Shown here: positions 1 through 64,000 of the stretch, piece after piece | How the letters are laid out: every line of letters starts with the position of its first letter | Numbering within the stretch: the stretch's first letter is position 1 | DNA from: Nitrospirota bacterium | GTDB taxonomy: Bacteria > Nitrospirota > Thermodesulfovibrionia > UBA6902 > JAJYJJ01 | NCBI GenBank assembly: GCA_021789595.1 | Contig: JAJYJJ010000001.1 | Location: 62,001-126,000 of the forward strand | Direction: 5' to 3' | DNA length: 64,000 bases | Notes under the pieces: generated by a model | What the model saw: only the letters and a program-made list of their open reading frames with translations | Told to the model about the DNA's origin: nothing | The model's database searches: none | Position numbers and translations under genes: made by a program

Positions 1-2
1 AG

Positions 3-683
3 ACCTTTAAAAATGGCTCAGTGGATAGCGAAATTCTTTCAGAAGCAATTAAAAAGTGTATCATAGATGATGCTGAAGGGATTTTAATTACCAGCGAAAT
101 AGGTGGAAAGGGTCGTTCCATCTCCCGCAAGTCTGCAATTGAATTCGGCTGGCTTGTTGGATGTCCCGACAATACAAGGACTGAATCATACTTTCATGCC
201 AAGTATGTTCCAGAAGGCCGTGGCAAAGGTTCTGGTGCAGGGGAAAATCTCGGGCAGAATATCTTCCACCGTCCTGCATCCTCCGGTCAATATGCAGTGG
301 TTGTAAATGTTGACCTTTACAAAGTCGGACGCAATGACATTACCCTTACATATGTGGAAGGAGTAGACAGACAGGCAAGAATAAAGGCACTTTTGAAAAG
401 TGTTATGAATACCTTTATTAAGCCAACAGGGGCGCACCGCAATACACAGCATCCTCACATCCTTGATTTCAGCGGCGTTGTAACCAAGTCAACAACGACA
501 TTGCCGGCTCCTGTGCTAAGTGGCCTGAATCCAAATTATCGGGATGAAATAAGAAGAATCGCTGAAAGTCTGAATACAACAGCGTCAAATACTCCCATAT
601 CAGTCACACCATTTGACGGGCTTGCAGCATTTACGGAAGTTATTGCTGGCATAATAAATCAGGTTCAGCCCTATGGAGATTAA
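3..683 (+). CDS. cas7: Cas7-family (DevR-like) Cascade backbone protein, 5' end missing
   Basis: The reading frame is open from base 3, so the N-terminus lies outside the window; a GTG at 21 is only an internal candidate start. Cas7 proteins polymerise along the crRNA to form the backbone of the type I interference complex. The sequence has a DevR/Csa2-like core: an SRKSAIEFGWLVG segment, a glycine-rich GRGKGSGAGENLGQNIF stretch, and SSGQYAVVVNVDLYKVGRND leading into the RRM-like domain. The stop overlaps the start of cas5 by 11 bases, so the two are probably translationally coupled. Type I-A or I-B is most likely; the missing upstream genes (cas8, cas3, cas6) would be needed to decide. Confidence 0.82.
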   Translation, partial: TFKNGSVDSEILSEAIKKCIIDDAEGILITSEIGGKGRSISRKSAIEFGWLVGCPDNTRTESYFHAKYVPEGRGKGSGAGENLGQNIFHRPASSGQYAVVVNVDLYKVGRNDITLTYVEGVDRQARIKALLKSVMNTFIKPTGAHRNTQHPHILDFSGVVTKSTTTLPAPVLSGLNPNYRDEIRRIAESLNTTASNTPISVTPFDGLAAFTEVIAGIINQVQPYGD

Positions 684-1446
684 GATGGCAGATGACAAAC
701 TAATTGACCGTGGAATAGGGAAATGGCTCATTCTCAGCTATATTCCGGTAAGCCTTTTTTCCTTGCGGATGACACATGCCACAAACAAGGGAGGGAAGAC
801 CCTTTTGGTTCCGACACCGTATTCATTCAAGATGACCATGATTGATGTTTGCTTCAGGATATTTAATGGAAATGAGGCTAAAATCAAGGCACGGCAGGTT
901 TTTGATCTGATTAAAGGCTGTGAAATAAGATTTTCTCCTCCTTCAGTTTGTATCGTGCAGAATACCTTTATCAAGATACGACAAGAAGAAAGAGATGCCC
1001 CAAAGGGCTTTTATGTCCCCACAATTGCATATCGGGAATTCTGTTTTTACAGAAATGGAGAACTAAAAGTAGCTCTTGGGGTGAATGGTCTTGGTGCGGA
1101 TGCACTCTCATTACTGAAGATTGTCGGAAGTCATATCAACTGTATCGGGAAAAGAGGTTCTTTCTGGCAATACATTGGTGAAACATTCCAAAAGGGTAAT
1201 CTTTCTGTAGAATATACATGCCCGCAGGAAAATGAACAATTGGAGGCTGGTAATTTTCAATGGATCCAATATCTTGATGACTTTGGGGGGGCTTTGTGCA
1301 AGGCAAAGGATGGCTTTGACCGTATAAGCACCTATGGCGATGGCAAGATTGAGCTTGGTAAACATCGCATATTAGTTAGAACAGTTTTGCCTTATAAGTT
1401 TAAACAGAGTAGCAGACATTTTACACAATATGAAAAACCTGAATAA
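673..1446 (+). CDS. cas5: Cas5-like Cascade subunit
   Basis: This 257-residue protein starts inside the end of cas7 and has the THATNKGGKTLLVPTPYSFK segment near residues 35-54 that I associate with Cas5-type RAMP proteins. Cas5 normally caps the 5' handle of the crRNA and contacts the large subunit. Position directly after cas7 with an 11-base overlap supports the call. ATG at 673 is the first start; a second in-frame ATG at 685 is also possible. No Cas8, Cas3 or Cas6 follows: the next 1.5 kb holds toxin-antitoxin genes instead. Subtype cannot be fixed from this fragment. Confidence 0.72.
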   Translation: MEIKMADDKLIDRGIGKWLILSYIPVSLFSLRMTHATNKGGKTLLVPTPYSFKMTMIDVCFRIFNGNEAKIKARQVFDLIKGCEIRFSPPSVCIVQNTFIKIRQEERDAPKGFYVPTIAYREFCFYRNGELKVALGVNGLGADALSLLKIVGSHINCIGKRGSFWQYIGETFQKGNLSVEYTCPQENEQLEAGNFQWIQYLDDFGGALCKAKDGFDRISTYGDGKIELGKHRILVRTVLPYKFKQSSRHFTQYEKPE

Positions 1447-1498
1447 TACAATTTACCATTTACTCTGTTTACCCACAACTTTTTATCCATAGTTTTTT

Positions 1499-1606
1499 AT
1501 GACCGAAAAAGATTTAAAAATAGCAAAGGAACTTAAAGAGAAGTTATCTAAAGTCGTAAATCTTATTGATTTTCGTGTATTCGGCTCAAGGGGAGAGGGA
1601 ATATAA
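1499..1606 (+). pseudogene. Truncated MNT-type nucleotidyltransferase (antitoxin) remnant
   Basis: An ATG frame of 35 codons ends with FRVFGSRGEGI and a stop. The FGSRGEG stretch resembles the GSxxxG nucleotide-binding motif of minimal nucleotidyltransferases (MNT), which act as antitoxins to HEPN toxins. The rest of the fold, including the downstream catalytic aspartates, is absent. I read it as the 5' fragment of a decayed MNT gene; no HEPN partner is visible. A short random ORF is possible, but the motif and the helix preceding it fit the family well. Confidence 0.5.
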
Positions 1607-1690
1607 GGTATCTCACCGGTTTTGAAAAAATATTATTCAGATTGCCACCATTGAGATTGTATTCTGTCCCGAAAATCTGTCCCGAAACCC

Positions 1691-1731
1691 TTGACATACG
1701 ACGCCACAATTATTGTATATTCATTGTATAT
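1691..1731 (+). promoter_or_regulatory. MazEF promoter with tandem operator-like repeats
   Basis: A TTGACA hexamer (1691-1696) is followed by two copies of ATTGTATAT at 1712-1720 and 1723-1731, spaced 11 bases, i.e. one helical turn. The repeats overlap the expected -10 region. AbrB-type antitoxins usually repress their own operon, so these are reasonable autoregulatory sites. A strong AAGGAGG ribosome site follows at 1738-1744, ahead of ATG 1754. Confidence 0.5.
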
Positions 1732-1753
1732 CCAATAAAGGAGGGCTGATTTC

Positions 1754-1996
1754 ATGAAAGTTAAAATTCAGCAATGGGGTCATAGCCTTGGTATCCGTAT
1801 TCCAAAGGCATACGCCCGTGATGTTAGCTTGCGTAAAGGATCAGTGGTGGATATTACCGAGGCTAAAGGAAAGCTTGTAATAATACCGGTAGAAGAGCCA
1901 GAGTTTTCCCTGAAAGAGCTTCTATCGGGCATTACGAACAAGAACATTCACCATGAGGTCGATACCGGGGCGCCTGCAGGGAAAGAGGTATGGTAA
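1754..1996 (+). CDS. mazE: MazE-family (AbrB-fold) antitoxin
   Basis: The 80-residue protein begins MKVKIQQWGHSLGIRIPKA, the characteristic SpoVT/AbrB swapped-hairpin DNA-binding domain of MazE antitoxins, followed by an acidic C-terminal tail that would wrap the toxin. It neutralises MazF and represses the operon. Start at ATG 1754 is set by the AAGGAGG site ten bases upstream. Its stop overlaps the toxin start by seven bases. It lies between cas5 and cas4, an unusual position discussed in the findings. Confidence 0.9.
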   Translation: MKVKIQQWGHSLGIRIPKAYARDVSLRKGSVVDITEAKGKLVIIPVEEPEFSLKELLSGITNKNIHHEVDTGAPAGKEVW

Positions 1997-2334
1997 ATCC
2001 TGAAAGATATATACCAGACCGTGGCGATATCGTCTGGATAAGCCTCAACCCACAGGCAGGACATGAACAATCGGGCAGGCGTCCAGCGCTGGTTTTGTCT
2101 CCCGCAGCTTACAATAAGAAGGTTGGACTTGCAATCCTCTGCCCCGTTACAAGCAAGGTGAAAGGATACCCTTTTGAGGTTATAATTCCAGAGGGACTGA
2201 AGGCTTCCGGGGTAATACTTTCAGATCAGGTAAAGAACATGGACTGGAAGGTCAGAGAAGTAGAGTTTATAGACCGATTGCCTGACGAAGCAACAATGAT
2301 TGTCCTGAAAAAACTTAATACTTTATTGAGTTAG
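1990..2334 (+). CDS. mazF: MazF-family mRNA interferase toxin
   Basis: A 114-residue PemK/MazF protein. The family motifs are clear: RGDIVWISLNPQAGHEQSGRRPALVLSP near the N-terminus, CPVTSKVKGYPFEV in the middle and VILSDQVKNMDW, which carries the conserved Ser-Asp-Gln. MazF cleaves single-stranded mRNA at short sequence motifs and arrests growth when the antitoxin is lost. It overlaps mazE by seven bases, the normal arrangement. The gene looks intact, with no missing catalytic residue (Arg in QSGRRP and Ser/Thr in PVTSK are present). Confidence 0.92.
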   Translation: MVNPERYIPDRGDIVWISLNPQAGHEQSGRRPALVLSPAAYNKKVGLAILCPVTSKVKGYPFEVIIPEGLKASGVILSDQVKNMDWKVREVEFIDRLPDEATMIVLKKLNTLLS

Positions 2335-2421
2335 GAGAAAGTATTTAGTGACATTGATTATTCAAAAATAAGATGATAAGATAGTCTTAATTCTGGTCAA
2401 TCAGAAAGGAGGTCAATGTTA

Positions 2422-2682
2422 ATGAAAACGCTTTCGTTGTCCGAGGCTAAGATGAAGCTGAGCCGGCTTGTAGATTCGGTCAGCACAACCGACGAGGAGA
2501 TCATGATCACGAAGAACGGTGCCCCGGCTGCCGTCCTGATCAGTCCAGATGAGTTCGAAAGCTGGAAAGAAACCATCGCTGTGCGCTCGGACTCACTGCT
2601 TATGGACGAAATCAGGAGGGGGTTAAAGGCTCTAAAGGGAAAGAAAAGCCGCCTGTACACACTTGAAGAATTGGCAAGTTAA
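2422..2682 (+). CDS. Phd/YefM-family antitoxin
   Basis: This protein of about 86 residues has the Phd/YefM pattern: LSEAKMKLSRLVDSVSTTDE, then EIMITKNGAPAAVLISPDEF, then a charged C-terminal tail. It would bind DNA through its N-terminal half and block the downstream RelE/ParE-type toxin with its tail. I chose ATG 2422 because the AAGGAGG at 2406-2412 gives a nine-base spacing; ATG 2416 lies only three bases from it. The toxin begins 11 bases after the stop. This is the second toxin-antitoxin module between cas5 and cas4. Confidence 0.88.
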   Translation: MKTLSLSEAKMKLSRLVDSVSTTDEEIMITKNGAPAAVLISPDEFESWKETIAVRSDSLLMDEIRRGLKALKGKKSRLYTLEELAS

Positions 2683-2693
2683 GATCATTACGT

Positions 2694-2993
2694 ATGAAAG
2701 CCCGCTCCGATAAACTAAGGGTGCCTGATGAAGTGGTTGAGGTTATCCGCAATCTACATCCACATCTCAAAAAGAAGATAAAGCTGTTTCTGCAACAGAT
2801 TGTTACGAACCCATATTCGGGAAAGGAACTGAAAGATGAACTTGAGGGCATGAGGAGTTTCAGAGTGAGCAGGCTCAGAATAATCTACAGGCTCTCTCAA
2901 AACAAACAAATTGAAATTGTTGTGATAGGTCCACGTAAAACTATATACGAGGAGACATATATCCTGCTTAAAAGAACGAAAAAAGAAGATTGA
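2694..2993 (+). CDS. RelE/ParE-family toxin
   Basis: A 99-residue basic protein with the RelE/ParE superfamily fold: two N-terminal helices (EVVEVIRNLHPHLKKKIKLFLQQI), a KELKDELEGMRSFRVSRLRIIYRL strand region with the conserved Arg-rich core, and a final IEIVVIGPRKTIYEE strand. RelE members cut mRNA in the ribosome; ParE members poison gyrase. I cannot tell which applies. It ends three bases before cas4, so toxin and cas4 are probably on one transcript. Confidence 0.88.
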   Translation: MKARSDKLRVPDEVVEVIRNLHPHLKKKIKLFLQQIVTNPYSGKELKDELEGMRSFRVSRLRIIYRLSQNKQIEIVVIGPRKTIYEETYILLKRTKKED

Positions 2994-2996
2994 TTT

Positions 2997-3506
2997 ATGT
3001 TTACAAACAAGTCTGTTCAAATAGCCATCACCGGCACCGAGTTCAACTACTACCTTCTCTGCACGAGGAAGTTGTGGCTGTTTTCGCATGGCATACATAT
3101 GGAACACACTTCTGACAATGTGCTCCTGGGAAAGCTGATAGACGAGCATTCGTATCCGAGGGCGAAGAAGGAGATACTTATCGACGGCGTGGTGAAGATC
3201 GATTTCATGGATGACGGAGCAGTGCATGAAGTGAAGAAGTCGAACAAAATGGAGAATGCCCATATCGGACAGGTCCTTTACTACATTTACTGCTTACGGC
3301 AAAAGGGCGTTGATATAAGAAAGGGGATCATTAATTACCCAAAACAGAAGCGGACAACTGAGGTGGAACTTACTCCCGAAAAAGAAATTGAGATCTCAGA
3401 AGCAGTTGATAAAATTAAAGAAATAGAGGGGATGGGTCAGCCGCCCGGGGTATTGAAGGCCAAAATTTGCAGAAAATGCGGATATGAGGACTTTTGTTAT
3501 GTATAG
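2997..3506 (+). CDS. cas4: Cas4 nuclease, type I adaptation
   Basis: A 169-residue RecB-like nuclease that trims prespacers and sets PAM choice and orientation together with Cas1-Cas2. Iron-sulfur ligands are visible at Cys22 (LLCTRKLWLF) and Cys158, Cys161, Cys167 in CRKCGYEDFC at the C-terminus. The nuclease core reads IDFMDDGAVHEVKKSNKME with the Asp and Glu-x-Lys of the RecB motif, followed by the QVLYYIY motif. Length fits the short Cas4 family of type I-B/I-A loci. It begins three bases after the RelE-type toxin, so it may depend on that operon for transcription. Confidence 0.93.
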   Translation: MFTNKSVQIAITGTEFNYYLLCTRKLWLFSHGIHMEHTSDNVLLGKLIDEHSYPRAKKEILIDGVVKIDFMDDGAVHEVKKSNKMENAHIGQVLYYIYCLRQKGVDIRKGIINYPKQKRTTEVELTPEKEIEISEAVDKIKEIEGMGQPPGVLKAKICRKCGYEDFCYV

Positions 3507-3513
3507 AAAATTA

Positions 3514-3686
3514 AACCACAGAGACACAGAGGCACAAAGAAGAAATGTATTATGAAAAGGAACCTCACTTATCTTAAACTTTCCGGGATAAGAATTGGTT
3601 TAATATTTAATTTTTATTCGAGTGTCTTGAGAGATGGCATAAAGAGACTTGTCTTATAATCTCAGTGTCTCTGTGCCTCTGTGGTT
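3514..3686. repeat. Inverted-repeat element between cas4 and cas1
   Basis: The left arm (3514-3535, AACCACAGAGACACAGAGGC...) and right arm (3665-3686) are imperfect inverted copies, 20 of 22 positions pairing. Similar 'cacagaggcacagag' palindromes are known to flank GxxExxY-type genes in many environmental genomes. The interior carries a 3' fragment of just such a gene (3552-3659). I read the whole as a deletion derivative of that mobile unit. A 12-base direct repeat TATGAAAAGGAA occurs at 3551-3562 and again across the cas1 start at 3703-3714. Confidence 0.7.
3552..3659 (+). pseudogene. C-terminal fragment of a GxxExxY protein
   Basis: The 35-codon frame ends with YLKLSGIRIGLIFNF, then VLRDGIKRLVL and a stop. 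This matches the conserved C-terminus of GxxExxY family proteins (a PDDEXK-like family of unknown role), which typically end TYLKLTGKKVGLLINF and GIKRIVL. The N-terminal two thirds, including the GxxExxY motif, are missing. The family assignment comes from memory of the family's C-terminal pattern. It lies inside an inverted-repeat element that commonly flanks such genes. Confidence 0.6.
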
Positions 3687-3703
3687 CAGTATGAGGGTTT
3701 TAT

Positions 3704-4696
3704 ATGAAAAGGAATTATTACATAACAAAAAACGGCAGACTCAAGCGGAAGGATAACACTCTCTACTTGGAGTTTGAGACGGGTGAAAAGAAGGCGATCC
3801 CAGTTGAGGACGTGGAAGGGCTCTATCTTATGGGTGAAACGGACCTGAATACCAAACTCCTGAACTTCCTTTCGCAGCAGAAGATACCCGTGCACGTGTT
3901 CAACTATTATGGCTATTATTCAGGTTCCTATTATCCGAGGGAACATCTGAATTCCGGATTCCTGCTGGTAAACCAGGTGGAATGTTACAAGGACAAGGGG
4001 AAAAGGCTGGCTATCGCAAAAGAGCTGATAAACAGCGCAGCACATAATATCCTTCGCAACCTGAAGTATTATCAGAACAGAAAAGGAGGGCTTGAAACTT
4101 ACATATCAGGAATAGAAGCCAAATTGCCTGAACTCGATAAGTCATCGGGTATCCTTGAACTGATGGCATGGGAGGGACACGTAAGGGAGCGGTATTATGA
4201 CAGCTTCAACCTCATCCTCGAACTTGAGGAAGAATTCACGAAGCGGACAAAAAGGCCGCCCGACAACATGATTAACGCCCTCATATCTTTCGGTAACTCC
4301 CTTTTGTACGCAACGACGCTTGGGGAGATTTACCATACACAGCTCAATCCCACTATAAGCTTCCTGCATGAGCCTGGAAACAGGAGGTTCTCACTCAGTC
4401 TGGATATAGCGGAAGTTTTCAAGCCTGTTATTGTGGATCACGTAATCTTTAAGCTGCTGAATACGAAGATGCTTGGAGAAAGTGATTTTGAAAAAGATGT
4501 AAATTTTTGCTATCTTTCTGAGAACGGCAGAAAGGTATTTTTGAAGGAATACGATGAGCGGCTCAATACGACAATCAAGCACAGGTCGATCGGCAGAAAT
4601 GTTTCATATAGGCATCTGATTAAGCTGGAGTGTTATAAGATCGAAAAATATGTCGCGGGGATTGAAGAGTATAAGGGATTCAGGACATGGTGGTAA
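3704..4696 (+). CDS. cas1: Cas1 integrase
   Basis: A 330-residue Cas1 of the type I-B/I-A lineage. The N-terminal beta domain is followed by the catalytic helical domain with LELMAWEGHVRERYYDSF (metal-binding Glu), LNPTISFLHEPGNRRFSLSL (His) and DIAEVFKPVIVDH (Asp), the three expected metal ligands. It forms the spacer integrase with Cas2. Start ATG 3704 encodes MKRNYYITKNGRLKRKDNTL, the usual N-terminus. An inverted-repeat element separates it from cas4, and a second one from cas2, so the adaptation operon has been invaded twice without damaging a gene. Confidence 0.96.
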   Translation: MKRNYYITKNGRLKRKDNTLYLEFETGEKKAIPVEDVEGLYLMGETDLNTKLLNFLSQQKIPVHVFNYYGYYSGSYYPREHLNSGFLLVNQVECYKDKGKRLAIAKELINSAAHNILRNLKYYQNRKGGLETYISGIEAKLPELDKSSGILELMAWEGHVRERYYDSFNLILELEEEFTKRTKRPPDNMINALISFGNSLLYATTLGEIYHTQLNPTISFLHEPGNRRFSLSLDIAEVFKPVIVDHVIFKLLNTKMLGESDFEKDVNFCYLSENGRKVFLKEYDERLNTTIKHRSIGRNVSYRHLIKLECYKIEKYVAGIEEYKGFRTWW

Positions 4697-4710
4697 AGAA
4701 CAATAAGATA

Positions 4711-4799
4711 AACCATAGAGACACAGAGGCACTGAGAAGATATATAACTTCTTATACGGGGTTGTCTTTTCTCCTCTGTGACTCCGTGCCTCTGTAGTT
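4711..4799. repeat. Palindromic repeat between cas1 and cas2
   Basis: Arms at 4711-4732 and 4778-4799 are inverted copies of the same family found at 3514-3686 (AACCATAGAGACACAGAGGC...), with about 45 bases between them and no coding content. It is a minimal, presumably non-autonomous member. It could form a stem in the cas1-cas2 transcript. Confidence 0.7.
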
Positions 4800-4807
4800 A
4801 AATTGGC

Positions 4808-5071
4808 ATGTATATCATTTTAGTTTATGATGTTGGAGAAAAGAGGGTGCAGAAAGTTCACAAGCTTCTGAAGAAGTACTTGAACTGGGTGCAGAATTCA
4901 GTCTTTGAAGGTGAACTCACTGACGGGAAATTCGAGGAAATGAAAATTGAACTGAATAAACGCATGAATACGGAGGAAGATTCCACCATTATTTATAGCC
5001 TTGGCAGCCTGAAGTATACCGGACGTGAGATTATTGGTGTTGAAAAGAATTTAACCGGCAATTTATTATGA
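4808..5071 (+). CDS. cas2: Cas2
   Basis: An 87-residue Cas2 with the ferredoxin-like fold signature MYIILVYDVGEKRVQKVHKL at the N-terminus; Asp8 in LVYDV is the conserved acidic residue. Cas2 is the dimeric core that holds two Cas1 dimers during spacer integration. Length is normal for the family. It is the last cas gene, 99 bases before the first repeat. Confidence 0.95.
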   Translation: MYIILVYDVGEKRVQKVHKLLKKYLNWVQNSVFEGELTDGKFEEMKIELNKRMNTEEDSTIIYSLGSLKYTGREIIGVEKNLTGNLL

Positions 5072-5170
5072 AGTCGTCTGTCTGTGGGTCTTTTTGCACA
5101 ACCGGCGGTTGACAGACGATTTTATGCTCTTTGACAACTTAACTCCTTGTTTTTTAGGGCAATATTTTGC
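5072..5170 (+). promoter_or_regulatory. CRISPR leader
   Basis: This AT-rich 99-base gap between cas2 and the first repeat is the leader, since the repeat 3' end (ATTGAAAC) matches the usual crRNA 5' handle and sets transcription left to right. It contains a nine-base inverted repeat, TCGTCTGTC at 5074-5082 and GACAGACGA at 5111-5119, which may be a protein site or a terminator for the cas transcript. TTGACA hexamers occur at 5109 and 5131, but I see no convincing -10 element. Confidence 0.7.
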
Positions 5171-7054
5171 CTTTTAATCGCACCAATATGGAATTGAAAC
5201 GGATACTGGTCTGTCAATCCTAAACCTTTGTTTAACCTTTTAATCGCACCAATATGGAATTGAAACTGCGGTAAAACTTGAGCACGGCTTTGTAAAATAA
5301 ACTTTTAATCGCACCAATATGGAATTGAAACGACACAAGCAGCTTAGAAGCAGACGTGAACTTCAAGCTTTTAATCGCACCAATATGGAATTGAAACAAC
5401 TTATGTACAGGTAAAATAAAAGTAGTTCGGAATCTTTTAATCGCACCAATATGGAATTGAAACTGATTTAATGTTCCCCCTGGTGATGATATTGATATTC
5501 TTTTAATCGCACCAATATGGAATTGAAACCAGGAGGTGCGGGATGACCTACTCGCTGGATATATATCTTTTAATCGCACCAATATGGAATTGAAACTCTT
5601 TTAGAAAAGATGAAGATACGAGACAATGGGCACTTTTAATCGCACCAATATGGAATTGAAACACCGTAGCGGTCAGTAAGGTGGAAACATTTGTAGTGCT
5701 TTTAATCGCACCAATATGGAATTGAAACAAGGTGTTGATGATTTTGCGGCCTCGGATTTAAGCCACTTTTAATCGCACCAATATGGAATTGAAACGATAT
5801 TATGCTCTATCGCCCCGAACATCGGGCCGAGCTTTTAATCGCACCAATATGGAATTGAAACTTGTCCTTAAAATGCGTGTTATTTGTTCTACTAAAACTT
5901 TTAATCGCACCAATATGGAATTGAAACCGCTGTATTTAGCAAAGCCGCTTTTGAGAAGAGTGTCTTTTAATCGCACCAATATGGAATTGAAACGAATCAA
6001 AAAGCGCGGGGCGGGTAGGGATAGTACTATCTTTTAATCGCACCAATATGGAATTGAAACTATTGTTTGATGTATATTCTGTATTAGCAACTGTAACTTT
6101 TAATCGCACCAATATGGAATTGAAACTAGGTCAATCAAATGGTATTAGTGCAGGATCTATTGCTTTTAATCGCACCAATATGGAATTGAAACTCAGCAGA
6201 CGGGTCATTAACATTCATCGAGAGATGAAGCTTTTAATCGCACCAATATGGAATTGAAACATATATAGCCCCCCAGGCCAGGGTATTAGAAGTGAACTTT
6301 TAATCGCACCAATATGGAATTGAAACTATTGTTTGATGTATATTCTGTATTAGCAACTGTAACTTTTAATCGCACCAATATGGAATTGAAACATCAGAGG
6401 GTGTTTGTCGTATACCCCCTGGTGCAGGCTTTTAATCGCACCAATATGGAATTGAAACGATACATATTCTGTATTAGCAGTTGTAAGAGTATAACTTTTA
6501 ATCGCACCAATATGGAATTGAAACATGACAGAAAGGGATGGACTGATTACACTATAAGACCTTTTAATCGCACCAATATGGAATTGAAACGTAGCAACCT
6601 TTAAGGTTCTAAATCCCTTATATATAGCTTTTAATCGCACCAATATGGAATTGAAACTTTAATACCTATTCTGATCTTATCATGCATTGTATGGCTTTTA
6701 ATCGCACCAATATGGAATTGAAACGAGCGAATAAAAATCGCTCAGGCTATATAACATTATCTTTTAATCGCACCAATATGGAATTGAAACTAAGGAGTGT
6801 CCACGATGCAAATCTCGTGCTATCAGCTTTTAATCGCACCAATATGGAATTGAAACGATGTAAGCCCCTTTATAGTTATATATGAGAATTATCTTTTAAT
6901 CGCACCAATATGGAATTGAAACATCGTTAGAAGTATCAAGTATGTCAGGCTGAAATATACTTTTAATCGCACCAATATGGAATTGAAACTTACCAAAAAC
7001 AATTTCTTGTGAATCAAATTGGATCTTTTAATCGCACCAATATGGAATTGAAAC
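5171..7054 (+). CRISPR. CRISPR array, 29 repeats and 28 spacers
   Basis: The repeat is 30 bases, beginning CTTTTAATCGCACC and ending GGAATTGAAAC. I found 29 copies, all identical as far as I can read, including the last one. Spacers are 35-38 bases, mostly 36. The final eight bases ATTGAAAC fit the crRNA 5' handle of type I-A/I-B systems, so the leader-proximal, newest spacers are at the left. The spacers at 6061-6096 and 6327-6362 are identical; the spacer at 6459-6494 overlaps them in sequence by 28 bases with four differences. Spacers at 5530-5566 and 6791-6826 each look like a ribosome site followed by ATG. Confidence 0.98.
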
Positions 7055-7067
7055 CAAAATACCACTG

Positions 7068-7086
7068 CAACTGGCCGCTCCAGTTG
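7068..7086. terminator. Short hairpin between array end and dinG
   Basis: CAACTGG, a five-base loop and CCAGTTG form a perfect seven-base-pair stem just past the last repeat and before the 3' end of the convergent dinG gene. There is no long T run (TTCT on the plus strand), so a terminator role is weak, but a convergent junction is where one would be expected. Confidence 0.35.
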
Positions 7087-7133
7087 TTCTCACTGAGACG
7101 AGGAAAAGGCTTCAGATTCAATTCGATTTGAGA

Positions 7134-9056
7134 CTACTCGTATAATTCTGACAGACTCTTTTTGAACCTTCGTCCATAGGCCTTTGTTTCAATCCTGTCG
7201 TCACAGATAATCACTCTCCCGCTGTCAGTCTTTGCCCTTATCAATCTCCCAAATCCCTGTTTGAATTTGAGTATTGCCCTTGGAAGCGAATATTCATAAA
7301 ATGGATTTCCGCCATTTTTCTCAATGTCCTCTGTCCTTGCCTGGACTATCGGCTCTGTTGGAACCTCAAAGGGCAATTTTGTGATGATGAGGCACTTCAG
7401 GGAATCTCCCTTGACATCAACGCCTTCCCAGAATGAGTCAAGGCCAAATATGACAGTGTTTTCACTCTCCCTCATGGTCTCAACCATCACCCTCTTTGAC
7501 GATTCCCCCTGAATCATGGGATTAAGAGCGATTTCCGAGAGTCTTTCATGTGTAAGTCCCCATGTCTTATTCATCACCTCTTTTGAGGTGAAGAGCACAA
7601 GAATCCCTCCATCCTTCCTTGATGCCTCCTCAATGATTACTTCAGCGAGCCTTTCTGATCCGTCCTCACGCTGTAAATTTATCCCCTGTTTGACTTCAAC
7701 CGTTACCTGTCTTGTCAAATCAAAGGGGGAGGGGACTGTTATCCTTTCAGCATATTTAAATCCGAGTGTATCCTCTATAAACCTAAAATCTCCGGAGACA
7801 GAGAGCGTGGCAGATGTCAGTATGACTGACCTGTATTCTGGAACTATATTGCTCATTACAAAGTCTCTCGGATAAATTGGCGCCATTCTCAGGGCGATCC
7901 TATTTTCTTCTATCTCTGCCCATCTAACAAAATCATCCATCCCCTCTGCGAATGCCTCCAGACCATCAGCGGATGACCTGAGTTTAATTATTGACGCTTT
8001 GAGTTCTACTTCCTCGTCCTCCTGAAAAAGTCCCATGACCGATGTCCTTATGTTTTCTATAAGCGACCTTATAGATGCTGAAAGAGTATCTAAAATATCC
8101 TTCAAAGCAAAAGTGCCTTTTATGGTCTCCCTGTTGTTCAATTCATTTTTTACCTTTAGCCACAAAAAGTCCATTTCCGTTCTCAATAACTCAACAACCA
8201 GAAAGAGGTGAGGAGATTTGGAGAGAAGCCCTTTATATCTTCCCTTTTCATCCAGCCTCAGGAGCCTGTTCAGGATATGTTCAAAACCCCTTTTGGAAAT
8301 ATTTACCCCTATCAGCACGGAGAGGACACTGTCTAGTGCATGCCCTTCATCTATGATTAAGACATCCGTCTGCGGCAGTATCTTAGAATCTTCTGAAAGC
8401 ATGGCATTAATACCGAGCAGGGCATGATTTGCCACAACAATCTGTGCCTTTTCCCATTTCTGCCTTGCCTTAAAATAGAAGCATTGACCGAAATAACTGC
8501 ATTTCTTGCCCTTGCATGCATCGGAATCCGAGTACACCTCATTCCATATGGAAGACCTTTTGCGGTAATCTTCCATATCGCCTGTATCGGTTGTTGATGC
8601 CCATCTAAGCAGATCTCTATATTCCTGTGCCTCACTGTCATTATCCGGCGTGAATGCATTAAGCCGTCTTATGCAGAGGTAATTGCCTCTGCCCTTCGCA
8701 ATGGCATAATCAAATTCTTTCAAGGCGGAGAGAAACCCCAGGTCCTTTGAGACAAGCTGTTCCTGGAGGTTTATTGTCCTTGTGGAAACAATTGCCCGTT
8801 TCCCTGAAAGTATTACGGGAATCAGATAGGCAAAGGTTTTGCCTGTTCCTGTACCTGCCTCTGCCATGAGTATTCCACCATCTTCTATTGTCTTTGAGCA
8901 TGCATGTAACATCTCTATCTGCGCTGCTCTGGGTTCATAGTCTCTCATTGCCCCGGCCACAGATCCTTTAAGAAACTCTGATGAAAGTTGCAATAGCTCT
9001 GTGCTCATATATTTATCATTGTAACCAATATCATGAGATAAAAGTGCAGTTTTCAT
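7134..9056 (-). CDS. dinG: DinG/YoaA-type (XPD-like) ATP-dependent helicase
   Basis: A 640-residue superfamily 2 helicase. Walker A is AEAGTGTGKTFAYLIP (about residues 65-80). The iron-sulfur region has Cys in NYLCIRRL, then SDACKGKKCSYFGQCFYF, four ligands as in XPD/DinG. Walker B is DVLIIDEGHAL (DEGH box). C-terminal motifs VILTSATL, FGLDSFWEGVDVKGDSL and QGFGRLIRAKTDSGRVIICDDR (motif VI) complete the enzyme. It unwinds 5'-3' damaged or R-loop DNA in repair. An AGGAG precedes the ATG at 9056. It sits 36 bases downstream of comDE on the same strand and may be read through from that operon. The proximity to the CRISPR array is discussed under rejected ideas. Confidence 0.92.
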   Translation of the reverse strand: MKTALLSHDIGYNDKYMSTELLQLSSEFLKGSVAGAMRDYEPRAAQIEMLHACSKTIEDGGILMAEAGTGTGKTFAYLIPVILSGKRAIVSTRTINLQEQLVSKDLGFLSALKEFDYAIAKGRGNYLCIRRLNAFTPDNDSEAQEYRDLLRWASTTDTGDMEDYRKRSSIWNEVYSDSDACKGKKCSYFGQCFYFKARQKWEKAQIVVANHALLGINAMLSEDSKILPQTDVLIIDEGHALDSVLSVLIGVNISKRGFEHILNRLLRLDEKGRYKGLLSKSPHLFLVVELLRTEMDFLWLKVKNELNNRETIKGTFALKDILDTLSASIRSLIENIRTSVMGLFQEDEEVELKASIIKLRSSADGLEAFAEGMDDFVRWAEIEENRIALRMAPIYPRDFVMSNIVPEYRSVILTSATLSVSGDFRFIEDTLGFKYAERITVPSPFDLTRQVTVEVKQGINLQREDGSERLAEVIIEEASRKDGGILVLFTSKEVMNKTWGLTHERLSEIALNPMIQGESSKRVMVETMRESENTVIFGLDSFWEGVDVKGDSLKCLIITKLPFEVPTEPIVQARTEDIEKNGGNPFYEYSLPRAILKFKQGFGRLIRAKTDSGRVIICDDRIETKAYGRRFKKSLSELYE

Positions 9057-9092
9057 TAATAGATTCTCCTATTCTTCCTTCCTGAAAGACAC

Positions 9093-10235
9093 CTATCTCA
9101 GAAAATCCTGCACCTGCTTTTTTATCTTGAGGTGATGTAGGGGGATATTCGGCACATCTTTATTCCCGGGGACGGCGAGGGCATGGATAAATCTTAGTCC
9201 CTTACACGGATTTTTCATGACATCAATTAACTGTTTCTTGCCTGCCACTTTAATTGTGTCTTTTATACCGAAACCCTTTGCCACAAGCTCAAGATCTACG
9301 CATGAGGCGGTAAGTGTAGGCTGGTCTCCTGTTGAGCCGTAGGAACCATTATCTATTGCAATAATTGTCAGATTCTCTGGCGCAAGATAGGCAGCAGTTG
9401 CAAGGCAACCAGGATTCATTAAAAGGCTGCCGTCGCCATCTATAACAATAACCTGCTTATTTGATGTAAGCGATATCCCGAGGCCGATCGGGGTTGCCAT
9501 ACCCATACTTCCGAGCATGTAAAAATTGGAAGGCTGATGTTTTATGTAAAAAAGCTCCTTTGATGGGAATCCAAGATTGCATACGACAACCTTTGAATCA
9601 AGATAAGGTGCAATAATATCCAGAATTTCATAACGGGTAAATCTCCGGGGAGATGCACGATGTATGATGCCAGATGCACGATCAGTTTTTATATCCAGCA
9701 TCCAGCATCCTGTATCCTGTATCACGACTTCTGAATCTTCCCATATTGCAGGACTGAGCAAGAACGCATGTATCTTGTTTTTCCTGTAAACATCGGGAAG
9801 TTTCGCCTCTATAACCTTAAAATCATCCTTTGTACTGATAATCGAACATGGTATGCCTGCTCCTCTAAGAACCCCTGGAAGCCTCTTGCCCATAGGCACC
9901 TGAGCTTCAATCCCTTCTTTATATACCCCCCTATGGCTTACAAAGACAGCAAGCGGCAATTTATAGAATCCAGTAAGGGACAGTAGGGCGTTTATCATAT
10001 TGCCAACACCTGAGCTCTGGACGAACATGGCAGGTCTTCTGCCCCCGAGTGCAGCACCGGCACATATGCCAACACCTTCCTCCTCTCTTGTTAAAGGGAT
10101 ATGATATAGGGGTCTATGGCCATATGCCCCTATAATTAATTCGAGGAGGTTTTTAATCTTCTCGCAGGGCAGAGAGCAGACAAAATCTATATCTCTTTTA
10201 AGAATCTCTATTAACTCTTCTTCAGGGTATGGCAC
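9093..10235 (-). CDS. comDE: Sulfopyruvate decarboxylase, fused alpha and beta chains (coenzyme M biosynthesis)
   Basis: A 380-residue thiamin-diphosphate enzyme joining a ComD-like half (about 1-170; TREEEGVGICAGAALGGRRP with the catalytic Glu, then QSSGVGNMINALLSL) to a ComE-like half (about 197-380; GSMGMATPIGLGISL, then VIVIDGDGSLLMNPG with the cofactor-binding GDG at 267-269 and AIDNGSYGSTGDQ). It converts sulfopyruvate to sulfoacetaldehyde on the way to coenzyme M. Methanosarcina-type ComDE has the same fused order. The linker (about 172-196) is encoded by repeat-like DNA (see findings). The start overlaps the end of the cysteate synthase gene by 25 bases. A phosphonopyruvate decarboxylase is the main alternative, but the partner gene argues for sulfopyruvate. 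Confidence 0.85.
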   Translation of the reverse strand: MPYPEEELIEILKRDIDFVCSLPCEKIKNLLELIIGAYGHRPLYHIPLTREEEGVGICAGAALGGRRPAMFVQSSGVGNMINALLSLTGFYKLPLAVFVSHRGVYKEGIEAQVPMGKRLPGVLRGAGIPCSIISTKDDFKVIEAKLPDVYRKNKIHAFLLSPAIWEDSEVVIQDTGCWMLDIKTDRASGIIHRASPRRFTRYEILDIIAPYLDSKVVVCNLGFPSKELFYIKHQPSNFYMLGSMGMATPIGLGISLTSNKQVIVIDGDGSLLMNPGCLATAAYLAPENLTIIAIDNGSYGSTGDQPTLTASCVDLELVAKGFGIKDTIKVAGKKQLIDVMKNPCKGLRFIHALAVPGNKDVPNIPLHHLKIKKQVQDFLR

Positions 10236-11467
10236 AGCAGAGTTTCTATCTCCTTCTCTGAAATATTTTTTGACACAACAATGGGTTTGACTTCATAAGT
10301 CATAACATCCATCTTCAGCCTCTCTTCGCCTCCTCCTGTGATGTTAAGCAATATGGTATCGTCCTTCTGAACTATTCCATCGTTAATACTATTTACAAGT
10401 GCAGCCACTGCAACACCAGCAGCAGGAACAATATCAATCCCTTCTGTCTCTTTGAACAGATCCATTGCAGAGTAGACATCTTCATTTCTGACACCGTACA
10501 TCCTGCCACCAGTATCTATGAGTGCATCATATACCCCACCCTTAACAGAATAGGCAGGATAACGGTTTGACAGGACACGCGTTGTTATTAATCCTATAAG
10601 TTCGGGCCTCAGATCTTCAAGGAAAAGTTCCCTGCTTCCCTTCTGCCATGCCTTGACCATCGGCGCAAAGGGTAGATTCTGAGCAAGGTGAAGGGCTGGC
10701 AATCTATCGCCAAATCTGCCGTCTTTCAAAAACCTCTCGGCCATCTCCCATACAGCTATTGCTCCTGTTCCACTGCCAACAGCCTGGAAATAGTGTTCGG
10801 GGAGTCTCCCCATCTTTGATACTGCTTCAAGCAATACAACGCCAAGTCCGTCTCTCTTGGCTATGTTTTTCACGCCGCCTTCAAATGGTATTTCAAGGGC
10901 TAATGATATTGTCCTTGCCACATCAATAGAATCTGAATAATCGCCGTCGGCTAATGCTATGGTAGGTATTATTGATGAGCCCTCAAGATACCACATATCT
11001 ATAAGACACATATGCGGCACTACAATGACAACCGGGAACCCTGATATAGAAGAGAGATGGGAGAATGCCCTAGCAGTATTTCCAGCAGAGGCCACAATCA
11101 GCCCATTCATGCGGTTTTCCATTGCATTCTGTAGCACAACTGCTGCCTCAAACTCCTTAAATGTGCATGTCTGAAGTGACGCTTCCATCTCTGGCCAGTA
11201 CCCATTAAATGCAATGTAAAGGTTTTCAAGGCCGAGGCGTTCAGAGATACCTCTGGATTTATAAACCACAGGGCCTGACTGATAAAATTTATGGGTATGA
11301 ACCGGCAGCCAGTTAAACCTCCAGACGCCTTCAGCCTTTGTCTCGGTAAAAAGTCTATCCTTATAGTCTGTTACAAGGAGCGCATCCTTGCAGTGGCCGC
11401 AGAAGGCACAGTGTACCTCCTTTAATTCCTTTCCACAGTTTCTGCATCTTATGCTGAAATGACTCAT
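10211..11467 (-). CDS. Cysteate synthase-like PLP enzyme (threonine synthase superfamily)
   Basis: This 418-residue PLP enzyme has an N-terminal zinc ribbon (Cys8, Cys11, Cys20, Cys23/26) and a fold II lyase core. The Schiff-base lysine is probably Lys104 in SLQTCTFKEFEAAV, where ordinary threonine synthases read SFKDRG. The phosphate loop is NITGGGEERLK near the C-terminus. Cysteate synthase of Methanosarcina (about 416 residues) makes L-cysteate from O-phosphoserine and sulfite, the first step of its coenzyme M route. The TFKExEA motif, length and overlap with the comDE gene favour cysteate synthase over threonine synthase. Sulfite supply may come from the TauE/DsrE region at 25-32 kb. Substrate assignment is by context and motif, not proven. 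Confidence 0.78.
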   Translation of the reverse strand: MSHFSIRCRNCGKELKEVHCAFCGHCKDALLVTDYKDRLFTETKAEGVWRFNWLPVHTHKFYQSGPVVYKSRGISERLGLENLYIAFNGYWPEMEASLQTCTFKEFEAAVVLQNAMENRMNGLIVASAGNTARAFSHLSSISGFPVVIVVPHMCLIDMWYLEGSSIIPTIALADGDYSDSIDVARTISLALEIPFEGGVKNIAKRDGLGVVLLEAVSKMGRLPEHYFQAVGSGTGAIAVWEMAERFLKDGRFGDRLPALHLAQNLPFAPMVKAWQKGSRELFLEDLRPELIGLITTRVLSNRYPAYSVKGGVYDALIDTGGRMYGVRNEDVYSAMDLFKETEGIDIVPAAGVAVAALVNSINDGIVQKDDTILLNITGGGEERLKMDVMTYEVKPIVVSKNISEKEIETLLCHTLKKS

Positions 11468-11476
11468 ATTACCTCC

Positions 11477-12682
11477 TCAAATCAGGCTTCCAACCAGCTC
11501 CATAATATCCACAATTCTTATCTGTTTATCATAGTCTACCATGGCCTCATTCACCTTCGAATAGCATGCAGGACAGCTTAGAATAAGCTTCTCTGCCTTC
11601 TTCTTTACAGCCTCGTCAATTGTTAATCTTCCCATAGCAATAGCATTTTCATGAAAGACCTTTCTTGCAGCGCCGCCTGCACCGCAGCACCGTGAGTTGA
11701 GGCCGTGTCTTTCAAACTCCAGTAGTTCAACGCCAGGTATACTTCTGAGGACGATCCTCGGCTCATCTATCACACCAACCCCCCTGCTTAGATAGCATGG
11801 GTCATGGTAGATAATCCTCTCCTTCAATTCTTTTTTAAACCTTAACCTGCCCTGCCTTATCGCGTCTGCAACAAACTGGGTGATGTGCCTTATCTTAAAG
11901 GGCAGTTGTTGCCCATAGAACAATGGCCAGTCCCTTGACATAATATTTACACAGCATGGGCATGAACACAAGAGTAACCTGACACCCCTTGCCCTGTATG
12001 CATTGACAAGCCTTTTGGTCAGGTCCTCAAGCATATCATGCTGGCCTGTGATGAACAGCGGAAATCCGCAGCATACCTCTTCTTCAGGGGGAAGCATTGT
12101 AAATGGCTCACCAATTGCATTAAGCACGAGCACATCACCCCTTACCATTGGCTGTGCCTCATACGCGCCTGTGCATCCAGCATAGTATGCAATATCTGAT
12201 CTTTCCGAAACCATTACGCCTTCAGGAAACCAGGGGCTATATCTCTGCTCAGGCGGTTTATCGTATATGTTCCCTGTCCTCTCTATTGCCTTTGGAAGGT
12301 TTGCCTGTGGACCAATCGGGGCAAGCCCCCTTCTTACCATCTCCTTCCTCAACATAGGCCAGAGCCTCTGTGTGAAGATGCCTACAGTGCAGTTCTGGCC
12401 ACATGCGCCGCATGTAGTGCATTCATAGACGGCCTTTGTAAAATCCTCAAGAAGTTTCTTGTCTATATCCCTCGGACCAAACAGCCTGGCCTTAAGCCCG
12501 TCGGTAGCCTTTATGAACTCCCTGAACATCCTTATCTTCTCCGGGGGTGAGATGGCAGGTCTGCCTGTCACATCCTGGACCGGACAATGCTTTAGGCATT
12601 CGCTGCATCGGGTGCATGAATCAAGCTCTATCAACTGAAGCTTTGAGAGGCAGCCTGTGAAGTCTTTTTCATCAGCCTTCAT
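11477..12682 (-). CDS. HdrD-like heterodisulfide reductase catalytic subunit
   Basis: A 401-residue iron-sulfur protein. Two [4Fe-4S] motifs come first, CTRCSECLKHCP (about 23-34) and CTTCGACGQNC (about 88-98). Two CCG domains follow: AGCTGAY, VCCGFPL and CSCPCC make the first; HDPCYLSRGVG, SRCCGAGGA and SCPACYSK the second. This is the HdrD/GlpC/DsrK architecture; in methanogens HdrD reduces the CoM-S-S-CoB disulfide using electrons from HdrE. The start overlaps the end of the membrane partner by 11 bases. With coenzyme M genes directly downstream, a thiol/disulfide substrate is plausible. DsrK-like or lactate-oxidase-type roles remain possible. Confidence 0.82.
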   Translation of the reverse strand: MKADEKDFTGCLSKLQLIELDSCTRCSECLKHCPVQDVTGRPAISPPEKIRMFREFIKATDGLKARLFGPRDIDKKLLEDFTKAVYECTTCGACGQNCTVGIFTQRLWPMLRKEMVRRGLAPIGPQANLPKAIERTGNIYDKPPEQRYSPWFPEGVMVSERSDIAYYAGCTGAYEAQPMVRGDVLVLNAIGEPFTMLPPEEEVCCGFPLFITGQHDMLEDLTKRLVNAYRARGVRLLLCSCPCCVNIMSRDWPLFYGQQLPFKIRHITQFVADAIRQGRLRFKKELKERIIYHDPCYLSRGVGVIDEPRIVLRSIPGVELLEFERHGLNSRCCGAGGAARKVFHENAIAMGRLTIDEAVKKKAEKLILSCPACYSKVNEAMVDYDKQIRIVDIMELVGSLI

Positions 12683-13487
12683 GTAATATGCCTCTAAGTT
12701 TTTCGTTATGTTTTATTGCCGCAGATGTTACTATCTGTGCAGAAAACATATGGAATTGCTTTGAGAAAGGTATATAGGCGATAAATGATAAGGCTGATGC
12801 TGCATGAGACAGCCAAACAAGCCGGTGTGCCAGGATATAAGATGAGGCGATTCCCCCAAAGACAGCCTCGAATACCCTTGCGAAAAGATACCCTACAGGA
12901 GACCAGTCCATTGATGGAGGACGAAAATATGCCAGCCTGAGCCCCTCTGTGCTGAAACCCGTAATGATTATGAGGAGCAAAAGGCAGAGTATGACAGCAT
13001 CGTCCATAGAGGAAACAATATTTTCTGATCTGAAAACATATCTCCTGCCAAGGTAAAAGATTATGCAGATTCCAAGGAGGGCTCCTGCGATGTCAAGTAT
13101 CATAGAATAAACAAGATAGGCCATGCCATTTAAAAAATTCAGACGGAGGTCATAGTCTAAAGACAATATGACTGTGCCCATAAAAAGGGTAAGGAAACTC
13201 CATATTGTAATTACGAGCACGACGCCCCTCACCCTGCTCTTTTCAAAGACCCTTTTTGCAAAAAAGCATTCCTTTGAAAAGAGACCTTTGAGGCTCATCC
13301 TGGCAAGCTCAATGCCCCTCATGCCATAGACGATGTCATCAGGATTATCCTTCCCCCTGAGCCACACCGAGAACTTCACCCAGATGCCTGAAATAAAAAG
13401 CCCGGATGCAAGGACAGCAGATGCATAAAATACTGTTCTAAAAACTCCTGGGATGTTCCAGAAGACCTCTCTGGTTACATGGGTCAT
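12672..13487 (-). CDS. HdrE/DsrM-like membrane cytochrome b subunit
   Basis: A 271-residue NarI-superfamily membrane protein with about five or six transmembrane segments. The C-terminal signature HRLVWLSHAASALSFIAY followed by PFSKQFHMF carries the histidines that ligate b-type hemes in HdrE, DsrM and NarI. It would pass electrons between the quinone pool and the HdrD-like protein on the cytoplasmic side. Coupling to hdrD (11-base overlap) matches the hdrED pair of Methanosarcina and the dsrMK pair of sulfate reducers. The N-terminal 80 residues contain a soluble loop before the cytochrome region. Confidence 0.8.
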   Translation of the reverse strand: MTHVTREVFWNIPGVFRTVFYASAVLASGLFISGIWVKFSVWLRGKDNPDDIVYGMRGIELARMSLKGLFSKECFFAKRVFEKSRVRGVVLVITIWSFLTLFMGTVILSLDYDLRLNFLNGMAYLVYSMILDIAGALLGICIIFYLGRRYVFRSENIVSSMDDAVILCLLLLIIITGFSTEGLRLAYFRPPSMDWSPVGYLFARVFEAVFGGIASSYILAHRLVWLSHAASALSFIAYIPFSKQFHMFSAQIVTSAAIKHNEKLRGILHEG

Positions 13488-13495
13488 TGATCCCC

Positions 13496-14434
13496 TTATG
13501 TCATCATAAAAGGACTCTTCATCTGTTCATTCCTCTGCGCCGATTTCACTGTATTTTCAAGGAGCATTGCTATAGTCACAGGGCCAACACCGCCAGGCAC
13601 AGGCGTGATGAAGGATGCCTTTTCCCCAACTGATTCAAAATCTACATCGCCCACAATACTTCCATCTTCAAGTATATTAATACCTATATCCACAACCACT
13701 GCACCCTCTTTGACCATATCTGCCTTTATCAGTCCCTTTACCCCTGTTGCCGAACACAGGATGTCTGCCTGGCGTGTAAAGAAACTCAGGTCGCGGGTCT
13801 CCCTGTGGCAGACAGTAACCGTTGCCTCTTTTGCAAGGAGCATCATAGAAAGAGGCTTGCCAACAGCAAGGCTCTTTCCAACAACTACGGCATTTTTGCC
13901 TTTTATTTCCACCCCGTAAAACTCAAGAAGCCTTATAACCCCATAGGGCGTGCATGGGAGAAAACTTGAAAGCCTTGGCATAAACCCTCTGTTGTTAAGA
14001 ACCTTGAGATTGTCATGGAATATCTGAAATGTGGATTCGTCGGCAGCAAGGCGTCCAATAGAGATAGAGCCGAGCCCATCTACATCCTTTTCAGGAGAAA
14101 TAGTATTTACAACCCTTCTTGCATTTATTCTTGGTGGCAGGGGAAAGAGGATCAAAAGACCGTGTATCCGCTCATCATGGTTAACAGAATATACAACATT
14201 AAGAATCTCATTGGCGGAGGCTGTTGCAGGCAATCTGTATTCATATGCGTTTATGGCGACCTTTTTGCATGATTTTAAGGTTGCCAGAAAATATTGTTTT
14301 GAAGCCAGATTATCGCCAACAAGCACTATGGCAAGACCGACATCGATACCAAACCTTTTTAAACCTTCAACATTCTTTCTGACCTCCGCCTTGATCTCAT
14401 CGGCAAGTCTTTTACCATCCATTATGGTAGCCAT
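13496..14434 (-). CDS. folD: FolD homologue lacking the cyclohydrolase Lys and Gln
   Basis: A 312-residue member of the methylene-tetrahydrofolate dehydrogenase/cyclohydrolase family. VGDNLASKQYF, PEKDVDGLG, PCTPYGVIRLLEF, VVGKSLAVGKPLSMMLL and PGGVGPVTIAML are all conserved. However, the catalytic lysine of the YxxxK motif is Thr52 (YFLAT), and the glutamine of the VQLPLP motif is Leu96 (LILFPLP). Those two residues are needed for the cyclohydrolase and for full activity in characterised FolD enzymes, while the NADP-binding half looks normal. It may be dehydrogenase-only or act on a modified pterin. It sits between the Hdr pair and the corrinoid activator, so it plausibly serves C1 flow from the MtrH-like protein. 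Confidence 0.88.
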   Translation of the reverse strand: MATIMDGKRLADEIKAEVRKNVEGLKRFGIDVGLAIVLVGDNLASKQYFLATLKSCKKVAINAYEYRLPATASANEILNVVYSVNHDERIHGLLILFPLPPRINARRVVNTISPEKDVDGLGSISIGRLAADESTFQIFHDNLKVLNNRGFMPRLSSFLPCTPYGVIRLLEFYGVEIKGKNAVVVGKSLAVGKPLSMMLLAKEATVTVCHRETRDLSFFTRQADILCSATGVKGLIKADMVKEGAVVVDIGINILEDGSIVGDVDFESVGEKASFITPVPGGVGPVTIAMLLENTVKSAQRNEQMKSPFMMT

Positions 14435-14466
14435 CGAATACCTCCAAGCTGTAACATGTCATCCCT

Positions 14467-14781
14467 TTATTTTGAGAATACTATACTAACATCTTTTGGA
14501 AGACACATGCCTGCCTCAACCTCAATGGCCTTTAGAATCCCTCCTGGCACAGGACAGGCAACATGTTTTAAATGTCTTGTTGCAGACCTGTACACAGGAT
14601 TGCTGAGATAGCCTGAGAATACAGCCATCATATCAAGGGTAGGGATATCTTCAAGCATTGCCTTTACCATCCTGCATTCTGTATCGAGTTCAACGGCAAA
14701 TGTCCGCTTCTCAAGTCTATTAACAGTAACTGTCACTGTATAACCGCATATGCCGGACTGAATGGTAACCTTCGTCATCAT
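14467..14781 (-). CDS. Small four-cysteine protein of a methyltransferase-cluster family
   Basis: A 104-residue soluble protein with four cysteines (in SGICGYTV, DTECRMV, HVACPVPGG and AGMCLPKD), no membrane segment and no signal. The arrangement resembles a small family (DUF6951, from memory) that recurs beside corrinoid methyltransferases and their activators; I have no function for it. It lies 19 bases downstream of the activator gene and 32 bases upstream of folD, clearly within the operon. The Cys pattern could hold a metal or an iron-sulfur cluster, perhaps to pass electrons to the corrinoid. Confidence 0.6.
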   Translation of the reverse strand: MMTKVTIQSGICGYTVTVTVNRLEKRTFAVELDTECRMVKAMLEDIPTLDMMAVFSGYLSNPVYRSATRHLKHVACPVPGGILKAIEVEAGMCLPKDVSIVFSK

Positions 14782-14800
14782 CCTTTGGCTGTCCCTCCTC

Positions 14801-16786
14801 CTATCCTGCCTGTCCTTTTATCTCTGCAGCGTATGCTGATTTTTCAAGAAGTTTCTTTAGATTCGGGAAAGGGTCTTTCATATGAGGTATGTGCATGGCC
14901 TGCACGAACTCCTTCTGAAAATTGGGTTCAACCGCTATCTCAACGAACTCCACCCACCTGGCCTTTTCTTCAGCCTCAAGCCTCTTATCCCTGTTAAGGA
15001 GTGCTATTCTTGCACCATCGCCTGCTGCATTGCCCACAGCATAAACATTGTCTATATCGCAGTCAGGGAACATCCCCAGGGTCATGGCAGATTCCTTATC
15101 AATATAACTGCCAAATGCACCTGCAAGTATTACCTTATCAAGTTTATTAATACCCATCTTTTGCATCATCAGTTTTGCGCCTGCATACAGTGCTCCCTTT
15201 GCAAGCTGTAAGGCCCTTACATCAGCCTGGTTTATTATTATGTCTGTGCCTATGGATGTCTCATCTGCCCATGCAAGCACATACTCAGGCCTTCCATCTG
15301 AATCCCGCCTTATCCTTGGTGTATTCAATTCCATATTGAACTTGCCTGTTTTATCAATTATACCTGCCTTGTACATCTCGGCAACCGCATCAATAATCCC
15401 TGAGCCGCAGATTCCCTTGGCATCTATCTTTTCGAGGTGGGTGTGCCAGTCTGCTTTTCCTATGACCTTGTATTCAGGCTCTCTGGTCTCAGGATTTATC
15501 CGTATCTTTTCTATGGCCCCTGGTGCTGCCCTCATCCCGAACTTTATCTGGGCGCCTTCAAAGGCAGGCCCTGTTGCACAGGATGTTGAACATACCCGTT
15601 CTTTATTGCCGAGCAGAAGTTCACCGTTTGTGCCTATGTCTATTATTAAAACCTTTTCCTCCTGATTATATGGTTCCTCTGCAATGAGCACGCCAACATT
15701 ATCAGCCCCAACAAATCCTGCCTCTATGGGAAGCACATGTATGTAAGATGCGGGATTTATCTTTATGCCCATATCCCTTGACTTTATATCCAGTGCGTGC
15801 TGGACTGCCGGTATAAATGGGGAGCGGCCGATGTATTCAGGGTTAAAGCCCAGAAAGATATGATGCATTGCAGTATTAAATACAATGGTCATATCAACTA
15901 TAGCCCCGCCGCCGTCTTTTTTGCCATTGACCCTGAGGTCATGTGTGATCTTGCTTATTATCTCATTCAGCCCTTCTATAATTGTCCTCTGCATCTTCTC
16001 AAGACCATCTGGATTCATCATGGCATATGTAATCCTGGACATCACATCCTCTCCGTAGGGCACCTGTGGGTTCATCATGGACTCCGTGTTAACCACCTTG
16101 CCTGTATTGAAGTCGCATAGATAACCAACAACGGTTGTGGTTCCCACATCTACAGCAAGCCCATAGGAGGACTCGATGAAACCGTGTTCTACCTTTATAA
16201 TCTCCCTATCCATCCATATAGAGGCTGTGAGTCTCCATTGTCCTTTTCTCAGGGCATCCTGCAGCTCCTTTAGCACAAGGTAATCGATGGACAGGTTTTT
16301 CAGGCCGTATTGGGCATCAAGAATATCCTTTACCCTTTCTACATCACCCCTGGTCAGATCGTGGAGTGTTGGCGGTTGCAGCTCTATGAAGTATTTTTTC
16401 ACCGCTGGCTCAAGCTTGATGGTCAGTTCCTTGGCTGCCTTTCTGACTATCTGTTTGCCTGCCCTTGATTTTTCAGGAACAAATATCTTTACATCTCCGT
16501 GAACCTCTGCTGTGCATGCAAGCCTCATGTGATGGCCGTCTTCGGGCTTTATGAATTTTCTTTCAACCTCTGTAAAGGCACTGAGATGTGACATCTTGGA
16601 GTCCATGGAATCCTTCTCAAAAAAGCCCTCCTCAACTCTGACCTTGCATTTCCCGCATGTGCCCTTACCACCGCATATGGACTCTATATCCACACCGAGA
16701 TGCCTTGCAGCATCAAGAAGGGTTGTGCCATCCACTACCTCTCCTCTCCTGCCAGATGGCTGGAAGATTACCCTCTGTTTTATCAT
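14801..16786 (-). CDS. RACo-type ATP-dependent corrinoid-protein activator
   Basis: A 661-residue protein with an N-terminal plant-type [2Fe-2S] domain (Cys38, Cys44, Cys47 in SICGGKGTCGKC and Cys91 in LACTAEV), a middle region, and a C-terminal ASKHA ATPase domain (VDVGTTTVVGYLCDF, IDIGTNGELLLG, GICGSGIIDAVAEMY, GAFGSYIDKESA). RACo and RamA-type proteins return inactive Co(II) corrinoid to Co(I) so that methyl transfer can restart. It is preceded by a good ribosome site and lies in line with the corrinoid protein gene. The domain order matches RACo, not the archaeal RamA. Confidence 0.88.
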   Translation of the reverse strand: MIKQRVIFQPSGRRGEVVDGTTLLDAARHLGVDIESICGGKGTCGKCKVRVEEGFFEKDSMDSKMSHLSAFTEVERKFIKPEDGHHMRLACTAEVHGDVKIFVPEKSRAGKQIVRKAAKELTIKLEPAVKKYFIELQPPTLHDLTRGDVERVKDILDAQYGLKNLSIDYLVLKELQDALRKGQWRLTASIWMDREIIKVEHGFIESSYGLAVDVGTTTVVGYLCDFNTGKVVNTESMMNPQVPYGEDVMSRITYAMMNPDGLEKMQRTIIEGLNEIISKITHDLRVNGKKDGGGAIVDMTIVFNTAMHHIFLGFNPEYIGRSPFIPAVQHALDIKSRDMGIKINPASYIHVLPIEAGFVGADNVGVLIAEEPYNQEEKVLIIDIGTNGELLLGNKERVCSTSCATGPAFEGAQIKFGMRAAPGAIEKIRINPETREPEYKVIGKADWHTHLEKIDAKGICGSGIIDAVAEMYKAGIIDKTGKFNMELNTPRIRRDSDGRPEYVLAWADETSIGTDIIINQADVRALQLAKGALYAGAKLMMQKMGINKLDKVILAGAFGSYIDKESAMTLGMFPDCDIDNVYAVGNAAGDGARIALLNRDKRLEAEEKARWVEFVEIAVEPNFQKEFVQAMHIPHMKDPFPNLKKLLEKSAYAAEIKGQAG

Positions 16787-16831
16787 CTAACCTCCTCTAA
16801 AATTAGGCTAATCCAGTTCGGAATCTGGGAA

Positions 16832-17509
16832 TTATGAGTTTCGAGATATTAATTGCTCCGAACTAAAAACTTCTGACTTAAAAATCTTTCGACCATAAGG
16901 GCATATATTTATACATAATCCGCAATTTGGTCTGCCGTTTACAGTCCTGCTATTTTTCTTGTAAGAGTTGCATCTATCAGGTCTGACAAGCTGGGTGAAT
17001 GGTTCATATCTCGACCAGTTTCTGCCAGTAAGTGCATTTGATGGACAGAACTCAACGCACATACTGCAGTCTCCGCATCGGCTGAATTCAATGGCTGTGC
17101 CAACCTGAAATGGTGCATCTGTTAACACTGTTGCAAGCGAGAGTCTCGGCCCATACCTATGGTTTATAAAAAGGCCATTCTTTCCGATCCAGCCAAGTCC
17201 TGCGGATGTAGCAGCTATTTTATGGGTAAAGAGGGGATAGAGTCTGGATATGAATGTGTTTTTCCACCTGTCCGAATCAGGCGGTATGCATAGATACCTG
17301 TACCCTCTCTGTTTAAGCCATCTTGCTGTCTTGCTCTCAAGCGAGGTCAATAGGTTTACAGTATCCTCATTCAGATTTCTGTTTACACATATGGCAATTG
17401 CCCTTCCAAGATGCGATATCTCTCCTTTAAGGGCATCCTTTACCTCAGCTATACCCACTAAGGTGGCCCCTGCATTGAGAAGTTCATCTCGAAGTGTTTC
17501 GACTTTCAA
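16832..17509 (-). CDS. Short QueG-like double [4Fe-4S] protein
   Basis: A 225-residue protein with an N-terminal domain resembling epoxyqueuosine reductase (LGWIGKNGLFINHRYGPRLS is the usual segment) and two ferredoxin motifs: CGDCSMCVEFCP, then CGLCINICPYG. True QueG is about 350 residues and ends in helical repeats, which are absent here. Its start overlaps the stop of the corrinoid protein gene by four bases, so they are coupled. QueG is a cobalamin reductase-like enzyme, so a role in reducing or loading the corrinoid is a fair inference. Queuosine synthesis seems unlikely from the context. Confidence 0.7.
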   Translation of the reverse strand: MKVETLRDELLNAGATLVGIAEVKDALKGEISHLGRAIAICVNRNLNEDTVNLLTSLESKTARWLKQRGYRYLCIPPDSDRWKNTFISRLYPLFTHKIAATSAGLGWIGKNGLFINHRYGPRLSLATVLTDAPFQVGTAIEFSRCGDCSMCVEFCPSNALTGRNWSRYEPFTQLVRPDRCNSYKKNSRTVNGRPNCGLCINICPYGRKIFKSEVFSSEQLISRNS

Positions 17510-18195
17510 CTTTTCCTTGCCTCTGCCTCTTCCTTGAGTTTTTTCAATGAGCTTATCATATTGATCGCATCCTTCAAGGCATTGTTTGCATCCTTGGCAT
17601 ATCCATCAGCACCCCATTTCTCAGCTATGTCTTGAGAAACAGGTGCACCGCCTATCATTATCTTTACATTAGGGTTTTTTGTCTTAAGCTCTTCTATTAC
17701 CTTCTTCATGCCGACCATTGTTGTTGTCATCATTGCAGAGAGGCATACAAGGTCAGAGTCTGTCTTCATCTGCTCTTCCACAAATTTATCAAGCGGCACA
17801 TCCCTGCCCAGGTCGTATACGGTAAAGCCAGCCACATCGAACATCATCTTCACAATGTTTTTGCCTATGTCATGAACATCGCCCTCAACCGTTCCTATGA
17901 CAACAGAACCTCTCACACCGAGATCCATCTTTTTCACATGGGGCTTGAGTATATCAAGGCCGGCATAGAGGGCATCTGCGCACATTAGTAATTCAGGGAC
18001 AAAGTACTCCTGAGCCTCGAACAGTCGACCAACCTCTTCCATGCCGCTCACAAGGCCATTAAATATGGCGTCGTTTGGATCCATCCCTATATCAAGGGCC
18101 TCTTTGGAGGCATCCTTTGCAGTATCCTCATCGTACTGTATTACTGCATTCTTTAGCCTTTCCAGTATCTCCTGTTTTTTTTCTCCCGTTACCAT
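17506..18195 (-). CDS. Corrinoid protein of a methyltransferase system (MtaC/MtbC-like)
   Basis: A 229-residue two-domain protein: an N-terminal four-helix cap (about 1-90) and a cobalamin-binding Rossmann domain with the motif EGDVHDIGKN, where His108 is the lower cobalt ligand, followed by DLGRDVP and later IMIGGAPV. It carries the methyl group on cobalt between two methyltransferases. It lies between the QueG-like gene and the MtaA-like gene in the order seen in methanol and methylamine systems. The methyl donor cannot be read from it. Confidence 0.92.
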   Translation of the reverse strand: MVTGEKKQEILERLKNAVIQYDEDTAKDASKEALDIGMDPNDAIFNGLVSGMEEVGRLFEAQEYFVPELLMCADALYAGLDILKPHVKKMDLGVRGSVVIGTVEGDVHDIGKNIVKMMFDVAGFTVYDLGRDVPLDKFVEEQMKTDSDLVCLSAMMTTTMVGMKKVIEELKTKNPNVKIMIGGAPVSQDIAEKWGADGYAKDANNALKDAINMISSLKKLKEEAEARKS

Positions 18196-18199
18196 AGAT

Positions 18200-19249
18200 C
18201 TACCTCCTGTATTTTTTTACTTCTTCCATCATTACATTTATGTTTTCTGGCGGCACAGTCGGCCAAATATCGCATCCAGGCCATACAGCACTGACACCAT
18301 CGTCTATACACTTTCTTATAGTCTCCCTGACCTTTTCAGTTGTACCTGCCACAAGGACATTGTATGGGTCGTAATTTCCAAATATCAGGGCATCCTTGCC
18401 GAGCCTCTTTCTTGTTTCGGCAACATCGTTCTTCTGGTCAACACTTATTGCCTTTACATTAGTCTCCATCATAAAAGAGACAATGTCGTTTGTCTTTCCA
18501 CATATATGGATTACGCTCGGCACAGTCAGCTTATCAAAGATCTTTTTAAGATAAGGCTGTATCAGATTCTTAAAGACCCGCGGGCTTAGAACATCCGAGG
18601 TTGCACCCATCTCCCTCACTGTTATATAATCTACCCCTGCTTTTTCATACTGTTTTGCCACTGTAACAATGGCATCAGCAAGTAGGTCGAGGAGCTTACC
18701 TACCTTGTCAGGTTTTTTAAAGGAAAGTTTCAAGAGGTCGTTGAGTTCCATTATCTGTCCTGCAAGGGTGAATGGGCCAAGGACATAGGAACCGATGGCG
18801 ACCTCACCGCCTATATCCCTTTTCATTAATCTGATCGCCTCGCATATAAGCGGTATCCTGCCCCTTTCTGATATGTTCACAGGAATAGAGATGTCCATCT
18901 CATCCTCGTTATGGATCAACTTCTTTTTTATTGTCGGATACAGTATGTCCTCTAAGTGGGCATAGACATTTATCTCACAGCCAAGTGCCTCTGCCTCTAC
19001 ACAGAGGTCAAAAGGGACAACTCCGCATTCAAAGCCGAACAGCTTGTATGTGGATGCTGCTGCCTCTGACATCATTTTTGCGTCAGAATGAAGGGCGGCG
19101 AATTTGTATCCATATTTCCTCAGTCCTTCTGTTGTAACATTCCCCATGCCGCTGAAGCATGGAGGTCTGTCAATAGCTTCACCTGCAAAGAGCTGCATTA
19201 CCCGTTGTTTTGCTGATAATGTTGTTGTCAACGCTTTCTCCTTGTGCAT
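18200..19249 (-). CDS. MtaA/MtbA-like zinc methyltransferase (UroD superfamily), copy 1
   Basis: A 349-residue UroD-fold protein. Zinc ligands are visible at His248 and Cys250 (VIHICGKTND) and Cys326 (WPGCDIWPTVPP), the same spacing as His237, Cys239 and Cys316 of MtaA. MtaA moves methyl from the corrinoid protein to coenzyme M; other members move methyl from substrates to cobalt. It lies four bases before the corrinoid protein gene. With coenzyme M genes in the same operon, a CoM methyltransferase is the leading reading, but a substrate:corrinoid role is not excluded. Ordinary uroporphyrinogen decarboxylase is excluded by the zinc motif. Confidence 0.82.
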   Translation of the reverse strand: MHKEKALTTTLSAKQRVMQLFAGEAIDRPPCFSGMGNVTTEGLRKYGYKFAALHSDAKMMSEAAASTYKLFGFECGVVPFDLCVEAEALGCEINVYAHLEDILYPTIKKKLIHNEDEMDISIPVNISERGRIPLICEAIRLMKRDIGGEVAIGSYVLGPFTLAGQIMELNDLLKLSFKKPDKVGKLLDLLADAIVTVAKQYEKAGVDYITVREMGATSDVLSPRVFKNLIQPYLKKIFDKLTVPSVIHICGKTNDIVSFMMETNVKAISVDQKNDVAETRKRLGKDALIFGNYDPYNVLVAGTTEKVRETIRKCIDDGVSAVWPGCDIWPTVPPENINVMMEEVKKYRR

Positions 19250-19264
19250 GTTTTCATTTCTGTA

Positions 19265-20212
19265 TTATTTCCTTGCTTCTCCAGCCATTAATTTCTCTAT
19301 AAAATCAGGGAAGAACCTTCTTATTGGAAGGTTGTCTTTCTCTGGTATATGTTTTGTCTCGCCGTATACAATCGTAGAAAGCAGTATATGTGCTGTGGCA
19401 ACGGCAGGGAATATACGCGGGGCAGTAACAATCGGTCCATAGAAGTTAAAATCACTCCAGAGCACAGAGGCCATGCCCTGGGCTACAGCATCCATTGCCT
19501 TAAAGCCGTCAGGCCCCCATAAATCTTTCGAGGCCTTCCACATATGAGTTCCGTTTGAATATGCACCACCGCATGGAAGCCCAAACTTATCCTTTATCAA
19601 CCTGTTGGCTATTAAGGAAAATGATGTAGCAGGCAGGTTCATTACAGAGGTATCTACAATAACGGTATCGAAGCTGTCTGCACCCTGCGATAGGATATTA
19701 TCGAGGGACTTTACTCGCCCCATTGGAGATTGGTCTTTATCATCAAAGGCCTGCACGACCACATGCTTTATCCCAAGGTCCTTCAGTCTATTTATCTGTC
19801 CTTTAATGTCCTTATCCCATGGCGTGATACTGTTATAGAGGAACTTGTCCTGGATCCCTAATTTAGCAATATGCTCAGTTGCCTGTGCCCTTTTCTCGGC
19901 AACCCACATATCTATGCCAAATGGCATGTTTGTTGTCTCAAGATAAAAATCTATATAAACCTCAGCCTCTTCAGGCGTATTTGCCACCATTGCCACCATT
20001 GCAGGTATGCCTGTAGAGTTTGAGAGCTCCTCCTGTTTGTTTATAAGTTCTTTTGCCTTTTGCCTGTCGAACCTGCCTTTTCTATCTTCAAGTATCCTGT
20101 CCTTGTTGTGAAACATAGAGGCTATAAGCAGGGGTGGATTGTCTCCAGGTTGACCGCCTATTTTGATTCCATTTATATCAAAGACCTTTTGTGCCCTTGT
20201 AAATCGGAACAT
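19265..20212 (-). CDS. MtrH-like methyl-pterin:corrinoid methyltransferase
   Basis: A 315-residue protein closely following MtrH: FRFTRAQKVFDINGIKIGGQ at the N-terminus, FDRQKAKELINKQEELSNST, then GIDMWVAEKR, FLYNSITPWD and a VDTSVMNLPATSF loop. MtrH is the subunit of the methanogen Mtr complex that transfers methyl between tetrahydromethanopterin and cobamide; bacterial relatives act on methyl-tetrahydrofolate. No other Mtr subunit is present, so it probably works as a soluble partner of the corrinoid protein encoded two genes away. Together they link the MtaA-like proteins to the folate pool and to the FolD homologue. Confidence 0.87.
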   Translation of the reverse strand: MFRFTRAQKVFDINGIKIGGQPGDNPPLLIASMFHNKDRILEDRKGRFDRQKAKELINKQEELSNSTGIPAMVAMVANTPEEAEVYIDFYLETTNMPFGIDMWVAEKRAQATEHIAKLGIQDKFLYNSITPWDKDIKGQINRLKDLGIKHVVVQAFDDKDQSPMGRVKSLDNILSQGADSFDTVIVDTSVMNLPATSFSLIANRLIKDKFGLPCGGAYSNGTHMWKASKDLWGPDGFKAMDAVAQGMASVLWSDFNFYGPIVTAPRIFPAVATAHILLSTIVYGETKHIPEKDNLPIRRFFPDFIEKLMAGEARK

Positions 20213-20283
20213 TCTCTCTCCTTAAATAAGCAAGGTAGTATTAAAGCAGGGGAGCGGCATAACCACTCCCCATTGTCTTTTGA

Positions 20284-20730
20284 CTAATAAACTCCGTGAT
20301 CAAACTTCGGCTGTGGCAGATATTCCCACGACTCGCCCTTTCGGTATTTGGCCTCTATGTCGAGGCATTTCAGTGCATACTCAAAGGCGTAAGGAATTCC
20401 TGGCCCGCCAGGAACAAAACCTGCGCCGATCATGCCGACTGCCGCCGCCTCAAATATCTCAGAAGTTGTAGCTCCTGCCTTAATAGCTGGAATCACATGA
20501 ATTATGCACCGCGGAGAACAGTATGAGACACCAATGGCTGTAAACATGAGCTCTTTTATCTTCTTTGAAAGTGCCCCGTCACCGAAAATGGTTGCGTAGA
20601 AATCTGCAAAGGTCTTTCCAGGATCTGGTGTTACAGTGTTTATTATCTTGAACATCCTTGGGACAAACCCCATAACATCTTCCATATACTTGTTGGCCTC
20701 TTCAGCCGTCATCTTCTTTTCCCCAGCCAT
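20284..20730 (-). CDS. Carboxymuconolactone decarboxylase-like (AhpD superfamily) protein
   Basis: A 148-residue CMD-fold protein. The usual CxxCxxxH active site is instead CSPRCIIH (Cys71, Cys75, His78), so one cysteine is shifted while Cys71 and His78 keep their spacing. AhpD-type members are thiol-disulfide enzymes. It stands between the MtrH-like gene and the second MtaA-like gene in the same orientation, so it belongs to the operon; a disulfide or peroxide role linked to coenzyme M thiol would be attractive but is speculation. A GGAGGG site precedes the ATG. Confidence 0.75.
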   Translation of the reverse strand: MAGEKKMTAEEANKYMEDVMGFVPRMFKIINTVTPDPGKTFADFYATIFGDGALSKKIKELMFTAIGVSYCSPRCIIHVIPAIKAGATTSEIFEAAAVGMIGAGFVPGGPGIPYAFEYALKCLDIEAKYRKGESWEYLPQPKFDHGVY

Positions 20731-20856
20731 CTTACCCTCCTTTTACCTGATGTAAACTCTCGGGTTAATAGTTTTTCATTTTCTCATAAATTCCCGTATT
20801 GACCTAAACCTCCCCCAAACTGCTGTAAACCGCCAATCCACTCTCACCTCCCCTCT

Positions 20857-21885
20857 TTAGAGTTTCCATTCCCTGGCAACCTGGATAAACTTCTGTATGT
20901 TCTCATAAGGCACTGTCGGTGGTATGTCACAGCCAGGCATGAGCACGAAGCCGCCGTCGGTGCCAGCGGTCTGGATCACTGATTTACAGGCATCCTCTAC
21001 TTCCTGAACTGTACCCTGAAGCATTATCTTCACAGGGTCAACATTCCCTGCAAAACACATCTTTCCATGTAGTATCTCTTTTGCCTTTGCGATATCGGTT
21101 TTATGGTCAAGACTTATACAGCTTGCACCTGTAAGAGGGAACAGATCCAGCCTGTCTGTTGTATTGCCGCAGATATGGACAAGGGTATGAACGCCCTTTG
21201 ACTTCGCCCAATCAGTAAACTTCTTAAGGTATGGCAGGGCAAATCTTTCGAACTGTTTTTTTGATATCAGATCGCCTGATGCAGTCGGGTCAGCAAGGCT
21301 TATAACCTCAAGGGTTCCATCAGCCACCAAAGGCTCATACAGATGGATCAATAGATCTGTGACAAGATTAACTATCTTCTCTACAAAAGCAGGTTTTTTA
21401 AAGGTAGCCTTCATCATTGCTTCCTCTCCAACCAGTCTTGCACCGAGGGTAAAAGGCCCCCACGCAGTCATTGTTACCACATACTCGTCACCGATCTTTG
21501 ATCTGGTAAGCCTGAGGGCATGTTTGACAGTATTGATAACCTCATCCCTGTCTATCCCTGATATGTCCAGTTTCTGCAGGTCTTCCTCTGCAGCAATCAA
21601 TGCTTCTTCAAGGTCAGGGGCGCCTATCTCCCTGAATTTGATCCTGCCTCCAAGTGCCGATGCATGAAAGTTGTTGTAGCCTGAACCGGCATACACAATA
21701 TCGCAGAGCAACCTGCCTGACATATGTGTAAGCATCTCAGACATCTTTAAGGCATCGAGGGATAGGTCCTTAAATGTGGTTCCGAAATTATGGATACTCC
21801 ACATCCCACCGCCAAAGATGGTCGCTGGCACCCTTTCTGGTTTACCGCCATCAAATGCTTTTAGGATTACCTCTCTTGGTTTCAT
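20857..21885 (-). CDS. MtaA-like zinc methyltransferase (UroD superfamily), copy 2
   Basis: A 342-residue UroD-fold protein with His237 and Cys239 (LVHICGNTTD) and Cys319 (LMPGCDIPPTVP), almost exactly the MtaA zinc numbering. It is a clear paralogue of the protein at 18200-19249 but not a recent duplicate; the two differ along most of their length. One of the pair may take methyl from a substrate and the other deliver it to coenzyme M, as in MtsA- or CmuA-type systems. It is the second gene of the transcript from the sigma-54 promoter at 22259-22274. Confidence 0.82.
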   Translation of the reverse strand: MKPREVILKAFDGGKPERVPATIFGGGMWSIHNFGTTFKDLSLDALKMSEMLTHMSGRLLCDIVYAGSGYNNFHASALGGRIKFREIGAPDLEEALIAAEEDLQKLDISGIDRDEVINTVKHALRLTRSKIGDEYVVTMTAWGPFTLGARLVGEEAMMKATFKKPAFVEKIVNLVTDLLIHLYEPLVADGTLEVISLADPTASGDLISKKQFERFALPYLKKFTDWAKSKGVHTLVHICGNTTDRLDLFPLTGASCISLDHKTDIAKAKEILHGKMCFAGNVDPVKIMLQGTVQEVEDACKSVIQTAGTDGGFVLMPGCDIPPTVPYENIQKFIQVAREWKL

Positions 21886-21896
21886 ATATATCTCCT

Positions 21897-22247
21897 TTAA
21901 GTTATAGATAATATGCCCAAATGATGGATATCGCGAACCACCTGTTTGAACTCTGCAAGGTCAACAGGCATCTTTATACCAAGGGCATCATTGGTATGTT
22001 TGGCACAGCCTAAGACTATTACACGCATATCAGGTGAAACACTTCTTATTATCTGTATTGCCTCTTCTACAGAAAGTCCAAAGGACTCTGAATCTATTAT
22101 TATTGCACTGTAGCTGCTCTTAAAAACCATCTGAACAGCGAGGGCAGGGTGGTCAGCGGTCTCAACGCTATAACCCTCATCTCTCAATATTCCATAGAGA
22201 CTCTTTACCAGGATTGGATTATGCGTGCATAAGATAATCTCGTTCAT
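21897..22247 (-). CDS. Degenerate response-regulator receiver domain
   Basis: A 116-residue stand-alone CheY-like domain. The phospho-acceptor Asp is present in SAIIIDSESFG, but the N-terminal acidic pair is replaced by CTHNP, so normal Mg-dependent phosphorylation is doubtful. It ends with a KMPVDLAEFKQVV helix. It is the first gene of the minus-strand methyl-transfer cluster. By sigma-54 promoter geometry its transcript would begin about one base before the ATG, so it may be translated leaderless. Its role may be to sense or scaffold; no output domain is attached. Confidence 0.65.
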   Translation of the reverse strand: MNEIILCTHNPILVKSLYGILRDEGYSVETADHPALAVQMVFKSSYSAIIIDSESFGLSVEEAIQIIRSVSPDMRVIVLGCAKHTNDALGIKMPVDLAEFKQVVRDIHHLGILSIT

Positions 22248-22258
22248 AAAAATTGTTT

Positions 22259-22274
22259 TGCAATTTTAGTGCCA
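22259..22274 (-). promoter_or_regulatory. Sigma-54 promoter of the methyl-transfer cluster
   Basis: On the minus strand the sequence reads TGGCAC, TAAAA, TTGCA, a full match to the -24/-12 consensus with correct spacing. The -12 C is at 22260, putting transcription start near 22248, one base before the ATG at 22247. It would drive the run of minus-strand genes from 22247 towards 9093. The sigma-54 activator encoded at 23292-25049 is the obvious candidate regulator. Confidence 0.85.
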
Positions 22275-22340
22275 TATAAAAGGATAGTGATTAGTGCGAT
22301 ATTTGGCTGCCCTGCCATCTAATAAACCTTAAAAATGCTG

Positions 22341-22368
22341 AAAAATTACCCAGCACTGGGGAATTTTT
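22341..22368. promoter_or_regulatory. Palindromic site, candidate enhancer for the sigma-54 activator
   Basis: AAAAATTACCCAG and CTGGGGAATTTTT are inverted copies (12 of 13 pairs) separated by CA. The two-base centre makes a hairpin unlikely and a dimeric protein site more likely. It lies about 70-100 bases upstream of the minus-strand sigma-54 promoter, a normal distance for activator binding, and about 280 bases from the plus-strand one. Confidence 0.5.
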
Positions 22369-22642
22369 ACTCACTCACTGTGATCCTGATCAGGCTATCT
22401 CTGGTTCTATTCTGCGTACTGCCTCCTGCCCCATAGGTGACAGATACATATAGGGGTTTATACCGAATAGGAGAAAATCTTTAAAAAGACGCTATATTAA
22501 ATAGTTCTTTTCTCAAGAAGGCATCAGTTTTTTGAATTGATCCATTGCAAAAAATAAATATCTGATAAATCCTTATAGTTTCAAGTATTCCGGCAAAGCG
22601 GTGTGACCCTTTCCAGAGCTTTGATATCTCTGCGGGATTTTC

Positions 22643-22658
22643 TGGCAAGCAAATTGCT
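22643..22658 (+). promoter_or_regulatory. Sigma-54 promoter of the OsmC-like gene
   Basis: TGGCAA, five bases, TTGCT matches the -24/-12 consensus with the correct GG to GC spacing. Predicted start is near 22669, leaving a 35-base leader with a GGGAGG ribosome site before ATG 22704. Confidence 0.75.
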
Positions 22659-22703
22659 ACCTTAAAATCAAAATAAAAAATCAGAAAGGGAGGTAAGAGG
22701 AAT

Positions 22704-23231
22704 ATGGCAAAGATTAATGGGCTTGACACTGAGAAATTAATGGCGGTGGTCGAAACTGTCAAACAGAACTGGGAGGTGGGAAAGACTGTATGGAAGGCAT
22801 CAACAACATGGAAGGGTGGTTTCAAGGTCGAGACCTGTTCAAGGGACTTTACCTTAACGGCAGATGAGCCTGAGATGTTGTGCGGAACAAACACTGCAGC
22901 CAACCCTGTCGAAATGGTTCTTCAGGCATATGGTGCATGTCTGACAATTGGCTATGCAATGAATGCTGCTGTAATGGGGATAAAGATTGATGACATCAAG
23001 ATAGACCTTGAGGGTGAAATAGACCTCCCTGGGTTCCTCGGACTTGAGCCGCCAGAAAAACTCCATATGGATAAGCTGCCTGGATATAAAAGCGTAAAAG
23101 CAGTGGTGAAGATCAAGGCTGATGCAGATGCCAAGACGCTTAAGAAGCTTCACGAACATGTAGTAAGAACATCTCCTGTAGGTCTAACACTGTCAAGGCC
23201 TGTAAGGGTCGAAACCAAGTTGGAGGTTTAG
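22704..23231 (+). CDS. OsmC-family protein with Ser in place of the resolving Cys
   Basis: A 175-residue OsmC/Ohr-fold protein. The peroxidatic position is Cys79 in AYGACLTIGY, but the second site, usually CPVSNTL, reads SPVGLTL (Ser157), so a normal two-Cys hydroperoxidase cycle is not possible. Its N-terminal 40 residues, containing DTEKLMAVVETVKQNWEVGK, are longer than in typical OsmC. It has its own sigma-54 promoter and faces the activator gene, so it is probably part of the same regulon. Role may be in sulfane or thiol transfer instead of peroxide removal; this is inference. Confidence 0.78.
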   Translation: MAKINGLDTEKLMAVVETVKQNWEVGKTVWKASTTWKGGFKVETCSRDFTLTADEPEMLCGTNTAANPVEMVLQAYGACLTIGYAMNAAVMGIKIDDIKIDLEGEIDLPGFLGLEPPEKLHMDKLPGYKSVKAVVKIKADADAKTLKKLHEHVVRTSPVGLTLSRPVRVETKLEV

Positions 23232-23291
23232 GGCGGCTGGCTTTTATAAATCTCTGGCCTTGGGATTGAACTTATAGATATACAGAAAAGG

Positions 23292-25049
23292 CTATGAACT
23301 CACAGCCTGTCTTTTTGCGCCTGATAATCCATATTTGCAAAGCTTCCTAACGACGGTAGAGTGGTCTACGCCGAGCAGCCGTGCAATCTCTCTTGTCGTT
23401 CTCTTCATTTTCACAGCTTGAGCAAGTATCTCCCGTTCCACCTGTTCTTTGGCATGGTTAAGAGAAACTATCCCTGTCGCCTTGTTATATTCAATTAAGA
23501 GCCCTTCTGTTTTATCCCTTTCATATATGCTATGGGGCAAATGTTCAGGCCTAAGCACTTCAGAGTCACTCATTACAACCAGGCGTTCGACAATGTTTTG
23601 CAACTCCCTGACATTACCGGGCCAGCTATAAGATTCGAGTACCCTGATCAATTCGGATGAAAATGTCTTGGATTGTTTATATCTCTGGTTATACTGCTTC
23701 AGGAAATGCCAGGCCAGTGGAAATACATCTTCCCGCCTTTCTCTCAAGGGGGGCACCTCGATAGGGACTACATAGAGCCTGTAAAAGAGGTCTTCCCTGA
23801 ATCTTCCTTTTTTAACCAGGTCCCGTAAGTCGCGGTTTGTTGCAGCAATTACACGGACATCAAACTTGATGGGTCTTACCCCACCAAGACGATAGATCTC
23901 CCTGTCCTGTAAAACCTTAAGGAGCTTTACCTGGAGGTTTAAGGGCATTTCGCCTATTTCATCGAGAAGGATGATTCCACCATCTGCCACTTCAAAGAGG
24001 CCCATTTTATCAATATTAGCGCCTGTAAAGGCACCTTTAACATACCCGAAGAGTTCTGATTCAAGAAGATTCTCAGGAATAGCGGCACAGTTAATAGATA
24101 TAAAAGGTCCCTTGTTACGGGCGCTCAGGCTATGGATTAATCTTGCAAGGACCTCTTTACCGGTACCGCTTTCTCCGTGTATCAGGAGCACTGAATCTAC
24201 CTGGGCAACCCTCACTGTTAGGTCTATAATCTGTTTCATTACAGGGCTCTCAACCACTATATTCTCTCCGATCAACCTATCAATACAGTTGTCCTTTGCC
24301 GTTGAGAGATAAAGTGTTGTCAGGCGTGATACCTGTTCCTGAAGGCGTTGAAGTTCCGTCACATCTCTAATATTGACCGTTACATGATCAACTTCACCGT
24401 CGCACAGCGCAGGGGTTCCGGTTATGTAGATTTCATTGCCCTGACGCATCTTACGCATTATGGTCACACTCTTTTTCTGCTGATGGGCAAGATTAAAGAC
24501 TTCGTTAATAGATTTTAAGCACACATGTGAACTATCAGTTAATTGGGAGACAGCTTTACCTTCTACCTTTTCCTTCTTGAGCCCGGATATCCGTAGGAAA
24601 CTGCTATTAACCTTTACTATCTTCTCTTTGTCGATCAGGATAATTCCATCATGGGAGCCCTCGATGATTGATTCCAATTTACAGTGCAAATACATGGATT
24701 GTATTTCGTCTTCATCAGCATCAGAGAGGTTATGAATGAGGTAGATCGTTCCTGCAACCCCCTTCTGTGAATAGAGAGGACCTTTTGTGACGAAGAGTTT
24801 CTGGCCATTTTTTCTATGGACAATGCCATCACTATCCTCGACTAACAGCCTTGAAATTTCTGAATGTGTAACCAGATCCGATACAGTGCTACCGATTAAT
24901 TGTTTTGCCCTTATCCCCAGCATTTCCCCTGCCATTTTGTTAATTAAGGTGACTATACCCTGAGTGTTTACAGCAATTATTCCTGATGGGAACGAACTAA
25001 TGATGTCATCCAAATTAATCGTTTCTCTTGAAAAGAGGATGCGCTTCAT
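23292..25049 (-). CDS. PAS-containing sigma-54-dependent transcription activator
   Basis: A 585-residue enhancer-binding protein: two PAS domains (about 15-105 and 125-230), a central AAA+ domain with Walker A GESGTGKE, the sigma-54 contact loop GAFTGA, Walker B GGIILLDEIGE and the arginine region FREDLFYRL, then a C-terminal helix-turn-helix (TTREIARLLGVDHSTVVRKL). There is no receiver domain, so it should sense a ligand or redox state through PAS. Its gene lies between three predicted sigma-54 promoters (22259, 22643, 25319), so it likely controls the methyl-transfer cluster, the OsmC-like gene and the ABC/DsrE operon. Confidence 0.92.
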   Translation of the reverse strand: MKRILFSRETINLDDIISSFPSGIIAVNTQGIVTLINKMAGEMLGIRAKQLIGSTVSDLVTHSEISRLLVEDSDGIVHRKNGQKLFVTKGPLYSQKGVAGTIYLIHNLSDADEDEIQSMYLHCKLESIIEGSHDGIILIDKEKIVKVNSSFLRISGLKKEKVEGKAVSQLTDSSHVCLKSINEVFNLAHQQKKSVTIMRKMRQGNEIYITGTPALCDGEVDHVTVNIRDVTELQRLQEQVSRLTTLYLSTAKDNCIDRLIGENIVVESPVMKQIIDLTVRVAQVDSVLLIHGESGTGKEVLARLIHSLSARNKGPFISINCAAIPENLLESELFGYVKGAFTGANIDKMGLFEVADGGIILLDEIGEMPLNLQVKLLKVLQDREIYRLGGVRPIKFDVRVIAATNRDLRDLVKKGRFREDLFYRLYVVPIEVPPLRERREDVFPLAWHFLKQYNQRYKQSKTFSSELIRVLESYSWPGNVRELQNIVERLVVMSDSEVLRPEHLPHSIYERDKTEGLLIEYNKATGIVSLNHAKEQVEREILAQAVKMKRTTREIARLLGVDHSTVVRKLCKYGLSGAKRQAVSS

Positions 25050-25140
25050 TTAATGAATTTTAGTTAAAACTGATGAGCTTGTCAAGGTGTAAAAATGCAC
25101 CATTTCGGTATTTGGTTCTATAATGCACCAAGATTATAGA

Positions 25141-25282
25141 TATTAGAGCCTGTCTGAAAACTAATAAAACAGTATAGTTTGTCATGCTGAACTTGCTTCA
25201 GCATCTAATAAAATCAAGGAGTTATGTCACCCTGAAACGAGTTCAGGATGACATTTATGGAGTTTTTAGACAGGCTCTAATA
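25141..25282. repeat. MITE-like element with 22-base terminal inverted repeats
   Basis: The ends at 25141-25162 and 25261-25282 are inverted copies with one mismatch (outer bases TATTAGAGCCTGTCT). Inside is a second, nested inverted repeat: GTCATGCTGAACTTG near 25181 pairs with CGAGTTCAGGATGAC near 25239-25253. No coding content in 142 bases. The inner 'tcatgctgaact' motif is a common dispersed repeat in environmental genomes. It sits between the putative activator sites and the sigma-54 promoter of the ABC operon. Confidence 0.78.
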
Positions 25283-25318
25283 ACCATATTTATAAAGAAA
25301 GATAATGGAGAAAATAGA

Positions 25319-25334
25319 TGGCATAGAAAATGCT
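25319..25334 (+). promoter_or_regulatory. Probable sigma-54 promoter of the ABC/DsrE operon
   Basis: TGGCAT, five bases, ATGCT gives the right GG-N10-GC geometry and a fair consensus match, weaker than the two promoters at 22 kb. Predicted start near 25345 leaves a 150-base leader that includes the DsrE-like remnant before ATG 25495. Confidence 0.5.
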
Positions 25335-25337
25335 TAA

Positions 25338-25457
25338 TTATGGCTGTTTTTAAAGGAAGAGGAGGTGCCGCCCTTTGTCGAGATAATACCTGCGGGTGCG
25401 GGTATAGTAGGGATTACAAAAAAGCAGCACGAAGGCTATGCCTATGTAAGGCCATAG
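25338..25457 (+). pseudogene. C-terminal fragment of a DsrE-like protein
   Basis: The open frame encodes VPPFVEIIPAGAGIVGITKK then QHEGYAYVRP and a stop. The PFVEI start and GYAYVRP end match the C-termini of the two DsrE-like proteins encoded just downstream (PFAVI...GYAYMPVH and PFVDI...GYAYIPICEI). Nothing N-terminal of this survives, and there is no good start. It looks like the tail of a lost paralogue, now lying in the leader of the operon. Confidence 0.55.
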
Positions 25458-25494
25458 CGATGCCCATACAAAATCCATTAAAAAGGAGGAGACA

Positions 25495-26694
25495 ATGAGA
25501 AAATTGGATGAATTGGATGAGTTTATCAGCGAGTATGAAAGGGGTAAGATGGATCGCAGGACATTTATTAAAAAGGCCATTTTGATGGGCCTGACCCTTT
25601 CGAGTATCAATGCCCTTTTGTCATCAAGCGGTAAGATGATTAAGGATGCCTTTGCCCAGACACCGCCTGCTGGCAAACCTGCGAATATCACTGTTGGATA
25701 TTTCCCAAGCTGGGTAGGAGGCTGGTCGGGTGTTGTTATTAGGCATAGAGAGTTGTGGAAAAAATATCTTCCAGCAGGTAGTAAGATAGACTGGGATGTC
25801 CAGATAGTTGGCCCCCCTATAGTTGCCAATCTCATGGCCAATAAGAGCCAAATAGGGTATATGGGAGATATGCCTGCCCTTGTGGCAACCACGAAAAGGA
25901 ATATTGCTGACCTTAGGATTGTAGAAACAAACCTTTTCTCTGATACGGGCCAGATATGTTCATGTATGCTGGTTCGGAGCGATGCCCCACAATTTAGGAA
26001 TATAGAGGAAGCTCTAAGATGGCTTGATGGTAAGAAGATTGGCGTTTCAGGAAAAGGCTCATGCGGTGACCGATTTGTTTCAAGTCTCATAAGGAAAACA
26101 GGCATCAAAGCTGATGTTCAGTATCTCGATCCTACTATAATAATGACATCCCTCCAGGCAAGAAAGATAGATGCTGCACAGAGCTTCCAGCCCCATGTGG
26201 CCCAGATCATGGATCAGGGATTCGGCAGGCTCGTCTTTACCGGTTCAAGATGGGGCGCGCAGGATGCAGACTTTATCCTAATGAGAAAAGACTTTATCGA
26301 CAAATATCCTGAGGCTGCAAAAGGGTGGATAAAGGCCGATATCGAGGCCCTACAATTTATGTTGAAAAATCCTTATGAAACAGTAAAAATGGTGGCACAG
26401 GAATTGCCCGGTTATACCACCAAGGACCTCTGGATGGCCGTGTATGGACGTTACCCTGGGAATACAGGTTCCATGGAGACGAATGTAATTGCACAGGTGG
26501 GCTTTGATAAGAATGTCATGGAATTTATAGATGAGAGCTTCAAATTCCTCCATTCAAAGGGTGCTATCACTATCGATAAACCACTGCCTGGTGCCATCTA
26601 TACAGACTTAGTGAATACAGCTATAAAAGAGATGAAGGTTAAGATACCATTGGGTAAGTTTGAAGGTTTGCCTCTTACAGAATTCAAGGGATAA
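25495..26694 (+). CDS. Tat-exported substrate-binding protein, SsuA/TauA/NrtA family
   Basis: A 399-residue ABC binding protein. A short cytoplasmic lead is followed by a twin-arginine signal (DRRTFIKKAILMGLTL, about 20-35), so it is exported folded. The mature part begins NITVGYFPSWVGGWSG and shows KIGVSGKGSCGDRF and DAAQSFQPHVAQIMDQGFGR, as in NMT1/SsuA-type proteins that bind sulfonates, nitrate or thiamin precursors. A GGAGG precedes ATG 25495. It is the only binding protein in an operon with two permease-ATPase pairs. Substrate is unknown; TauE and DsrE neighbours suggest a sulfur compound. Confidence 0.85.
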   Translation: MRKLDELDEFISEYERGKMDRRTFIKKAILMGLTLSSINALLSSSGKMIKDAFAQTPPAGKPANITVGYFPSWVGGWSGVVIRHRELWKKYLPAGSKIDWDVQIVGPPIVANLMANKSQIGYMGDMPALVATTKRNIADLRIVETNLFSDTGQICSCMLVRSDAPQFRNIEEALRWLDGKKIGVSGKGSCGDRFVSSLIRKTGIKADVQYLDPTIIMTSLQARKIDAAQSFQPHVAQIMDQGFGRLVFTGSRWGAQDADFILMRKDFIDKYPEAAKGWIKADIEALQFMLKNPYETVKMVAQELPGYTTKDLWMAVYGRYPGNTGSMETNVIAQVGFDKNVMEFIDESFKFLHSKGAITIDKPLPGAIYTDLVNTAIKEMKVKIPLGKFEGLPLTEFKG

Positions 26695-26713
26695 TATGAG
26701 AGAAGGAGGGAAA

Positions 26714-27208
26714 ATGAAGATCAATATTAAAAGAATCTCCGGGATGTTGGCTTTCATTGTTATGATTGTAGCAGCTTCTGGGGTCGCTATGGCCAATGAT
26801 TTTAAAGGTGTAAAGGAAGTTAAGGCTGTATGGGATATCACTACTGGTGATGAAAATGTATTCGTAGATCGTGTTCAGTTGATCAAAGAGACAGCAGAGG
26901 GTCTGAAGAAACGCGGAATCAAGGTGGATTTTGTGCTGGTTATTCATGGTCCAGCAGCAAAGTTCGTAACAAAATCCCTGGCAGGCACAAAGTTTGAGAA
27001 GGATAAACTGGCTAAGCTTGATCAGATTCAATCAACGATGCAGAATTTAAGGAATGGGGGTGCCAAGATCGAAGTATGTTCCATAGCGATGAGTCGGGGC
27101 AAGATAGGCAGAGAAAATGTGCAACCCTTTGCAGTTATCGAGGACAATGTCTTTGAAAATACCATTGTTTTGGAAAACAAAGGGTATGCTTATATGCCGG
27201 TTCATTAG
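26714..27208 (+). CDS. Exported DsrE-like protein
   Basis: A 164-residue protein with a clear Sec signal peptide (KRISGMLAFIVMIVAASGVAMA, cut after AMA) and a DsrE/YchN-type domain: VWDITTGDENVFVDRVQLIK, VLVIHGPAAKFV, then KIEVCSIAMSRG with the single conserved cysteine and a GYAYMPVH tail. DsrE-like proteins carry sulfane sulfur on that cysteine. Start ATG 26714 is set by GGAGGG a few bases upstream; longer frames from 26660 would overlap the previous gene and hide the signal peptide. It is a close paralogue of the next gene, which lacks the signal. Confidence 0.8.
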   Translation: MKINIKRISGMLAFIVMIVAASGVAMANDFKGVKEVKAVWDITTGDENVFVDRVQLIKETAEGLKKRGIKVDFVLVIHGPAAKFVTKSLAGTKFEKDKLAKLDQIQSTMQNLRNGGAKIEVCSIAMSRGKIGRENVQPFAVIEDNVFENTIVLENKGYAYMPVH

Positions 27209-27240
27209 AAATGCAAAAATCCCCCATAAGGAGGAGATTG

Positions 27241-27654
27241 ATGGGAACTAATGAAGTAAAGATTGTATGGGATGTAACTATAGGTAATGAGGCTCTATTC
27301 AAAGACAGGATGGGCCTCATTCAACACGCTGCTGAGGTAATCCGCAAAAAAGGGATGACGCCGAATTTTGTGATCGTAATTCATGGTCCGGCAACTAAAT
27401 TTACCACCTGTTCTCTGAGCGGAACCAAATTCGAAAATGAGAAGGTCGAGAAGTTGTCTGATATTCAGAGGGTGATAACCGAGATGAATAAAAAAGATAA
27501 TATGCGTTTCGTCCAATGCGAGGTACCAATGGCACGAAACAATATCTCTGAGGATAACATCCTTCCCTTTGTTGACATCTCAGAGACTGCTTTCTTTGAC
27601 CTTGCTGTACTCCAGATGGATGGCTATGCTTATATACCCATATGCGAAATATAG
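27241..27654 (+). CDS. Cytoplasmic DsrE-like protein
   Basis: A 137-residue paralogue of the preceding gene without the signal peptide: VKIVWDVTIGNEALFKDRMG, VIVIHGPATKFT, RFVQCEVPMARN with the conserved Cys, and the DGYAYIPICEI tail. Start ATG 27241 follows AAGGAGG. The pair would place one sulfur carrier outside and one inside the membrane around the ABC importer. Exact chemistry is not known for this subgroup. Confidence 0.8.
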   Translation: MGTNEVKIVWDVTIGNEALFKDRMGLIQHAAEVIRKKGMTPNFVIVIHGPATKFTTCSLSGTKFENEKVEKLSDIQRVITEMNKKDNMRFVQCEVPMARNNISEDNILPFVDISETAFFDLAVLQMDGYAYIPICEI

Positions 27655-27666
27655 GATAACCGTGCA

Positions 27667-28509
27667 ATGAATTATACAGTCAAAGAAGAAAGGGTGGCGC
27701 TTAATAGACCTAAGCTCAGGATTATAGACCCCCCGGTATTCAGGGCCATAATCGGGATTCTGGTTTTTCTGGGTCTCTGGTACCTACTCACAGCAGTTCT
27801 GAAACTGCCGAGGTTTAAACTCCTCCCCGACCCCATCGCAGTTATCAAAGAGTGGGTCAGTTTCAAACCCCTATCAGGGCGTTCCCTTTTTACCAAGGAG
27901 TATTACCTGGATATAGAATACAGCGTGGCTCGAACATTGATCGCCTTTCTTCTGGCCACAATCTTTGGGGTTTTATTAGGGCTATTTATGGGCTGGAATC
28001 GTATATTTTACGATTTTACATTTCCCATGGTTGAAATATTAAGACCTATGCCACCATTGAGCTGGATTCCACTGGCTGTGCTCATCTTTCCAGGGGTGGA
28101 GATCGCTGTTGTCTATGTCACCTTTATTGCTGCATTCTTTGCAACAGTGATGAACACGCTGCTGGGTGTATTCTCCATTGACAGGAATTACTTTTTAGCA
28201 GCTAAATGCCTCGGTTCAAGGCCCAGGGATATCTTTTTTAATGTAATTGTACCGGGCTCTTTACCTTTTATATTTACCGGATTGCAGATTGCAATGGGCC
28301 TTTCCTGGATGTCCCTGGTGGCTGGAGAAATCATTGCAGGCCAGCGAGGTCTCGGTTATGCCATATACGAGGGCTCCTCATTGTACCAGTATGAACAGGT
28401 AATCAGCTATATGTTTACACTCGGCATCCTGGGTTATATAAGCAGTGCAGGTATCAGGGCAGTTGGTCGGCGGCTTATGGCCTGGGAAGCCCGGCGGAGG
28501 GGTGTATAA
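27667..28509 (+). CDS. ABC transporter permease, SsuC/TauC family, copy 1
   Basis: A 280-residue membrane protein with about six transmembrane helices and the EAA-type coupling loop AAKCLGSRPRDIFFNVIVPGS (interrupted form), near residue 178. N-terminal residues carry a short cytoplasmic lead. It joins the ATPase gene directly, stop to start with no gap. This permease is typical of sulfonate, taurine and nitrate importers. It would work with the Tat-exported binding protein two genes upstream. Confidence 0.87.
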   Translation: MNYTVKEERVALNRPKLRIIDPPVFRAIIGILVFLGLWYLLTAVLKLPRFKLLPDPIAVIKEWVSFKPLSGRSLFTKEYYLDIEYSVARTLIAFLLATIFGVLLGLFMGWNRIFYDFTFPMVEILRPMPPLSWIPLAVLIFPGVEIAVVYVTFIAAFFATVMNTLLGVFSIDRNYFLAAKCLGSRPRDIFFNVIVPGSLPFIFTGLQIAMGLSWMSLVAGEIIAGQRGLGYAIYEGSSLYQYEQVISYMFTLGILGYISSAGIRAVGRRLMAWEARRRGV

Positions 28510-29349
28510 ATGGCAAGAAATGGGCAGAATGGTCAGGGTGCAATCTCAATAAGAAATGTCACCAAGATATACGACCCTGAAGGGGTTCATGTTGTGGCAA
28601 TGCAGGATTGTTCATTCGAGATAGCAGCCGGGGAGTTTGCTGTAATAGTCGGACCGTCGGGTTGTGGTAAGACCACACTCCTTAATGCCATAGCTGGATT
28701 TGACAATATTACTGCCGGTGAGATATATCTGGATGGCGAACTTATCTCCTCCCCTCAGAAACAGATAAAACCCAATGTGGACCGTATGGTTGTTTTTCAA
28801 AATGGTGCCCTTTTCCCATGGAAGACAGTCATGGAGAATATTATATACGGACCTATTGTTCAGGGGAGGATGAAAAAATCTGAGGCTATACAGATTGCCA
28901 GGGAAATGTTGAATCAAGTTGGGTTGAATGAAATAGAGAGTAAATATCCTGAAGAACTCTCATCAGGTGTCCAGAGAAGGGTTGAGATACTGAGGGCAAT
29001 GATAAATGAGCCAAGGGTTGTGATGCTGGATGAACCGTTCAGAGGCCTTGATGCAGTGGCAAAGACTGTCATGCACGAGTTTTTAATGAATATCTATTGT
29101 ACACGTCCCCGGACGATGTTTTTTATAACCCACGACCTGGATGAGGCTATCTTCCTCGGCAATAAGGTAGTAATTATGACCACCAGGCCAGCACAGGTGA
29201 AAAAGATAGTTTGTGTGAACATGCCATGGCCCCGTGAACATCATATATTAGGCTCTGAAACCTATCTTGGGCTTAAGAAGGAGGTATTAGAGGCAGTACA
29301 TGAAGAGGCAAAAAAGGCATTTGAGGCAGGCGAAAGGGAAATGGCCTGA
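28510..29349 (+). CDS. ABC transporter ATPase, SsuB/TauB family, copy 1
   Basis: A 279-residue ATPase with Walker A GPSGCGKTT, Q-loop VVFQNGALFPW, signature LSSGVQRRVEILRAM and Walker B VVMLDEPFRGLDAVAK, then the switch His in FFITHDLDEA. The signature has SSGVQ where the second copy and most relatives have SGGMQ, a mild divergence. It energises the permease encoded immediately upstream. The C-terminal 50 residues are an SsuB-type extension. Confidence 0.88.
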   Translation: MARNGQNGQGAISIRNVTKIYDPEGVHVVAMQDCSFEIAAGEFAVIVGPSGCGKTTLLNAIAGFDNITAGEIYLDGELISSPQKQIKPNVDRMVVFQNGALFPWKTVMENIIYGPIVQGRMKKSEAIQIAREMLNQVGLNEIESKYPEELSSGVQRRVEILRAMINEPRVVMLDEPFRGLDAVAKTVMHEFLMNIYCTRPRTMFFITHDLDEAIFLGNKVVIMTTRPAQVKKIVCVNMPWPREHHILGSETYLGLKKEVLEAVHEEAKKAFEAGEREMA

Positions 29350-29388
29350 GAGTATGCAACTTAAAACAAATACAAGAGTTGATAGCTG

Positions 29389-30162
29389 ATGAAAAAGTTA
29401 AAAAAGGTTTTTAATATCAGGGTCTTGAGGGGTATTATTTCCATTGTTATATTTGTGGGTCTCTGGCAGCTTGTTGTCTTTGTAAAAGTCCCCTATTTAA
29501 AAAACCTACCTTACCCAAAGGAGGTCGCACTGGATGGAATCAGCGCCGCAGGTACGAAAATCTATTGGCTTAACTGGGAAATCAGTCTTATACGCATCTT
29601 TATAGGATTTATTGCGGCACAATTAATCGGCATTCCTCTCGGGCTGGCAATGGGTGTTAGCAGAAAGTTTAAAGATTTTACTTTCCCCGTGTTCGAGATA
29701 CTAAGGCCTATTCCTCCAATAGCATGGATCCCCATTGCTATTCTCTTCTGGCCGACGAGGGAGTTGTCCATCTATTTTCTGGTTTTTATTGGGGCATTTT
29801 CTATCATAGTTATAAATGTCCTGCAGGGAGTTTCCAACATCTCCGTCTCCCTTAAATGGGCTGCATCTTCACTCGGTGCACGTCCAAAGGATATCTTCTG
29901 GAGGATTATGATTCCTGGCTCTCTTCCATCCATTGTCACAGGAATGACTGTGGGTATGGGAGTAACATGGAATGTCCTCATTGCTGCTGAGATGATTGCA
30001 GGACAGAATGGTTTAGGCAGAATGACATGGGAGGCGTATACGAACTATAACATACCTCTCATAGTCGTTGGAATGGTCAGTATAGGTGTGGCCGGCTATC
30101 TATGTAGCAGCTTAATTCGGTGGCTTGGCGAAAGGGCCATGCCATGGAAAAAAAGATTCTAA
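29389..30162 (+). CDS. ABC transporter permease, SsuC/TauC family, copy 2
   Basis: A 257-residue membrane protein, clearly related to the permease at 27667 (PMPPLSWIPLA versus PIPPIAWIPIA; PRDIFFNVIVPGSLPFIFTG versus PKDIFWRIMIPGSLPSIVTG). About six transmembrane helices. There is no second binding protein in the operon. The two permeases may form a heterodimer or two importers sharing one binding protein. Confidence 0.86.
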   Translation: MKKLKKVFNIRVLRGIISIVIFVGLWQLVVFVKVPYLKNLPYPKEVALDGISAAGTKIYWLNWEISLIRIFIGFIAAQLIGIPLGLAMGVSRKFKDFTFPVFEILRPIPPIAWIPIAILFWPTRELSIYFLVFIGAFSIIVINVLQGVSNISVSLKWAASSLGARPKDIFWRIMIPGSLPSIVTGMTVGMGVTWNVLIAAEMIAGQNGLGRMTWEAYTNYNIPLIVVGMVSIGVAGYLCSSLIRWLGERAMPWKKRF

Positions 30163-30176
30163 AAGGAGACGATTTC

Positions 30177-31064
30177 ATGGCAGGTAACAATGGTAGCGGC
30201 GCATTGAGCAGCGGTAATTTTGGTGAAGTCTATGTAGAAGGTGTGACCAAGATTTATGAAAAAGAGGATGAATGCCAGACTGTATTACAGGATTGTACCT
30301 TCCATGTTCAGCGGGGTAAGTTGACTGTTCTTATGGGCCCATCTGGCTGTGGTAAGACCGTGCTGATCAATCTTATTGCTGGATACGAGAAACCTACCTC
30401 AGGCCATATATATATTGATGATATCTCTGTAGTAGGCCCTGGTCGTGACCGTTTGGTAGTATTTCAAGAGACAGCCCTTTTCCCGTGGATGACCGCGTAT
30501 TGCAATGTAGTATTTGGATGTCAGGTACGGAAGGTAACCAAATGCGAAATAAAAGAGCGGGCTGAACTCGTTTTAAAAAAGGTAGGACTTTATGAATTCA
30601 GGGACAAATACCCGAGCCAGCTTTCTGGTGGTATGCAGAGAAGGGCTGAGCTTGCAAGGGCGATAATAAATGATCCAAAGATCTTGATTCTTGACGAGCC
30701 CTTCAGGGGATTGGATGCGATGACAAGACAATTGATGCAGGAATTTTATGTTGGACTTTTTGAAGAGGTCGGCAGAACGAATCTTTTTGTCACCCATGAG
30801 ATCGATGAAGCCATTTTCCTGGCAGACAGACTTATTATCATGACATTTCAGCCTGGAAGGATAAAGGCAGAAATAGAGGTTGACCTTCCCAGACCCAGGG
30901 AATTCCGTATGTTAGCTTCACCACGGTTTATGGAGATACGAGAACAGGCCATTGAACTGTTATACGAAGAGGCTGCGAAGGCATTTGCTGCTGGCAACAA
31001 AACAGCCTATGACCTCGTGGGGGCTGTTGTAGCACGAAAAGGGATCTGTAAAAAGCAGGCATGA
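30177..31064 (+). CDS. ABC transporter ATPase, SsuB/TauB family, copy 2
   Basis: A 295-residue ATPase with Walker A GPSGCGKTV, VVFQETALFPW, signature LSGGMQRRAELARAI, Walker B ILILDEPFRGLDAMTR and FVTHEIDEA. I chose ATG 30177 because AGGAG lies eight bases upstream and earlier in-frame starts fall inside the permease gene. It pairs with the permease just upstream. The C-terminal extension (about 230-295) is longer than in copy 1. Confidence 0.88.
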   Translation: MAGNNGSGALSSGNFGEVYVEGVTKIYEKEDECQTVLQDCTFHVQRGKLTVLMGPSGCGKTVLINLIAGYEKPTSGHIYIDDISVVGPGRDRLVVFQETALFPWMTAYCNVVFGCQVRKVTKCEIKERAELVLKKVGLYEFRDKYPSQLSGGMQRRAELARAIINDPKILILDEPFRGLDAMTRQLMQEFYVGLFEEVGRTNLFVTHEIDEAIFLADRLIIMTFQPGRIKAEIEVDLPRPREFRMLASPRFMEIREQAIELLYEEAAKAFAAGNKTAYDLVGAVVARKGICKKQA

Positions 31065-31067
31065 TTT

Positions 31068-31802
31068 ATGGAAAAGCTTATGCTCGGAACCGTGATATTT
31101 CTGTCCTCGATGTTGCAAGGAACATTTGGATTCGCCTTTATGCTGATTGCCCTTCCCTTGCTATCTTTTTTTCTTACCATGAAAGTTGCAGTCCCGCTAT
31201 TGTCTCTTTTCCTTGGGTTGATTGCAGGAATTCTGACATTCCAATTGAGAGGGGAATTTCATTACAAAAACACTATGCCCCTGATTATTGGAGCGGTCTT
31301 AGGCATACCCATTGGTATTTTCTTCCTCCTGGCATCCGATGAAAGTCTGATAAAGTTCACACTGGGTATCGTGCTTATCGGTTATTCTGCATACTGTATG
31401 CTCCTGAAGATGGTGACCTGGCGGCTACCAGGCTGGACAGGGTATATATTTGGTTTTCTTGCCGGGTCGCTGGGCGGTGCATTCAACATAACAGGTCCCC
31501 CTGTGGTCTTTTATCTGTCAACCCAGAATAGGTCAAAGATCAATACCTTTGGTTCCCTTAACTTCTTTTTCTTTGTCACCAGCATACTGGTGGTTCTTTT
31601 CCATGTTGCGATTGGCAATATAACTAAGGATATTACTGTAACTTTCCTGGAGTTCACGCCTGCTATGATAATCGGGATGTTATCAGGCAGATATCTTTTC
31701 AAGAGGCTGAGCGAAGATAGATACAGGAGGGGTCTATATGTCCTCCTGATGGCAATGGGGACAATACTTATAGTCCAGCCATTGTTTTCAGGTAAGCCGT
31801 GA
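31068..31802 (+). CDS. TauE/SafE-type sulfite or sulfonate transporter
   Basis: A 244-residue membrane protein with about eight hydrophobic segments and the duplicated TauE pattern: SSMLQGTFGFAFMLIALPLL near the N-terminus and GSLGGAFNITGPPVVFYL near residue 135. Family members export sulfite or sulfoacetate, or take up sulfur compounds. It follows the second ATPase by three bases. Given a cysteate synthase homologue that would use sulfite, this protein may control sulfite levels in either direction. Confidence 0.85.
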   Translation: MEKLMLGTVIFLSSMLQGTFGFAFMLIALPLLSFFLTMKVAVPLLSLFLGLIAGILTFQLRGEFHYKNTMPLIIGAVLGIPIGIFFLLASDESLIKFTLGIVLIGYSAYCMLLKMVTWRLPGWTGYIFGFLAGSLGGAFNITGPPVVFYLSTQNRSKINTFGSLNFFFFVTSILVVLFHVAIGNITKDITVTFLEFTPAMIIGMLSGRYLFKRLSEDRYRRGLYVLLMAMGTILIVQPLFSGKP

Positions 31803-31843
31803 GAACCAAATATTCTAAAAATTAACTCAGGAGGTAAAAGAAA

Positions 31844-32263
31844 ATGGCAATAACCAACGAACAGGCAGATGAAAAACTGATAACCTCGGATGATACCGAA
31901 GATATTTTCATTGTTCTCTGCGCATCTGGGTTTGAAAACGTTGCAAGGGCTCGATCTGCCTTGATGTTTGCAACCCTCTCGGCATCTGCAAACTACAGCA
32001 CAATCCTTTACTGCATCCAGAATGCAGTGGACATAATGGTAAAGGGTGCCATAGAGAAAAATGAGACCCCTCAGCCTGGCGTTCCCACACTTACCCAGAG
32101 ACTCAGTGAGGCAATGGAGATGGGTGTAAGGATTCAGTGTTGTTCTCAGACCATGGCAAACAAGAAACTTGCAGAGGGAGACCTCCTTCTCGGTGTGGAG
32201 GTAGCAGGGGCTATGAGCCTCATAGACCTTACTACCAGGGCTAAAGGGACGCTATGTTTTTAG
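31844..32263 (+). CDS. DsrE-like (YchN-type) protein
   Basis: A 139-residue DsrE-family protein with IFIVLCASGFENVARARSAL at the start of the domain and RIQCCSQTMANKKL, where a Cys-Cys pair occupies the position of the active cysteine. It is only distantly related to the two DsrE-like proteins at 26.7-27.7 kb. GGAGG precedes ATG 31844. It closes the operon and probably completes a sulfur-relay set with the others. Confidence 0.75.
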   Translation: MAITNEQADEKLITSDDTEDIFIVLCASGFENVARARSALMFATLSASANYSTILYCIQNAVDIMVKGAIEKNETPQPGVPTLTQRLSEAMEMGVRIQCCSQTMANKKLAEGDLLLGVEVAGAMSLIDLTTRAKGTLCF

Positions 32264-32293
32264 TCTCACTTTGGATCCCCCGTCGCACCATGG

Positions 32294-32345
32294 GTCGTAG
32301 ATGATGACACTTGACACTCCCCCATCTTGCATCATTGTCTACGAC
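32294..32345. terminator. Hairpin at the convergent DsrE / response-regulator junction
   Basis: GTCGTAGA (32294-32301) and TCTACGAC (32338-32345) form a perfect eight-base stem with a 36-base loop immediately beside the stop of the convergent regulator gene. There is no strong T run, so it is either a weak bidirectional terminator or a dispersed palindrome. Confidence 0.3.
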
Positions 32346-33707
32346 TCATAATTTTCTCGTGACTTCATCAATGCCGTATTTCTTCAGCTTCAGATAAAGG
32401 GTTTTTCTGTCTATACCGAGCAATCGGCTTGCCCTTGACTGATTGCCATCGGTTTCCATAAGCACCTTGAGGATGTAATCCCTTTCCATATCCTCCAGCG
32501 AGGAATATGGTCTGTCCTCTTTTGATAAAGACCTTATATTTATTGAAATGTCCTCATGCCCTATCGTTTCAGAATCGCAGAGGATAACTGCCCTTTCTAT
32601 GACATTCTCCAGTTCCCTTACATTCCCGGGCCAGTGATAGTTATTGAGCATCTCCATCGCCTCTGGTTTTATATCAGTGACAGGCTTCCCTAATCTCTGG
32701 CTATATTTTCTCAGGAAGTATCTGAAAAGCTCTTCGATATCCTCTTTGCGCTCCCTGAGGGGTGGGATTGTGACATTGATGACATTGAGCCTGTAAAACA
32801 GATCTTCCCTGAATTCGCCTCTTTTTACAGCCTCTATAAGACTCTTATTTGTTGCAGCAATAACCCGCACATCAACCGTCAGGTTCTTGTTGCTTCCAAC
32901 CCGCCTGAACTCACCCGAATCAAGGAACCTCAGGAGCCTTGCCTGGATGCCCATGGATATCTCTCCCACCTCGTCAAGGAAAAGGGTGCCTTTATCGGCT
33001 ACCTCTACAAGGCCGTGTTTTATCTGATAGGCATTTGTGAATGCCCCCTTTTCATGACCAAAAAGCTCGGACTCGAGGAGGTTTTCCGAGAGCGTGGAAC
33101 AGTTAAGGGCAATGAATGAATTATTTTTCCTCTTGCTATATTTCCAGATCGTATTTGCAGCAAGCTCTTTGCCTGTGCCGCTTTCCCCCTGTATAAGCAC
33201 TGTTGAATCTGTCGGTGCAATCTTCTTTATCAATGAGAGCATCTCCATAAACTGTTTTGATCCGCCTACGAAGTCTTCCAGATATTCTTTCCTGCTCAGT
33301 TCCTGATGTAATAGCCGGTTCTCCCTCTCAAGCCTGATATGCTCATATGCCCTATGGATGATGAGGATAAGTTCTTCTATCTTGTATGGCTTTGTGAGAT
33401 AGTCATAGGCTCCTGATTTCATAGCCTCAACTGCAGTATCCACTGTGGCCTTGCCTGTAAGCACAATTATCGCAGGCCTCTGGGGATCTGCCTTTAGTTT
33501 CTTCATCAGAGAGATGCCGTCAATCCCGGGCATGACTATATCGAGGAGGATAATGTCAAAGGTTCCTTGTCTTAATATATCAATTGCAGCATTTCCGTCT
33601 TCTGCAGACTCTGTGTGGAGACCTTTTCTTGAAAGCTCCTTCTTCAACAGCCTTCTTATTGGCTCTTCGTCATCAACAACAAGGACCCTTATCTCGCTGT
33701 TATTCAT
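32346..33707 (-). CDS. NtrC-type response regulator
   Basis: A 453-residue regulator: receiver domain (VLVVDDEEPIRRLL, phospho-acceptor in DIILLDIVMPG), AAA+ domain with GESGTGKE, the sigma-54 loop GAFTNA (a known variant of GAFTGA), GTLFLDEVGE, and a C-terminal Fis-type helix-turn-helix (NQSRASRLLGIDRKTLYLKL). I set the start at 33707 because MNNSEIRVLVVDDEE is the normal N-terminus and its ATG overlaps the kinase stop as ATGA. It forms a two-component pair with the upstream kinase gene. Confidence 0.92.
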   Translation of the reverse strand: MNNSEIRVLVVDDEEPIRRLLKKELSRKGLHTESAEDGNAAIDILRQGTFDIILLDIVMPGIDGISLMKKLKADPQRPAIIVLTGKATVDTAVEAMKSGAYDYLTKPYKIEELILIIHRAYEHIRLERENRLLHQELSRKEYLEDFVGGSKQFMEMLSLIKKIAPTDSTVLIQGESGTGKELAANTIWKYSKRKNNSFIALNCSTLSENLLESELFGHEKGAFTNAYQIKHGLVEVADKGTLFLDEVGEISMGIQARLLRFLDSGEFRRVGSNKNLTVDVRVIAATNKSLIEAVKRGEFREDLFYRLNVINVTIPPLRERKEDIEELFRYFLRKYSQRLGKPVTDIKPEAMEMLNNYHWPGNVRELENVIERAVILCDSETIGHEDISINIRSLSKEDRPYSSLEDMERDYILKVLMETDGNQSRASRLLGIDRKTLYLKLKKYGIDEVTRKL

Positions 33708-36145
33708 TCGTGAATAACCTCCACTGGCAGTCTGATCTTGAATGTTGTGCCCTTGCCGACCTCGCTTTCGGCCTCTATTATCCCGTTGTGATCTTGTACT
33801 ATCCTGTGACATATTGCAAGACCAAGGCCTGTGCCTTCGCCAACAGGCTTTGTTGTGAAGAAAGGATCAAATATCTTATTCAGGTTCTCATCCAGTATGC
33901 CACAGCCTGTGTCTGATATTGTTATTTCTATATAGCTTCCAGCGCCTGAAAGGGCTGTTGTTATGTCTATCTTCCCACCCTCAGCCATGAAGTACATCGA
34001 GTTCATAATGATATTCATAAAGAGCTGTCTGAGATGGCCGGGCTCTGCCTTAATATCCGGGAGCTCACGGTCAAGGTTTAAAATGATACTGTGGCTGTGA
34101 CTTGCTGCCTTGTGGTTAACAAGGAGAATAACCTCCTTCAGTATCTCGTTTATATCAATCTCTCTTCGCGTTCCACCTGATGGACGCGAGAAGTCAAGAA
34201 GGCTGTTCAGTATCTTTTTGCAGCGGAATATCTCCTTATTTATTGTTTCAAGATACTCAGGAAAGTCCTCAAACATCTCTATGCAGCGGAGTTTTTCGTC
34301 CTTTGCCCTGTCAAGGAGTGCCTCAGAATAGCCTGCTATTATCCCCATCGGATTATTAATCTCATGTGCAATCCCTGAGATAAGGGTGCCGAGTGATGCG
34401 AGTTTATCTGTCCTTAAAAGCTGCTGTTCAAGCTTCTTCTGTTCTGTGACATCCTTCCCATAATGAACCATGGCATAGAGCTTGCCCTCCTCGTCTATCA
34501 GTGGATATGTCCAGAAGTAGAAGATATTTCCGGAGTTATCTATTAGCTGGGCAAATGATGACCTCCTGTTGGCATCTGTATTGATGCATGGGCACTGCCC
34601 TGTATTTACCTTCAGACGCTTGAAAATATCCTGGCATTTTTTACCTATAATGTCTTTGTATGAAAGGCCAGTGCGCCTGAGCACTTCCTGGTTTGTCCTT
34701 ATGATATTCTGGGCTGCATCCTGTATCCAGACCATATCTGTTATTGCATCAAAGGTCTTTTCCCACTCCTTCTTCTCCTTTGATATCTCTTCAAAAAGCA
34801 TTGCGTTTTCAAGGGCAATGGCTATATGTTTTGCAACAGGGATGAGTATCTCGAGGTCTTTCTCAGAGTATCTACGGGGCGATGTGCTGTCGAGGTTGAA
34901 TGCGCCGAGCACCTTGTCCTGGTAGAGCGGGATACTTATTGTTGACCTTATTCCTTCATCAAGGAGTCTTTTGTCAAGATGAAATGCAATGTTTTCCTTT
35001 AAGTCGTAATTTATCCAGGGCTTGTTGTTTTCTGCGACCCATCCAGCACTTGTACCCTTTATAGGCGACTTTACACCCCGTATAAGCCTTGTTGACATAT
35101 TGGTGTTAAGGGCAAATATCAAAAGGGAATTGGCCTTTTCGTCCAGCAGATTTATGCTTGCCCTGTCATAGTCTATTATCCTTTTGATCTCGGATGCCAT
35201 GAGCCTGAATACCGTACCTATGCTCAGACTCGAATTTATAACGCTGCTTACCTCGTTTATGAGCCTTATCTGCTCCATCTTGTCTCTGAGTTTTTCAAAG
35301 AGTCTTGCGTTTTCGATTGCCACACCAATCTGATTACCTATGGTCATGAGCAGATGCATGTCCATGGATGTGAAATGGGATGCCTTCATGCTTGCAGCTC
35401 CAAGGACGCCGAGGACACTGCCTTTTGATGAGATCGGTACTCCTGCAATACTTTCTATCCCGTGCTCTTTTACCCTCATCTTTGTTATCCTTGGATCCTC
35501 TGTTGCTTTTTTAACGACAAGAGGGCGGCCTGAGGATGCGACCTTTCCGCTGAAACACTCATTAGATTCAAGTCTGCCTACATCCCTGAAGAAATCACCA
35601 TTTAATCCCTTAAATGAATGGAGGTAAAGCTCGCCTGTCTCTTCGTCAACAAGGTATATCCAGCTTGCATCAATATCCATGACAGAAAGGAGCATCCCCA
35701 TCGTATCCTGCATAATCTTATCGATCTCCATTGACTGGCTCAGTGTCTTTGCAAGTGCATTGAAGGCCGCAAGCTCCTTTGCCCTCTGCTGGGCCTTCTG
35801 TTCGACCTTTCTCTGCGTGGATATATCCTGTATCACGACAATGGTTCTTGCGTCGTTATAGTCGTGCAGAAAGGATATGTTGGCTATGAATGTCTCGCTA
35901 TTCTTTCTTGTGCATATGCCTTCAAATGTTGCGCCTATTTTAGAGGAACTCTTCGCATCCAGATTACCTATAATCGTGTTGATGTCCTTATCGGCTAACT
36001 CCTGGAGGGTATAAGAAAAACTTGCCTTTGCAGTGGAATTTAATGCTGCAATTCTCCTGTCTCCATCAAGCACAAAAACAGACATTCCGAGAGAATCAAA
36101 GATATCGAGGATAAGACTGAGCCCTCTATCAGTTGAAACATTCAT
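33704..36145 (-). CDS. PAS/GAF sensor histidine kinase
   Basis: An 813-residue soluble kinase: PAS (about 15-110), GAF (about 135-285), a second GAF (about 305-455), PAS (about 465-580), HisKA with SGIAHEINNPMGIIAGYSEA (phospho-acceptor His), and HATPase with MNSMYFMAEGG, DTGCGILDENL and GEGTGLGLAICHRIVQDH. No transmembrane segment is visible, so it senses cytoplasmic signals. It is translationally coupled to the NtrC-type regulator. The target genes are not evident here. Confidence 0.9.
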   Translation of the reverse strand: MNVSTDRGLSLILDIFDSLGMSVFVLDGDRRIAALNSTAKASFSYTLQELADKDINTIIGNLDAKSSSKIGATFEGICTRKNSETFIANISFLHDYNDARTIVVIQDISTQRKVEQKAQQRAKELAAFNALAKTLSQSMEIDKIMQDTMGMLLSVMDIDASWIYLVDEETGELYLHSFKGLNGDFFRDVGRLESNECFSGKVASSGRPLVVKKATEDPRITKMRVKEHGIESIAGVPISSKGSVLGVLGAASMKASHFTSMDMHLLMTIGNQIGVAIENARLFEKLRDKMEQIRLINEVSSVINSSLSIGTVFRLMASEIKRIIDYDRASINLLDEKANSLLIFALNTNMSTRLIRGVKSPIKGTSAGWVAENNKPWINYDLKENIAFHLDKRLLDEGIRSTISIPLYQDKVLGAFNLDSTSPRRYSEKDLEILIPVAKHIAIALENAMLFEEISKEKKEWEKTFDAITDMVWIQDAAQNIIRTNQEVLRRTGLSYKDIIGKKCQDIFKRLKVNTGQCPCINTDANRRSSFAQLIDNSGNIFYFWTYPLIDEEGKLYAMVHYGKDVTEQKKLEQQLLRTDKLASLGTLISGIAHEINNPMGIIAGYSEALLDRAKDEKLRCIEMFEDFPEYLETINKEIFRCKKILNSLLDFSRPSGGTRREIDINEILKEVILLVNHKAASHSHSIILNLDRELPDIKAEPGHLRQLFMNIIMNSMYFMAEGGKIDITTALSGAGSYIEITISDTGCGILDENLNKIFDPFFTTKPVGEGTGLGLAICHRIVQDHNGIIEAESEVGKGTTFKIRLPVEVIHE

Positions 36146-36241
36146 GGCGTATTATTTAAAGTTTAACATCAGAGGATAGTTTTTTCAAAGAGGGATTTTT
36201 GGGTATATAATAATAATAGATATAAGGGACACCTGAGGGAT

Positions 36242-37399
36242 ATGCAAAAAAGTCACAAAGGAGCAATGATGAGTCTATTTTTACTGACCTTCTTCCTACT
36301 CTACGGAGGGATGCACCTCTATGCATTTCTGAAGGCAAGGGCTGCCTTTGCCTTTGGGACTGAGACCAGCATTTATCTGATACTCTTCATGTTGCTAATG
36401 GTCTTCGCCCCTTTTATCGTTTATTCATCAGAAAAGCACGGATTTGAGTTCTTTGCACGCCTCATGTCTTACATCGGATATACATGGATGGGTCTTCTAT
36501 TTTTGTTTTTTTCTGTTTCAGTAGTCATTGATATTTATCATGCCCTTATTCTTTTAATCGGAGCCATACTTCACAGGGATTTTTCTGACATTGCCCTTTC
36601 GCTGCAATATTCTTTTTTTATACCCCTTTTGCTTTCAATATCTATAGCCGCTTACGGCTATTTTGAAGCAATGGATGTTCGCACCGAGAGGGTAATAATT
36701 AAGAGCTCCAAGATTTCCAGGGACATCGGCAGATTGAGGATAGTCCAGATCTCAGATGTCCACCTTGGGCTTATTGTCAAAGAAGGGAGATTAAAGAGGA
36801 TTCTCAAGGAGGTCAAGGCGGCAAATCCTGACATTTTGGTCTCTACAGGAGACCTTGTAGATGGACAGATCAACAACCTTGCAGGGCTTGCAGAGCTTTT
36901 GAAAGAGATCAATCCGAGGTATGGGAAGTTTGCAGTAACAGGGAATCATGAGTTTTATGCAGGACTTGCTCAGGCGCTGGATTTTACAGAAAAGGCCGGG
37001 TTCAGGATTCTGAGGGGAGATGGATTAACTGTTTCAGGGATTAATATTGCAGGTGTTGATGACCCTGCTGGAAAGACATATGGTCTGTTCAGAGAGGTTT
37101 CAGAGGAGGGCTTGCTTTCAGGACTTCCCCGTGAGAGGTTTACACTGTTACTCAAGCACAGGCCTGTGGTGGATAAAAGTTCCATCGGTCTTTTTGACCT
37201 GCAGCTTTCAGGACATGCCCATAAGGGGCAGATATTCCCGTTCAGTATCCTCACAAGGTTTTATTATCCGGCCGACTCGGGGTGTCTGAATCTTATGGAC
37301 AATTCTTATCTATATGTGAGCAGGGGTGCAGGGACATGGGGGCCGCCAATCCGTTTTTTATCGCCGCCTGAGGTAACTGTGATTGAACTCGTACATTGA
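36242..37399 (+). CDS. Membrane-anchored metallophosphoesterase (YkuE-like)
   Basis: A 385-residue protein with about four N-terminal transmembrane segments (to about residue 140) and a calcineurin-like phosphoesterase domain with the metal motifs ISDVHLG, STGDLVDGQ, TGNHEFYAG, LLKHRPVV and SGHAHKGQIFP. Relatives act on lipid or envelope phosphates. It is not obviously linked to the genes beside it. ATG 36242 is the first start; ATG 36269 or 36272 would also keep the first membrane helix. Confidence 0.85.
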   Translation: MQKSHKGAMMSLFLLTFFLLYGGMHLYAFLKARAAFAFGTETSIYLILFMLLMVFAPFIVYSSEKHGFEFFARLMSYIGYTWMGLLFLFFSVSVVIDIYHALILLIGAILHRDFSDIALSLQYSFFIPLLLSISIAAYGYFEAMDVRTERVIIKSSKISRDIGRLRIVQISDVHLGLIVKEGRLKRILKEVKAANPDILVSTGDLVDGQINNLAGLAELLKEINPRYGKFAVTGNHEFYAGLAQALDFTEKAGFRILRGDGLTVSGINIAGVDDPAGKTYGLFREVSEEGLLSGLPRERFTLLLKHRPVVDKSSIGLFDLQLSGHAHKGQIFPFSILTRFYYPADSGCLNLMDNSYLYVSRGAGTWGPPIRFLSPPEVTVIELVH

Positions 37400-37451
37400 G
37401 GATACTTAGATAATCCCGATAATTATTTTTTGGTTTCTATTTTTCGTTTTC

Positions 37452-37501
37452 TTGACAAAATCTGCCTATCTTATATATTATGTTTGTTAGTAATTACTTA
37501 C
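37452..37501 (+). promoter_or_regulatory. TetR gene promoter with palindromic operator
   Basis: TTGACA (37452-37457) and TATATT (37474-37479) are separated by 16 bases. Just downstream lies GTTAGTAATTACTTAC (37486-37501), an almost perfect 16-base palindrome covering the expected transcription start. Palindromes like this are typical TetR-family operators, so the regulator probably represses its own gene and the efflux genes that follow. Confidence 0.65.
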
Positions 37502-37521
37502 ATTAGATATTTTGGGGTTTT

Positions 37522-38121
37522 ATGGATACCTTTAAAGAATCACAGTCTACAAGGAGTAAGATTCTCGAAACCGCTTTAAGGCTCTTTTCACAAAGAGGTT
37601 ATCTCGGCGCTACTACAAAAGAAATTGCTAAAGAGGCAGGGATTGCTGAGGTCACACTCTTCAGGCATTTTTCTTCGAAGGAAAGGTTATTTGAAGAGGT
37701 ATTAAATACATATTCATTCCTTCCCGCATTGAAGGGGCTTCTCCCTGAGATTGTAAAAATACCGTATGAAGATGCGCTAATCGTGATTGCAAAGAAATTT
37801 CTTGAAACTCTTAATTTAAGAAAAGAGATGATACGGATAATGCATTCAGAGATTCACCGCTACCCGGAGAAAATCCATAGGATTTACCACTCCTTTATGG
37901 ATGAATTATTCAAGACCCTTGCATCTTATTTTAATGTGATGCAGAAGAAAGGTATTCTGAGGGAATTCGACACAGAGTTTGGGGCAAGGGCGTTTCTTGG
38001 GATGTTTTTTTCATATTTTAATGCCCAGGAATTCAAGATGCGTAAAAAATACAGAAACGACGATACTGACAGGACAATCAAGGAATATGTGAATATCTTT
38101 GTAAGGGGAACACTGAAATAA
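37522..38121 (+). CDS. TetR-family transcriptional regulator
   Basis: A 199-residue regulator with the N-terminal helix-turn-helix SKILETALRLFSQRGYLGAT then TKEIAKEAGIAEVTLFRHFS, and a helical ligand-binding domain of AcrR/YcdC type. It sits at the head of the efflux region and has a palindrome over its promoter. It likely responds to a toxic small molecule and controls the downstream sigma factor and pump genes. Confidence 0.9.
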   Translation: MDTFKESQSTRSKILETALRLFSQRGYLGATTKEIAKEAGIAEVTLFRHFSSKERLFEEVLNTYSFLPALKGLLPEIVKIPYEDALIVIAKKFLETLNLRKEMIRIMHSEIHRYPEKIHRIYHSFMDELFKTLASYFNVMQKKGILREFDTEFGARAFLGMFFSYFNAQEFKMRKKYRNDDTDRTIKEYVNIFVRGTLK

Positions 38122-38126
38122 TTTTT

Positions 38127-38152
38127 GAGTTACGAGTTATGAATTACGAGTT
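38127..38152. repeat. Stuttering direct repeat
   Basis: GAGTTACGAGTTATGAATTACGAGTT consists of near copies of an eight- to nine-base unit (GAGTTACGAGTTATGAATTA is the first part). Elements of this type are dispersed between genes in many environmental genomes. No function is implied. Confidence 0.45.
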
Positions 38153-38199
38153 AAAAATTAAGAAGGGGTGACTCAGGTAAAGGCAGTGTAAGTAAAAAT

Positions 38200-38856
38200 G
38201 TGAATAAAATGAATAAAAAGATTGAAGAGATGACGGTTGGAGAAGTCGCAGTAGAGGATATAACAAGGGCGGAATCCTTGACACCTATATCTATCCCTGT
38301 GCTTTCCAGAGATAGACATGAATCGGATAAGGAAACTGATCACCAGCTTATGGGGTTAATTGCAGTGGGCGATACATCTGCCTTTGAGGAACTTATAAGA
38401 CGATACCAGCAGTCGGTTCTCAATCTTGCATTCCGTTTCCTTGGCGACCGTGAAGAAGCGAAGGATATTGCTCAGGAGACATTCCTCAGGATATATCAGA
38501 CGGCTTACCGGTATAGACCTGACGCCTCGTTAAAGCAATACATTTTCAAAATAGCAACAAATATCTGCCTGGATTATATAAATAAAAAGAAACCGTTATA
38601 TACAGATGAGGTCCCTGATCGTCCATCCCATTTGAACCCTCTTAGGGATCTCCAGCAAAACGAACTTTCAGGAGCAGTAACAATGGCTGTTCAATCCTTA
38701 CCTGAAAATCAGCGTATCGCCCTCATCTTTCATCATTTTGAGGGCTTGAAATATGCACAGATAGCCGAAGTAATGGATACTACCGTTTCCGCTGTTGAAT
38801 CCCTCCTTGTCCGTGCCAAGCGGACACTCAGGGACAAACTCAAAAATCTTTTATAA
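38200..38856 (+). CDS. ECF (RpoE-type) RNA polymerase sigma factor
   Basis: A 218-residue sigma factor. Region 2 is FEELIRRYQQSVLNLAFRFL then DREEAKDIAQETFLRIYQ; region 4 is LPENQRIALIFHHFEGLKYA then QIAEVMDTTVSAVESLLVRA. An N-terminal extension of about 45 residues precedes region 2. The anti-sigma factor gene follows, so the pair is an envelope-stress or metal-stress switch for the downstream efflux genes. Confidence 0.92.
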   Translation: MNKMNKKIEEMTVGEVAVEDITRAESLTPISIPVLSRDRHESDKETDHQLMGLIAVGDTSAFEELIRRYQQSVLNLAFRFLGDREEAKDIAQETFLRIYQTAYRYRPDASLKQYIFKIATNICLDYINKKKPLYTDEVPDRPSHLNPLRDLQQNELSGAVTMAVQSLPENQRIALIFHHFEGLKYAQIAEVMDTTVSAVESLLVRAKRTLRDKLKNLL

Positions 38857-38909
38857 GAACTACCGCAGGTTTTGATGGAGTTATCCGTTTATAAATTTAG
38901 GAACGAAAT

Positions 38910-39380
38910 ATGAACTGCAATGAAGTAATAGATAAACTCAACTCTTATCTTGACGATGAGTTGTCTGCAACCGAGATAAAAATAGTAGAGGGCCATCTAT
39001 CTGCATGTAATAAGTGTGCAAGAGAACTGGAATCAATTCAGGAGTTGAATTCTATTCTAACCCTTGTCCCTTCAATGCCTGTGCCATTCGGTTTTGTTAA
39101 AGAGACGGTCAGAAAGGCTGTCTCTCAGAGGGAAAGACAATATAGTTTTGCAGACTGGTGGAGAGGCATCACCTTTTCATGGAAGGCTGCTGCCTGTGCC
39201 GCTGCATTAGCAGGTCTGCTTGTAGGTGGGTTTATTGCAAAATCACCGTTTAGACAGACACAGATGGTGGCAGGGGCCGGTAAGATATTGTTTTTTGACA
39301 ATGAGACATCCCTCGACAATAGTTATACAACTGCACTTTTGGTTAGGATGGAAGGCAAAGATGAATATGATGGGTATTAA
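38910..39380 (+). CDS. Zinc-finger anti-sigma factor
   Basis: A 156-residue membrane protein with an N-terminal zf-HC2 anti-sigma domain (MNCNEVIDKLNSYLDDEL, then GHLSACNKCAREL with the His-x3-Cys-x2-Cys zinc motif) and one transmembrane segment (AAACAAALAGLLVGGFIA, about 92-110). It would hold the ECF sigma factor at the membrane until a periplasmic signal arrives. It overlaps the next gene by 20 bases. Confidence 0.85.
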   Translation: MNCNEVIDKLNSYLDDELSATEIKIVEGHLSACNKCARELESIQELNSILTLVPSMPVPFGFVKETVRKAVSQRERQYSFADWWRGITFSWKAAACAAALAGLLVGGFIAKSPFRQTQMVAGAGKILFFDNETSLDNSYTTALLVRMEGKDEYDGY

Positions 39381-39834
39381 TGTTAAACGATCGTTGATAT
39401 TTTTTTCTATATGCCTGAATATCGGGTTTATACTTCTCGGCTCTTATTATTATTTCAAGGGAGGGACTGAAAACAGGTGGCATGAAGGGGTTCCGAAGGA
39501 GAGAAAGTATATGGCCTTCTACCGCAAACTGGGGCTTTCCGCCGGACAGGAGGTAGAAATAAAAAAACTCCTTAAAGACTATCTCGATGAACAATCTCGT
39601 ATGAGGACAGAGAATATAGATCTGCATAAACAACTTATATATATCCTTGCCGGGGAGAGGAAACCAGATAAGGAAAAGCTCAATCAGATACTTAGAAGGA
39701 TTGTCGCATTGAAAAAAAATCGTGAACAGGCCACTGTCGAGCATCTGCTTAAGGTAAAGGCATTGCTTACACAAGAGCAGGCAAAAAAGATGTTTTCAAA
39801 AATCTTATTACATTGCGGAAAAGAAGAAAGATAG
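39361..39834 (+). CDS. Spy/CpxP-like periplasmic sensor protein
   Basis: A 157-residue protein with an N-terminal membrane anchor (RSLIFFSICLNIGFILLG) and a helical periplasmic domain rich in Lys, Glu and Gln, including LTQEQAKKMFSKIL, like the LTxxQ motif of Spy/CpxP and CnrX-type heavy-metal sensors. I chose ATG 39361 (or 39370), since upstream starts fall deep inside the anti-sigma gene in another frame. It probably modulates the sigma/anti-sigma pair. Confidence 0.72.
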   Translation: MNMMGINVKRSLIFFSICLNIGFILLGSYYYFKGGTENRWHEGVPKERKYMAFYRKLGLSAGQEVEIKKLLKDYLDEQSRMRTENIDLHKQLIYILAGERKPDKEKLNQILRRIVALKKNREQATVEHLLKVKALLTQEQAKKMFSKILLHCGKEER

Positions 39835-39848
39835 AAGAGGAGGCTGAT

Positions 39849-41144
39849 ATGAAAAAGGTCATTTCTATATTGTTACTGCTGGTATTCATTATTCCCTTTA
39901 AGGCAGGGGCAGAGGATGTTATAAAAAAGGGCGAGGCGCTTAATCTGCAGCAATGCATAGGGATAGCTCTTGAAAAAAATCCAGGTATCATTGCTGCGAT
40001 TAATACGGTAGATGTGAATCAGAGCAGGATCGGACAGGCAAAGGCAAATTACTATCCGCAGATAAATCTATCATCGGGCTATAGCAGATATTCGCCTGTT
40101 TCCAGTTCTATATCCAGCATTCCCTCTACCAGTCACTCCTTTGATCAATATTCAACCAGTGCAACGCTCAGCCAGAACATCTATGATTTCGGGAAGACTC
40201 CAACCCAGGTGGAGATCCAGAGGCTGAATTTTAATTCATCCCGCTCTGACCTTGAGAATGTTAAAGAACAGATAATCTTCAATGTTAAACAGGCATATTA
40301 TGGGTTATTGCAGGCAAAGAGAAACAGGGATGTAGCTGCTGAAACTGTTAAACAGTTTCAGCAGCATCTTGAACAGGCAAAGGGCTTTTATGAAGTAGGC
40401 ACAAAACCGAAATATGATGTGACAACGGCAGAGGTTAACTTGAGCAATGCAAGACTGAATCTGATAAAGGCAGAAAATGCACTGGGGATAGCAAGGGTAA
40501 ACCTCAATAACGCAATTGGTGTGCCGGATGCCCCTGAATACACCATTGAGGACAATCTCTTATTCCATAAAGTAAATTATGAGATAACCTTTGAGAATGC
40601 CCTGTCAAGGGCGTATAAAAACAGGCCTGACCTACAATCAATTATTGCAAAGAAGAATGCAGCAGAATCTTCTGTAGAACTTGTAAAGAAGGGCTATTAT
40701 CCAACCCTATCAGGCAATGCAGCTTACAACTGGGCAGGGGAGGGCTTTCCACTTGACCATGGATGGAATGCGGGCGTGACCATCACATTTCCGATATTCA
40801 GCGGATTTTTGACAAAATACCAGGTGGAGGAAGCAAGGTCTAATCTGAATGTGTTAAAGGCGAATGAGGAGTCGCTTAAACAGTCTGTTTTGCTTGATGT
40901 GCAGCAGGCATATCTAAACCTCAAACAGGCAGAGGAGAGCGTTCCCACTGCCGAGCTTGCGGTAAGACAGGCAACGGAAAACCTCGAGATTGCAAACGGG
41001 AGATATGCAGCAGGCGTGGGAAACCCTATTGAGGTTACAGATGCAGAGGTAACCTATAGCAATGCAAAGTTATCCTATATCCAAGCCCTTTATAACCATA
41101 AGGTTGCACAGGCAAGCCTTGAAAAGGCAATGGGGAGTGAATAA
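39849..41144 (+). CDS. tolC: TolC-family outer-membrane efflux protein
   Basis: A 431-residue protein with a signal peptide (MKKVISILLLLVFIIPFKAG) and two OEP repeats: LNLQQCIGIALEKNPGIIAA begins the first, FENALSRAYKNRPDLQSIIA the second. It forms the trimeric outer-membrane channel for the pumps downstream. Start ATG 39849 follows AGAGGAGG. It overlaps the macA start by one base (TAATGA region), so the genes are co-transcribed. Confidence 0.9.
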   Translation: MKKVISILLLLVFIIPFKAGAEDVIKKGEALNLQQCIGIALEKNPGIIAAINTVDVNQSRIGQAKANYYPQINLSSGYSRYSPVSSSISSIPSTSHSFDQYSTSATLSQNIYDFGKTPTQVEIQRLNFNSSRSDLENVKEQIIFNVKQAYYGLLQAKRNRDVAAETVKQFQQHLEQAKGFYEVGTKPKYDVTTAEVNLSNARLNLIKAENALGIARVNLNNAIGVPDAPEYTIEDNLLFHKVNYEITFENALSRAYKNRPDLQSIIAKKNAAESSVELVKKGYYPTLSGNAAYNWAGEGFPLDHGWNAGVTITFPIFSGFLTKYQVEEARSNLNVLKANEESLKQSVLLDVQQAYLNLKQAEESVPTAELAVRQATENLEIANGRYAAGVGNPIEVTDAEVTYSNAKLSYIQALYNHKVAQASLEKAMGSE

Positions 41145-42295
41145 TGAAGAAGATACTGATCTGGGTTGTAGTTGTAATAGTCCTTGGCTTTATTGCATTC
41201 ATTGCATTCAGGAATAAAGGGAATGAGATGAGATTCAGGACTGAAAAGGTTACCATGGGCACCATAGAGTCAACCGTGACTGCAACAGGGACAGTTAATG
41301 CGGTGACGACGGTTCTTGTTGGAACTCAGATCTCAGGGACGATAAAACATATATATGTGGACTTCAATTCTCCTGTAAAAAAAGGCCAGTTGATAGCACA
41401 GATAGACCCTGCTATATTCGAGGAACAGGTCGCGCAGGCTAAGGCGAATCTTCTTGCTGCAAAGGCGAATGTCAAGAAGGCCGAGGCGACACTCGTTGAC
41501 TCGAAGAGGACGATGGAGAGGAACAGGGATCTTTTGTCGAAAAGCCTCATCGCACAGAGTGATTTTGACACGGCGCAGACGAATTACGAGACCTCAGTGG
41601 CCGGGGTGAGCGCTGCCAATGCGGCGGTAGCCCAGGCAAAGGCGGCATTAAAAAATGCAGAGACCAACCTCGGCTATACGAGGATAATATCTCCAGTGGA
41701 CGGTACCGTGGTGTCGAGAAATGTGGATGTCGGTCAGACCGTTGCAGCGAGTTTCCAGACCCCAACGCTCTTTAACATTGCTCAGGATCTCACTAAGATG
41801 CAGATAGATACGAATGTGGATGAGGCGGACATAGGCAATATAAAGGTCGGACAGGATGTTAAATTTACCGTGGATGCTTATCCTGACAGGACATTCAAGG
41901 GAAGGGTGTGGCAGGTCAGAATCGCTCCCATAACCGTCCAGAATGTGGTCACATATGATGTGGTGATCAAGGTGGATAATTCCTCGCTTAAGCTCAAGCC
42001 TGGAATGACTGCCAATGTATCCATAATCGTGGCAGCAAAAAAAGATGTTTTAAAGATACCTAATGCCGCCCTGAGATTCAGACCCCGTGAAACTGGTAAA
42101 CCATCTGTATACAAAAGCCCTGGTGTGTGGATACTGGAAAACGGAAAACCAAAACGTATAAAAGTGACCACAGGCATAAGTGATGGGAATTACACAGAAC
42201 TTATTTCCGGTGAGCTAAAAGAAGGGCAGGAAGCCATAGTAGAATCTCTTACAAAGGCTGGAAAGCAGGCAGAGCGCGGTCCAAGATTCTTCTAA
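41144..42295 (+). CDS. macA: MacA-type periplasmic adaptor
   Basis: A 383-residue membrane-fusion protein: N-terminal membrane segment (ILIWVVVVIVLGFIAFIAF), lipoyl halves (ATGTVNAVTTVLVGTQISGT and TRIISPVDGTVVSRNVDVGQ), a coiled-coil hairpin between them and a beta-barrel domain. It links the MacB ATPase-permease to TolC for export of macrolide-like or peptide substrates. It directly follows tolC and precedes macB parts by two bases. Confidence 0.9.
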   Translation: MKKILIWVVVVIVLGFIAFIAFRNKGNEMRFRTEKVTMGTIESTVTATGTVNAVTTVLVGTQISGTIKHIYVDFNSPVKKGQLIAQIDPAIFEEQVAQAKANLLAAKANVKKAEATLVDSKRTMERNRDLLSKSLIAQSDFDTAQTNYETSVAGVSAANAAVAQAKAALKNAETNLGYTRIISPVDGTVVSRNVDVGQTVAASFQTPTLFNIAQDLTKMQIDTNVDEADIGNIKVGQDVKFTVDAYPDRTFKGRVWQVRIAPITVQNVVTYDVVIKVDNSSLKLKPGMTANVSIIVAAKKDVLKIPNAALRFRPRETGKPSVYKSPGVWILENGKPKRIKVTTGISDGNYTELISGELKEGQEAIVESLTKAGKQAERGPRFF

Positions 42296-42297
42296 AC

Positions 42298-42978
42298 ATG
42301 ACACTTATAGAGGCAAAGGACATAAGCAAGGTTTATAGACTCGGGGATATTGATGTGAATGCCCTCAGCGGTGTATCTTTGACAATCGAAAAGGGAGAAC
42401 TTATTGCCATAATGGGTCCATCAGGCTCCGGAAAATCAACCTTTATGAATATTTTGGGCTGCCTTGATAAGCCAACGAGCGGTCAGTATCTTTTAGAAGG
42501 TATTGATGTCAGCGGCCTTAATAGGGATGAACTTGCTGGCATAAGGAACAAAAAAATAGGCTTCGTTTTCCAGGGATTTAACCTGCTTTCAAGGACATCC
42601 GCCCTTGAAAATGTCGAACTCCCGATGCTCTATGATGGGCTCTCCCCAAAGGAGAGAAGGCAGCGGGCAATGGCAGCCCTTATGAGTATGGGATTGAAAG
42701 GAAGGGAAAATCATTATCCCAATCAGCTTTCAGGAGGTCAACAGCAGAGGGTTGCTATAGCAAGGGCGCTTGTTAATGGTGCTCCTATAATCCTTGCAGA
42801 TGAACCGACAGGAAACCTCGATACAAAGACAAGTGGTGAGATAATGCAGTGGTTTGTAAGACTGAACACAGAGTCAAAGATCACGGTAATAATTGTAACC
42901 CATGAGCCTGATATAGCGGCATACAGCAGACGGATTATAAAATTCATAGACGGCAGAATTATCAGTGATGAGAAGTAA
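42298..42978 (+). CDS. MacB-type/LolD-like ABC transporter ATPase
   Basis: A 226-residue ATPase with Walker A GPSGSGKST, Q-loop FVFQGFNLLS, signature LSGGQQQRVAIARAL and Walker B IILADEPTGNLD. In E. coli MacB the ATPase and permease are fused; here they are two genes, as in many other bacteria. It belongs to the MacB/LolD/FtsE branch. Confidence 0.92.
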   Translation: MTLIEAKDISKVYRLGDIDVNALSGVSLTIEKGELIAIMGPSGSGKSTFMNILGCLDKPTSGQYLLEGIDVSGLNRDELAGIRNKKIGFVFQGFNLLSRTSALENVELPMLYDGLSPKERRQRAMAALMSMGLKGRENHYPNQLSGGQQQRVAIARALVNGAPIILADEPTGNLDTKTSGEIMQWFVRLNTESKITVIIVTHEPDIAAYSRRIIKFIDGRIISDEK

Positions 42979-42983
42979 AGAAT

Positions 42984-44213
42984 ATGATTAATATACCATC
43001 AACGATAAAAATATCATTCAGGGCATTAATGGTAAACAAGATGCGCTCAGCCCTCACGATGCTTGGGATCATTATCGGGGTGGGCGCAGTTATTGCCATG
43101 CTTGCTGTCGGCACAGGTGCAAGTCAAAAGATATCGGAGCAGATTTCAAGCATTGGAAGCAACCTCCTGATAATCCTTCCCGGAGCAACAACAGCAGGAG
43201 GCGTAAGGATGGGCGCTGGGACACAGCCTACGCTCACCATGGGTGACGCAGAGGCTATACAGAAGGAGTGTCCCGCGGTATCTGATGTTGGTCCTGTTCT
43301 TAACGGAATTGCACAGGTTGTATATGGTAATCAAAACTGGTCAACCGGTGTAGTGGGCACAACACCGAGTATGCTCGCTGTGAGGGACTGGCCGCTTGCA
43401 GCAGGCAGGCCGTTTACGCAGCAGGATGTCAATAGTGCCACAAAGGTATGCCTGTTAGGCCAAACTGTTGTGGACAACCTTTTCGGGGACACAGATCCGA
43501 TTGGTCAGATTATCAGGATAAACAAGCTTCCGTTTACAGTAATTGGTGTCCTTGCAAGAAAAGGGCAGTCTCCCATGGGCCAGGATCAGGACGATACAAT
43601 TTATATCCCTGTAACAACAGCTCAGAAAAAACTCTTTGGAACTGCCTTTGCAGGCATGGTGAGGATAATCATGGTAAAGGCAAAAAGCACAGAAGATCTG
43701 GATAGGGCCGAAGCCCAGATAAATGAACTGCTCAGGCAGAGACACCACATTGGCCCGAAACAGGAAAATGATTTTACTGTAAGAAACCTCACACAGATGA
43801 TGCAGGTAGCAGAAGAATCCACAAAGGTAATGACCTTATTGCTCGGAGCCATAGCGTCTGTTTCTCTCTTGGTTGGAGGAATAGGGATTATGAACATCAT
43901 GCTCGTATCGGTTACGGAAAGGACAAGAGAGATAGGGATAAGGATGGCTATCGGTGCAAAGACATGGGACATAAGACTCCAATTCATAATCGAGGCACTC
44001 ACATTGTCATTAGCCGGCGGCGTTGTCGGTGTTATTATCGGCGTATCCGGTTCGAAAATACTATCAATGCTTGCAGGCTGGCCCACAATCGTATCACCCC
44101 TCTCAATCCTGCTCTCCTTCAGTTTTTCTGGGTTGGTGGGAATATTCTTTGGCTTTTATCCTGCATACAAGGCGTCGCTTCTCAATCCCATAGATGCGTT
44201 GAGATATGAATAG
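42984..44213 (+). CDS. macB: MacB-type ABC transporter permease
   Basis: A 409-residue permease with one N-terminal transmembrane helix (RSALTMLGIIIGVGAVIAML), a large periplasmic MacB_PCD domain and three C-terminal helices (VSLLVGGIGIMNIMLVSVTE, then REIGIRMAIGAK, and a final FSFSGLVGIFFGFYPAYKAS). It works with the ATPase five bases upstream and with MacA. Confidence 0.92.
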   Translation: MINIPSTIKISFRALMVNKMRSALTMLGIIIGVGAVIAMLAVGTGASQKISEQISSIGSNLLIILPGATTAGGVRMGAGTQPTLTMGDAEAIQKECPAVSDVGPVLNGIAQVVYGNQNWSTGVVGTTPSMLAVRDWPLAAGRPFTQQDVNSATKVCLLGQTVVDNLFGDTDPIGQIIRINKLPFTVIGVLARKGQSPMGQDQDDTIYIPVTTAQKKLFGTAFAGMVRIIMVKAKSTEDLDRAEAQINELLRQRHHIGPKQENDFTVRNLTQMMQVAEESTKVMTLLLGAIASVSLLVGGIGIMNIMLVSVTERTREIGIRMAIGAKTWDIRLQFIIEALTLSLAGGVVGVIIGVSGSKILSMLAGWPTIVSPLSILLSFSFSGLVGIFFGFYPAYKASLLNPIDALRYE

Positions 44214-44227
44214 GGGGTATAAGTAGA

Positions 44228-45373
44228 ATGAACAACTTAATAAAATGCATTTCTCGTTGCGTGATTTTTGTCAGTCTTGTGTTAGGACTCTCAGCCCTTA
44301 TAATCTCATGCTCTTCCGGGAAAAAGGAGAATCAGGTGCCAGCAAAGGCTGTGCCTGTCACAGTTGCCACTGCAATTCAAAGGGATGTCCCTGTGCAGGT
44401 GCATGCTATTGGGAATGCCGAGGCATATTCCACAGTTTCGGTCAAGCCACAGATTGGCGGAGAGCTGTCAAGGGTCTACTTTAAAGGAGGGCAGTATGTA
44501 AAAAAAGGAGCGATGCTTTTCCTGATAGACCCCCGACCATATGAGGCAGCACTAAGGCAGGCAGAGGCCAATCTTGTTAGAGATACTGTCCAGGCAGAAA
44601 ACGCATCGGTGGATGCGCAGCGGTATGCTGAGCTGTTTAAAAAAGGCTATGTAGCAAGGGAGCAATATGATCAGATGCGCACGAACGCTGATGCCCTTGA
44701 GGCTGTAGTGAAGGCAGATAAGGCAGCAGTTGAAAATGCACGGCTACAGCTTGGATACTGCTATATCAGGAATCCTATTGACGGCCTCACCGGAAGCCTT
44801 ATAGTTAATCAGGGCAACATTGTTAAGGCTAATCCCGATACAGCCATAGTAGTTATAAATCAGATTATCCCTATCTATGTGGATTTCTCTGTTCCTGAAG
44901 AGGAGCTGCCTGATATTAAGAGATACATGGCAGCAGGTAAATTAAAGGTTGAGGCTGTAATTCCAAACACAGAGACAAAGGTTGGCGGAGAACTGACTTT
45001 TATAGACAATACAGTCAATACTGCTACAGGTACGATTATGCTTAAGGCGACATTTCCAAATAAAGATAGAACATTATGGCCAGGACAATTTGTCGATGTG
45101 GTGCTTACTCTGACCACTCAGCCCAACGCTGTTGTGGTTCCTTCTCAGGCAGTGCAGACAGGGCAGGCAGGCTCTTATGTCTTTATTGTCAAGCCTGACC
45201 TTACTGTTGAACTCAGGCAGGTAGCATCTGGCAGAACATATGATAGGGAGGTTGTCATCGAAAAGGGAATACAGACAGGCGAGAAAGTAGTGACTGATGG
45301 CCAGCTTCAACTATTACCAGGCACAAAGGTAGAAATCAAAAAGGCAGGCATGCCTGAAAGCTCTGTCAGATGA
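44228..45373 (+). CDS. RND efflux adaptor lipoprotein
   Basis: A 381-residue HlyD-like adaptor with a lipoprotein signal (ALIISCSSGKKEN, lipobox ISC), lipoyl domains (SVKPQIGGELSRVYFKGGQY and CYIRNPIDGLTGSLIVNQGN), coiled coil and beta-barrel. It is of the AcrA/MdtA type. The stop overlaps the pump gene start by four bases. It would share the TolC encoded upstream. Confidence 0.9.
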   Translation: MNNLIKCISRCVIFVSLVLGLSALIISCSSGKKENQVPAKAVPVTVATAIQRDVPVQVHAIGNAEAYSTVSVKPQIGGELSRVYFKGGQYVKKGAMLFLIDPRPYEAALRQAEANLVRDTVQAENASVDAQRYAELFKKGYVAREQYDQMRTNADALEAVVKADKAAVENARLQLGYCYIRNPIDGLTGSLIVNQGNIVKANPDTAIVVINQIIPIYVDFSVPEEELPDIKRYMAAGKLKVEAVIPNTETKVGGELTFIDNTVNTATGTIMLKATFPNKDRTLWPGQFVDVVLTLTTQPNAVVVPSQAVQTGQAGSYVFIVKPDLTVELRQVASGRTYDREVVIEKGIQTGEKVVTDGQLQLLPGTKVEIKKAGMPESSVR

Positions 45374-48300
45374 ATATTGCAGAACTCTTTATCCGTCGTC
45401 CAGTTATGACAACACTCGTTATGCTGGCTATTCTCCTGTTTGGCATCATGGGGTATAGGCTCTTGCCTGTGAGTGACCTTCCCAATGTGGATTTTCCAAC
45501 TATCATGGTATCTGCAAGCCTTCCTGGGGCCAGTCCCGAGACAATGGCATCTGCTGTTGCAACTCCTCTTGAGCGGGAGTTCTCCACGATTGCCGGAATT
45601 GATTCTATGAACTCCACAAGCGCACTGGGACAGACCCAGATTACGCTCCAGTTCAACCTGAGTAGAAGCATCGATGCTGCGGCCCAGGATGTTCAGGCAG
45701 CGATTGCCAGGGCTGCGAAACAGCTTCCCCCTGATATGCCAAGTCCTCCATCCTACCAGAAGGTAAATCCTGCTGATCAGCCTATTCTTTATGTATCGGT
45801 GAGCTCGCCCACCCTTCTCCTTTCTACTGTTGATGAATATGCAGAGACCCTTATGGCCCAGCGCATATCCATGATTAGCGGTGTGGCCCAGGTTCAGGTC
45901 TTTGGCTCTCAGAAATACGCTGTTCGTGTTCAGCTTGATCCAAAGGCGCTTGCTACACGAGGGATTGGAATAGACGAGGCAGCAAGTGCAGTGCAGAAGG
46001 GAAATGTGAATCTCCCCCTCGGCACCTTGTACGGGACACATAAGGCATTTACTGTCCAGGCCAATGGCCAGCTTATGAACGCTGAAGCCTACAGGCCTCT
46101 TATTGTTGCCTATCGCAACGGTTCTCCTGTAAGGCTCGGTGAGCTGGGCAGGATTATTAATAGCGTTGAAAACGACAAGGTGGCTAACTGGTATAACACC
46201 CCTGGTAGCAGTACCCGCTCTGTCATCCTTGCCATTCAGCGCCAGCCAGGTACCAATACGGTTGAGGTGGTGAATGCCATTAAGAAACTCCTGCCTCAGT
46301 TCCGCACCCAGATACCTGCTTCGGTTAACCTTAACATCCTTTACGACCGTTCTGTGTCTATCCGCAATTCTGTTAATGATGTAAAATTCACGTTGTTCCT
46401 GGCGGTCTGCCTGGTGATCCTTGTGATATTCCTTTTTCTTCGCAACCTCTCTGCTACTATTATTCCCAGTATAGCCCTTCCCATGTCCATTGTTGGGACA
46501 TTTGCCGCCATGTATCTCTTTGGATACACCCTTGACAATCTTTCCCTGATGGCATTGACCCTCTCTGTAGGCTTTGTTGTGGATGATGCCATTGTCATGC
46601 TTGAAAATATAGTTCGCCATACAGAACTGGGAGAAAGGATACATGATGCAGCATTAAAAGGCTCTAAGGAGATAGGCTTTACCATCGTGTCCATGACCCT
46701 TTCCCTTGCTGCCGTGTTTATACCTGTGCTGTTTATGGGAGGGATTTTAGGCCGGTTGCTCCATGAGTTTGCGGTGACGATAAGCATGGCGATCCTGATC
46801 TCAGGTTTTGTTTCATTAAGTCTCACCCCAATGCTCTGCAGTCGCTTTATCAGGCCCCAAAGCAAAGAAAGACACAGCCGTTTGTATGCAGCCTCAGAAC
46901 GGGTTTTCACAGGCATGTTACAGATTTATGAATTGAGCCTCAAGGCGGTTTTACGCCATCGCAGAGCTACTATGATAATATCCGGCATTATCCTTATTGC
47001 TACAGTATATCTCTTTATCAGGATACCAAAGGGGTTTCTTCCAAGTGAAGACACAGGCACGATCTTTGCCTTCACTGAGGCAGCGCAAGGGATTTCTTTT
47101 GATTCAATGATGAGGCATCAACAGGAGGTGGCTGCCATAGTCAGGAAGGACCCCAATATAGAGGCATTTATGTCTGCTGTGGGTGCCGGCGGCCCTAATG
47201 CTACAGGCAACACCGGCCGTATGTTTTTTCTCCTGAAGCCCCGCTCTGAGCGCCTCGGTGTGGATCAGGTGATTCAGGAATTACGGCCGAAATTGTCAGC
47301 AGTTCCAGGGATCCGTGTTTTTATGCAAAATCTTCCACCGATCCGTATTGGCGGCATGCTTACGAAGAGCCAATATCAGTTTACACTTCAGGGTACTAAT
47401 ACTGAGGAGCTTTACAGATACGCTACTATGCTTGAAACCAAGATGAAGAAATTGCCTGAGCTCCAGGATGTGACAAGCGACCTTCAGATTACAAATCCAC
47501 AGGTCAATGTGAAGATTGATCGGGACAAGGCGTCAGCCCTTGGCATTTCAGCCCAGCAGATAGAAGACAGCCTCAGCACTGCCTATTCTTCCCTGCAGAT
47601 ATCAACAATCTATGCCCCAAATACCGAGTATAAGGTCATTATGGAACTGCAACCGCAGTATCAGATGGATCCCTCTGTCATCTCAATGCTTTACATCCAC
47701 TCCTCTAATGGTCAACTGGTTCCATTAAACACAGTGGCCCGCATTACTGATAGCTTAGGGGCTCTTACAGTTAACCATGTGGGCCAGCTTCCCGAGGTCA
47801 CTTTATCCTTCAATCTCAGACCTGGCGTCTCTCTCGGCCAGGCCGTAACAACAGTGAGCAAACTTGCACGGATTACACTTCCGCCAACCATCAGCACCAG
47901 CTTTCAGGGAACAGCACAGGCTTTTCAATCATCAATGCGGGGTCTGGGGATTTTGTTAGTGATGGCCGTCCTGGTCATTTATATCGTGTTAGGTATCCTT
48001 TATGAAAGCTTTATCCACCCACTTACAATCCTTTCGGCACTGCCGTTTGCTGGATTTGGAGCCCTTGTAACCTTGATGCTTTTTCATATAGACCTGAATG
48101 TCTATGCCTTTGTGGGCATTATCATGCTGGTAGGGCTTGTGAAGAAGAACGGTATTATGATGATTGACTTTGCCCTGGAGGCGCAGCGCAAGGACGGAGA
48201 GAAACCCGCAGATGCAATATACAAGGCCTGTATTATTCGTTTCCGTCCTATTATGATGACTACCATGTCAGCCCTCATGGGCACTCTGCCCATCGCTATC

Positions 48301-48471
48301 GGTTTTGGTACAGGGGCTGAATCTCGCCGTCCTCTGGGGCTTGCTGTGGTAGGCGGTCTTCTATTTTCACAAATGCTTACACTTTATGTGACCCCTGTTT
48401 TCTATACTTACATGGAGGCATTCCAGGAGAGGATTCAGGGATTCAGGGTTTTTGGTTCAAAGAGGGGATAA
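45370..48471 (+). CDS. RND multidrug efflux pump, AcrB/MdtC family
   Basis: A 1033-residue inner-membrane pump of normal length. N-terminus NIAELFIRRPVMTTLVMLAI; TM4 carries the proton-relay aspartates in VGFVVDDAIVMLENIVRH; the family motif GPNATGNTGRMFFLLKPR lies in the periplasmic docking region; C-terminal GLVKKNGIMMIDFALEAQR contains the TM10 lysine-type region. The MdtB/MdtC-like N-terminal pattern (LPVSDLPNVDFPTI) is clear. Substrates are probably hydrophobic drugs or bile-like compounds. Confidence 0.95.
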   Translation: MNIAELFIRRPVMTTLVMLAILLFGIMGYRLLPVSDLPNVDFPTIMVSASLPGASPETMASAVATPLEREFSTIAGIDSMNSTSALGQTQITLQFNLSRSIDAAAQDVQAAIARAAKQLPPDMPSPPSYQKVNPADQPILYVSVSSPTLLLSTVDEYAETLMAQRISMISGVAQVQVFGSQKYAVRVQLDPKALATRGIGIDEAASAVQKGNVNLPLGTLYGTHKAFTVQANGQLMNAEAYRPLIVAYRNGSPVRLGELGRIINSVENDKVANWYNTPGSSTRSVILAIQRQPGTNTVEVVNAIKKLLPQFRTQIPASVNLNILYDRSVSIRNSVNDVKFTLFLAVCLVILVIFLFLRNLSATIIPSIALPMSIVGTFAAMYLFGYTLDNLSLMALTLSVGFVVDDAIVMLENIVRHTELGERIHDAALKGSKEIGFTIVSMTLSLAAVFIPVLFMGGILGRLLHEFAVTISMAILISGFVSLSLTPMLCSRFIRPQSKERHSRLYAASERVFTGMLQIYELSLKAVLRHRRATMIISGIILIATVYLFIRIPKGFLPSEDTGTIFAFTEAAQGISFDSMMRHQQEVAAIVRKDPNIEAFMSAVGAGGPNATGNTGRMFFLLKPRSERLGVDQVIQELRPKLSAVPGIRVFMQNLPPIRIGGMLTKSQYQFTLQGTNTEELYRYATMLETKMKKLPELQDVTSDLQITNPQVNVKIDRDKASALGISAQQIEDSLSTAYSSLQISTIYAPNTEYKVIMELQPQYQMDPSVISMLYIHSSNGQLVPLNTVARITDSLGALTVNHVGQLPEVTLSFNLRPGVSLGQAVTTVSKLARITLPPTISTSFQGTAQAFQSSMRGLGILLVMAVLVIYIVLGILYESFIHPLTILSALPFAGFGALVTLMLFHIDLNVYAFVGIIMLVGLVKKNGIMMIDFALEAQRKDGEKPADAIYKACIIRFRPIMMTTMSALMGTLPIAIGFGTGAESRRPLGLAVVGGLLFSQMLTLYVTPVFYTYMEAFQERIQGFRVFGSKRG

Positions 48472-48500
48472 TCGCCCTCATTTGTTTTTTTTGAAAAGGC

Positions 48501-49814
48501 ATGAAATCTAACGGATCTAACCCTAATAACGCAGCGGGCATGAGGCGTGTCTTCAGGGCACTTCGACACAGAAATTACCGCCTTTTTTTCTCTGGCCAGA
48601 GCGTCTCTCTGACAGGCACATGGATGACAAGGATAGCCACAGGCTGGCTTGTGTATCGCATTACAAAGTCGGTTTTTTTATTAGGGGTTGTCGGATTTGC
48701 CAGTCAGGTTCCAAGCTTTCTATTGGCTCCGTTTGCAGGTGTGCTGATAGACAGATGGGACCGGCATCGCATCCTGATCTTCACCCAAACACTGTCTATG
48801 TTGCAGTCCTTTGCCATGGCAATCCTGGCCATGACAGGTGTCATCACAGTTTTGCATATCATAGTGCTGAACGCATTTCAAGGCCTGGTTAATGCGGTTG
48901 ACATGCCGGCCCGTCAATCCTTTGTAATAGAAATGATAGAGGATAAAGGTGATTTAGGTAATGCCATTGCCTTGAATTCCTCGATAGTGAATGGCGCCCG
49001 TATGGTGGGGCCTTCCATAGCAGGCATACTGATAGCCACTGTTGGTGAAGGGATGTGTTTTCTTATTGACGGTATAAGTTATATCGCTGTTATATCGGCC
49101 CTGTTGGTGATGAAGATTGTACACAAAAAAACAGAGCCGCAAAAAACCCATGTCCTTCATGGCCTGAAAGAAGGTTTTACCTATGCCTTTAGTTTTGCGC
49201 CGATCAGGTCTATAATACTCCTTCTTGCATTGATAAGCTTCACCGGAGTGCCCTACAGGGTGCTTATGCCTGTTTTTGCTAAAGGTATCCTTCATAAGGG
49301 ACCCCATATATTCGGTTTTCTCATGACTGCTTCAGGGATCGGAGCACTGACAGGCGCCAGCTATCTTGCATCAAGAAAGAGCGTGATCGGTTTAGAGAAG
49401 AACATTGCCCTGTCTGCTGCTGTCTTTGGTATTGGACTTATAGTTTTTTCTATATCCCGTACCCCGCTGTTTTCTATTTTATTGATGCTGTTTGTGGGTT
49501 TTGGCATGATGGTGCAAATGGCCGCAAGTAACACGGTCTTGCAGTCTGTTGTTGATGACGATAAACGCGGACGGGTAATGAGCTTCTATGCAATGGCATT
49601 TGTGGGCATGTCTCCATTTGGCAACTTATTAGCAGGAGGATTAGCAAGCAGGATAGGAGTTCCAGACACATTATTAATTGCTGGAGGTTGTTGTATTTTA
49701 GGTTCGCTGATCTTCGCAACCAGGCTTTCATCTATCAGAGATGCGCTTCAACAGATATATACAAGAAAAGGTCTTATTCCAGGGATAGACCCAGAGACCC
49801 CAATAGAAACATAA
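48501..49814 (+). CDS. MFS transporter, enterobactin-exporter/DitE-like
   Basis: A 437-residue twelve-helix transporter of the EntS/MFS_3 group: FRALRHRNYRLFFSGQSVSL at the N-terminus, SQVPSFLLAPFAGVLIDRWD then RHRILIFTQ (the loop 2-3 motif), ALNSSIVNGARMVGPSIAGI, and DDDKRGRVMSFYAMAFVGMS. It follows the RND pump by 29 bases and ends the efflux region. Relatives export siderophores or drugs. Confidence 0.88.
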   Translation: MKSNGSNPNNAAGMRRVFRALRHRNYRLFFSGQSVSLTGTWMTRIATGWLVYRITKSVFLLGVVGFASQVPSFLLAPFAGVLIDRWDRHRILIFTQTLSMLQSFAMAILAMTGVITVLHIIVLNAFQGLVNAVDMPARQSFVIEMIEDKGDLGNAIALNSSIVNGARMVGPSIAGILIATVGEGMCFLIDGISYIAVISALLVMKIVHKKTEPQKTHVLHGLKEGFTYAFSFAPIRSIILLLALISFTGVPYRVLMPVFAKGILHKGPHIFGFLMTASGIGALTGASYLASRKSVIGLEKNIALSAAVFGIGLIVFSISRTPLFSILLMLFVGFGMMVQMAASNTVLQSVVDDDKRGRVMSFYAMAFVGMSPFGNLLAGGLASRIGVPDTLLIAGGCCILGSLIFATRLSSIRDALQQIYTRKGLIPGIDPETPIET

Positions 49815-50094
49815 TAAATGTAAAGAAAGGAAAAGAGGATAATGCTATGGAACTTGGAGTCAAGGATAAGGGTACTTGTTACAAGCCTGAAATATTATTT
49901 TTTTGGATAAACAAGGGTATAATTTATGGAGAATGTTTATGAAAACATATCAACCCTTGAGGGATTGCAGTGACGAATACATTATTTTCCCATTTCAAAC
50001 TGAGGGGTATTGATTTTAAAAATCTGATGGCCAAACTGCGTGATTAACATTATAAAAATAAAAAACTTCTGATTAATCAAAGGAGGAAGTTAAA

Positions 50095-51219
50095 ATGAAG
50101 CCAAAGGTATATCACATCTTGCCCCATTCAAAAACCTTTACCTATGAGTCAGGTCTTATGGGGAGATTTGAGGCTTTTCTAAAGGATTTTGATTTTTCAT
50201 CATATATACCAGAGAATGAACTTGTACCGCTGAAGATGCACCTTGGAAGCAGGGGTGCATTTAAGACCATAAGACCTCAGTTTGTAAGATTGGTTGTGGA
50301 TGCAGTAAAAAGGGTGCCGGCAAAACCCTTTGTAACCGATTCTGTAAGAATTTCTGCATATGATTATCTGGAGGTTGCAAAGAACGCAGGTTATACCCAT
50401 CTGACACTTGGTGCACCTGTTGTTATCGCCGATGGAATTTTTGGAAACGATTCTATAAAGGTTTATGCAGGTGAGACCATAGAAGAAATTGCTATTGCAT
50501 CTGCAATACATGATTCGAAGTCCATGGTGGTGCTTACCCATGTAAAGGGACATATTCAGGCTGTTCTTGGCGGTGCAATAAAGAACATCTCAATGGGCGG
50601 CGTTTCCTATGCCCCGCGGGGTGGGGACTGGCATCAGGGCCGTGGCAGGATGCATTTTTTGATGGGAGACATTATGCAGTGGGATGAGACAAAATGTATC
50701 CTGTGTTTTGACTGCATGAAGGTCTGTCCTGCTGAATGCATCACATTCCCTGATAATAAGTACACGGTAGACAAGGACAAATGCTGGCGCTGCGGCCGCT
50801 GTGCAAGGGTCTGCCCTGTTGAGGCTATCTCCGTTCCTGTTACCCATGAATTATTCATGCGGGCTGTGGCAGAGGGTGCAAAGGCAGTGCTGTCAACCTT
50901 TGAGCCGCACAGGATTGTCTATATAAGCTTTTTGCTGGAGATGCAGCCTGAATGCGACTGTATGCCCTTGGCTGATCCGCCTGTTGTCCAGGATCAGGGT
51001 ATTCTTATTTCAGATGACCCTGTAGCTATTGATTCTGCCACACTGGACATCCTGAGCAGGGTTAAACCGCTGCCTGATTCAAGGGCCAGTGATATAACCC
51101 AAAAAGAGGGATGGGATATCTTCAGCCTGCTTCACAAAAAAGACGCACGGCTGCAGGTGAAAGAGGCAGAAAGACTTGGTCTTGGAAGCAGCGATTATGA
51201 GTTAGAAGTGGTGGGATAA
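50095..51219 (+). CDS. DUF362 protein with two [4Fe-4S] clusters
   Basis: A 374-residue protein: an N-terminal DUF362 domain (VTDSVRISAYDYLEVAKNAG, VLTHVKGHIQAVLGGAIKNI) and, about residues 200-245, ferredoxin motifs CILCFDCMKVCPAECI and CWRCGRCARVCPVEAI. DUF362 ferredoxins occur in anaerobic and sulfur-metabolising bacteria; the function is unknown. A strong GGAGG precedes ATG 50095. The gene seems to be alone, with a decayed flavodoxin-like gene behind it. Confidence 0.85.
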   Translation: MKPKVYHILPHSKTFTYESGLMGRFEAFLKDFDFSSYIPENELVPLKMHLGSRGAFKTIRPQFVRLVVDAVKRVPAKPFVTDSVRISAYDYLEVAKNAGYTHLTLGAPVVIADGIFGNDSIKVYAGETIEEIAIASAIHDSKSMVVLTHVKGHIQAVLGGAIKNISMGGVSYAPRGGDWHQGRGRMHFLMGDIMQWDETKCILCFDCMKVCPAECITFPDNKYTVDKDKCWRCGRCARVCPVEAISVPVTHELFMRAVAEGAKAVLSTFEPHRIVYISFLLEMQPECDCMPLADPPVVQDQGILISDDPVAIDSATLDILSRVKPLPDSRASDITQKEGWDIFSLLHKKDARLQVKEAERLGLGSSDYELEVVG

Positions 51220-51246
51220 GGATAAGTAATAAGAAAGGAGGAAGAG

Positions 51247-51405
51247 ATGAAGGTATTGATTGTTTATTACAGCACCTTTGGGAATGTCTATAAGATGGCG
51301 AAATTGGTAGCAGAGGGGATTAAGCAGATATAGGGAGTAGAGGCGGTTATAAGAAGGGTTAAGAGTAAGCAAGTAAACATGGATGGAGCCGTGGAAATGG
51401 GATGA
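51247..51405 (+). pseudogene. Decayed WrbA-like flavodoxin fragment
   Basis: The frame begins MKVLIVYYSTFGNVYKMAKL then VAEGIKQI, a clear WrbA/flavodoxin N-terminus with the FMN phosphate loop STFGN, then a TAG stop. Continuing past the stop the frame reads GVEAVIRRVKSK, which still fits WrbA (VEGAEVxxxRVPE), and then runs out at 51405. The remaining 150 residues are gone. It has a good GGAGG site, so a short peptide might still be made. Confidence 0.75.
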
Positions 51406-51435
51406 AGACCGAGTGTTAGGTTTAAATGGGAAAAA

Positions 51436-51840
51436 ATGACGCTGAAAACACCGACTAAATATGCAGACATCGGCCTGTTGATTCTCCGTGTGGGCATAGG
51501 GATTATGTTTCTGTATCATGGTGCTCCAAAATTGTTTGGCGGGCCAGTGAAATGGGAGAAACTTGGTATGGCAATGTCATATGCTGGTATTCATTTTATG
51601 CCAGTAATATGGGGATTAATGGCTGCTATTTCGGAATTTTTCGGAGGCATTTGTCTCATCCTGGGTCTATTCTTCAGAGCTGTCTGTATACTGCTGGCAA
51701 TTACAATGGGTATTGCGGTTTCTATGCATCTTCAGAAGGGAGAGGGGTTAATGGTTGCCTCCCATGCCATTGAAGACGGGATTGTTTTCCTCGGTTTAAT
51801 CCTCATCGGCCCTGGCAGGTATAGCATCGACAAAAAGTGA
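51436..51840 (+). CDS. DoxX-family membrane protein
   Basis: A 134-residue membrane protein with four hydrophobic segments and the DoxX signature GLLILRVGIGIMFLYHGAPK then LFGGPVKWEKLG. DoxX proteins include the small subunit of thiosulfate:quinone oxidoreductase, but most are of unknown function. It stands alone between the WrbA remnant and the TPR gene. Confidence 0.85.
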   Translation: MTLKTPTKYADIGLLILRVGIGIMFLYHGAPKLFGGPVKWEKLGMAMSYAGIHFMPVIWGLMAAISEFFGGICLILGLFFRAVCILLAITMGIAVSMHLQKGEGLMVASHAIEDGIVFLGLILIGPGRYSIDKK

Positions 51841-51915
51841 GCCATACCGTTGTTGCAGCAATAGCAGCAATAATTGACAGTTGTCTTAAACTTATGATAC
51901 CGTTTATACTATAAA

Positions 51916-54240
51916 ATGCCTATAGACAAAGCATCTGTTATAAGAGAGGCCCAGAAATATACCTTAAGGGGCCAGATAGAAAAGGCTATTGCTGAGTGGC
52001 AAAAGCTTCTTGCAGAGGCCCATGATGGCAATGTCTACAATGTAATTGGCGACCTCTATCTCAAGAAGAATGCAAAGAAGGATGCTGTAGAGGCATTTCT
52101 GAAGGCAGCAGAGATTTTCAGGTCAGAGGGCTTTTATCTTAAGGCCATGGCCATCTACAAAAAGATCCTCAATATAAACCCCGCCGATGTGGATTCCCTA
52201 ATAGCACTTGCAGAATTAAACGCTGAAAAGGGACTGACAGGCAATGCCAATGAAAACTATCTGATCGCTGCTGAGATATCTATAAAGCAAGGGGCTATTG
52301 AGAGGGCACTTAATATATATCAAAGGATGTTGAAACTTTCACCATTAAATGTGCCTCTTAAGACAAGGATTGCAGAACTGTACAGGAGAATAGGGCTTGA
52401 CCATGAGGCCCTTGATGTATACCTGGAGATTGCCAGTAATTATATGGATAGCGGTGATTTTAATAACTCCAAGACATTCCTTGAGAAGGCCATTGCAATA
52501 AACCCCAGAAATCCAAAGATACTCCTCGGACTTAGCACTATATACCAGAAGACAGGTGATGAATCTAAGAGCCTCGAATATCTCGAGATGGCCAAGGATG
52601 CTGCGCCTGAGGATATTGAAATCCTTCTGAATTATAGCTCTATTTGTCTTGAAACAGGGAAGCTGGATGCGGCAGAGGATTCGCTGAATAAGGTTATTGC
52701 TGTTGAGCCCTATAACCTCAGGGCAAGAAGACTTTTGGGACGACTGTATCTTCAGAAAGGCAGGAAGGAGGATGCATGGGAGCATCTAATTCCTGTAATA
52801 GATAGCCTTGTTGAGGATGGACACCCTGATGAGGCAATTGGAATCTTGAAAGACCTTGAATCCTTTAATCCTGCCGAGGCCAAGAGGCGGCTGGTTACAA
52901 TATATAAATCGCTGAATAACTATGGCGAGGCAGAGGCTATATTAAGGGAGCTTGCAAAGATATATCTTGACCAGGGTATGCTAAAAGAATCCTTATATAC
53001 ATATAGAGAACTCCTTGAGATCTCACCTGATGACATAGATACCAGGGAAAAGATTAAGGACATTGAGGGTACAGTTGGGCATGAAATTGGTGTAAAAGAG
53101 GCTGTGGAAAAGCCTTCGGAAGATGCGCTCTTAGAGGTTGATGTATTCCTGAGGTATGGTCTTTTCAAAGATGCCCTAAAGGTTCTTGAATCCCTTAAGC
53201 AGAGAGAGCCAGAAAACATAGAGGTTCATATGAAGCTAAAAAACCTCTATATGGAGATGGGTGACAAGGAAAATGCTGTTGATGAATGTCTGATCCTTGC
53301 TGATATATATAATAGAGATGGCGATATTGAAAAACGGGACCAGGCCATTGAGGCGGCCTACAATATTGATCCAGAGGATCCAAGGCTTTTGGGAAAGACA
53401 TTGTTTGTCTCACCTGGTGTCAGGCCTATCGAAGCACCATCAGGCGCGGTATCTGAGGAAGAGATAGGGGCTGTTGATGTTGATGAGGAGATGGCTGAGG
53501 CAGACTTCTATGTTCAACAGGGGCTAACAGATGAGGCACTGAAGATATATAACAAAATCCTGTCCCTCCACCCCGGCATGGAAAATGTGAGGACAAAGAT
53601 TGAAGGCCTTATACCAAAGGAGGTGCATGAGGCAGAGAAAGAAAAGGCAGCAGAAGAGACAGGGAAGGAGGAGATAAGGCTCGAAGAGCTTATAGGAATG
53701 CCTGTTGAGGCAGAAGAGGTGTCGCCCTATGAGCCTACCATAGATAAGGAGCTTGAGGGCATCTTTGACGAGTTCAAGAAAGGCCTCGAAAAGGAACTAA
53801 AAGAGGAGGACTATGAAACCCATTATAACCTTGGGATAGCATACAAAGAAATGGGCCTTATAGATGATGCTATAAGAGAGTTTCAGGTTTCAAGCAAGGA
53901 TCCAGGCAGGATAATCCAGAACGCAAGCATGCTTGGAATGTGCTATATGGAGAAAGGGCTTTATCCATTGGCAGTCAATGAATTCTCAAGGGTCATTGAG
54001 CAGATGTCGCCGAGCAATGAGGGTTACATCGAAGTCAAATATGACCTTGCAGAGGCACATGAAAAAAATGGCAATATAAAAGATGCGCTGAGGCTTTATA
54101 TGGAGGTATATGGAAGTAATGCAAAATTCCGTGAGGTCTCGCAGAAAGTAGATACATTAAAGAGGCTTGTTCCTGAAGCAGAAGGCTCTATAACAGAGGA
54201 CAAGCAAAAGGTTAAAAAAGACAGGGTATCCTATATTTAG
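51916..54240 (+). CDS. Large TPR-repeat protein
   Basis: A 774-residue soluble protein made largely of tetratricopeptide repeats (for example VYNVIGDLYLKKNAKKDAVE, ALDVYLEIASNYMDSGDFNN, YNLGIAYKEMGLIDDAIREF), with an acidic low-complexity break around residues 500-620. No signal peptide. It ends nine bases before an ExeA-like ATPase gene, so the two probably act together, perhaps in envelope or pilus assembly. This is inference from the neighbour only. Confidence 0.85.
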   Translation: MPIDKASVIREAQKYTLRGQIEKAIAEWQKLLAEAHDGNVYNVIGDLYLKKNAKKDAVEAFLKAAEIFRSEGFYLKAMAIYKKILNINPADVDSLIALAELNAEKGLTGNANENYLIAAEISIKQGAIERALNIYQRMLKLSPLNVPLKTRIAELYRRIGLDHEALDVYLEIASNYMDSGDFNNSKTFLEKAIAINPRNPKILLGLSTIYQKTGDESKSLEYLEMAKDAAPEDIEILLNYSSICLETGKLDAAEDSLNKVIAVEPYNLRARRLLGRLYLQKGRKEDAWEHLIPVIDSLVEDGHPDEAIGILKDLESFNPAEAKRRLVTIYKSLNNYGEAEAILRELAKIYLDQGMLKESLYTYRELLEISPDDIDTREKIKDIEGTVGHEIGVKEAVEKPSEDALLEVDVFLRYGLFKDALKVLESLKQREPENIEVHMKLKNLYMEMGDKENAVDECLILADIYNRDGDIEKRDQAIEAAYNIDPEDPRLLGKTLFVSPGVRPIEAPSGAVSEEEIGAVDVDEEMAEADFYVQQGLTDEALKIYNKILSLHPGMENVRTKIEGLIPKEVHEAEKEKAAEETGKEEIRLEELIGMPVEAEEVSPYEPTIDKELEGIFDEFKKGLEKELKEEDYETHYNLGIAYKEMGLIDDAIREFQVSSKDPGRIIQNASMLGMCYMEKGLYPLAVNEFSRVIEQMSPSNEGYIEVKYDLAEAHEKNGNIKDALRLYMEVYGSNAKFREVSQKVDTLKRLVPEAEGSITEDKQKVKKDRVSYI

Positions 54241-54249
54241 AGATGAGAG

Positions 54250-55095
54250 ATGGACTATCTTGAATTTTACAATCTAAATGAACAGCCTTTTTCAAATGTG
54301 GTTGACAACAGGTTTTACTATAATACCGTCCAGCATTCAGAGGCGTTAATAAGGTTGAGGTATGCTGTTGATACGATGAAGGGACTTGCAGTTGTTGTCG
54401 GTGATATAGGCACAGGCAAGACTACCCTTGCAAGAAGGATGCTCGATGAGCTTGATGAGGCACATTATGAGGCAGCACTTCTTGTTATCCTGCATTCCTC
54501 TGTTAGCTCGGAGTGGCTGCTTAAAAAGGTTGCAATGCAGCTTGGTGTCAGGAATCTCAAGGAAAGCAAGGTGGATATACTTGGGGATCTGTATCAAAGA
54601 CTCGCTGCTATCCATGAAGGCGGCAAGAAGGTGGCGGTGCTCATAGATGAGGCACAGATGCTTCAGTCAAAAGAGATAATGGAAGAATTCAGAGGGCTGC
54701 TCAATATGGAGTCCCCTGATGGTAAACTTGTAACATTTGTATTTTTTGGTCTGCCTGAACTCGAAGGGCTGCTTGCGTTAGACGAACCCCTTAAACAGAG
54801 GGTGGCTGTAAAATACAGGCTCAAGGCATTGCAGGAAGATACTACAGGGGAATATATAAAACACAGGTTGAGGATAGCAGGCTCAGGGGATGGTATTTTC
54901 ACTGATACAGCTATACATGCTGTTCACAGGTATTCTAAGGGAATCCCAAGGCTGATTAATACCATATGTGACAATGCCCTTTTAGAGGGTTTTCTCCTGA
55001 AGAAAAAGATGGTAGATAAGGATGTTATAGAGGATGTTGCTGCTGACCTGAGCCTTGAAGATGAAAAGCCGCCTATCCGCAGATTTCAGGTATAG
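54250..55095 (+). CDS. ExeA/GspA-like AAA ATPase
   Basis: A 281-residue ATPase beginning DYLEFYNLNEQPFSNVVDNR, the standard start of ExeA-like proteins. Walker A is VVGDIGTGKTTLARRML, Walker B VAVLIDEAQML, followed by VFFGLPELEGLL and a C-terminal winged region (RYSKGIPRLINTICDNALL). ExeA helps assemble the type II secretin through peptidoglycan. The C-terminal peptidoglycan-binding domain of full ExeA is absent, as is any transmembrane segment. It is paired with the TPR gene. Confidence 0.88.
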   Translation: MDYLEFYNLNEQPFSNVVDNRFYYNTVQHSEALIRLRYAVDTMKGLAVVVGDIGTGKTTLARRMLDELDEAHYEAALLVILHSSVSSEWLLKKVAMQLGVRNLKESKVDILGDLYQRLAAIHEGGKKVAVLIDEAQMLQSKEIMEEFRGLLNMESPDGKLVTFVFFGLPELEGLLALDEPLKQRVAVKYRLKALQEDTTGEYIKHRLRIAGSGDGIFTDTAIHAVHRYSKGIPRLINTICDNALLEGFLLKKKMVDKDVIEDVAADLSLEDEKPPIRRFQV

Positions 55096-55097
55096 AG

Positions 55098-55772
55098 CTA
55101 AGATGGAAATAAGAAGTCTTTATCGTTAATGTTTGGCTTGAAGTCTATATGCCTAATATCAAGATAAACCTCATTTTTCTTATCAGCAATCTTCATAAGA
55201 GATGGGTACCAGATTTTTCCATTATTCCTTGGTTTTGAGTAGGATATATTTACCCTTTCTTTTCCGAGCAATAGTTCTTGTTTCAAAGGGAGTAGGGTCT
55301 TTCTATCAAGCCATATCTTTCTGTCCTTCGATGAGATAATGAAAGAGTCTTCATCTGTCTTTAGGCTTCCTCCCTCTATATCCCTCCACCATAGAAAGGC
55401 ATATATGATGCCATTTGAAAGCTCATCATATCTTTCTATATTCATGGGAGGATTGGTTGTTACAATCCCACTTCTGGATATTACATCCAGGATTATATTG
55501 CCAAATGCGTAAACCTTCAGATGAAGTAGGGGTGGTTCATGAAATACCCCTTCCTTAAGCAAGACCAAGCCCTCTCCCGTCATGCTTTGAGATATCTGCT
55601 TAAGGGTGATGGAGAAGGTGGCCTTTATAGCCCTGACATCACTATGCATGGCTGATATATCAGCAAGGGTGATGTGTTTGCCTGAGTATACCTCTGGAGG
55701 GGTAATCCTTGGGGCACAGGACACCACAAAGATAAGACTAAAAAAGAAGTATATCCAGTGCCTCTTCAACAT
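55098..55772 (-). CDS. Lipoprotein, DUF4292/LolB-like
   Basis: A protein of about 224 residues with a lipoprotein signal (HWIYFFFSLIFVVSCAPRI, lipobox VVSC) and a beta-rich domain with GEGLVLLKEGVFHEPPLLHL, as in LolA/LolB-fold and DUF4292 proteins. I prefer ATG 55772 to the TTG at 55799, because it gives a normal signal peptide. Either way it overlaps the 3' end of radA by more than 30 bases. It may handle lipids or lipoproteins at the outer membrane. Confidence 0.7.
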   Translation of the reverse strand: MLKRHWIYFFFSLIFVVSCAPRITPPEVYSGKHITLADISAMHSDVRAIKATFSITLKQISQSMTGEGLVLLKEGVFHEPPLLHLKVYAFGNIILDVISRSGIVTTNPPMNIERYDELSNGIIYAFLWWRDIEGGSLKTDEDSFIISSKDRKIWLDRKTLLPLKQELLLGKERVNISYSKPRNNGKIWYPSLMKIADKKNEVYLDIRHIDFKPNINDKDFLFPS

Positions 55773-57090
55773 CCTTTGCGCCGATAAGTTCAACTTCAAC
55801 TCTATGGTCTTCCTTCATCCTCTGTAGATTTCCAATGGGGATGATTCCCCTTTTGAAACCAAGATTTGATGCCTCTTTTACCCTTATATCAGCCTGTGCT
55901 ATTGCCCTCAACTCTCCGGAGAGCCCTATCTCTCCAAAGACAAATGTCCTGTGGTCAACAGGGATATTTTTTAGCGATGACGCTATTGTTGCTGCTATTG
56001 CCAGGTCTGTGGCAGGCTCATCTATTTTTATACCTCCAACAACATTGATAAAGACATCCATGTTGCCAAGATGCAGGCCGAGCCTTTTTTCCAGGACGGC
56101 AATAAGGAGATTTACCCTGTTATAATCCACGCCGAGTGCGGTTCTCCTTGGCATGCCAAAGCTTGTCGGCACGACAAGGGCCTGGATCTCAACCATCAGG
56201 GGCCTTGTGCCCTCTATGGTTGAAATTACAGCAGAGCCAGGAATCTTTTCAGGCCTTTCGGATAGGAACAATTCTGATGGATTTTCCACCCCCTTGAGGC
56301 CATTGTCTTGCATCTCAAAGACCCCTATCTCATTGGTTGAGCCAAATCTGTTTTTTACCGCCCTCAGTATGCGCAGTGGCTGGCCCTTTTCTCCTTCAAA
56401 ATAAAGCACAGTGTCAACTATGTGCTCCAGGATCCTTGGCCCTGCAATAGCCCCTTCTTTTGTTACATGGCCGATAATAAAGACAGGGCAGCCTGTCTTT
56501 TTTGCAAGGAACATGAGCTTTGTTGAGCAATCCCTTACCTGGCCGACAGAACCAGGTGCAGAGGGAAGCTCCTCAGTGTATATTGTCTGGATAGAGTCAA
56601 TAACCAATACCTTTGGTTTAAGCTCTGCAACAGATTTAAGTATCCCTTCAAGGGATGTCTCTGGAAGGATTATTATATCCCTGGATGTGACCGATAGCCT
56701 TTCTGCACGCATTTTTAACTGCTCAGGGGATTCCTCGGCTGAAACATATAACGCCTTCCCTACAGCCCTTGAAAGACCTTCTACTGCCTGTAAGAGAATG
56801 GTTGACTTCCCTATGCCTGGGTCTCCCCCTATCAATATTACTGAGCCAGGGACAACACCACCGCCGAGCACCCTGTCAAACTCTTTAATCTCGGTTGACT
56901 GCCTGATTCCTGATGTAGGGTTTATCTCCTCGAAGGATAGAGGCACTGCCCTCTCACGACCCTTTATTGTCTCAACTGCCCTCTCCTCTGAAAAACTATT
57001 CCATGCCCCGCAGTCAGGGCAGCGGCCAAGCCACTTAAGGGATGTATATCCACAACTCTGGCATTGAAATACTGTTTTTGTCTTAGCCAT
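55738..57090 (-). CDS. radA: DNA repair protein RadA/Sms
   Basis: A 450-residue RadA with an N-terminal zinc finger (CQSCGYTSLKWLGRCPDC), RecA-like core (Walker A GGDPGIGKST), the RadA-specific KNRFGSTNEIG motif and a C-terminal Lon-protease-like domain (VGGIKIDEPATDLAIAATIA). It drives branch migration in recombination. ATG 57090 is preferred to the TTG at 57099 because MAKTKTVFQCQSCG is the usual start and GAGG lies just upstream. Confidence 0.95.
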   Translation of the reverse strand: MAKTKTVFQCQSCGYTSLKWLGRCPDCGAWNSFSEERAVETIKGRERAVPLSFEEINPTSGIRQSTEIKEFDRVLGGGVVPGSVILIGGDPGIGKSTILLQAVEGLSRAVGKALYVSAEESPEQLKMRAERLSVTSRDIIILPETSLEGILKSVAELKPKVLVIDSIQTIYTEELPSAPGSVGQVRDCSTKLMFLAKKTGCPVFIIGHVTKEGAIAGPRILEHIVDTVLYFEGEKGQPLRILRAVKNRFGSTNEIGVFEMQDNGLKGVENPSELFLSERPEKIPGSAVISTIEGTRPLMVEIQALVVPTSFGMPRRTALGVDYNRVNLLIAVLEKRLGLHLGNMDVFINVVGGIKIDEPATDLAIAATIASSLKNIPVDHRTFVFGEIGLSGELRAIAQADIRVKEASNLGFKRGIIPIGNLQRMKEDHRVEVELIGAKDVEEALDILLF

Positions 57091-57124
57091 CAGCCTCAAG
57101 CTCTTTGATATTTTTTACGAGATT

Positions 57125-58144
57125 CTATGCCATCTCAATGAGTTTCTCTGCTATCTGGACGGCATTCAATGCCGCACCCTTCCTGAGGTTATCAGCAACT
57201 ATCCACATATTGATGCCATTTTCTATAGACTCGTCTTCCCTGATACGGCCAACATAGATCTCATCCTTGCCTGCAACATCAATGGCAAGAGGATATATAT
57301 TCTTCTCAGGCGCATCAAAGACGACTATTCCAGGGACTGTTGACAGCAATGCCCTTACCCCATTTGCAGAGATCTTCTTCTCTGTCTCTATATTCACGCT
57401 CTCTGAATGACACCTGAAAACAGGTACACGCACTGTTGTTGCAGTAACCCTTATAGAGCTGTCACCCATTATCTTTCTTGTCTCATTCGCCATCTTCATC
57501 TCTTCCTTTGTATAACCGTTGTCAAGGAACTTATCTATGTGAGGAAGGCAATTAAATGCTATCTGGTGCGGATAGACATTGCACTTTATCTCCCTGAAAT
57601 TGAGCAGATCAGATGTCTGCTGAAGGAGCTCGTCCATGGCCTTTTTACCTGTGCCAGAGACGGATTGAAATGTTGTAACAACTATCCGCTTTATCCTTGC
57701 TGTATCATGTATCGGTTTTAAAGCAACGACCATTTGTATTGTTGAGCAGTTTGGGTTTGCAATAATACCCTTGTGCCATTTCAGGTCATGGGGGTTTACC
57801 TCAGGCACAATTAGTGGAACCTCAGAGTCCATCCTCCACTGACTTGAATTATCAATAACTACGCATCCTGACCTGACAGCAACAGGTGCCCATATCTTTG
57901 ACCTCTCAGCGCCTGCTGAGAAAAGTGCAAGGTCAATGCCTTTAAATGAATCCTCATTCAGTGTCTCAACAGGGATCTCGCTTTCCTGAAACTCGACGGT
58001 TTTCCCCTCTGAACGCTCTGATGCAAAAAGCCGCAGCCTTTCAACTGGAAGCTCCCTATGCTCAAGCGTAAGTACCATCTCATTGCCCACAGCTCCTGTT
58101 GCACCAACGACCGCAACCACATATTTATCCTTTTTTCTTATCAT
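57125..58144 (-). CDS. asd: Aspartate-semialdehyde dehydrogenase
   Basis: A 339-residue enzyme making aspartate semialdehyde for lysine, methionine and threonine. The NADP site is VAVVGATGAVGNEM; the catalytic Cys lies in GIIANPNCSTIQMV; the substrate region includes RVPVFRCHSESVNIET with the catalytic His. I set the start at ATG 58144, five or six bases after GGAGGA, rather than the upstream in-frame ATG at 58159. It is 34 bases downstream of nothing on its own strand, so has its own promoter. Confidence 0.95.
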   Translation of the reverse strand: MIRKKDKYVVAVVGATGAVGNEMVLTLEHRELPVERLRLFASERSEGKTVEFQESEIPVETLNEDSFKGIDLALFSAGAERSKIWAPVAVRSGCVVIDNSSQWRMDSEVPLIVPEVNPHDLKWHKGIIANPNCSTIQMVVALKPIHDTARIKRIVVTTFQSVSGTGKKAMDELLQQTSDLLNFREIKCNVYPHQIAFNCLPHIDKFLDNGYTKEEMKMANETRKIMGDSSIRVTATTVRVPVFRCHSESVNIETEKKISANGVRALLSTVPGIVVFDAPEKNIYPLAIDVAGKDEIYVGRIREDESIENGINMWIVADNLRKGAALNAVQIAEKLIEMA

Positions 58145-58235
58145 TCTTCCTCCATACATTAAAAAAGCAATATTAAAGATTTAGTATATATCAGGAGACA
58201 TTGAAAATTCAAAGATGGAGGGCAATTCGATGTTT

Positions 58236-58265
58236 TTGACAAACATGTTTAAAATTATTTATAAT
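58236..58265 (+). promoter_or_regulatory. Sigma-70 promoter of the tRNA genes
   Basis: TTGACA (58236-58241), an 18-base spacer and TATAAT (58260-58265) give perfect consensus hexamers. Expected start is near 58272, about 12 bases before the tRNA-Gln gene. Confidence 0.8.
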
Positions 58266-58283
58266 GGCTTCACAGTTGATTTT

Positions 58284-58357
58284 TGGGGAGTCGTCCAGTG
58301 GCAGGACGGCAGACTCTGGATCTGCTTACAGGGGTTCGAATCCTCTCTCCCCAGCCA
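58284..58357 (+). tRNA. tRNA-Gln (CTG)
   Basis: The acceptor TGGGGAG pairs with CTCCCCA (58347-58353); the anticodon arm is GCAGA, loop CTCTGGA, TCTGC, giving anticodon CTG; the T arm has GGTTCGAATCC. The discriminator is G and CCA is encoded at 58355-58357. The cloverleaf folds without mismatch in the stems I checked. Confidence 0.95.
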
Positions 58358-58373
58358 ATAACGACAGTTATGA

Positions 58374-58437
58374 GTGATTAGTGATGAGTGGTTAGTATCT
58401 AAAATTTTTTTAAACATACTAACTATTCACATATCAC
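58374..58437. repeat. Imperfect palindrome between the tRNA genes
   Basis: GTGATTAGTGATGAGTGG... (58374-58397) is an imperfect inverted copy of 58417-58437 (TACTAACTATTCACATATCA...), with an AT-rich centre. It is of the same dispersed stuttering type as the elements at 38127 and in the comDE linker. It could act as a weak processing hairpin between the two tRNAs. Confidence 0.5.
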
Positions 58438-58447
58438 TGTTTTTAAC

Positions 58448-58523
58448 GGTCCCATCGTCTAGCGGCCCAGGACGCTGGCCTCTCACGCCGGAAACACGGG
58501 TTCGAAACCCGTTGGGACCGCCA
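58448..58523 (+). tRNA. tRNA-Glu (CTC)
   Basis: Acceptor GGTCCCA pairs with TGGGACC (58513-58519). The anticodon arm CTGGC, loop CTCTCAC, GCCGG gives anticodon CTC. The T arm is CGGGTTCGAAACCCG. Discriminator G and encoded CCA (58521-58523) follow. It lies 90 bases after tRNA-Gln and 11 bases before lgt, so the three may share a transcript. Confidence 0.95.
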
Positions 58524-58534
58524 GGATTAACGAG

Positions 58535-59317
58535 ATGATACCATATCCCAACATAAGCCCCTATATTATCCGGGTTGGAAAACTTGAGATAAGGTGGTAT
58601 GGCCTGATGTACCTCATTGGTTTTCTCCTATCATATCTACTTGTCAGATACCAGATAAAAAAAAGAAAACTATCTATAACAGAGGATACTGTAGAGCAGT
58701 TTTACTTTTATATCATATTGGGTCTAATTGCAGGTGCAAGGGTTGGATATATTATCTTCTATAATCTTGACTTCTATATCCGGAATCCCCTTGATATGTT
58801 TGCTGTATGGCATGGTGGAATGTCATTCCACGGCGGGCTTATCGGAGTTATAGTCGCTGCGATTATCTTCTCCAAGAGGTATAAACTTGACTTCTTTATG
58901 CTTTCTGACCTCGTTGTCGTAACTGCACCTGTTGGCCTCGGACTTGGCAGAATTGGTAATTTTATAAACGGTGAGCTTTACGGCAGGGTAACAACTGTTC
59001 CGTGGGCCATGGTTTTTCCATCTGGAGGCCCGTTACCCCGACATCCGTCACAACTCTATGAGTTTCTTTTAGAAGGTGTTCTGCTTTTCATAGTCCTGTG
59101 GCGCTTGAAGAATAGGGGGTTTAAGAGCGGTATTATCTCAGGTCTATTTTTGATATTATACGGTGTATTCAGGTTTATAGCAGAGTTCTTCAGGGAACCA
59201 GACCCCCAACTCGGTTTTGTCATCGGCCCGTTTACCATGGGGCAGATGCTCAGTTCGGTAATGGTCATCGGCGGGATTTTCCTCCTTTTAATCAGAAGCA
59301 GGCGTGTAACCAAATAG
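58535..59317 (+). CDS. lgt: Prolipoprotein diacylglyceryl transferase
   Basis: A 260-residue membrane enzyme that adds diacylglycerol to lipobox cysteines. The Lgt signatures are visible: AVWHGGMSFHGGLIGV and GRIGNFINGELYGR, with seven transmembrane segments and PRHPSQLYEFLLEG near residue 168. It supports the lipobox proteins elsewhere in the window. Start ATG 58535 fits the usual N-terminus (MIPYPNISPYIIRVGKLEIR). Confidence 0.95.
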   Translation: MIPYPNISPYIIRVGKLEIRWYGLMYLIGFLLSYLLVRYQIKKRKLSITEDTVEQFYFYIILGLIAGARVGYIIFYNLDFYIRNPLDMFAVWHGGMSFHGGLIGVIVAAIIFSKRYKLDFFMLSDLVVVTAPVGLGLGRIGNFINGELYGRVTTVPWAMVFPSGGPLPRHPSQLYEFLLEGVLLFIVLWRLKNRGFKSGIISGLFLILYGVFRFIAEFFREPDPQLGFVIGPFTMGQMLSSVMVIGGIFLLLIRSRRVTK

Positions 59318-59345
59318 CTTCAACAAGATGAAATAAATTTTATAC

Positions 59346-59374
59346 TTGACAAAATTTTTGATTCGTGATACAAA
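59346..59374 (+). promoter_or_regulatory. Candidate promoter of the cytochrome oxidase operon
   Basis: TTGACA (59346-59351), 17 bases, TACAAA (59369-59374): a perfect -35 and a moderate -10. It lies 85 bases before the coxC start, with GGGAGG just ahead of the ATG. Confidence 0.55.
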
Positions 59375-59459
59375 ATCAGATATAAATCATCTTAATAGTC
59401 TTATTTAGAAAATAGAGGGGCATCTGCCTCTGATAATTCGCATATCGGGAGGTAATGAC

Positions 59460-60248
59460 ATGCAAGAGAAGGTCGCTTATCACGGGCTTGAACACCATGA
59501 AGTCGAGCTGAGTGCCTGGCCCTTTGTGGTGGGGATGTCAGGATTGCTCGTAATGATCGGTTTCATGACAGCCTTTCAGTGGAAATTGCCCATGTTGGGC
59601 ATGTTGCTCAGTGGTGTAGGGGTGGTTGGGATATTAATTGGATTGTTTGGCTGGGTTTCGGAAGTCTATGCAAAGAAGTTTGAAGAGGGCTTGAGCAAGT
59701 TAGCGATTGTAATATTTATCTGCTCCGAGGCTGCACTTTTCGGTGGCCTGTTTGGAGGCTATCTTTACAATATGTTTCCTGCGCCCCAGTGGCCACCTGC
59801 AAACACCCCGGCCGGCGTCCCCCCCTTAGGTGTTGCCCTTGTTCTCACAGTTTTTCTCCTTTCCTCCAGCGCTACAATACAGATGGCAGAGACAAAGCTC
59901 GAAAAGGGCGAGATGGGCGGTTTTAAGGGATGGCTCCTCTTTACCATGACACTCGGTGCACTCTTCCTTGCAGGACAGGCAAACGAGTGGAGTAAACTGA
60001 TTGGTGAAGGTTTTACAGTATCCACCAATGCCTATGGGACATTCTTCTATACCGTAACAGGCGTCCATGGCTCCCATGTCCTGGTTGGCGTTATCCTTCA
60101 GTTCTTTATCCTGCTGCTTGCCCTCAGAAATAAGATAAGCAGTAGACGCCAGACGATAGTGAAGGCCTGCGGCTATTATTGGCACTTTGTTGATGGTATA
60201 TGGCTTGTGGTTCTTTCCCTGATTTATGTACTTCCAAATTTTAGGTAA
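59460..60248 (+). CDS. coxC: Cytochrome c oxidase subunit III-like protein
   Basis: A 262-residue protein with about seven transmembrane segments. Family features: WPFVVGMSGLLVMIGF at the start, IFICSEAALFGGLFGGYLYN, and the C-terminal YTVTGVHGSHVLVGVILQFF and CGYYWHFVDGIWLVVLSLIY. Subunit III supports proton uptake and stability of the aa3 oxidase. It opens the operon coxC-sco-coxB-coxA-ctaB. Confidence 0.9.
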   Translation: MQEKVAYHGLEHHEVELSAWPFVVGMSGLLVMIGFMTAFQWKLPMLGMLLSGVGVVGILIGLFGWVSEVYAKKFEEGLSKLAIVIFICSEAALFGGLFGGYLYNMFPAPQWPPANTPAGVPPLGVALVLTVFLLSSSATIQMAETKLEKGEMGGFKGWLLFTMTLGALFLAGQANEWSKLIGEGFTVSTNAYGTFFYTVTGVHGSHVLVGVILQFFILLLALRNKISSRRQTIVKACGYYWHFVDGIWLVVLSLIYVLPNFR

Positions 60249-60250
60249 CG

Positions 60251-61078
60251 ATGATAAGGTTCGTAGCGATAGGTCTTTTCGTGGTGCTGGTAATCACTGC
60301 TCAGATCGCTGAAGCCATCCCCTTTGGAGGGTCTGACTTTAATCCGTCAGTAATGAAGATTAATGAGGATGATTATCTTGGAAAGACAGTGCCTGATATA
60401 AAAATGATTGATGAGTCAGACAATAGATTGTCTCTCAGCAGTTTCTCTAAAAGGCCGCTAATATTGCTGCTCATTTATTATGATTGTCCTAACATCTGCC
60501 CTTTGCTGGCTGAAGATCTGGCCTCGGCCATCAATAATATAGCCGATTTAAAGGTGGGCAGTGATTACAATGTGTTAGTCCTCAGTTTCAATAAGAACGA
60601 TACCCCTGAAAAGGCAAGAGAGTTTCATAAAAGGCTCCAGATGAGTATAAAGTCGCCAAATGTGGCTAAATGGATCTTTGCAACTACTAATGAGGAGGAT
60701 ATTAAATCCCTTACCAAGGCAGTTGGATACCGCTTCTTTTATTCTACCGAAGATAGAATGTTTATCCATCCGGTCGTTTATATCTTTCTCTCGCCAGAGA
60801 GGGAAATAACAAGGTATATCTTTGGTCTAAGGCCTGATCCCTTTAGCATCAGGCTTGCAATCCTTGAATCCGCTAAGGGACGCATTGGGAAGGTGCCTAT
60901 AGCGAGTTGGATAACTCTGGCCTGTTACAAATATGATTCTAAGAGTCATGGATACATCTTGAACCTGCCTTTTCTCTTTGCATCGGTTGGGGTTGTTATG
61001 GCAGTTATGATAGGCATCCTGAGTTGTGTTGTTTACAGGAAAAAGAAGAGTTTAAAAAATACACCAATAGGAGGGTAA
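60251..61078 (+). CDS. SCO1/SenC-type copper chaperone
   Basis: A 275-residue thioredoxin-fold protein with a signal peptide (to about AEA at residue 20), the copper motif YYDCPNICPLLAED (CxxxC) and the His ligand in MFIHPVVYIF, plus a C-terminal membrane helix (PFLFASVGVVMAVMIGILSC). It delivers copper to the CuA site of subunit II, whose gene follows three bases later. Confidence 0.9.
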   Translation: MIRFVAIGLFVVLVITAQIAEAIPFGGSDFNPSVMKINEDDYLGKTVPDIKMIDESDNRLSLSSFSKRPLILLLIYYDCPNICPLLAEDLASAINNIADLKVGSDYNVLVLSFNKNDTPEKAREFHKRLQMSIKSPNVAKWIFATTNEEDIKSLTKAVGYRFFYSTEDRMFIHPVVYIFLSPEREITRYIFGLRPDPFSIRLAILESAKGRIGKVPIASWITLACYKYDSKSHGYILNLPFLFASVGVVMAVMIGILSCVVYRKKKSLKNTPIGG

Positions 61079-61081
61079 AAG

Positions 61082-62050
61082 ATGAAACGTTTTCTGACTT
61101 TTGCAGCAGTGTCATTGCTGTTTTGTCTGCCTTCTGTCGCTCTTGCTGAAGAGGTAGACCCTGTTAAGAGTTGGGATAATCACTTTAGGCTGTATGCCAT
61201 ACTTGTTACAGCCATATGGGTGCTTGTGACTGTCCTGCTCATATACTTCAGCCTGAGATACAGGAGGAAAAAAGGGCAGGGAGATGGTGCCAGTATACAT
61301 GGTAACATCTTCCTTGAGATAGTATGGACATTGGTGCCCTTTATTATAGTTGTGCTTCTTGGTGTCCAGACATGGGCTGTATTTCAAGAATACAGAAAAG
61401 TGCCAAAGAACGCATACGAGCTGAATGTGCAGGGGTTCATGTGGGGCTGGAATGTGACATACCCTGATGGGATCAAGACGACCAATGAATTGAGGGTTCC
61501 TGTCGGGACACCCGTAAAGGTCAATCTCACAAGCAAGGATGTGCTCCACGCCTTCTATATACCAGAATACAAGGTGCAGGAGGAAGCGATCCCTGGAAGG
61601 ACGACATACTTCTGGTTCTTGCCTACAAAGGCAGGGGAATACAGGGCATACTGCACAGAGTTCTGCGGCGCAGGTCATTCCCTCATGCTTGCTGAGGTTC
61701 ATGCTATGGATAAGGCCGATTTTCAGGCCTGGGTAGCGAAATATAAAGAGGCTGCCGCGGCCCTTTCACCTGTAGAGAAAGGCAAAAAGCTCGTGGATGG
61801 CCTCGGCTGCCTTGGCTGTCATACCATCACAGGTGAAAAGTCAACAGGTCCGACATTGAAGGGGATATTTGGGAGTAGTGTTGTCCTCTCCGATGGCAGA
61901 AAGATTATAGCCAATGAGGAGTATATTGAACATTCTATATCCGAGCCAAAGAGGGATATAGTTAAGGGCTATTCTCCCATAATGCCACCTTATAAGTTAT
62001 CTGACGAAGACCTGCATGCAATAACCGAATATCTGAAAACCTTAAAATAG
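61082..62050 (+). CDS. coxB: Cytochrome c oxidase subunit II with fused cytochrome c
   Basis: A 322-residue subunit: signal peptide (LTFAAVSLLFCLPSVALA), two transmembrane helices, CuA cupredoxin domain with STxxxHAFYIPE-like SKDVLHAFYIPEYKVQ and CTEFCGAGHSLM, and a C-terminal cytochrome c domain with the heme motif CLGCH (about residue 243) and methionine in MPPYKLSDEDL. It receives electrons from cytochrome c and passes them to subunit I. The fused heme domain (caa3 type) is common in thermophiles and Nitrospirota-like bacteria. Confidence 0.93.
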   Translation: MKRFLTFAAVSLLFCLPSVALAEEVDPVKSWDNHFRLYAILVTAIWVLVTVLLIYFSLRYRRKKGQGDGASIHGNIFLEIVWTLVPFIIVVLLGVQTWAVFQEYRKVPKNAYELNVQGFMWGWNVTYPDGIKTTNELRVPVGTPVKVNLTSKDVLHAFYIPEYKVQEEAIPGRTTYFWFLPTKAGEYRAYCTEFCGAGHSLMLAEVHAMDKADFQAWVAKYKEAAAALSPVEKGKKLVDGLGCLGCHTITGEKSTGPTLKGIFGSSVVLSDGRKIIANEEYIEHSISEPKRDIVKGYSPIMPPYKLSDEDLHAITEYLKTLK

Positions 62051-62069
62051 AAAAAAGGAGGTAATGGCA

Positions 62070-63689
62070 ATGACTCAAGAAAGTGCTGGCAGATCAGGGT
62101 TGAAGGAATGGATATTCACCACTGACCATAAGAAGATCGCAGTTATGTATCTGATTACAAGTCTCGTTGTTTTCACACTGGGGCTTCTCCTCGCTATTGT
62201 TATGAAGGCAGGGCAGTGGTCTCCTGGTAATTCTCTGGTAGGTCCAAAATTGTATAATGTCCTATTTACAATCCACGGCGCTGGAATGATACTCTGGTGG
62301 ATGATCCCTGTGTTTACAGGCTTCTTTGCAAATCTCCTCGTGCCTTTGATGATAGGGGCGAGGGATGTGGCATTTCCGAGGCTTAATGCCCTGAGTTTCT
62401 GGTTCTTTGTAGGGGCTACTGTAATGGCTGTTCTTGCCCTCGTCACACCAGGAAGGCTCGATATAGGGTGGACAGGTTATCCACCATATTCGATCAAGAC
62501 AGATGCAAATACATCCCTTTATGTCTTTGCTGTCCATCTCCTTGGTGCCTCAGCCCTTGCATCGGCGGTAAACTTTTTAACCACCATCATAACAATGAGG
62601 GCACCGGGTATGACATGGGGAAGGCTCAACCTTGCTGTGTGGGGAATCTTTGGCGCTTTCATCATACAGCTCTTCGGAATTCCTGTCATTGCAGGTGCGG
62701 TTACACTTCTTCTGTTTGACAAATATCTCGGCACCAATTTCTACAATGCTACTATGGGCGGCTCACCTATACTTTATCAGCATCTGTTCTGGTTTTATGC
62801 CCATCCGGCAGTCTACGTAATAGCACTTCCTGCCTTCGGCATAGTCTCTGAAATAGTCTCCACATTTTCGAGAAAGAAGATATTCGGTTACACAAGCATG
62901 GTAATTGCCCTAATGGCAATAGCGTTCCTTGGCTTTGATGTGTGGATTCACCATCTATTCACCAAGGGGGTCGAGGATTGGGCCAGGATTGTTCAGTCAT
63001 TATTGACATTACTGATAGCCGTCCCAACCGGCATAAAGGTATTCAACTGGCTTGCAACGATGCATAAGGGCTCTATAGATTTCAAGGCCCCCATGCTCTA
63101 TGCTGTCGGTTTTATAACCCTGTTTGTGATAGGAGGGGTAACAGGAATAGGAAATGGCCTGTTAGCAATCGACATCGATGTGCACGATACCCTCTGGGTC
63201 GTAGCACATTTTCACACAGTCCTATCAATGTCTATGACCATGGTGGCATTTGCTGGTATATTCTTCTGGTTTCCAAAGTTTACAGGACGCATGTATAATG
63301 AACGTTTGGCAAAGATAACCTTCTGGATAATTCTCATAGGCTCGCTTTTGGCATTCGTACCATACTTCAAACTGGGACTGGAAGGCATGCCGAGGAGATA
63401 CTGGAGTTATCCCCCTGAGTTCACCAGCACTTACAGGGTGACCGTAATAGGAGGATTTATCCTCATTGCAGGTTTCTTCATGACACTGATAAATATAGTG
63501 CGTTCGGCCTTCGCAGGCGAGAGGGCTACAGCAAATCCATGGAATGCAAAATCCCTCGAATGGACCATCCCCTCTCCTCCGCCATCTTATAACTTTGAGA
63601 CGATACCTGTTATCACAGCAGGCCCATACGAGTATGGAAGCCCCGAAGAAGGTAAAAAAGCCCTTCCTGAGGAAGCCGAAGCTTTTTGA
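62070..63689 (+). CDS. coxA: Cytochrome c oxidase subunit I, A2-like
   Basis: A 539-residue, roughly twelve-helix heme-copper oxidase. Heme a histidine in TIHGAGMILWWM; CuB His with the cross-linked Tyr in FYAHPAVYVIALP; His pair in DVWIHHLFTKG; heme a3/a His in VVAHFHTVLSM. The D-channel glutamate of A1 oxidases (GHPEVY) is replaced by Ala, as in A2-type oxidases. I prefer ATG 62070, eight bases after GGAGG, to ATG 62064, which is only two bases away. Confidence 0.95.
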   Translation: MTQESAGRSGLKEWIFTTDHKKIAVMYLITSLVVFTLGLLLAIVMKAGQWSPGNSLVGPKLYNVLFTIHGAGMILWWMIPVFTGFFANLLVPLMIGARDVAFPRLNALSFWFFVGATVMAVLALVTPGRLDIGWTGYPPYSIKTDANTSLYVFAVHLLGASALASAVNFLTTIITMRAPGMTWGRLNLAVWGIFGAFIIQLFGIPVIAGAVTLLLFDKYLGTNFYNATMGGSPILYQHLFWFYAHPAVYVIALPAFGIVSEIVSTFSRKKIFGYTSMVIALMAIAFLGFDVWIHHLFTKGVEDWARIVQSLLTLLIAVPTGIKVFNWLATMHKGSIDFKAPMLYAVGFITLFVIGGVTGIGNGLLAIDIDVHDTLWVVAHFHTVLSMSMTMVAFAGIFFWFPKFTGRMYNERLAKITFWIILIGSLLAFVPYFKLGLEGMPRRYWSYPPEFTSTYRVTVIGGFILIAGFFMTLINIVRSAFAGERATANPWNAKSLEWTIPSPPPSYNFETIPVITAGPYEYGSPEEGKKALPEEAEAF

Positions 63690-64000
63690 TGGTAGTGGAT
63701 TATGTTAAATTGACATCCCCGAGAATAACCCTGTTAGTTATGCTAACAGGGTTTACAGGGATGTGGATTGCATCCAGGGGAACAGTTACTCCATCTCTGT
63801 TCCTCTGGGGTCTTTTGGGAATAGGTCTTGCTTCGGCGGGCTCTTCAGTTTTTAATAACTGCTACGACATAGATATTGACTGTCTGATGAAAAGGACATC
63901 TAAAAGGCCCCTTCCATCAGGAAGGATAAATCCAGCAGGTGCATTTACATTCGGAATCTTTCTTTCACTGGCATCCTTTTTTGTCTTAAGCTTCTTTGTA
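63689..64000 (+). CDS. ctaB: Protoheme IX farnesyltransferase, 3' end missing
   Basis: Begins ATG GTA GTG at 63689, overlapping the coxA stop (TGATG). The 104 visible codons read VDYVKLTSPRITLLVMLTGF and then NNCYDIDIDCLMKRTSKRPL then PSGRI, the CtaB/UbiA aspartate-rich motif NxxxDxxxD. It makes heme O for the oxidase. The rest lies past the window. Confidence 0.92.
   Translation, partial: MVVDYVKLTSPRITLLVMLTGFTGMWIASRGTVTPSLFLWGLLGIGLASAGSSVFNNCYDIDIDCLMKRTSKRPLPSGRINPAGAFTFGIFLSLASFFVLSFFV

Follow-up and report, generated by a model that had tools for sequence, protein, structure and literature searches.

A 13-gene operon of a Nitrospirota bacterium probably encodes a coenzyme-M-dependent one-carbon module in an organism without methanogenesis: coenzyme M would be made by the cysteate route, accept or donate methyl groups with methyl-folate as its counterpart, and have its disulfide recycled by an HdrD/cytochrome b pair. 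Coenzyme M is mainly known as a cofactor of methanogenic archaea. Its bacterial role, as described in PMC12068725, lies in alkene metabolism. In the open-licence PMC literature we found no description of this operon or of coenzyme M synthesis in Nitrospirota. The operon covers positions 9093-21885 on the minus strand of the window, i.e. the whole 64,000-nucleotide stretch of DNA analysed here, and encodes, in this order, MtaA2, an AhpD-like protein, MtrH, MtaA1, a corrinoid protein, an Fe-S protein, RACo, DUF6951, FolD, a cytochrome b subunit, HdrD and, as its last two genes, a cysteate synthase (CS) and a fused sulfopyruvate decarboxylase (ComDE).

An earlier note on this DNA had pointed to the last two genes as a fused ComDE-like gene and a CS-like gene that overlap by 25 bases within a methyl-transfer operon, and these observations are confirmed. 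Both reading frames are intact, ComDE at 9093-10235 (380 amino acids, GTG start) and CS at 10211-11467 (418 amino acids, ATG start), and they share 25 nt within 9093-11467 on the minus strand. The overlap is not due to chance, since 36 of the 37 homologous loci with complete calls for the two genes keep it at 14-34 nt, 21 of them at exactly 25 nt. In the sole non-overlapping locus (L034), a DsrE-family gene sits between CS and ComDE. The window holds a homologue of this gene (72%) outside the operon, on the plus strand (31844-32263), and a further homologue (45%) lies between CS and ComDE in the cluster of the archaeon Ca. Pyrohabitans.

CS reaches 478.9 bits against the equivalog model TIGR03844 (cut-off 324.9), with a threonine synthase model as runner-up at 82.6, and is 43% identical to the solved cysteate synthase PDB 9k3c, which falls inside the Alistipes clade of our CS tree. 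The TFKEFEA lysine and the zinc ribbon remarked upon earlier are strictly kept: Lys104 does not vary across 41 aligned CS sequences, and neither do cysteines 8, 11, 20 and 23 of the ribbon, although the residues flanking Lys104 do. The tree comes from a quick search, with an unsure root and deep order and an outgroup branch of about 4 changes per column. In it, two threonine-synthase-like proteins from the same genome are set apart on a long branch of their own (support 100), and the CS sequences of Nitrospirota and Bacteroidota form separate branches. ComDE carries the thiamine-diphosphate motif GDGSLLMN. It scores 184.2 against the alpha model TIGR03845 (cut-off 147.95, met by all five proteins scored) and 220.0 against the beta model TIGR03846, 1.5 short of the cut-off of 221.5, which two of the five reached. 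The phosphonopyruvate decarboxylase model TIGR03297 gives 190.9, far under its cut-off of 312.5, which all five proteins missed. The earlier note had favoured coenzyme M synthesis over threonine or phosphonate metabolism and had proposed trees as a check. Profile cut-offs and branch position rule out a threonine synthase for CS, and the TIGR03297 cut-off together with the position in a ComDE tree with a single, very distant outgroup rules out a phosphonopyruvate decarboxylase.

The same note had called the genes methanogen-type and assigned them to the cysteate branch of Methanosarcinales, an interpretation that is partly supported. Membership in the CS and ComDE families is real, but the pair branches apart from Methanosarcinales, and CS alone is not methanogen-specific, because Bacteroidota are reported to use the same family for sulfonolipids. 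It is rather the pairing with ComDE that points to coenzyme M, since ComDE lies near CS in 16 of 21 archaeal CS loci and in none of 25 other bacterial ones. In Nitrospirota, the two are paired in 40 of 40 loci.

Upstream of this pair, the operon encodes the components of a soluble methyl transfer. MtaA1 (18200-19249, minus strand), an MtaA/CmuA-family methylcobamide:coenzyme M methyltransferase-like protein, lies over the subfamily cut-offs of NF004889 (276.8 vs 244) and TIGR01463 (256.9 vs 235.4) and under that of the MtaA equivalog NF040654 (246.7 vs 400). In the MtaA tree, from which three duplicate rows were left out, it falls on the same side as methanogen methyltransferases including M. 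mazei MtaA (100/98) and forms a separate clade common to Nitrospirota and Pyrohabitans. By sequence, MtaA1 thus appears not to be MtaA proper and may only work like it. Its acceptor could be another thiol, given the equivalog score and the clade of its own. Profile and tree identify MtaA2 (20857-21885, minus strand) as a second, divergent MtaA/UroD-family methyltransferase. His-Cys-Cys zinc ligands, a set associated in PMC10418091 with the transfer of S- or Se-methyl groups, are present in 27/27 full-length MtaA1 and 10/10 MtaA2 sequences. MtrH (19265-20212, minus strand; 345.9 bits against NF002142, cut-off 287; PDB 8z9u and 6sj8) belongs to the MtrH/MtgA family of methyl-tetrahydrofolate (or pterin):corrinoid methyltransferases. 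The MtaC-type corrinoid protein (17506-18195, minus strand) scores 218.8 bits against TIGR02370 (cut-off 215.3) and carries DVHDIG, a DxHxxG motif found in 29 of 29 rows.

The remaining operon genes also lie on the minus strand. Profiles identify a RACo-type corrinoid reductive activase (14801-16786), whose Cys motif occurs in 28/28 rows, an Fe-S protein with two [4Fe-4S] sites and partial similarity to QueG/reductive dehalogenase models (16832-17509), an AhpD/CMD-family protein with a single conserved cysteine (Cys75) and His78 (20284-20730), and a FolD methylene-THF dehydrogenase/cyclohydrolase (13496-14434), the last found in some but not all homologous operons. The HdrD-like disulfide reductase subunit (11477-12682; Pfam CCG, Fer4_8) combines two [4Fe-4S] Cys sets with two CCG domains and has 19 invariant cysteines across 37 rows. 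Its probable quinone partner is the adjacent NarI/HdrE-like membrane cytochrome b subunit (12672-13487; Nitrate_red_gam, 25.1 bits, cut-off 22.9), with His228 and His246 in 29/30 rows. DUF6951 (14467-14781; PF22263; 104 amino acids) has invariant Cys12, Cys36, His73 and Cys76. Its CPxP-like motif had suggested a TusA-like carrier, a reading rejected since the predicted model weakly favoured IscU/SufU/SufE instead (best Z 6.5, rmsd 3.2, 89 aligned; best Foldseek E 0.097).

A short response-regulator-like gene (21897-22247, minus strand; weak match, E 4.6e-5) lies at the operon's 5' end, and homologues of it precede MtaA2 in several loci. Upstream of this gene is a minus-strand sigma-54 promoter-like site, TGGCACTAAAATTGCA (22259-22274), with one mismatch to the consensus, outside the core -24/-12 letters. 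A sigma-54-dependent activator with a PAS domain (23292-25049, minus strand; profile match) is the probable regulator.

The operon is conserved within Nitrospirota. Of the homologous loci, 28 extend 9 kb or more upstream of CS, and in 26 of these tblastn finds MtrH, MtaA1, the corrinoid protein, the Fe-S protein, RACo, DUF6951, HdrD, CS and ComDE on the same strand. Among 295 genomes of the phylum, CS exceeds its cut-off in 42 and MtaA1 (E<=1e-70) is found in 46, including all 42 with CS (Fisher p 9e-47, a value that overstates independence because of kinship among the genomes). One of the four MtaA1-only genomes (G080) has a CS fragment, and in two genomes with CS-ComDE off the cluster (G225, G196), MtaA1 is present on another contig. 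The window's own genome also encodes DsrA and CODH/ACS beta. Methanogenesis and alkane oxidation are ruled out by the lack of any match to MCR alpha (PF02249) in that genome, with positive controls in two methanogens. As a methyl-coenzyme M sink, a nitrogenase-like methylthio-alkane reductase was likewise discarded: the four nitrogenase-family matches lie together on one contig (C17) and look like ordinary NifDKEN.

The methanogen pathway for coenzyme M is incomplete here, because its last enzyme, MMP16/ComF, is absent: PF01837 has no match in the window's own genome, with M. jannaschii and M. acetivorans as positive controls, and TIGR03287 exceeds its cut-off in 0 of 150 genomes of the class. 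DUF6951 is no obvious substitute, since the family is matched in M. acetivorans, which has MMP16. A candidate for this step is a cytosolic protein of the sulfonate-binding fold (SsuA/Thi5) that adjoins CS-ComDE in both lineages, Nitrospirota and Pyrohabitans; genes for it lie at L119:12368-13279 and L088:12969-13907. The window and the rest of its contig (C33) hold no such cytosolic gene, and the SsuA-type binding protein encoded in the window (25495-26694) shares just 23% identity with the candidate.

From these families, the following sequence of reactions can be proposed. CS would form cysteate from O-phosphoserine and sulfite, a general aminotransferase could convert this to sulfopyruvate, and ComDE would release sulfoacetaldehyde, into which sulfur may be inserted by a non-MMP16 enzyme, or by sulfide non-enzymatically, to give coenzyme M. 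Through the corrinoid protein, which RACo would keep active, MtrH and MtaA1 are predicted to shuttle methyl groups between methyl-tetrahydrofolate and coenzyme M in one direction or the other, as a soluble counterpart of the methanogens' membrane Mtr complex. MtaA2 would probably act on a second thiol (or selenol), in methylated or free form. Judging from their domains, HdrD and the membrane cytochrome b could reduce or form coenzyme M disulfide with the quinone pool.

Three other explanations deserve consideration. CS and ComDE could make a different sulfonate, either sulfoacetaldehyde on the way to taurine or isethionate, or cysteate as a sulfonolipid precursor, with no coenzyme M involved and the methyltransferases serving a separate purpose. 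The absence of MMP16 would fit, as would the sulfonolipid role of CS in Bacteroidota and the 25 other bacterial CS loci without a nearby ComDE. We nevertheless regard this as unlikely, as CS comes with ComDE in every Nitrospirota locus and with MtaA1 in every CS genome, its branch lies apart from Bacteroidota, and the MtaA family uses coenzyme M in methanogens. Even less probable, in our view, is that coenzyme M is made mainly as a redox thiol, with its disulfide formed by the AhpD-like protein and reduced by HdrD/cytochrome b, and the methyltransferases secondary. HdrD is conserved no more tightly than MtaA1, MtrH and the corrinoid protein (each in 26 of 28 loci), and MtaA1 accompanies CS even when unlinked, which weighs against such a role despite the retention of HdrD, with its invariant cysteines, and of the AhpD-like gene in the operon and in Pyrohabitans, and despite the protection of methanogens from oxidative stress reported upon comDE overexpression (PMC12713407).

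A cluster for methyl-sulfur or methyl-selenium demethylation, with a methyl acceptor other than coenzyme M, seems very improbable. Type 1 MGCs of this kind also hold His-Cys-Cys MtaA homologues, a corrinoid protein and an activase, but are described as having no H4folate methyltransferase (PMC10418091), whereas MtrH is present in 26/28 loci here; moreover, the words 'cysteate', 'sulfopyruvate' and 'nitrospir' occur 0 times in the main text of that paper.

The coenzyme-M-dependent one-carbon module remains our preferred reading. If it is true, a bacterial phylum uses coenzyme M to carry methyl groups, and the cofactor is to be expected in sulfur-metabolising Nitrospirota; neither coenzyme M itself nor cs or mtaA-type genes in metagenomic data would therefore be proof of methanogens. 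It would also imply an undiscovered final step of coenzyme M synthesis, for which there are concrete candidate genes. Against this reading stand the absence of MMP16, the ComDE beta score just short of its cut-off, the MtaA1 score under the MtaA equivalog cut-off together with its separate clade, and the fact that in the absence of MCR no reaction is known to consume methyl-coenzyme M. More tentatively, and as a possibility that we would not yet call probable, methyl-coenzyme M could be a central one-carbon intermediate outside methanogenesis in both Nitrospirota and Hydrothermarchaeota, with a soluble MtrH-corrinoid-MtaA1 system in place of Mtr, an MCR-free use coupled to HdrD/cytochrome b, and a new cytosolic SsuA/Thi5-fold synthase, possibly DsrE-fed, that replaces MMP16 in finishing coenzyme M.

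Several known systems share parts of this operon. The type 2 (cysteate) pathway of Methanosarcina (cs, comDE, MMP16) has CS and ComDE as adjacent genes, whereas here ComDE is fused, overlaps CS and lies inside a methyl-transfer operon, with neither MMP16 nor MCR. The soluble coenzyme M methyltransferases of methylotrophic methanogens (MtaA/MtbA, MtaC, Ram) have in common with it a UroD-family His-Cys-Cys enzyme, an MtaC-type protein and a RACo/Ram-type activase, but the partner methyltransferase here is of the MtrH type (methyl-folate) instead of MtaB, and MtaA1 forms its own clade. The type 1 mlp gene clusters of Kountz and Balskus (PMC10418091) are likewise bacterial and encode SCMT homologues, a corrinoid protein and an activase; as that paper presents them, they are without an H4folate methyltransferase and without mention of coenzyme M synthesis genes, both of which are found here together with HdrD and cytochrome b. 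For the Xanthobacter pathway (PMC12068725), the product is the same as proposed here, but its starting compound is phosphoenolpyruvate and it branches off after ComA, in contrast to CS and ComDE here. Ca. Pyrohabitans (Hydrothermarchaeota) is described as having methyl-transfer genes and lacking mcr (PMC6775978). It is an archaeon with another gene order, with CS-ComDE elsewhere in the genome, unlinked from the methyl-transfer cluster, and likewise without MMP16, and it shares both CS-ComDE and a homologous module: a single stretch of 20 kb encodes its MtaA2, AhpD, HdrD, MtaA1, corrinoid protein, RACo and MtrH, at 41-64% identity.

The two open reading frames of the earlier note lie on the minus strand at 9093-10235 (a ComDE-type, fused sulfopyruvate decarboxylase) and 10211-11467 (cysteate synthase, CS), and the coordinates and the overlap of 25 nt are all confirmed. 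The CS protein scored 478.9 bits against the cut-off of 324.9 in the cysteate synthase equivalog profile, with a threonine synthase model as runner-up (82.6 bits). Of the two sulfopyruvate decarboxylase models, ComDE exceeded the cut-off for alpha (184.2 vs 147.95) and fell 1.5 bits short of that for beta (220.0 vs 221.5); it stayed far below that of the phosphonopyruvate decarboxylase model (190.9; cut-off 312.5). Among four further ComDE proteins, three from Nitrospirota and one from Hydrothermarchaeota, all passed the alpha cut-off, two the beta cut-off and none the phosphonopyruvate cut-off. The proposal that this overlap inside a methyl-transfer operon reflects methanogen-type coenzyme M synthesis in a bacterium holds in its core and gains in scope: the supposedly odd pair belongs to an operon that recurs in the phylum with nearly the same gene order and has a counterpart in an archaeon.

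This operon encodes, in transcription order, MtaA2 (20857-21885, minus strand), an AhpD/CMD-like protein, MtrH, MtaA1, a corrinoid protein, an Fe-S protein, RACo, DUF6951, FolD, a NarI-like cytochrome b, HdrD, CS and ComDE, and all genes upstream of CS share its strand. CS was found above cut-off in 42 of 295 genomes of the phylum Nitrospirota; 40 of the 41 CS loci besides the window's own were compared (genome G093 was left out), and synteny was counted in the 28 whose sequence reaches 9 kb or more upstream of CS. MtrH, MtaA1, the corrinoid protein, the Fe-S protein, RACo, DUF6951 and HdrD are all present on the CS strand in 26 of these 28 loci. MtaA2 occurs in 17 and AhpD in 20, absences that could reflect loss or a short flank, which are not separable because both genes lie furthest from CS; FolD belongs to only part of the homologous operons. 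The NarI-like gene is in most loci too diverged for blast, and a membrane protein in the same place can be aligned, with His228 and His246 kept in 29 of 30 rows including the window. HdrD has 19 invariant cysteines (37 rows).

Some loci carry additional features. At locus L062 (5909-7459), the genes for DUF6951 and cytochrome b are separated by one, within the operon, for a methyl-accepting chemotaxis-type protein; L047 and L069 have ORFs of 513-516 aa at the corresponding spot, the Pfam MCPsignal domain being shown for L062 only. Three loci (L066, L071, L073) have an extra divergent NarI-HdrD pair (about 23-32% identity) ahead of the usual one. DUF6951 (window 14467-14781; also L203) has three invariant cysteines and one histidine, its predicted model weakly resembles IscU/SufU/SufE (Z 6.5), and M. 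acetivorans was the only one of 14 control genomes with a family match.

At the head of the operon are a sigma-54 promoter-like site (22274-22259), a gene for a short protein resembling response regulators, and, at 23292-25049, the gene of a sigma-54 activator. Divergent from the activator gene lies an SsuA/NMT1-type ABC transporter region (25495-32263, plus strand) with two permeases and two ATPases; it also encodes a TauE/SafE-type exporter and three proteins of the DsrE family, and perhaps represents sulfonate uptake tied to the operon. Elsewhere in the window, a type I-B Cas1b gene (3704-4696, plus strand) scored 461 bits against a cut-off of 304.1.

CS and MtaA1 occur together. MtaA1 (E<=1e-70) was detected in 46 of the 295 genomes, among them all 42 with CS (Fisher p = 9e-47, overstated as the genomes are related). 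Of the four MtaA1 genomes without CS above cut-off, G080 holds a CS fragment (213.6 bits), G267 and G076 have MtaA1 at a contig start, and G289 is 88% complete. Two genomes, G225 and G196, have CS-ComDE away from the cluster and MtaA1 on another contig, so the association is not due to linkage alone. Eight genomes (G269, G113, G058, G211, G279, G184, G263, G289) have a second MtaA1-like copy, 48-51% identical.

MtaA1 scored above the MtaA/CmuA subfamily cut-offs and did not reach the methanogen MtaA equivalog cut-off in the profile search. The zinc ligands His-Cys-Cys are present in all 27 full-length MtaA1 and all 10 MtaA2 sequences, a set that PMC10418091 associates with methyl transfer to or from S or Se, O-demethylases being linked there to sites with a carboxylate substitution. 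By profile, MtrH belongs to the MtrH/MtgA family, and its nearest solved structures are 8z9u and the methylcorrinoid:THF methyltransferase 6sj8. The organism's own genome (2.23 Mb, 99% complete) contains DsrA above cut-off with a DsrB-like neighbour and a CODH/ACS beta match with one stop inside the matched stretch; sulfite, sulfide and methyl-THF are therefore plausible metabolites. In methanogens, coenzyme M accepts the methyl group of methyl-pterin in a downhill reaction, and by this analogy methyl-CoM formation would be the thermodynamically easier direction for the predicted module.

The 'methanogen type' reading of CS needs qualification. Among the best 80 CS loci of named genomes (not a census), those outside Nitrospirota came from Hydrothermarchaeota (48-51% identity), methanogens, ANME-1, Bacteroidota and a few other bacteria. 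Sulfonolipid synthesis in Bacteroidota begins with a cysteate synthase, as stated in PMC11211663, and PDB 9k3c falls within the Bacteroidota clade of our CS tree; CS alone is thus no proof of coenzyme M. The pairing of CS with ComDE is a stronger indication of it: within the available flanks, some of them short, ComDE accompanied 16 of 21 archaeal CS loci, four Hydrothermarchaeota included, and none of 25 other bacterial loci. CS homologues without ComDE nearby also occur in WOR-3, Aminicenantes, Spirochaetaceae and Phycisphaerae MAGs (L128, L149, L151, L133), where they perhaps serve sulfonolipids. In the CS tree, the 17 Nitrospirota rows lie on one side of one branch (support 78, not starred), and methanogens plus Bacteroidota split from Nitrospirota plus Hydrothermarchaeota (support 91; root unsure). 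In the ComDE tree, a branch (96/92) separates the split ComD and ComE of Methanosarcinaceae from the fused forms found in Nitrospirota, Hydrothermarchaeota and ANME-1. In ANME-1 (Methanophagales; L127:7909-13317), an NMT1-type binding protein, a permease and an ATPase directly flank CS-ComDE, which suggests a transporter for sulfonate or coenzyme M.

For the last step of coenzyme M synthesis, PMC12068725 proposes MMP16 as the main enzyme in methanogens and reports that its loss is masked by high sulfide, so that a non-enzymatic last step is possible in a sulfide producer. The MMP16 search with PF01837 gave no match in the own genome, and TIGR03287 was above cut-off in none of 150 genomes of the class (probably Thermodesulfovibrionia), the below-cut-off matches listed being short and confined to the C-terminal, ferredoxin-like part of the model; at E<=1e-20 it was absent from four Hydrothermarchaeota, with Methanolobus positive. 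Two gene families are leads, not results, for the missing step. One is an SsuA/TauA-family protein of 301-320 aa, in most loci with no room for a signal peptide. Its gene adjoins ComDE in all four Hydrothermarchaeota loci (in the Ca. Pyrohabitans locus L119 it starts at 12368 and ComDE ends at 12378) and lies in the vicinity of CS/ComDE in 10 of 33 Nitrospirota loci (those among L034-L073 that extend 3 kb or more past CS) and in 8 of 23 of the overlapping named set. Full-length Nitrospirota matches are 40-46% identical to the L119 protein, and 19 rows share Cys74, His79, His121, Asp122, Cys257, His300 and His305. Structure comparison of the protein's predicted model (pLDDT 88.7) gave matches to the alkanesulfonate-binding protein SsuA (Z 31.1, rmsd 2.6, 282 aligned), to TauA, and also to the enzyme Thi5 (Z 26.9, rmsd 2.9, 284 aligned). 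The 43 other CS loci gave only a distant match, in L127, and neither the window nor contig C33 of the own genome yielded the gene. The other lead is a DsrE-family gene between CS and ComDE, 72% identical to window 31844-32263 in L034 and 45% in the Pyrohabitans cluster.

Our data show a combination of genes that is new in bacteria: those for cysteate-type coenzyme M synthesis, for a set of methyltransferases of the methyl-folate/coenzyme M type and for a disulfide reductase, with neither MCR nor MMP16 present. An archaeal counterpart is found in Ca. Pyrohabitans jungbluthii, whose MtaA1 is 56% identical to that of the window, the methanogen enzymes found reaching about 31% at most. MtaA2 (49%), AhpD (64%), HdrD (41%), the corrinoid protein (64%), RACo (60%) and MtrH (45%) are encoded around it, within 20 kb, and Nitrospirota and Pyrohabitans form joint clades for MtaA1 (100/100) and MtaA2 (100/98). 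The Pyrohabitans CS-ComDE is located on a different contig from the methyl-transfer cluster. PMC6775978 reports Hydrothermarchaeota without mcr, and of methyl-SCoM its authors write that it 'may have an alternate fate'. This common module of CS-ComDE and MtaA1 without MCR is the strongest evidence for coenzyme M as the partner of these methyltransferases.

Follow-up and report, generated by a model that had tools for sequence, protein, structure and literature searches.

Can a bacterium that lacks methyl-coenzyme M reductase (MCR) use coenzyme M (CoM), a cofactor familiar above all from methanogenic archaea, as a carrier of methyl groups? This question is raised by a stretch of 64,000 nucleotides from a Nitrospirota bacterium (GCA_021789595.1 JAJYJJ010000001.1:62001-126000; "the window"), in which a first-pass annotation had proposed a possibly undescribed gene cluster that exchanges methyl groups between a substrate, CoM and tetrahydrofolate. 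We find that the operon appears to make CoM and to pass methyl groups to folate, and that it is apparently undescribed: no earlier account was found among the titles and abstracts searched, with subscription journals mostly outside the coverage. The host bacteria are underground sulfur-cycle Nitrospirota, which are common in groundwater and sediments.

A conserved operon in Nitrospirota

The operon is embedded in a contig of 214 kb and is tightly packed on the minus strand, with gene spacings of -25 to +126 bp (Table 1). Every gene named in the first-pass annotation was found there on this one strand; two members, the AhpD/carboxymuconolactone-decarboxylase-like and the receiver-like gene, had been left unnamed.

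Table 1. Features of the operon and of its neighbourhood (positions counted from the first nucleotide of the window; scores in bits, with ">" preceding the cut-off)
Feature	Position	Strand	Basis
ComDE, fused sulfopyruvate decarboxylase (alpha + beta)	9093..10235	-	TIGR03845, TIGR03846
Cysteate synthase	10211..11467	-	TIGR03844 equivalog 479 > 325
HdrD/TfrB-like disulfide reductase	11477..12682	-	two ferredoxin motifs, two CCG domains
HdrE-like cytochrome-b membrane anchor	12672..13487	-	NarI family 25.1 > 22.9
FolD, methylene-THF dehydrogenase/cyclohydrolase, optional member	13496..14434	-	Pfam 218 and 109
DUF6951, predicted IscU/SufE-like sulfur carrier or scaffold	14467..14781	-	PF22263 102.6 > 27
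RACo-type corrinoid reductive activator	14801..16786	-	RACo_C_ter 337, middle 179, linker 84, Fer2 45
Short QueG/reductive-dehalogenase (RDH)-like 2x[4Fe-4S] protein	16832..17509	-	sub-threshold partial matches to QueG and RDH
Corrinoid protein (MtaC/MtbC type)	17506..18195	-	TIGR02370 218.8 > 215.3
MtaA1, probable methylcobamide:CoM methyltransferase	18200..19249	-	NF004889 277 > 244, TIGR01463 257 > 235
MtrH-like corrinoid:tetrahydrofolate methyltransferase	19265..20212	-	NF002142 346 > 287
AhpD/carboxymuconolactone-decarboxylase-like protein	20284..20730	-	PF02627 28 > 23
MtaA2, second zinc methyltransferase	20857..21885	-	URO-D 199
Receiver-like small protein, first gene of operon	21897..22247	-	Response_reg 26.5, below cut-off of 30.2
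Sigma-54 (-24/-12) promoter TGGCACTAAAATTGCA	22259..22274	-	0 mismatches
OsmC-like protein, divergent neighbour	22704..23231	+	PF02566 71.5 > 27.5
PAS-domain sigma-54 activator (PrdR-like)	23292..25049	-	Sigma54_activat 236, PAS
Sulfonate/taurine-type ABC transporter, two DsrE, TauE/SafE exporter	25495..31802	+	SsuA/NMT1, DsrE x2, permeases, ATPases, TauE

Whether relatives keep the gene set had been named beforehand as a test of the cluster, and ten core genes were found on a single strand and in identical order in 26 of 40 relatives sampled. The operon recurs across 28 genera and is present on the circular chromosomes CP070669, CP070737, and CP070788. Cysteate synthase is encoded in 43 of 296 Nitrospirota genomes, MtrH in the identical 43 and one more (44), and DUF6951 in 44 of the 296; the Fisher test for co-occurrence of cysteate synthase and MtrH gave p = 4e-51 (from genome counts, with kinship ignored). 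The genes cysS, mtrH, and that for DUF6951 also co-occur where they are unlinked, and within a single genus (g3), cysS and mtrH are present together in one genome and both missing from two. The kept order of the ten genes and this co-occurrence, with its one exception, show that the operon is not a product of chance. One carrier (L127) is labelled as other than Nitrospirota.

In the 20 genomes searched for other pathways, Wood-Ljungdahl CODH/ACS was present in 17 and a tRNA-Sec scored above the cut-off in 19 (a count for these 20 only). The alpha subunit of MCR (PF02249) was found in none of the 20, in line with the claim of a cluster without MCR, which rules out methanogenesis or reverse methanogenesis through this enzyme. 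Nor did any of the 20 encode a protein of the MttB (MTTB) family, and a methylamine or betaine (MttB-type) substrate was rejected on that ground.

Predicted coenzyme M synthesis and candidates for its last step

The operon holds two marks of the methanogen "type 2" CoM route, cysteate synthase and ComDE. The former matches a solved cysteate synthase (9k3c) with 325 bits over residues 4 to 396. The alpha part of ComDE scores 184 bits with TIGR03845 (cut-off, 148), and the beta part scores 220 bits with TIGR03846, 1.5 bits under the cut-off of 221.5; the phosphonopyruvate decarboxylase model fails (191, with 312 required), and this identity was rejected. The CoM synthesis genes proposed at first are present, but the route is incomplete, as the known last enzyme, the CoM synthase ComF/MMP16 with its COG1900/HcyBio domain, is absent: PF01837 had no match in 20 genomes that carry cysteate synthase, and a search of 20 genomes with TIGR03287 returned ferredoxin-domain matches only, so that ComF was not found elsewhere in these genomes either. 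Because of this absence, CoM is an end product that we infer.

The lack of a ComF/HcyBio gene in the 20 genomes also makes two other proteins candidates for the last step of CoM synthesis. One is DUF6951, whose predicted fold resembles that of IscU/SufE sulfur carriers: for its structure model (pLDDT 94), the top Foldseek matches were all IscU, SufE, SufU, or CsdE, although weak (E 0.07, TM 0.5 to 0.58). It had been described as a small four-Cys protein, but the residues conserved in its homologues comprise three cysteines (C12, C36, and C76) and H73. It has no sequence relatives in the PDB or in PHROGs and is also present in Methanosarcina acetivorans. The second is a cytosolic protein of the TauA/SsuA fold, whose gene lies outside the operon in the same genome and co-occurs in 41 of the 43 cysteate synthase genomes. 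In M. acetivorans, CoM starvation induces ssuA/ssuC, cs, comDE, and hdrABC, and sulfoacetaldehyde and sulfide can form CoM without an enzyme (PMC12068725).

Methyl-transfer proteins

MtaA1 passes two curated cut-offs of the methylcobalamin:CoM methyltransferase type, scores under the MtaA_Meth equivalog cut-off (247, cut-off 400), matches the MtaA structure 4ay7 (8e-47), and conserves the zinc ligands H248, C250, and C326; its sequence makes it a probable methylcobamide:CoM methyltransferase. MtaA2, which shares 28% identity with MtaA1, stays under the CoM-methyltransferase cut-offs (167 against 235 and 164 against 244) and conserves H237, C239, and C319. A His-Cys-Cys zinc site, as is usual in S-methyltransferases (PMC10418091), is present in both proteins. 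The DxHxxG motif of the corrinoid protein reads GDVHDIG and is kept in 52 homologues. In the MtrH-like protein, D101 and N220, the residues mutated in the MtgA structures 6sjo and 6sjp, are conserved in 51 homologues, and the related enzyme MtoA used H4folate in assays but not CoM (PMC8630106). No membrane subunits of the Mtr complex (MtrA-G) were seen within the window operon. A COG0523/CobW GTPase gene adjoins mtaA2, and genes of this family adjoin corrinoid methyltransferases elsewhere (PMC2770081). The active-site residues fit the putative roles of the operon proteins.

Disulfide reductase and partner proteins

The HdrD-like protein has the two CCG and two ferredoxin motifs expected of the HdrD in HdrDE; C170-x33-CC-x35-CxxC, C296-x35-CC-x36-CxxC, and all ferredoxin cysteines show a conservation of 95% or more across 67 homologues. 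Its proposed HdrE-like partner is indeed a membrane cytochrome b, but the match is generic, with similarity to NarI/TmcC-type anchors only and weak matches to TmcC/QmoC; most relatives have a DsrM-like cytochrome b of ∼230 amino acids in its place. FolD, present in the window operon as claimed, is an optional member, found in the operon of 4 of the 40 sampled relatives and of further individual ones. The eight Fe-S cysteines of the QueG-like protein are conserved. The AhpD-like protein matches the AhpD structure 5dik (3e-6) with C75, H78, and C122 conserved, and its gene is part of the cluster at 26 of the 40 sampled loci.

Regulation and neighbouring genes

A strict sigma-54 promoter match lies at the equivalent place in 12 of 23 relatives, and the receiver-like gene in 15 of 40. 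The PAS-domain sigma-54 activator is the likely regulator of the operon. The neighbouring ABC transporter region possibly serves sulfonate uptake, and sulfonate-type ABC genes lie beside or within the operon at four loci (L079, L102, L110, and L111).

Proposed function and alternatives

We propose, with a probability of roughly 0.55, an inducible, sigma-54-controlled corrinoid methyl-transfer operon of Nitrospirota with its own CoM synthesis. On the best reading, methyl groups would move between a sulfur or selenium methyl compound, CoM, and tetrahydrofolate. The available tests support such an exchange in an MCR-less bacterium at the level of modules. The analysis itself shows homology, conservation, co-occurrence, and kept active-site residues; that CoM is made and methylated, what the substrate is, which way the methyl group moves, and what reaction the Hdr pair catalyses, we infer. 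Cysteate synthase and ComDE would convert phosphoserine and sulfite to sulfoacetaldehyde, into which the thiol would be inserted without ComF, perhaps by DUF6951 as sulfur carrier together with the TauA-fold protein. RACo and the QueG-like ferredoxin would hold the corrinoid protein reduced, and MtaA2 would transfer to its Co(I) the methyl group of an S-methyl (or Se-methyl) compound. MtaA1 would exchange methyl groups between the corrinoid protein and CoM, and MtrH would pass them to tetrahydrofolate, where they could be oxidised (FolD) or enter CODH/ACS; the HdrD/cytochrome-b pair would couple the CoM thiol/disulfide to menaquinone. Against this explanation count the low scores of MtaA2 with the CoM-methyltransferase models, the unspecific HdrE match, the missing ComF/HcyBio, and an unexplained need for CoM, since a corrinoid-bound methyl group could pass directly to folate.

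It is credible, though unlikely, that the operon serves the salvage of methyl-sulfur or methyl-selenium compounds, as Kountz and Balskus proposed for type 1 mlp clusters (PMC10418091). MtaA2 and MtaA1 would then demethylate S/Se-methyl compounds to recover sulfide or selenide, the thiol (CoM or another) would be a mere methyl sink, and growth on the methyl group would not be the aim. The His-Cys-Cys sites, the tRNA-Sec genes in 19 of those 20 genomes, and the AhpD-, OsmC-, and CobW-like neighbours, which resemble (seleno)protein families, point this way, and type 1 clusters likewise combine several His-Cys-Cys MtaA-like proteins with one corrinoid protein and one activator in non-methanogen anaerobes. 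However, they have no H4folate methyltransferase, no conserved synteny, and no reported CoM synthesis or Hdr (PMC10418091), whereas the Nitrospirota operon sets genes for MtrH, CoM synthesis, Hdr, DUF6951, and AhpD-like proteins in a fixed order, MtrH and cysteate synthase occur together in 43 genomes, and carbon flux is suggested by the FolD gene that some of the operons carry.

Two further alternatives strike us as distinctly improbable, each to a like degree. Methyl groups might flow in reverse, from CO2-derived methyl-tetrahydrofolate through MtrH, the corrinoid protein, and MtaA1 to CoM, with a further enzyme using methyl-CoM and Hdr reducing the CoM disulfide. The energetics fit, as methyl transfer to CoM from methyl-pterin is exergonic (PMC10998594); so do the presence of CODH/ACS and the HdrD, whose two non-cubane motifs imply a CoM disulfide. 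Against this reading, MCR is absent and the operon has no candidate for a methyl-CoM-consuming enzyme. Judged by redox potentials, menaquinol is moreover a poor electron donor for a CoM-type disulfide. Alternatively, the product might be a C2-sulfonate other than CoM (derived, for example, from taurine, isethionate, or sulfoacetaldehyde), with MtaA1 methylating a different thiol. The missing ComF/HcyBio would fit this, as would the nearest plasmid-borne cysteate synthase-like genes, which are only 38% identical and lie on plasmids of Streptomyces, in which no CoM would be expected (close plasmid-borne copies were not found). Yet the genes for the CoM-subfamily MtaA, HdrD, and cysteate synthase are passed on as a set, and CoM can arise unaided from sulfide and sulfoacetaldehyde (PMC12068725).

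Far-fetched by comparison with our proposal is an MCR-free energy metabolism on methyl-CoM, with a new CoM synthase (DUF6951 and the TauA-fold protein), coupling of methyl-CoM to the disulfide, and quinone-linked recycling by HdrD; if true, bacteria would have their own equivalent of methanogenesis or of reverse methanogenesis. Although for several of the genes the best-known relatives are those of methanogens, the long contig, the circular bacterial chromosomes, the spread over 28 genera, and the colinearity rule out a chance neighbourhood, archaeal contamination, or misassembly almost completely.

Relation to known systems and significance

The Methanosarcina systems (MtaABC/MtbA with HdrDE) share with the operon the MtaC-type corrinoid protein, the MtaA-type zinc enzyme, the cysteate synthase and ComDE route, an HdrD with two CCG motifs, a nearby COG0523 GTPase and, in M. 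acetivorans, DUF6951. In contrast to them, the operon belongs to a bacterium, lacks MCR and MMP16, comes with no substrate enzyme of the MttB type that we could find, and has RACo in place of RamA and a soluble MtrH with folate genes. Xanthobacter is likewise a CoM-making bacterium (for epoxide carboxylation); to our knowledge, its CoM system involves no methyl transfer. Its CoM route is a different, bacterial one that is based on phosphoenolpyruvate (PMC12068725). As far as the literature covered says, bacterial CoM has so far been tied to alkene and epoxide metabolism only, by that different route. Among bacterial and archaeal THF/H4MPT systems, MtgABC of Desulfitobacterium and MtoABCD of Methermicoccus (PMC8630106) also combine an MtrH-like enzyme, methyl transfer from a corrinoid protein to tetrahydropterin, and an activator protein, whereas here no MttB- or MtoB-type demethylase was seen in the operon, and a CoM enzyme and CoM synthesis are added.

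With the operon conserved in dozens of Nitrospirota genomes, CoM would become a carrier of C1 units in bacteria, with a link to folate, and two specific proteins, DUF6951 and the TauA-fold protein, stand as candidates for a new reaction that forms CoM. The finding would matter for identifying the underground consumers of methylated sulfur compounds, and it would mean that CoM genes alone do not signal methanogens in metagenomes.

Organization and conservation of a putative CoM-linked operon

The operon comprises 14 genes on the minus strand with intergenic spacings of −25 to +126 bp, in a 214-kb contig of a 2.23-Mb genome (36 contigs, 99% complete). Their families, assigned with Pfam and NCBIfam, are, in order of transcription, a receiver-like protein, MtaA2, an AhpD-like protein, MtrH, MtaA1, a corrinoid protein, a QueG-like ferredoxin, a RACo-type activator, DUF6951, FolD, a cytochrome b anchor, an HdrD-like protein, cysteate synthase, and a fused ComDE. 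A CRISPR-like array (repeat CTTTTAATCGCACCAATATGGAATTGAAAC) with a Cas1 gene lies elsewhere in the window.

Features and their locations (L numbers, loci fetched from genomes; L154 is on contig C29 of source genome G000, outside the window's contig)
Feature	Location	Strand
CoM operon	22247-9093	−
MtaA2	20857-21885	−
MtrH	19265-20212	−
MtaA1	18200-19249	−
DUF6951	14467-14781	−
Sulfonate-type transporter region	25495-31802	opposite to operon
CRISPR-like array, Cas1	3704-6989	
TauA-fold gene	L154:618-1571	
TauA-fold gene, second example	L039:18148-19083	
GAF/PAS kinase	L158:10653-13148	
GAF/PAS kinase	L155:6276-8222	
GAF/PAS kinase	L162:11119-13584	
COG0523/CobW GTPase	L024:12535-13407	
COG0523/CobW GTPase	L038:16098-17000	
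COG0523/CobW GTPase	L045:3615-4484	
Taurine/sulfonate-type transporter	L079:1282-3803	
Taurine/sulfonate-type transporter	L102:7319-9899	
Taurine/sulfonate-type transporter	L110	
Taurine/sulfonate-type transporter	L111	
Cysteate-synthase-like gene	NZ_CP108366.1:651299-652480	
Cysteate-synthase-like gene	NZ_CP109493.1:806538-807698	

The gene set singled out by the first-pass annotation is kept in relatives: ten core genes share strand and order in 26 of 40 fetched stretches, the remaining 14 being split, missing members, or cut by contig edges. Among 296 genomes sampled from the whole phylum (135 genera), cysteate synthase occurs in 43 (27 genera), MtrH in the same 43 plus 1 more (Fisher P = 4e-51, uncorrected for kinship), and DUF6951 in 42 of the 43 plus 2 others. 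Co-occurrence holds even with genes on separate contigs. The operon genes are gained or lost as a set: within genus g3, cysteate synthase and MtrH are present together in one genome and both missing from two others. Pairwise distances of the corrinoid protein, MtaA1, and MtrH correlate with each other (r = 0.83 to 0.88), and only weakly with those of the AhpD-like protein, so this methyl-transfer core evolves jointly.

A named-genome scan returned 72 loci. Nearly all belong to MAGs that carry a Nitrospirota or Thermodesulfovibrionia label and come from groundwater, sediment, the subsurface, or hydrothermal settings; the 72 include loci in three chromosome-level assemblies and in the Nitrospiraceae assembly Ngb-4. 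The same operon (L127) occurs in a MAG whose label reads Thermoleophilia bacterium Kmv30; this is either a Nitrospirota genome under the wrong name or an extra-phylum case. Streptomyces plasmids carry cysteate-synthase-like genes (38% identity), for which no CoM setting is expected.

A predicted route for methyl transfer

The His-Cys-Cys zinc ligands of MtaA1 (H248/C250/C326) and MtaA2 (H237/C239/C319) are at least 95% conserved in 52 and 43 homologues, respectively, and align with MtaA structure 4ay7. HdrD retains C-x33-CC-x35-CxxC, C-x35-CC-x36-CxxC, and eight ferredoxin cysteines (67 homologues), a double motif characteristic of two noncubane clusters, as in HdrB/HdrD. The corrinoid protein retains DxHxxG. 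In UroD-superfamily methyltransferases, His-Cys-Cys marks S-methyltransferases and carboxylate ligands mark O-methyltransferases (PMC10418091). MtaA1 scores above, and MtaA2 below, the cut-offs for methylcobalamin:CoM methyltransferase. MtrH keeps D101 and N220, the Asp and Asn mutated in MtgA structures 6sjo and 6sjp; its MtrH-like relative MtoA uses H4folate, not CoM (PMC8630106). A COG0523/CobW GTPase gene adjoins mtaA2 in many relatives, with none in the window, and some operons (L054, L059, and L061) contain a second, divergent HdrD/HdrE-like pair (∼23 to 30% identity).

We favor, at slightly better than even odds (about 0.55), a scheme in which CoM is made and methyl groups move among an S- or Se-methyl substrate, CoM, and tetrahydrofolate. 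Cysteate synthase together with ComDE would supply sulfoacetaldehyde, from which CoM would be formed. The corrinoid protein would be the hub, reactivated by RACo with electrons from the QueG-like ferredoxin; methyl groups would enter, likely through MtaA2, be exchanged with CoM by MtaA1, and be delivered to tetrahydrofolate by MtrH. Onward C1 flux would use FolD, in some operons, and CODH/ACS (encoded in 17 of 20 genomes), and HdrD with cytochrome b would tie CoM thiols to menaquinone. The weak point is that MtrH could accept methyl directly, leaving the need for CoM unexplained; for this reason, we go no higher and retain two live rivals, namely, salvage of methyl-sulfur or -selenium, in line with the finding that 19 of 20 genomes carry a tRNA-Sec scoring over the cut-off, and reverse flux through the pathway. 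Methanogenesis is ruled out by the absence of methyl-CoM reductase from the 20 genomes searched, which bears out the bacterial, reductase-free cluster first proposed.

The operon would work like methanogen SCMT modules and an MtgA/MtoA-type folate branch joined together. Type 1 mlp clusters resemble it but lack an H4folate methyltransferase and conserved gene order (PMC10418091); their reported parts include neither CoM synthesis nor Hdr. We found no earlier description of the operon in the open literature, subscription journals being mostly outside the search.

Candidates for the last step of CoM synthesis

A search of 20 of the genomes carrying this gene set turned up neither ComF/MMP16 nor an HcyBio domain, and we therefore propose DUF6951 and a TauA-fold protein as candidates for converting sulfoacetaldehyde to CoM. 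The DUF6951 model, a confident one (pLDDT 94), has as best PDB matches nearly all IscU, SufU, SufE, or CsdE, at weak scores (E ∼0.07, TM 0.5 to 0.58); its conserved C12, C36, H73, and C76 recall the IscU site. The TauA-fold protein (∼311 amino acids; TauA/SsuA/Thi5 fold), in which no signal peptide was found, has invariant H13, C74, H79, H121, C257, H300, and H305 and occurs in 43 of 296 genomes, 41 of them shared with cysteate synthase. It may be either a C2 sulfonate sensor or an enzyme. Its gene adjoins comDE or the methyltransferase end in many relatives, and it frequently diverges from genes for a GAF/PAS histidine kinase with a sigma-54 regulator, possibly a sulfonate-sensing two-component system. 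Alternatively, sulfoacetaldehyde may react with sulfide uncatalyzed (PMC12068725).

Probable sigma-54 control and sulfonate-type transport genes

Upstream of the first operon gene lies a sigma-54 promoter that matches the motif exactly (TGGCACTAAAATTGCA). Of 23 relatives whose upstream sequence is long enough, 12 have a strict version of this motif at the corresponding position. The next minus-strand gene upstream encodes a PAS-type sigma-54 activator. In the nearby sulfonate-type ABC transporter region, the permease and ATPase genes are duplicated and accompanied by genes for two DsrE proteins and for a TauE/SafE exporter; in some relatives, taurine/sulfonate-type transporter genes lie within or adjoin the operon. 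Sigma-54 control and adjacent sulfonate transport genes fit an inducible, probably catabolic role of the operon.

Follow-up and report, generated by a model that had tools for sequence, protein, structure and literature searches.

An archaeal-type HdrDE-like gene pair tied to coenzyme M and methyltransferase genes in Nitrospirota points to an undescribed bacterial use of coenzyme M

Introduction

Coenzyme M (CoM) is known from archaeal methane and alkane metabolism and from alkene metabolism in a few bacteria; in the titles and abstracts of open-licence papers, CoM and Nitrospirota are mentioned together only incidentally. What is an HdrDE-like gene pair doing beside CoM genes in a bacterium of this phylum? 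The question is raised by a locus in the 64,000-nucleotide stretch of Nitrospirota DNA analysed here (the window), which an earlier note had taken as a sign of a new quinone-linked thiol/disulfide reaction. The original observation is confirmed and is larger than first noted: the pair belongs to a module in which early CoM synthesis is coupled to methyltransferases specific for CoM and for folate and to an HdrDE-like complex; no mcrA was found where it was tested for. An archaeal-type HdrDE-like complex encoded together with CoM and methyltransferase genes, but without the methane enzyme, points to an undescribed bacterial use of CoM. The HdrDE-like and CoM-linked character of the pair is borne out, and the overall interpretation in the note is partly supported.

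The locus and its operon

The HdrD-like and HdrE-like reading frames overlap by 11 nt on the minus strand, as had been described, and the pair stands directly before the CoM genes, with cysteate synthase (CysS) followed by the fused ComD-ComE (Table 1). The latter scores 184 bits with the alpha-subunit model (cut-off 148) and 220.0 with the beta-subunit model, slightly below the 221.5 required. Cysteate synthase together with ComDE marks type 2 (phosphoserine) CoM biosynthesis, and the window encodes both; it differs from the known pathway in the last enzyme, as the CoM synthase ComF/MMP16 (PF01837) was absent from 43 of 43 genomes tested. If CoM synthesis is confirmed, a CoM synthase other than ComF is left to find.

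MtaA1 matches PDB 4ay7 with an E-value of 8e-47. As in the MtaA/MtrH systems of methanogens and acetogens, there are methyltransferases specific for CoM and for tetrahydrofolate (THF) or H4MPT, a corrinoid protein and its reductive activator, but here enzymes of both kinds are encoded around a single corrinoid gene, and the bacterium also has early CoM synthesis and HdrDE. A gene for a sigma-54-type regulator lies, like the OsmC-like gene, farther upstream of the operon.

Table 1. Features of the CoM and methyltransferase locus in the window
Feature	Position	Strand	Basis or remark
Fused sulfopyruvate decarboxylase ComD-ComE	9093..10235	-	TIGR03845 above cut-off; TIGR03846 just below
Cysteate synthase (CysS; CoM biosynthesis, phosphoserine route)	10211..11467	-	TIGR03844 478.9 bits, cut-off 324.9
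HdrD-like subunit, 401 aa	11477..12682	-	Two 4Fe-4S motifs and two complete CCG sites
HdrE/NarI-fold anchor, 271 aa, five TM helices	12672..13487	-	Nitrate_red_gam above Pfam cut-off; AlphaFold
FolD (methylene-THF dehydrogenase/cyclohydrolase)	13496..14434	-	In operon of a minority of relatives
DUF6951 protein, conserved operon member	14467..14781	-	
RACo/AcsV-like reductive activator of corrinoid protein	14801..16786	-	
QueG-like Fe-S protein, conserved operon member	16832..17509	-	
Methyltransferase cognate corrinoid protein (CorC)	17506..18195	-	TIGR02370 above cut-off
MtaA1, methylcobamide:CoM methyltransferase family	18200..19249	-	PRK06252 above cut-off; Zn-type HIC...GC motif
MtrH-family methyl-tetrahydrofolate/H4MPT:corrinoid methyltransferase	19265..20212	-	NF002142 above cut-off
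CMD/AhpD-like protein	20284..20730	-	
MtaA2, second UroD/MtaA-fold methyltransferase	20857..21885	-	Co-occurs with cysteate synthase in 41/42
OsmC-like protein	22704..23231	+	58% homologue two genes from HdrD in Ca. Pyrohabitans

Elsewhere in the window, at 25495-31802, two sets of ABC transporters of nitrate/sulfonate/taurine type are accompanied by a DsrE-like gene (26660-27208) and by a TauE/SafE-like protein. Genes resembling TauA are also found near CysS-ComDE in several relatives and in archaea, which suggests that sulfonate uptake is tied to CoM. On the other side of the operon, a direct-repeat array (5232-6643; translated repeat FQFHIGAIK / FNRTNMELK) beside a Cas1-like gene (3704-4696) is probably a CRISPR locus.

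The HdrD-like subunit

The domain organisation claimed for HdrD was borne out: a 4Fe-4S dicluster domain and two CCG domains, scoring above the Pfam cut-off, are joined in one chain of about 400 residues. The cysteines of the 4Fe-4S motifs are C23, C26, C29 and C33, and C88, C91, C94 and C98; both CCG sites are complete (C170-C204C205-C241-C244 and C296-C332C333-C370-C373). All ten cysteines for two non-cubane [4Fe-4S] clusters, including the supernumerary one, are present and invariant in the clade. The pair shares these ten cysteines, the domain order of HdrD and the adjacency of the two genes with HdrDE of Methanosarcinales. However, LdhH- and GlcF-like proteins likewise carry both full CCG motifs; the motif is therefore by itself no proof of thiol chemistry, and we dropped it as such.

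One position sets the protein apart. Where archaeal HdrD has a small residue, Gly, in C-x-G-C beside the reactive irons, and EtfD and DsrK have His, the HdrD-like clade has an invariant Cys243, extra to the ten CCG cysteines and part of an SCPCC motif. By analogy with His583 of EtfD, Cys243 could cap the reactive iron.

The best NCBIfam match is TfrB, but with 185.5 bits, covering only model positions 130-484, where at least 385 are needed; a thiol:fumarate reductase, for which an SdhB-like N-terminus is also expected, was rejected. Matches to LdhH, DsrK and GlpC are weak and all far below the cut-offs of these models. Could the protein nevertheless belong, as an ordinary subunit, to a lactate or glycerol-3-phosphate dehydrogenase or to DsrMK? 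The common CCG architecture and those weak matches are all in line with it. On the other hand, neither a dehydrogenase gene nor a Dsr gene is found in the operon. The N-terminal CCG cysteines are missing from DsrK, which also has a degenerate C-terminal CxxC, and in E. coli GlpC, which has GlpA/GlpB as neighbours, only the C-terminal site is complete, whereas the HdrD-like protein has both sites and no such neighbours. Trees also separate those families, although the approximately unbiased (AU) test for GlpC/LdhH gave p 0.13. We regard this possibility as hardly credible. By its diagnostic residues the pair is not GlpC, DsrMK or EtfD; it is archaeal-HdrDE-like, as had been proposed, and strictly tied to CoM genes.

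The earlier note had asked for a phylogeny. In a tree without DsrK and EtfD, the clade groups with HdrD of Methanosarcinales (support 98/95); once DsrK and EtfD were added, the deep branching was no longer resolved. AU tests gave p values of 0.447 for placement with HdrD, 0.127 with GlpC/LdhH and 0.145 with EtfD, so that none of the alternatives was rejected. A grouping with archaeal HdrD is thus favoured, but placement with GlpC/LdhH or EtfD is not rejected by these tests. The union with HdrD of Hydrothermarchaeota is supported in both trees.

The membrane anchor

The AlphaFold model of the HdrE-like protein has five long transmembrane helices, and its best matches are the transmembrane domain of EtfD (Z 13.7) and NarI (Z 12). 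HdrE profiles found no match among PDB sequences, but the fold search did find relatives. A NarI-like five-helix anchor thus adjoins HdrD, and it shares with HdrE of Methanosarcinales the five-helix HdrE/NarI architecture and the IAYIPFSK...HM signature. Two types of anchor occur. Most relatives have a short one (about 228 aa) with four conserved histidines as in NarI; the window has the longer type, which keeps two of the four NarI/HdrE-type haem ligands, His228 and His246, in helix V and just after it. Helix II (residues 85-113) is without His, so that bis-His ligation of haem b from helices II and V is not seen in this type. In EtfD, the single haem is ligated by His78 and His241 (PMC13083937). 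Since the helix-II His is absent, a normal bis-His haem is unlikely in the window protein, judging from its sequence, and "cytochrome b", as the gene had been called, should not be assumed: the HdrE/NarI-type anchor stands, but haem binding by this copy is doubtful.

Distribution across Nitrospirota

The conserved operon reads (MetF)-MtaA2-CMD-MtrH-MtaA1-corrinoid protein-QueG-like-RACo-DUF6951-(FolD)-HdrE-HdrD-CysS-ComDE, and the DUF6951 protein is among its most constant members. HdrD of relatives is 62-81% identical to that of the window; more divergent operon copies occur in G201 (39%) and in the genome of locus L103. A true cysteate synthase was found in 42 of 295 sampled genomes of the phylum. 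The phylum, Nitrospirota, was assigned by way of named relatives, since a 16S search of the window's own genome detected no rRNA. Among 80 Nitrospirota genomes, HdrD was present in all 42 with CysS and in two of 38 without it, both of these exceptions being fragmented assemblies; the corresponding figures for MtaA2 are 41/42 and 2/38. The adjacency HdrD-CysS-ComDE recurs in nearly all of about 60 Nitrospirota loci examined, and together with the perfect co-occurrence of HdrD and CysS this shows that the neighbourhood of HdrDE and CoM genes is not due to chance. Going by the family labels of the sample, nine families hold both CysS-positive and CysS-negative genomes; the module is therefore not one inherited block.

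No mcrA (PF02249) was detected in 21 Nitrospirota genomes or in the Ca. Pyrohabitans genome, whereas the Methanohalophilus control was positive. Without an alpha subunit of a methyl/alkyl-CoM reductase (MCR), MCR-dependent CoM use is rejected where tested.

Is the complex part of CoM biosynthesis? HdrDE could supply electrons, perhaps together with a DsrE-type sulfur carrier, for the final conversion of sulfoacetaldehyde to CoM and so replace ComF/MMP16. The absence of PF01837 would fit, as would the tie of HdrD to CysS, which it immediately precedes and often overlaps in relatives and accompanies in every CysS-positive genome. But menaquinol has little reducing power for such a reaction, HdrD and CysS are not neighbours in the archaea that were examined, and two genomes of family f17, G225 and G196, have CysS-ComDE elsewhere and keep HdrED directly behind RACo and DUF6951, with the methyltransferases. 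We consider such a role distinctly unlikely. The two split genomes argue that HdrED belongs with methyl transfer and weaken CoM biosynthesis as its sole home; its functional context would thus be CoM-dependent methyl transfer and not CoM biosynthesis alone.

Some genomes of family f14 have, within the methyltransferase operon, a distant extra HdrE-HdrD-like pair of about 30% identity (L068 10587-12640, L073 10455-12565, L192 1222-3275), with both CCG sites complete where checked.

Archaeal relatives

For the archaeal comparison, genomes reached via their cysteate synthase loci were searched with an HdrD profile. It gave 377-409 bits with HdrD of Methanolobus, Methanococcoides, Methanohalophilus and Methanothrix, each with HdrE adjacent, 411-458 bits with HdrD of Hydrothermarchaeota, and about 75-175 bits with DsrK-, LdhH- and GlcF-like proteins. 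In Ca. Pyrohabitans (L227 7763-12336), HdrD stands with CMD, MtaA2, DsrE-like and OsmC genes, and MtaA1, the corrinoid protein and RACo are close by; a relative (L228) also has MtrH. This HdrD shares clade (support 97/94), SCPCC motif and the neighbours MtaA2, CMD and OsmC with the Nitrospirota protein. It differs in identity (about 40%), in having no HdrE-like gene adjacent, and in that the CoM biosynthesis genes, which Hydrothermarchaeota with the module do carry, are at another locus. What becomes of methyl-CoM in Hydrothermarchaeota was left open by Carr et al. 2019 (PMC6775978).

Comparison with EtfD

The structure model of the HdrD-like protein (pLDDT 86) aligns with EtfD along 381 residues (Z 30) and with HdrB at Z 22; for both subunits mycobacterial EtfD (PDB 9ojn), itself menaquinone-linked, is the closest solved fold. 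The complex might hence be a relay of the EtfD kind, in which HdrD would take electrons from a flavoprotein of methyl oxidation, for example MetF, and pass them via HdrE to menaquinone, with no thiol chemistry. This is the strongest rival explanation because of the fold, of Cys243 and of MetF and FolD: in several relatives MetF immediately precedes MtaA2, with both genes on one strand, FolD lies in the window operon, and Cys243 occupies the position of His583 which, together with Thr539, makes the clusters of EtfD non-catalytic (PMC13083937). However, EtfD has a further diagnostic change, CC to CT, with Thr539 at the second cysteine of the pair, and the HdrD-like protein does not show it, C204-C205 being intact. 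EtfD is one fused polypeptide, the Nitrospirota pair two overlapping genes. The core operon has no gene for ETF or a flavoprotein; a second, operon-type MetF was found in about half of the genomes tested, HdrD in all, and the strict tie to CoM genes would be left unexplained. We hold a mere relay to be unlikely.

A possible mechanism

From the gene content, the fold, the cluster ligands, the NarI/HdrE-like anchor and the all-or-none occurrence with CoM genes and methyltransferases, all read from the sequences, we infer a thiol activity, its partner and its direction. The reading that we prefer, with a probability of roughly 40%, is that an HdrDE-type complex serves a CoM-dependent, MCR-free methyl-transfer module and oxidises CoM-SH and a second thiol into menaquinone. 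MtrH, the corrinoid protein and MtaA1 would interconvert methyl-THF and methyl-CoM, and MetF and FolD would connect the methyl group with folate metabolism. At a non-cubane site, HdrD may join CoM-SH oxidatively to a second thiol, or to another CoM, in a disulfide, and the two electrons would travel by way of the cubane clusters and then HdrE to menaquinone. In the reverse direction, the complex would keep CoM reduced. This mechanism is supported by the all-or-none occurrence of HdrD, MtaA2 and CysS, by the retention of HdrED with the methyltransferases and by the module of Hydrothermarchaeota, and further by the invariant CCG cysteines, the HdrD profile scores and the fold.

The quinone link suggested earlier is plausible since futalosine menaquinone genes were found in all 21 Nitrospirota genomes tested; in Methanosarcinales, the partner of HdrDE is methanophenazine. 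The reduction of a disulfide by menaquinol, however, which the earlier note had in mind, is probably the wrong direction. Menaquinone, at about -80 mV (PMC9024614), has a higher potential than the heterodisulfide, for which PMC9012536 leads to about -130 mV, and this favours thiol oxidation into menaquinone; the HdrDE of Methanoperedens has been modelled in just this way, oxidising CoM-SH/CoB-SH into menaquinone (PMC9024614).

Beyond the bacterial host without mcrA and the gene order HdrE-HdrD beside CoM methyltransferases, the pair differs from HdrDE of Methanosarcinales in Cys243 and in the anchor of the window. Both features, Cys243 instead of Gly and an HdrE without helix-II haem ligands, would speak against a thiol oxidase, as would the lack of HdrE beside HdrD in Hydrothermarchaeota. 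If the preferred reading is confirmed, bacteria would have a CoM-dependent C1 pathway and a new quinone-linked CoM redox enzyme. It is tempting to go further and to propose, for Nitrospirota and Hydrothermarchaeota alike, a second kind of CoM metabolism, beyond that of methanogens and ANME: an MCR-free pathway between methyl-CoM and methyl-tetrahydrofolate (or H4MPT) in which CoM would be cycled, together with a new partner thiol, by a menaquinone-linked HdrDE variant. We find this extended version rather doubtful; if true, a novel CoM heterodisulfide would be a respiratory electron carrier in bacteria.

Links to sulfur metabolism

In two genomes, G113 (L188 8309-14877) and G279 (L189 4557-10456), HdrE-HdrD occurs a second time, with about 75% identity to HdrD of the operon. 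The neighbouring genes encode a Pyr_redox_2/SQR-like oxidoreductase, an ArsR regulator, a DsrE-like protein and an MMPL transporter. A stop codon interrupts this second HdrD in G113. Such neighbours bring to mind the oxidation or trafficking of sulfane sulfur, with the complex acting in sHdr-like manner on a persulfide bound to CoM or DsrE. Besides the second copies, a DsrE-like gene adjoins HdrD in Pyrohabitans, and in the window an OsmC-like gene is nearby and a DsrE-like gene lies at 26660. But no sHdr partner proteins were seen in the operon, and the main HdrED copies sit with methyltransferases. We judge a function of this kind to be very unlikely.

Genes resembling cysteate synthase were also found in Bacteroidota, without ComDE nearby (L119, L124, L128, L132 and others); they may serve sulfonolipid synthesis and not that of CoM.
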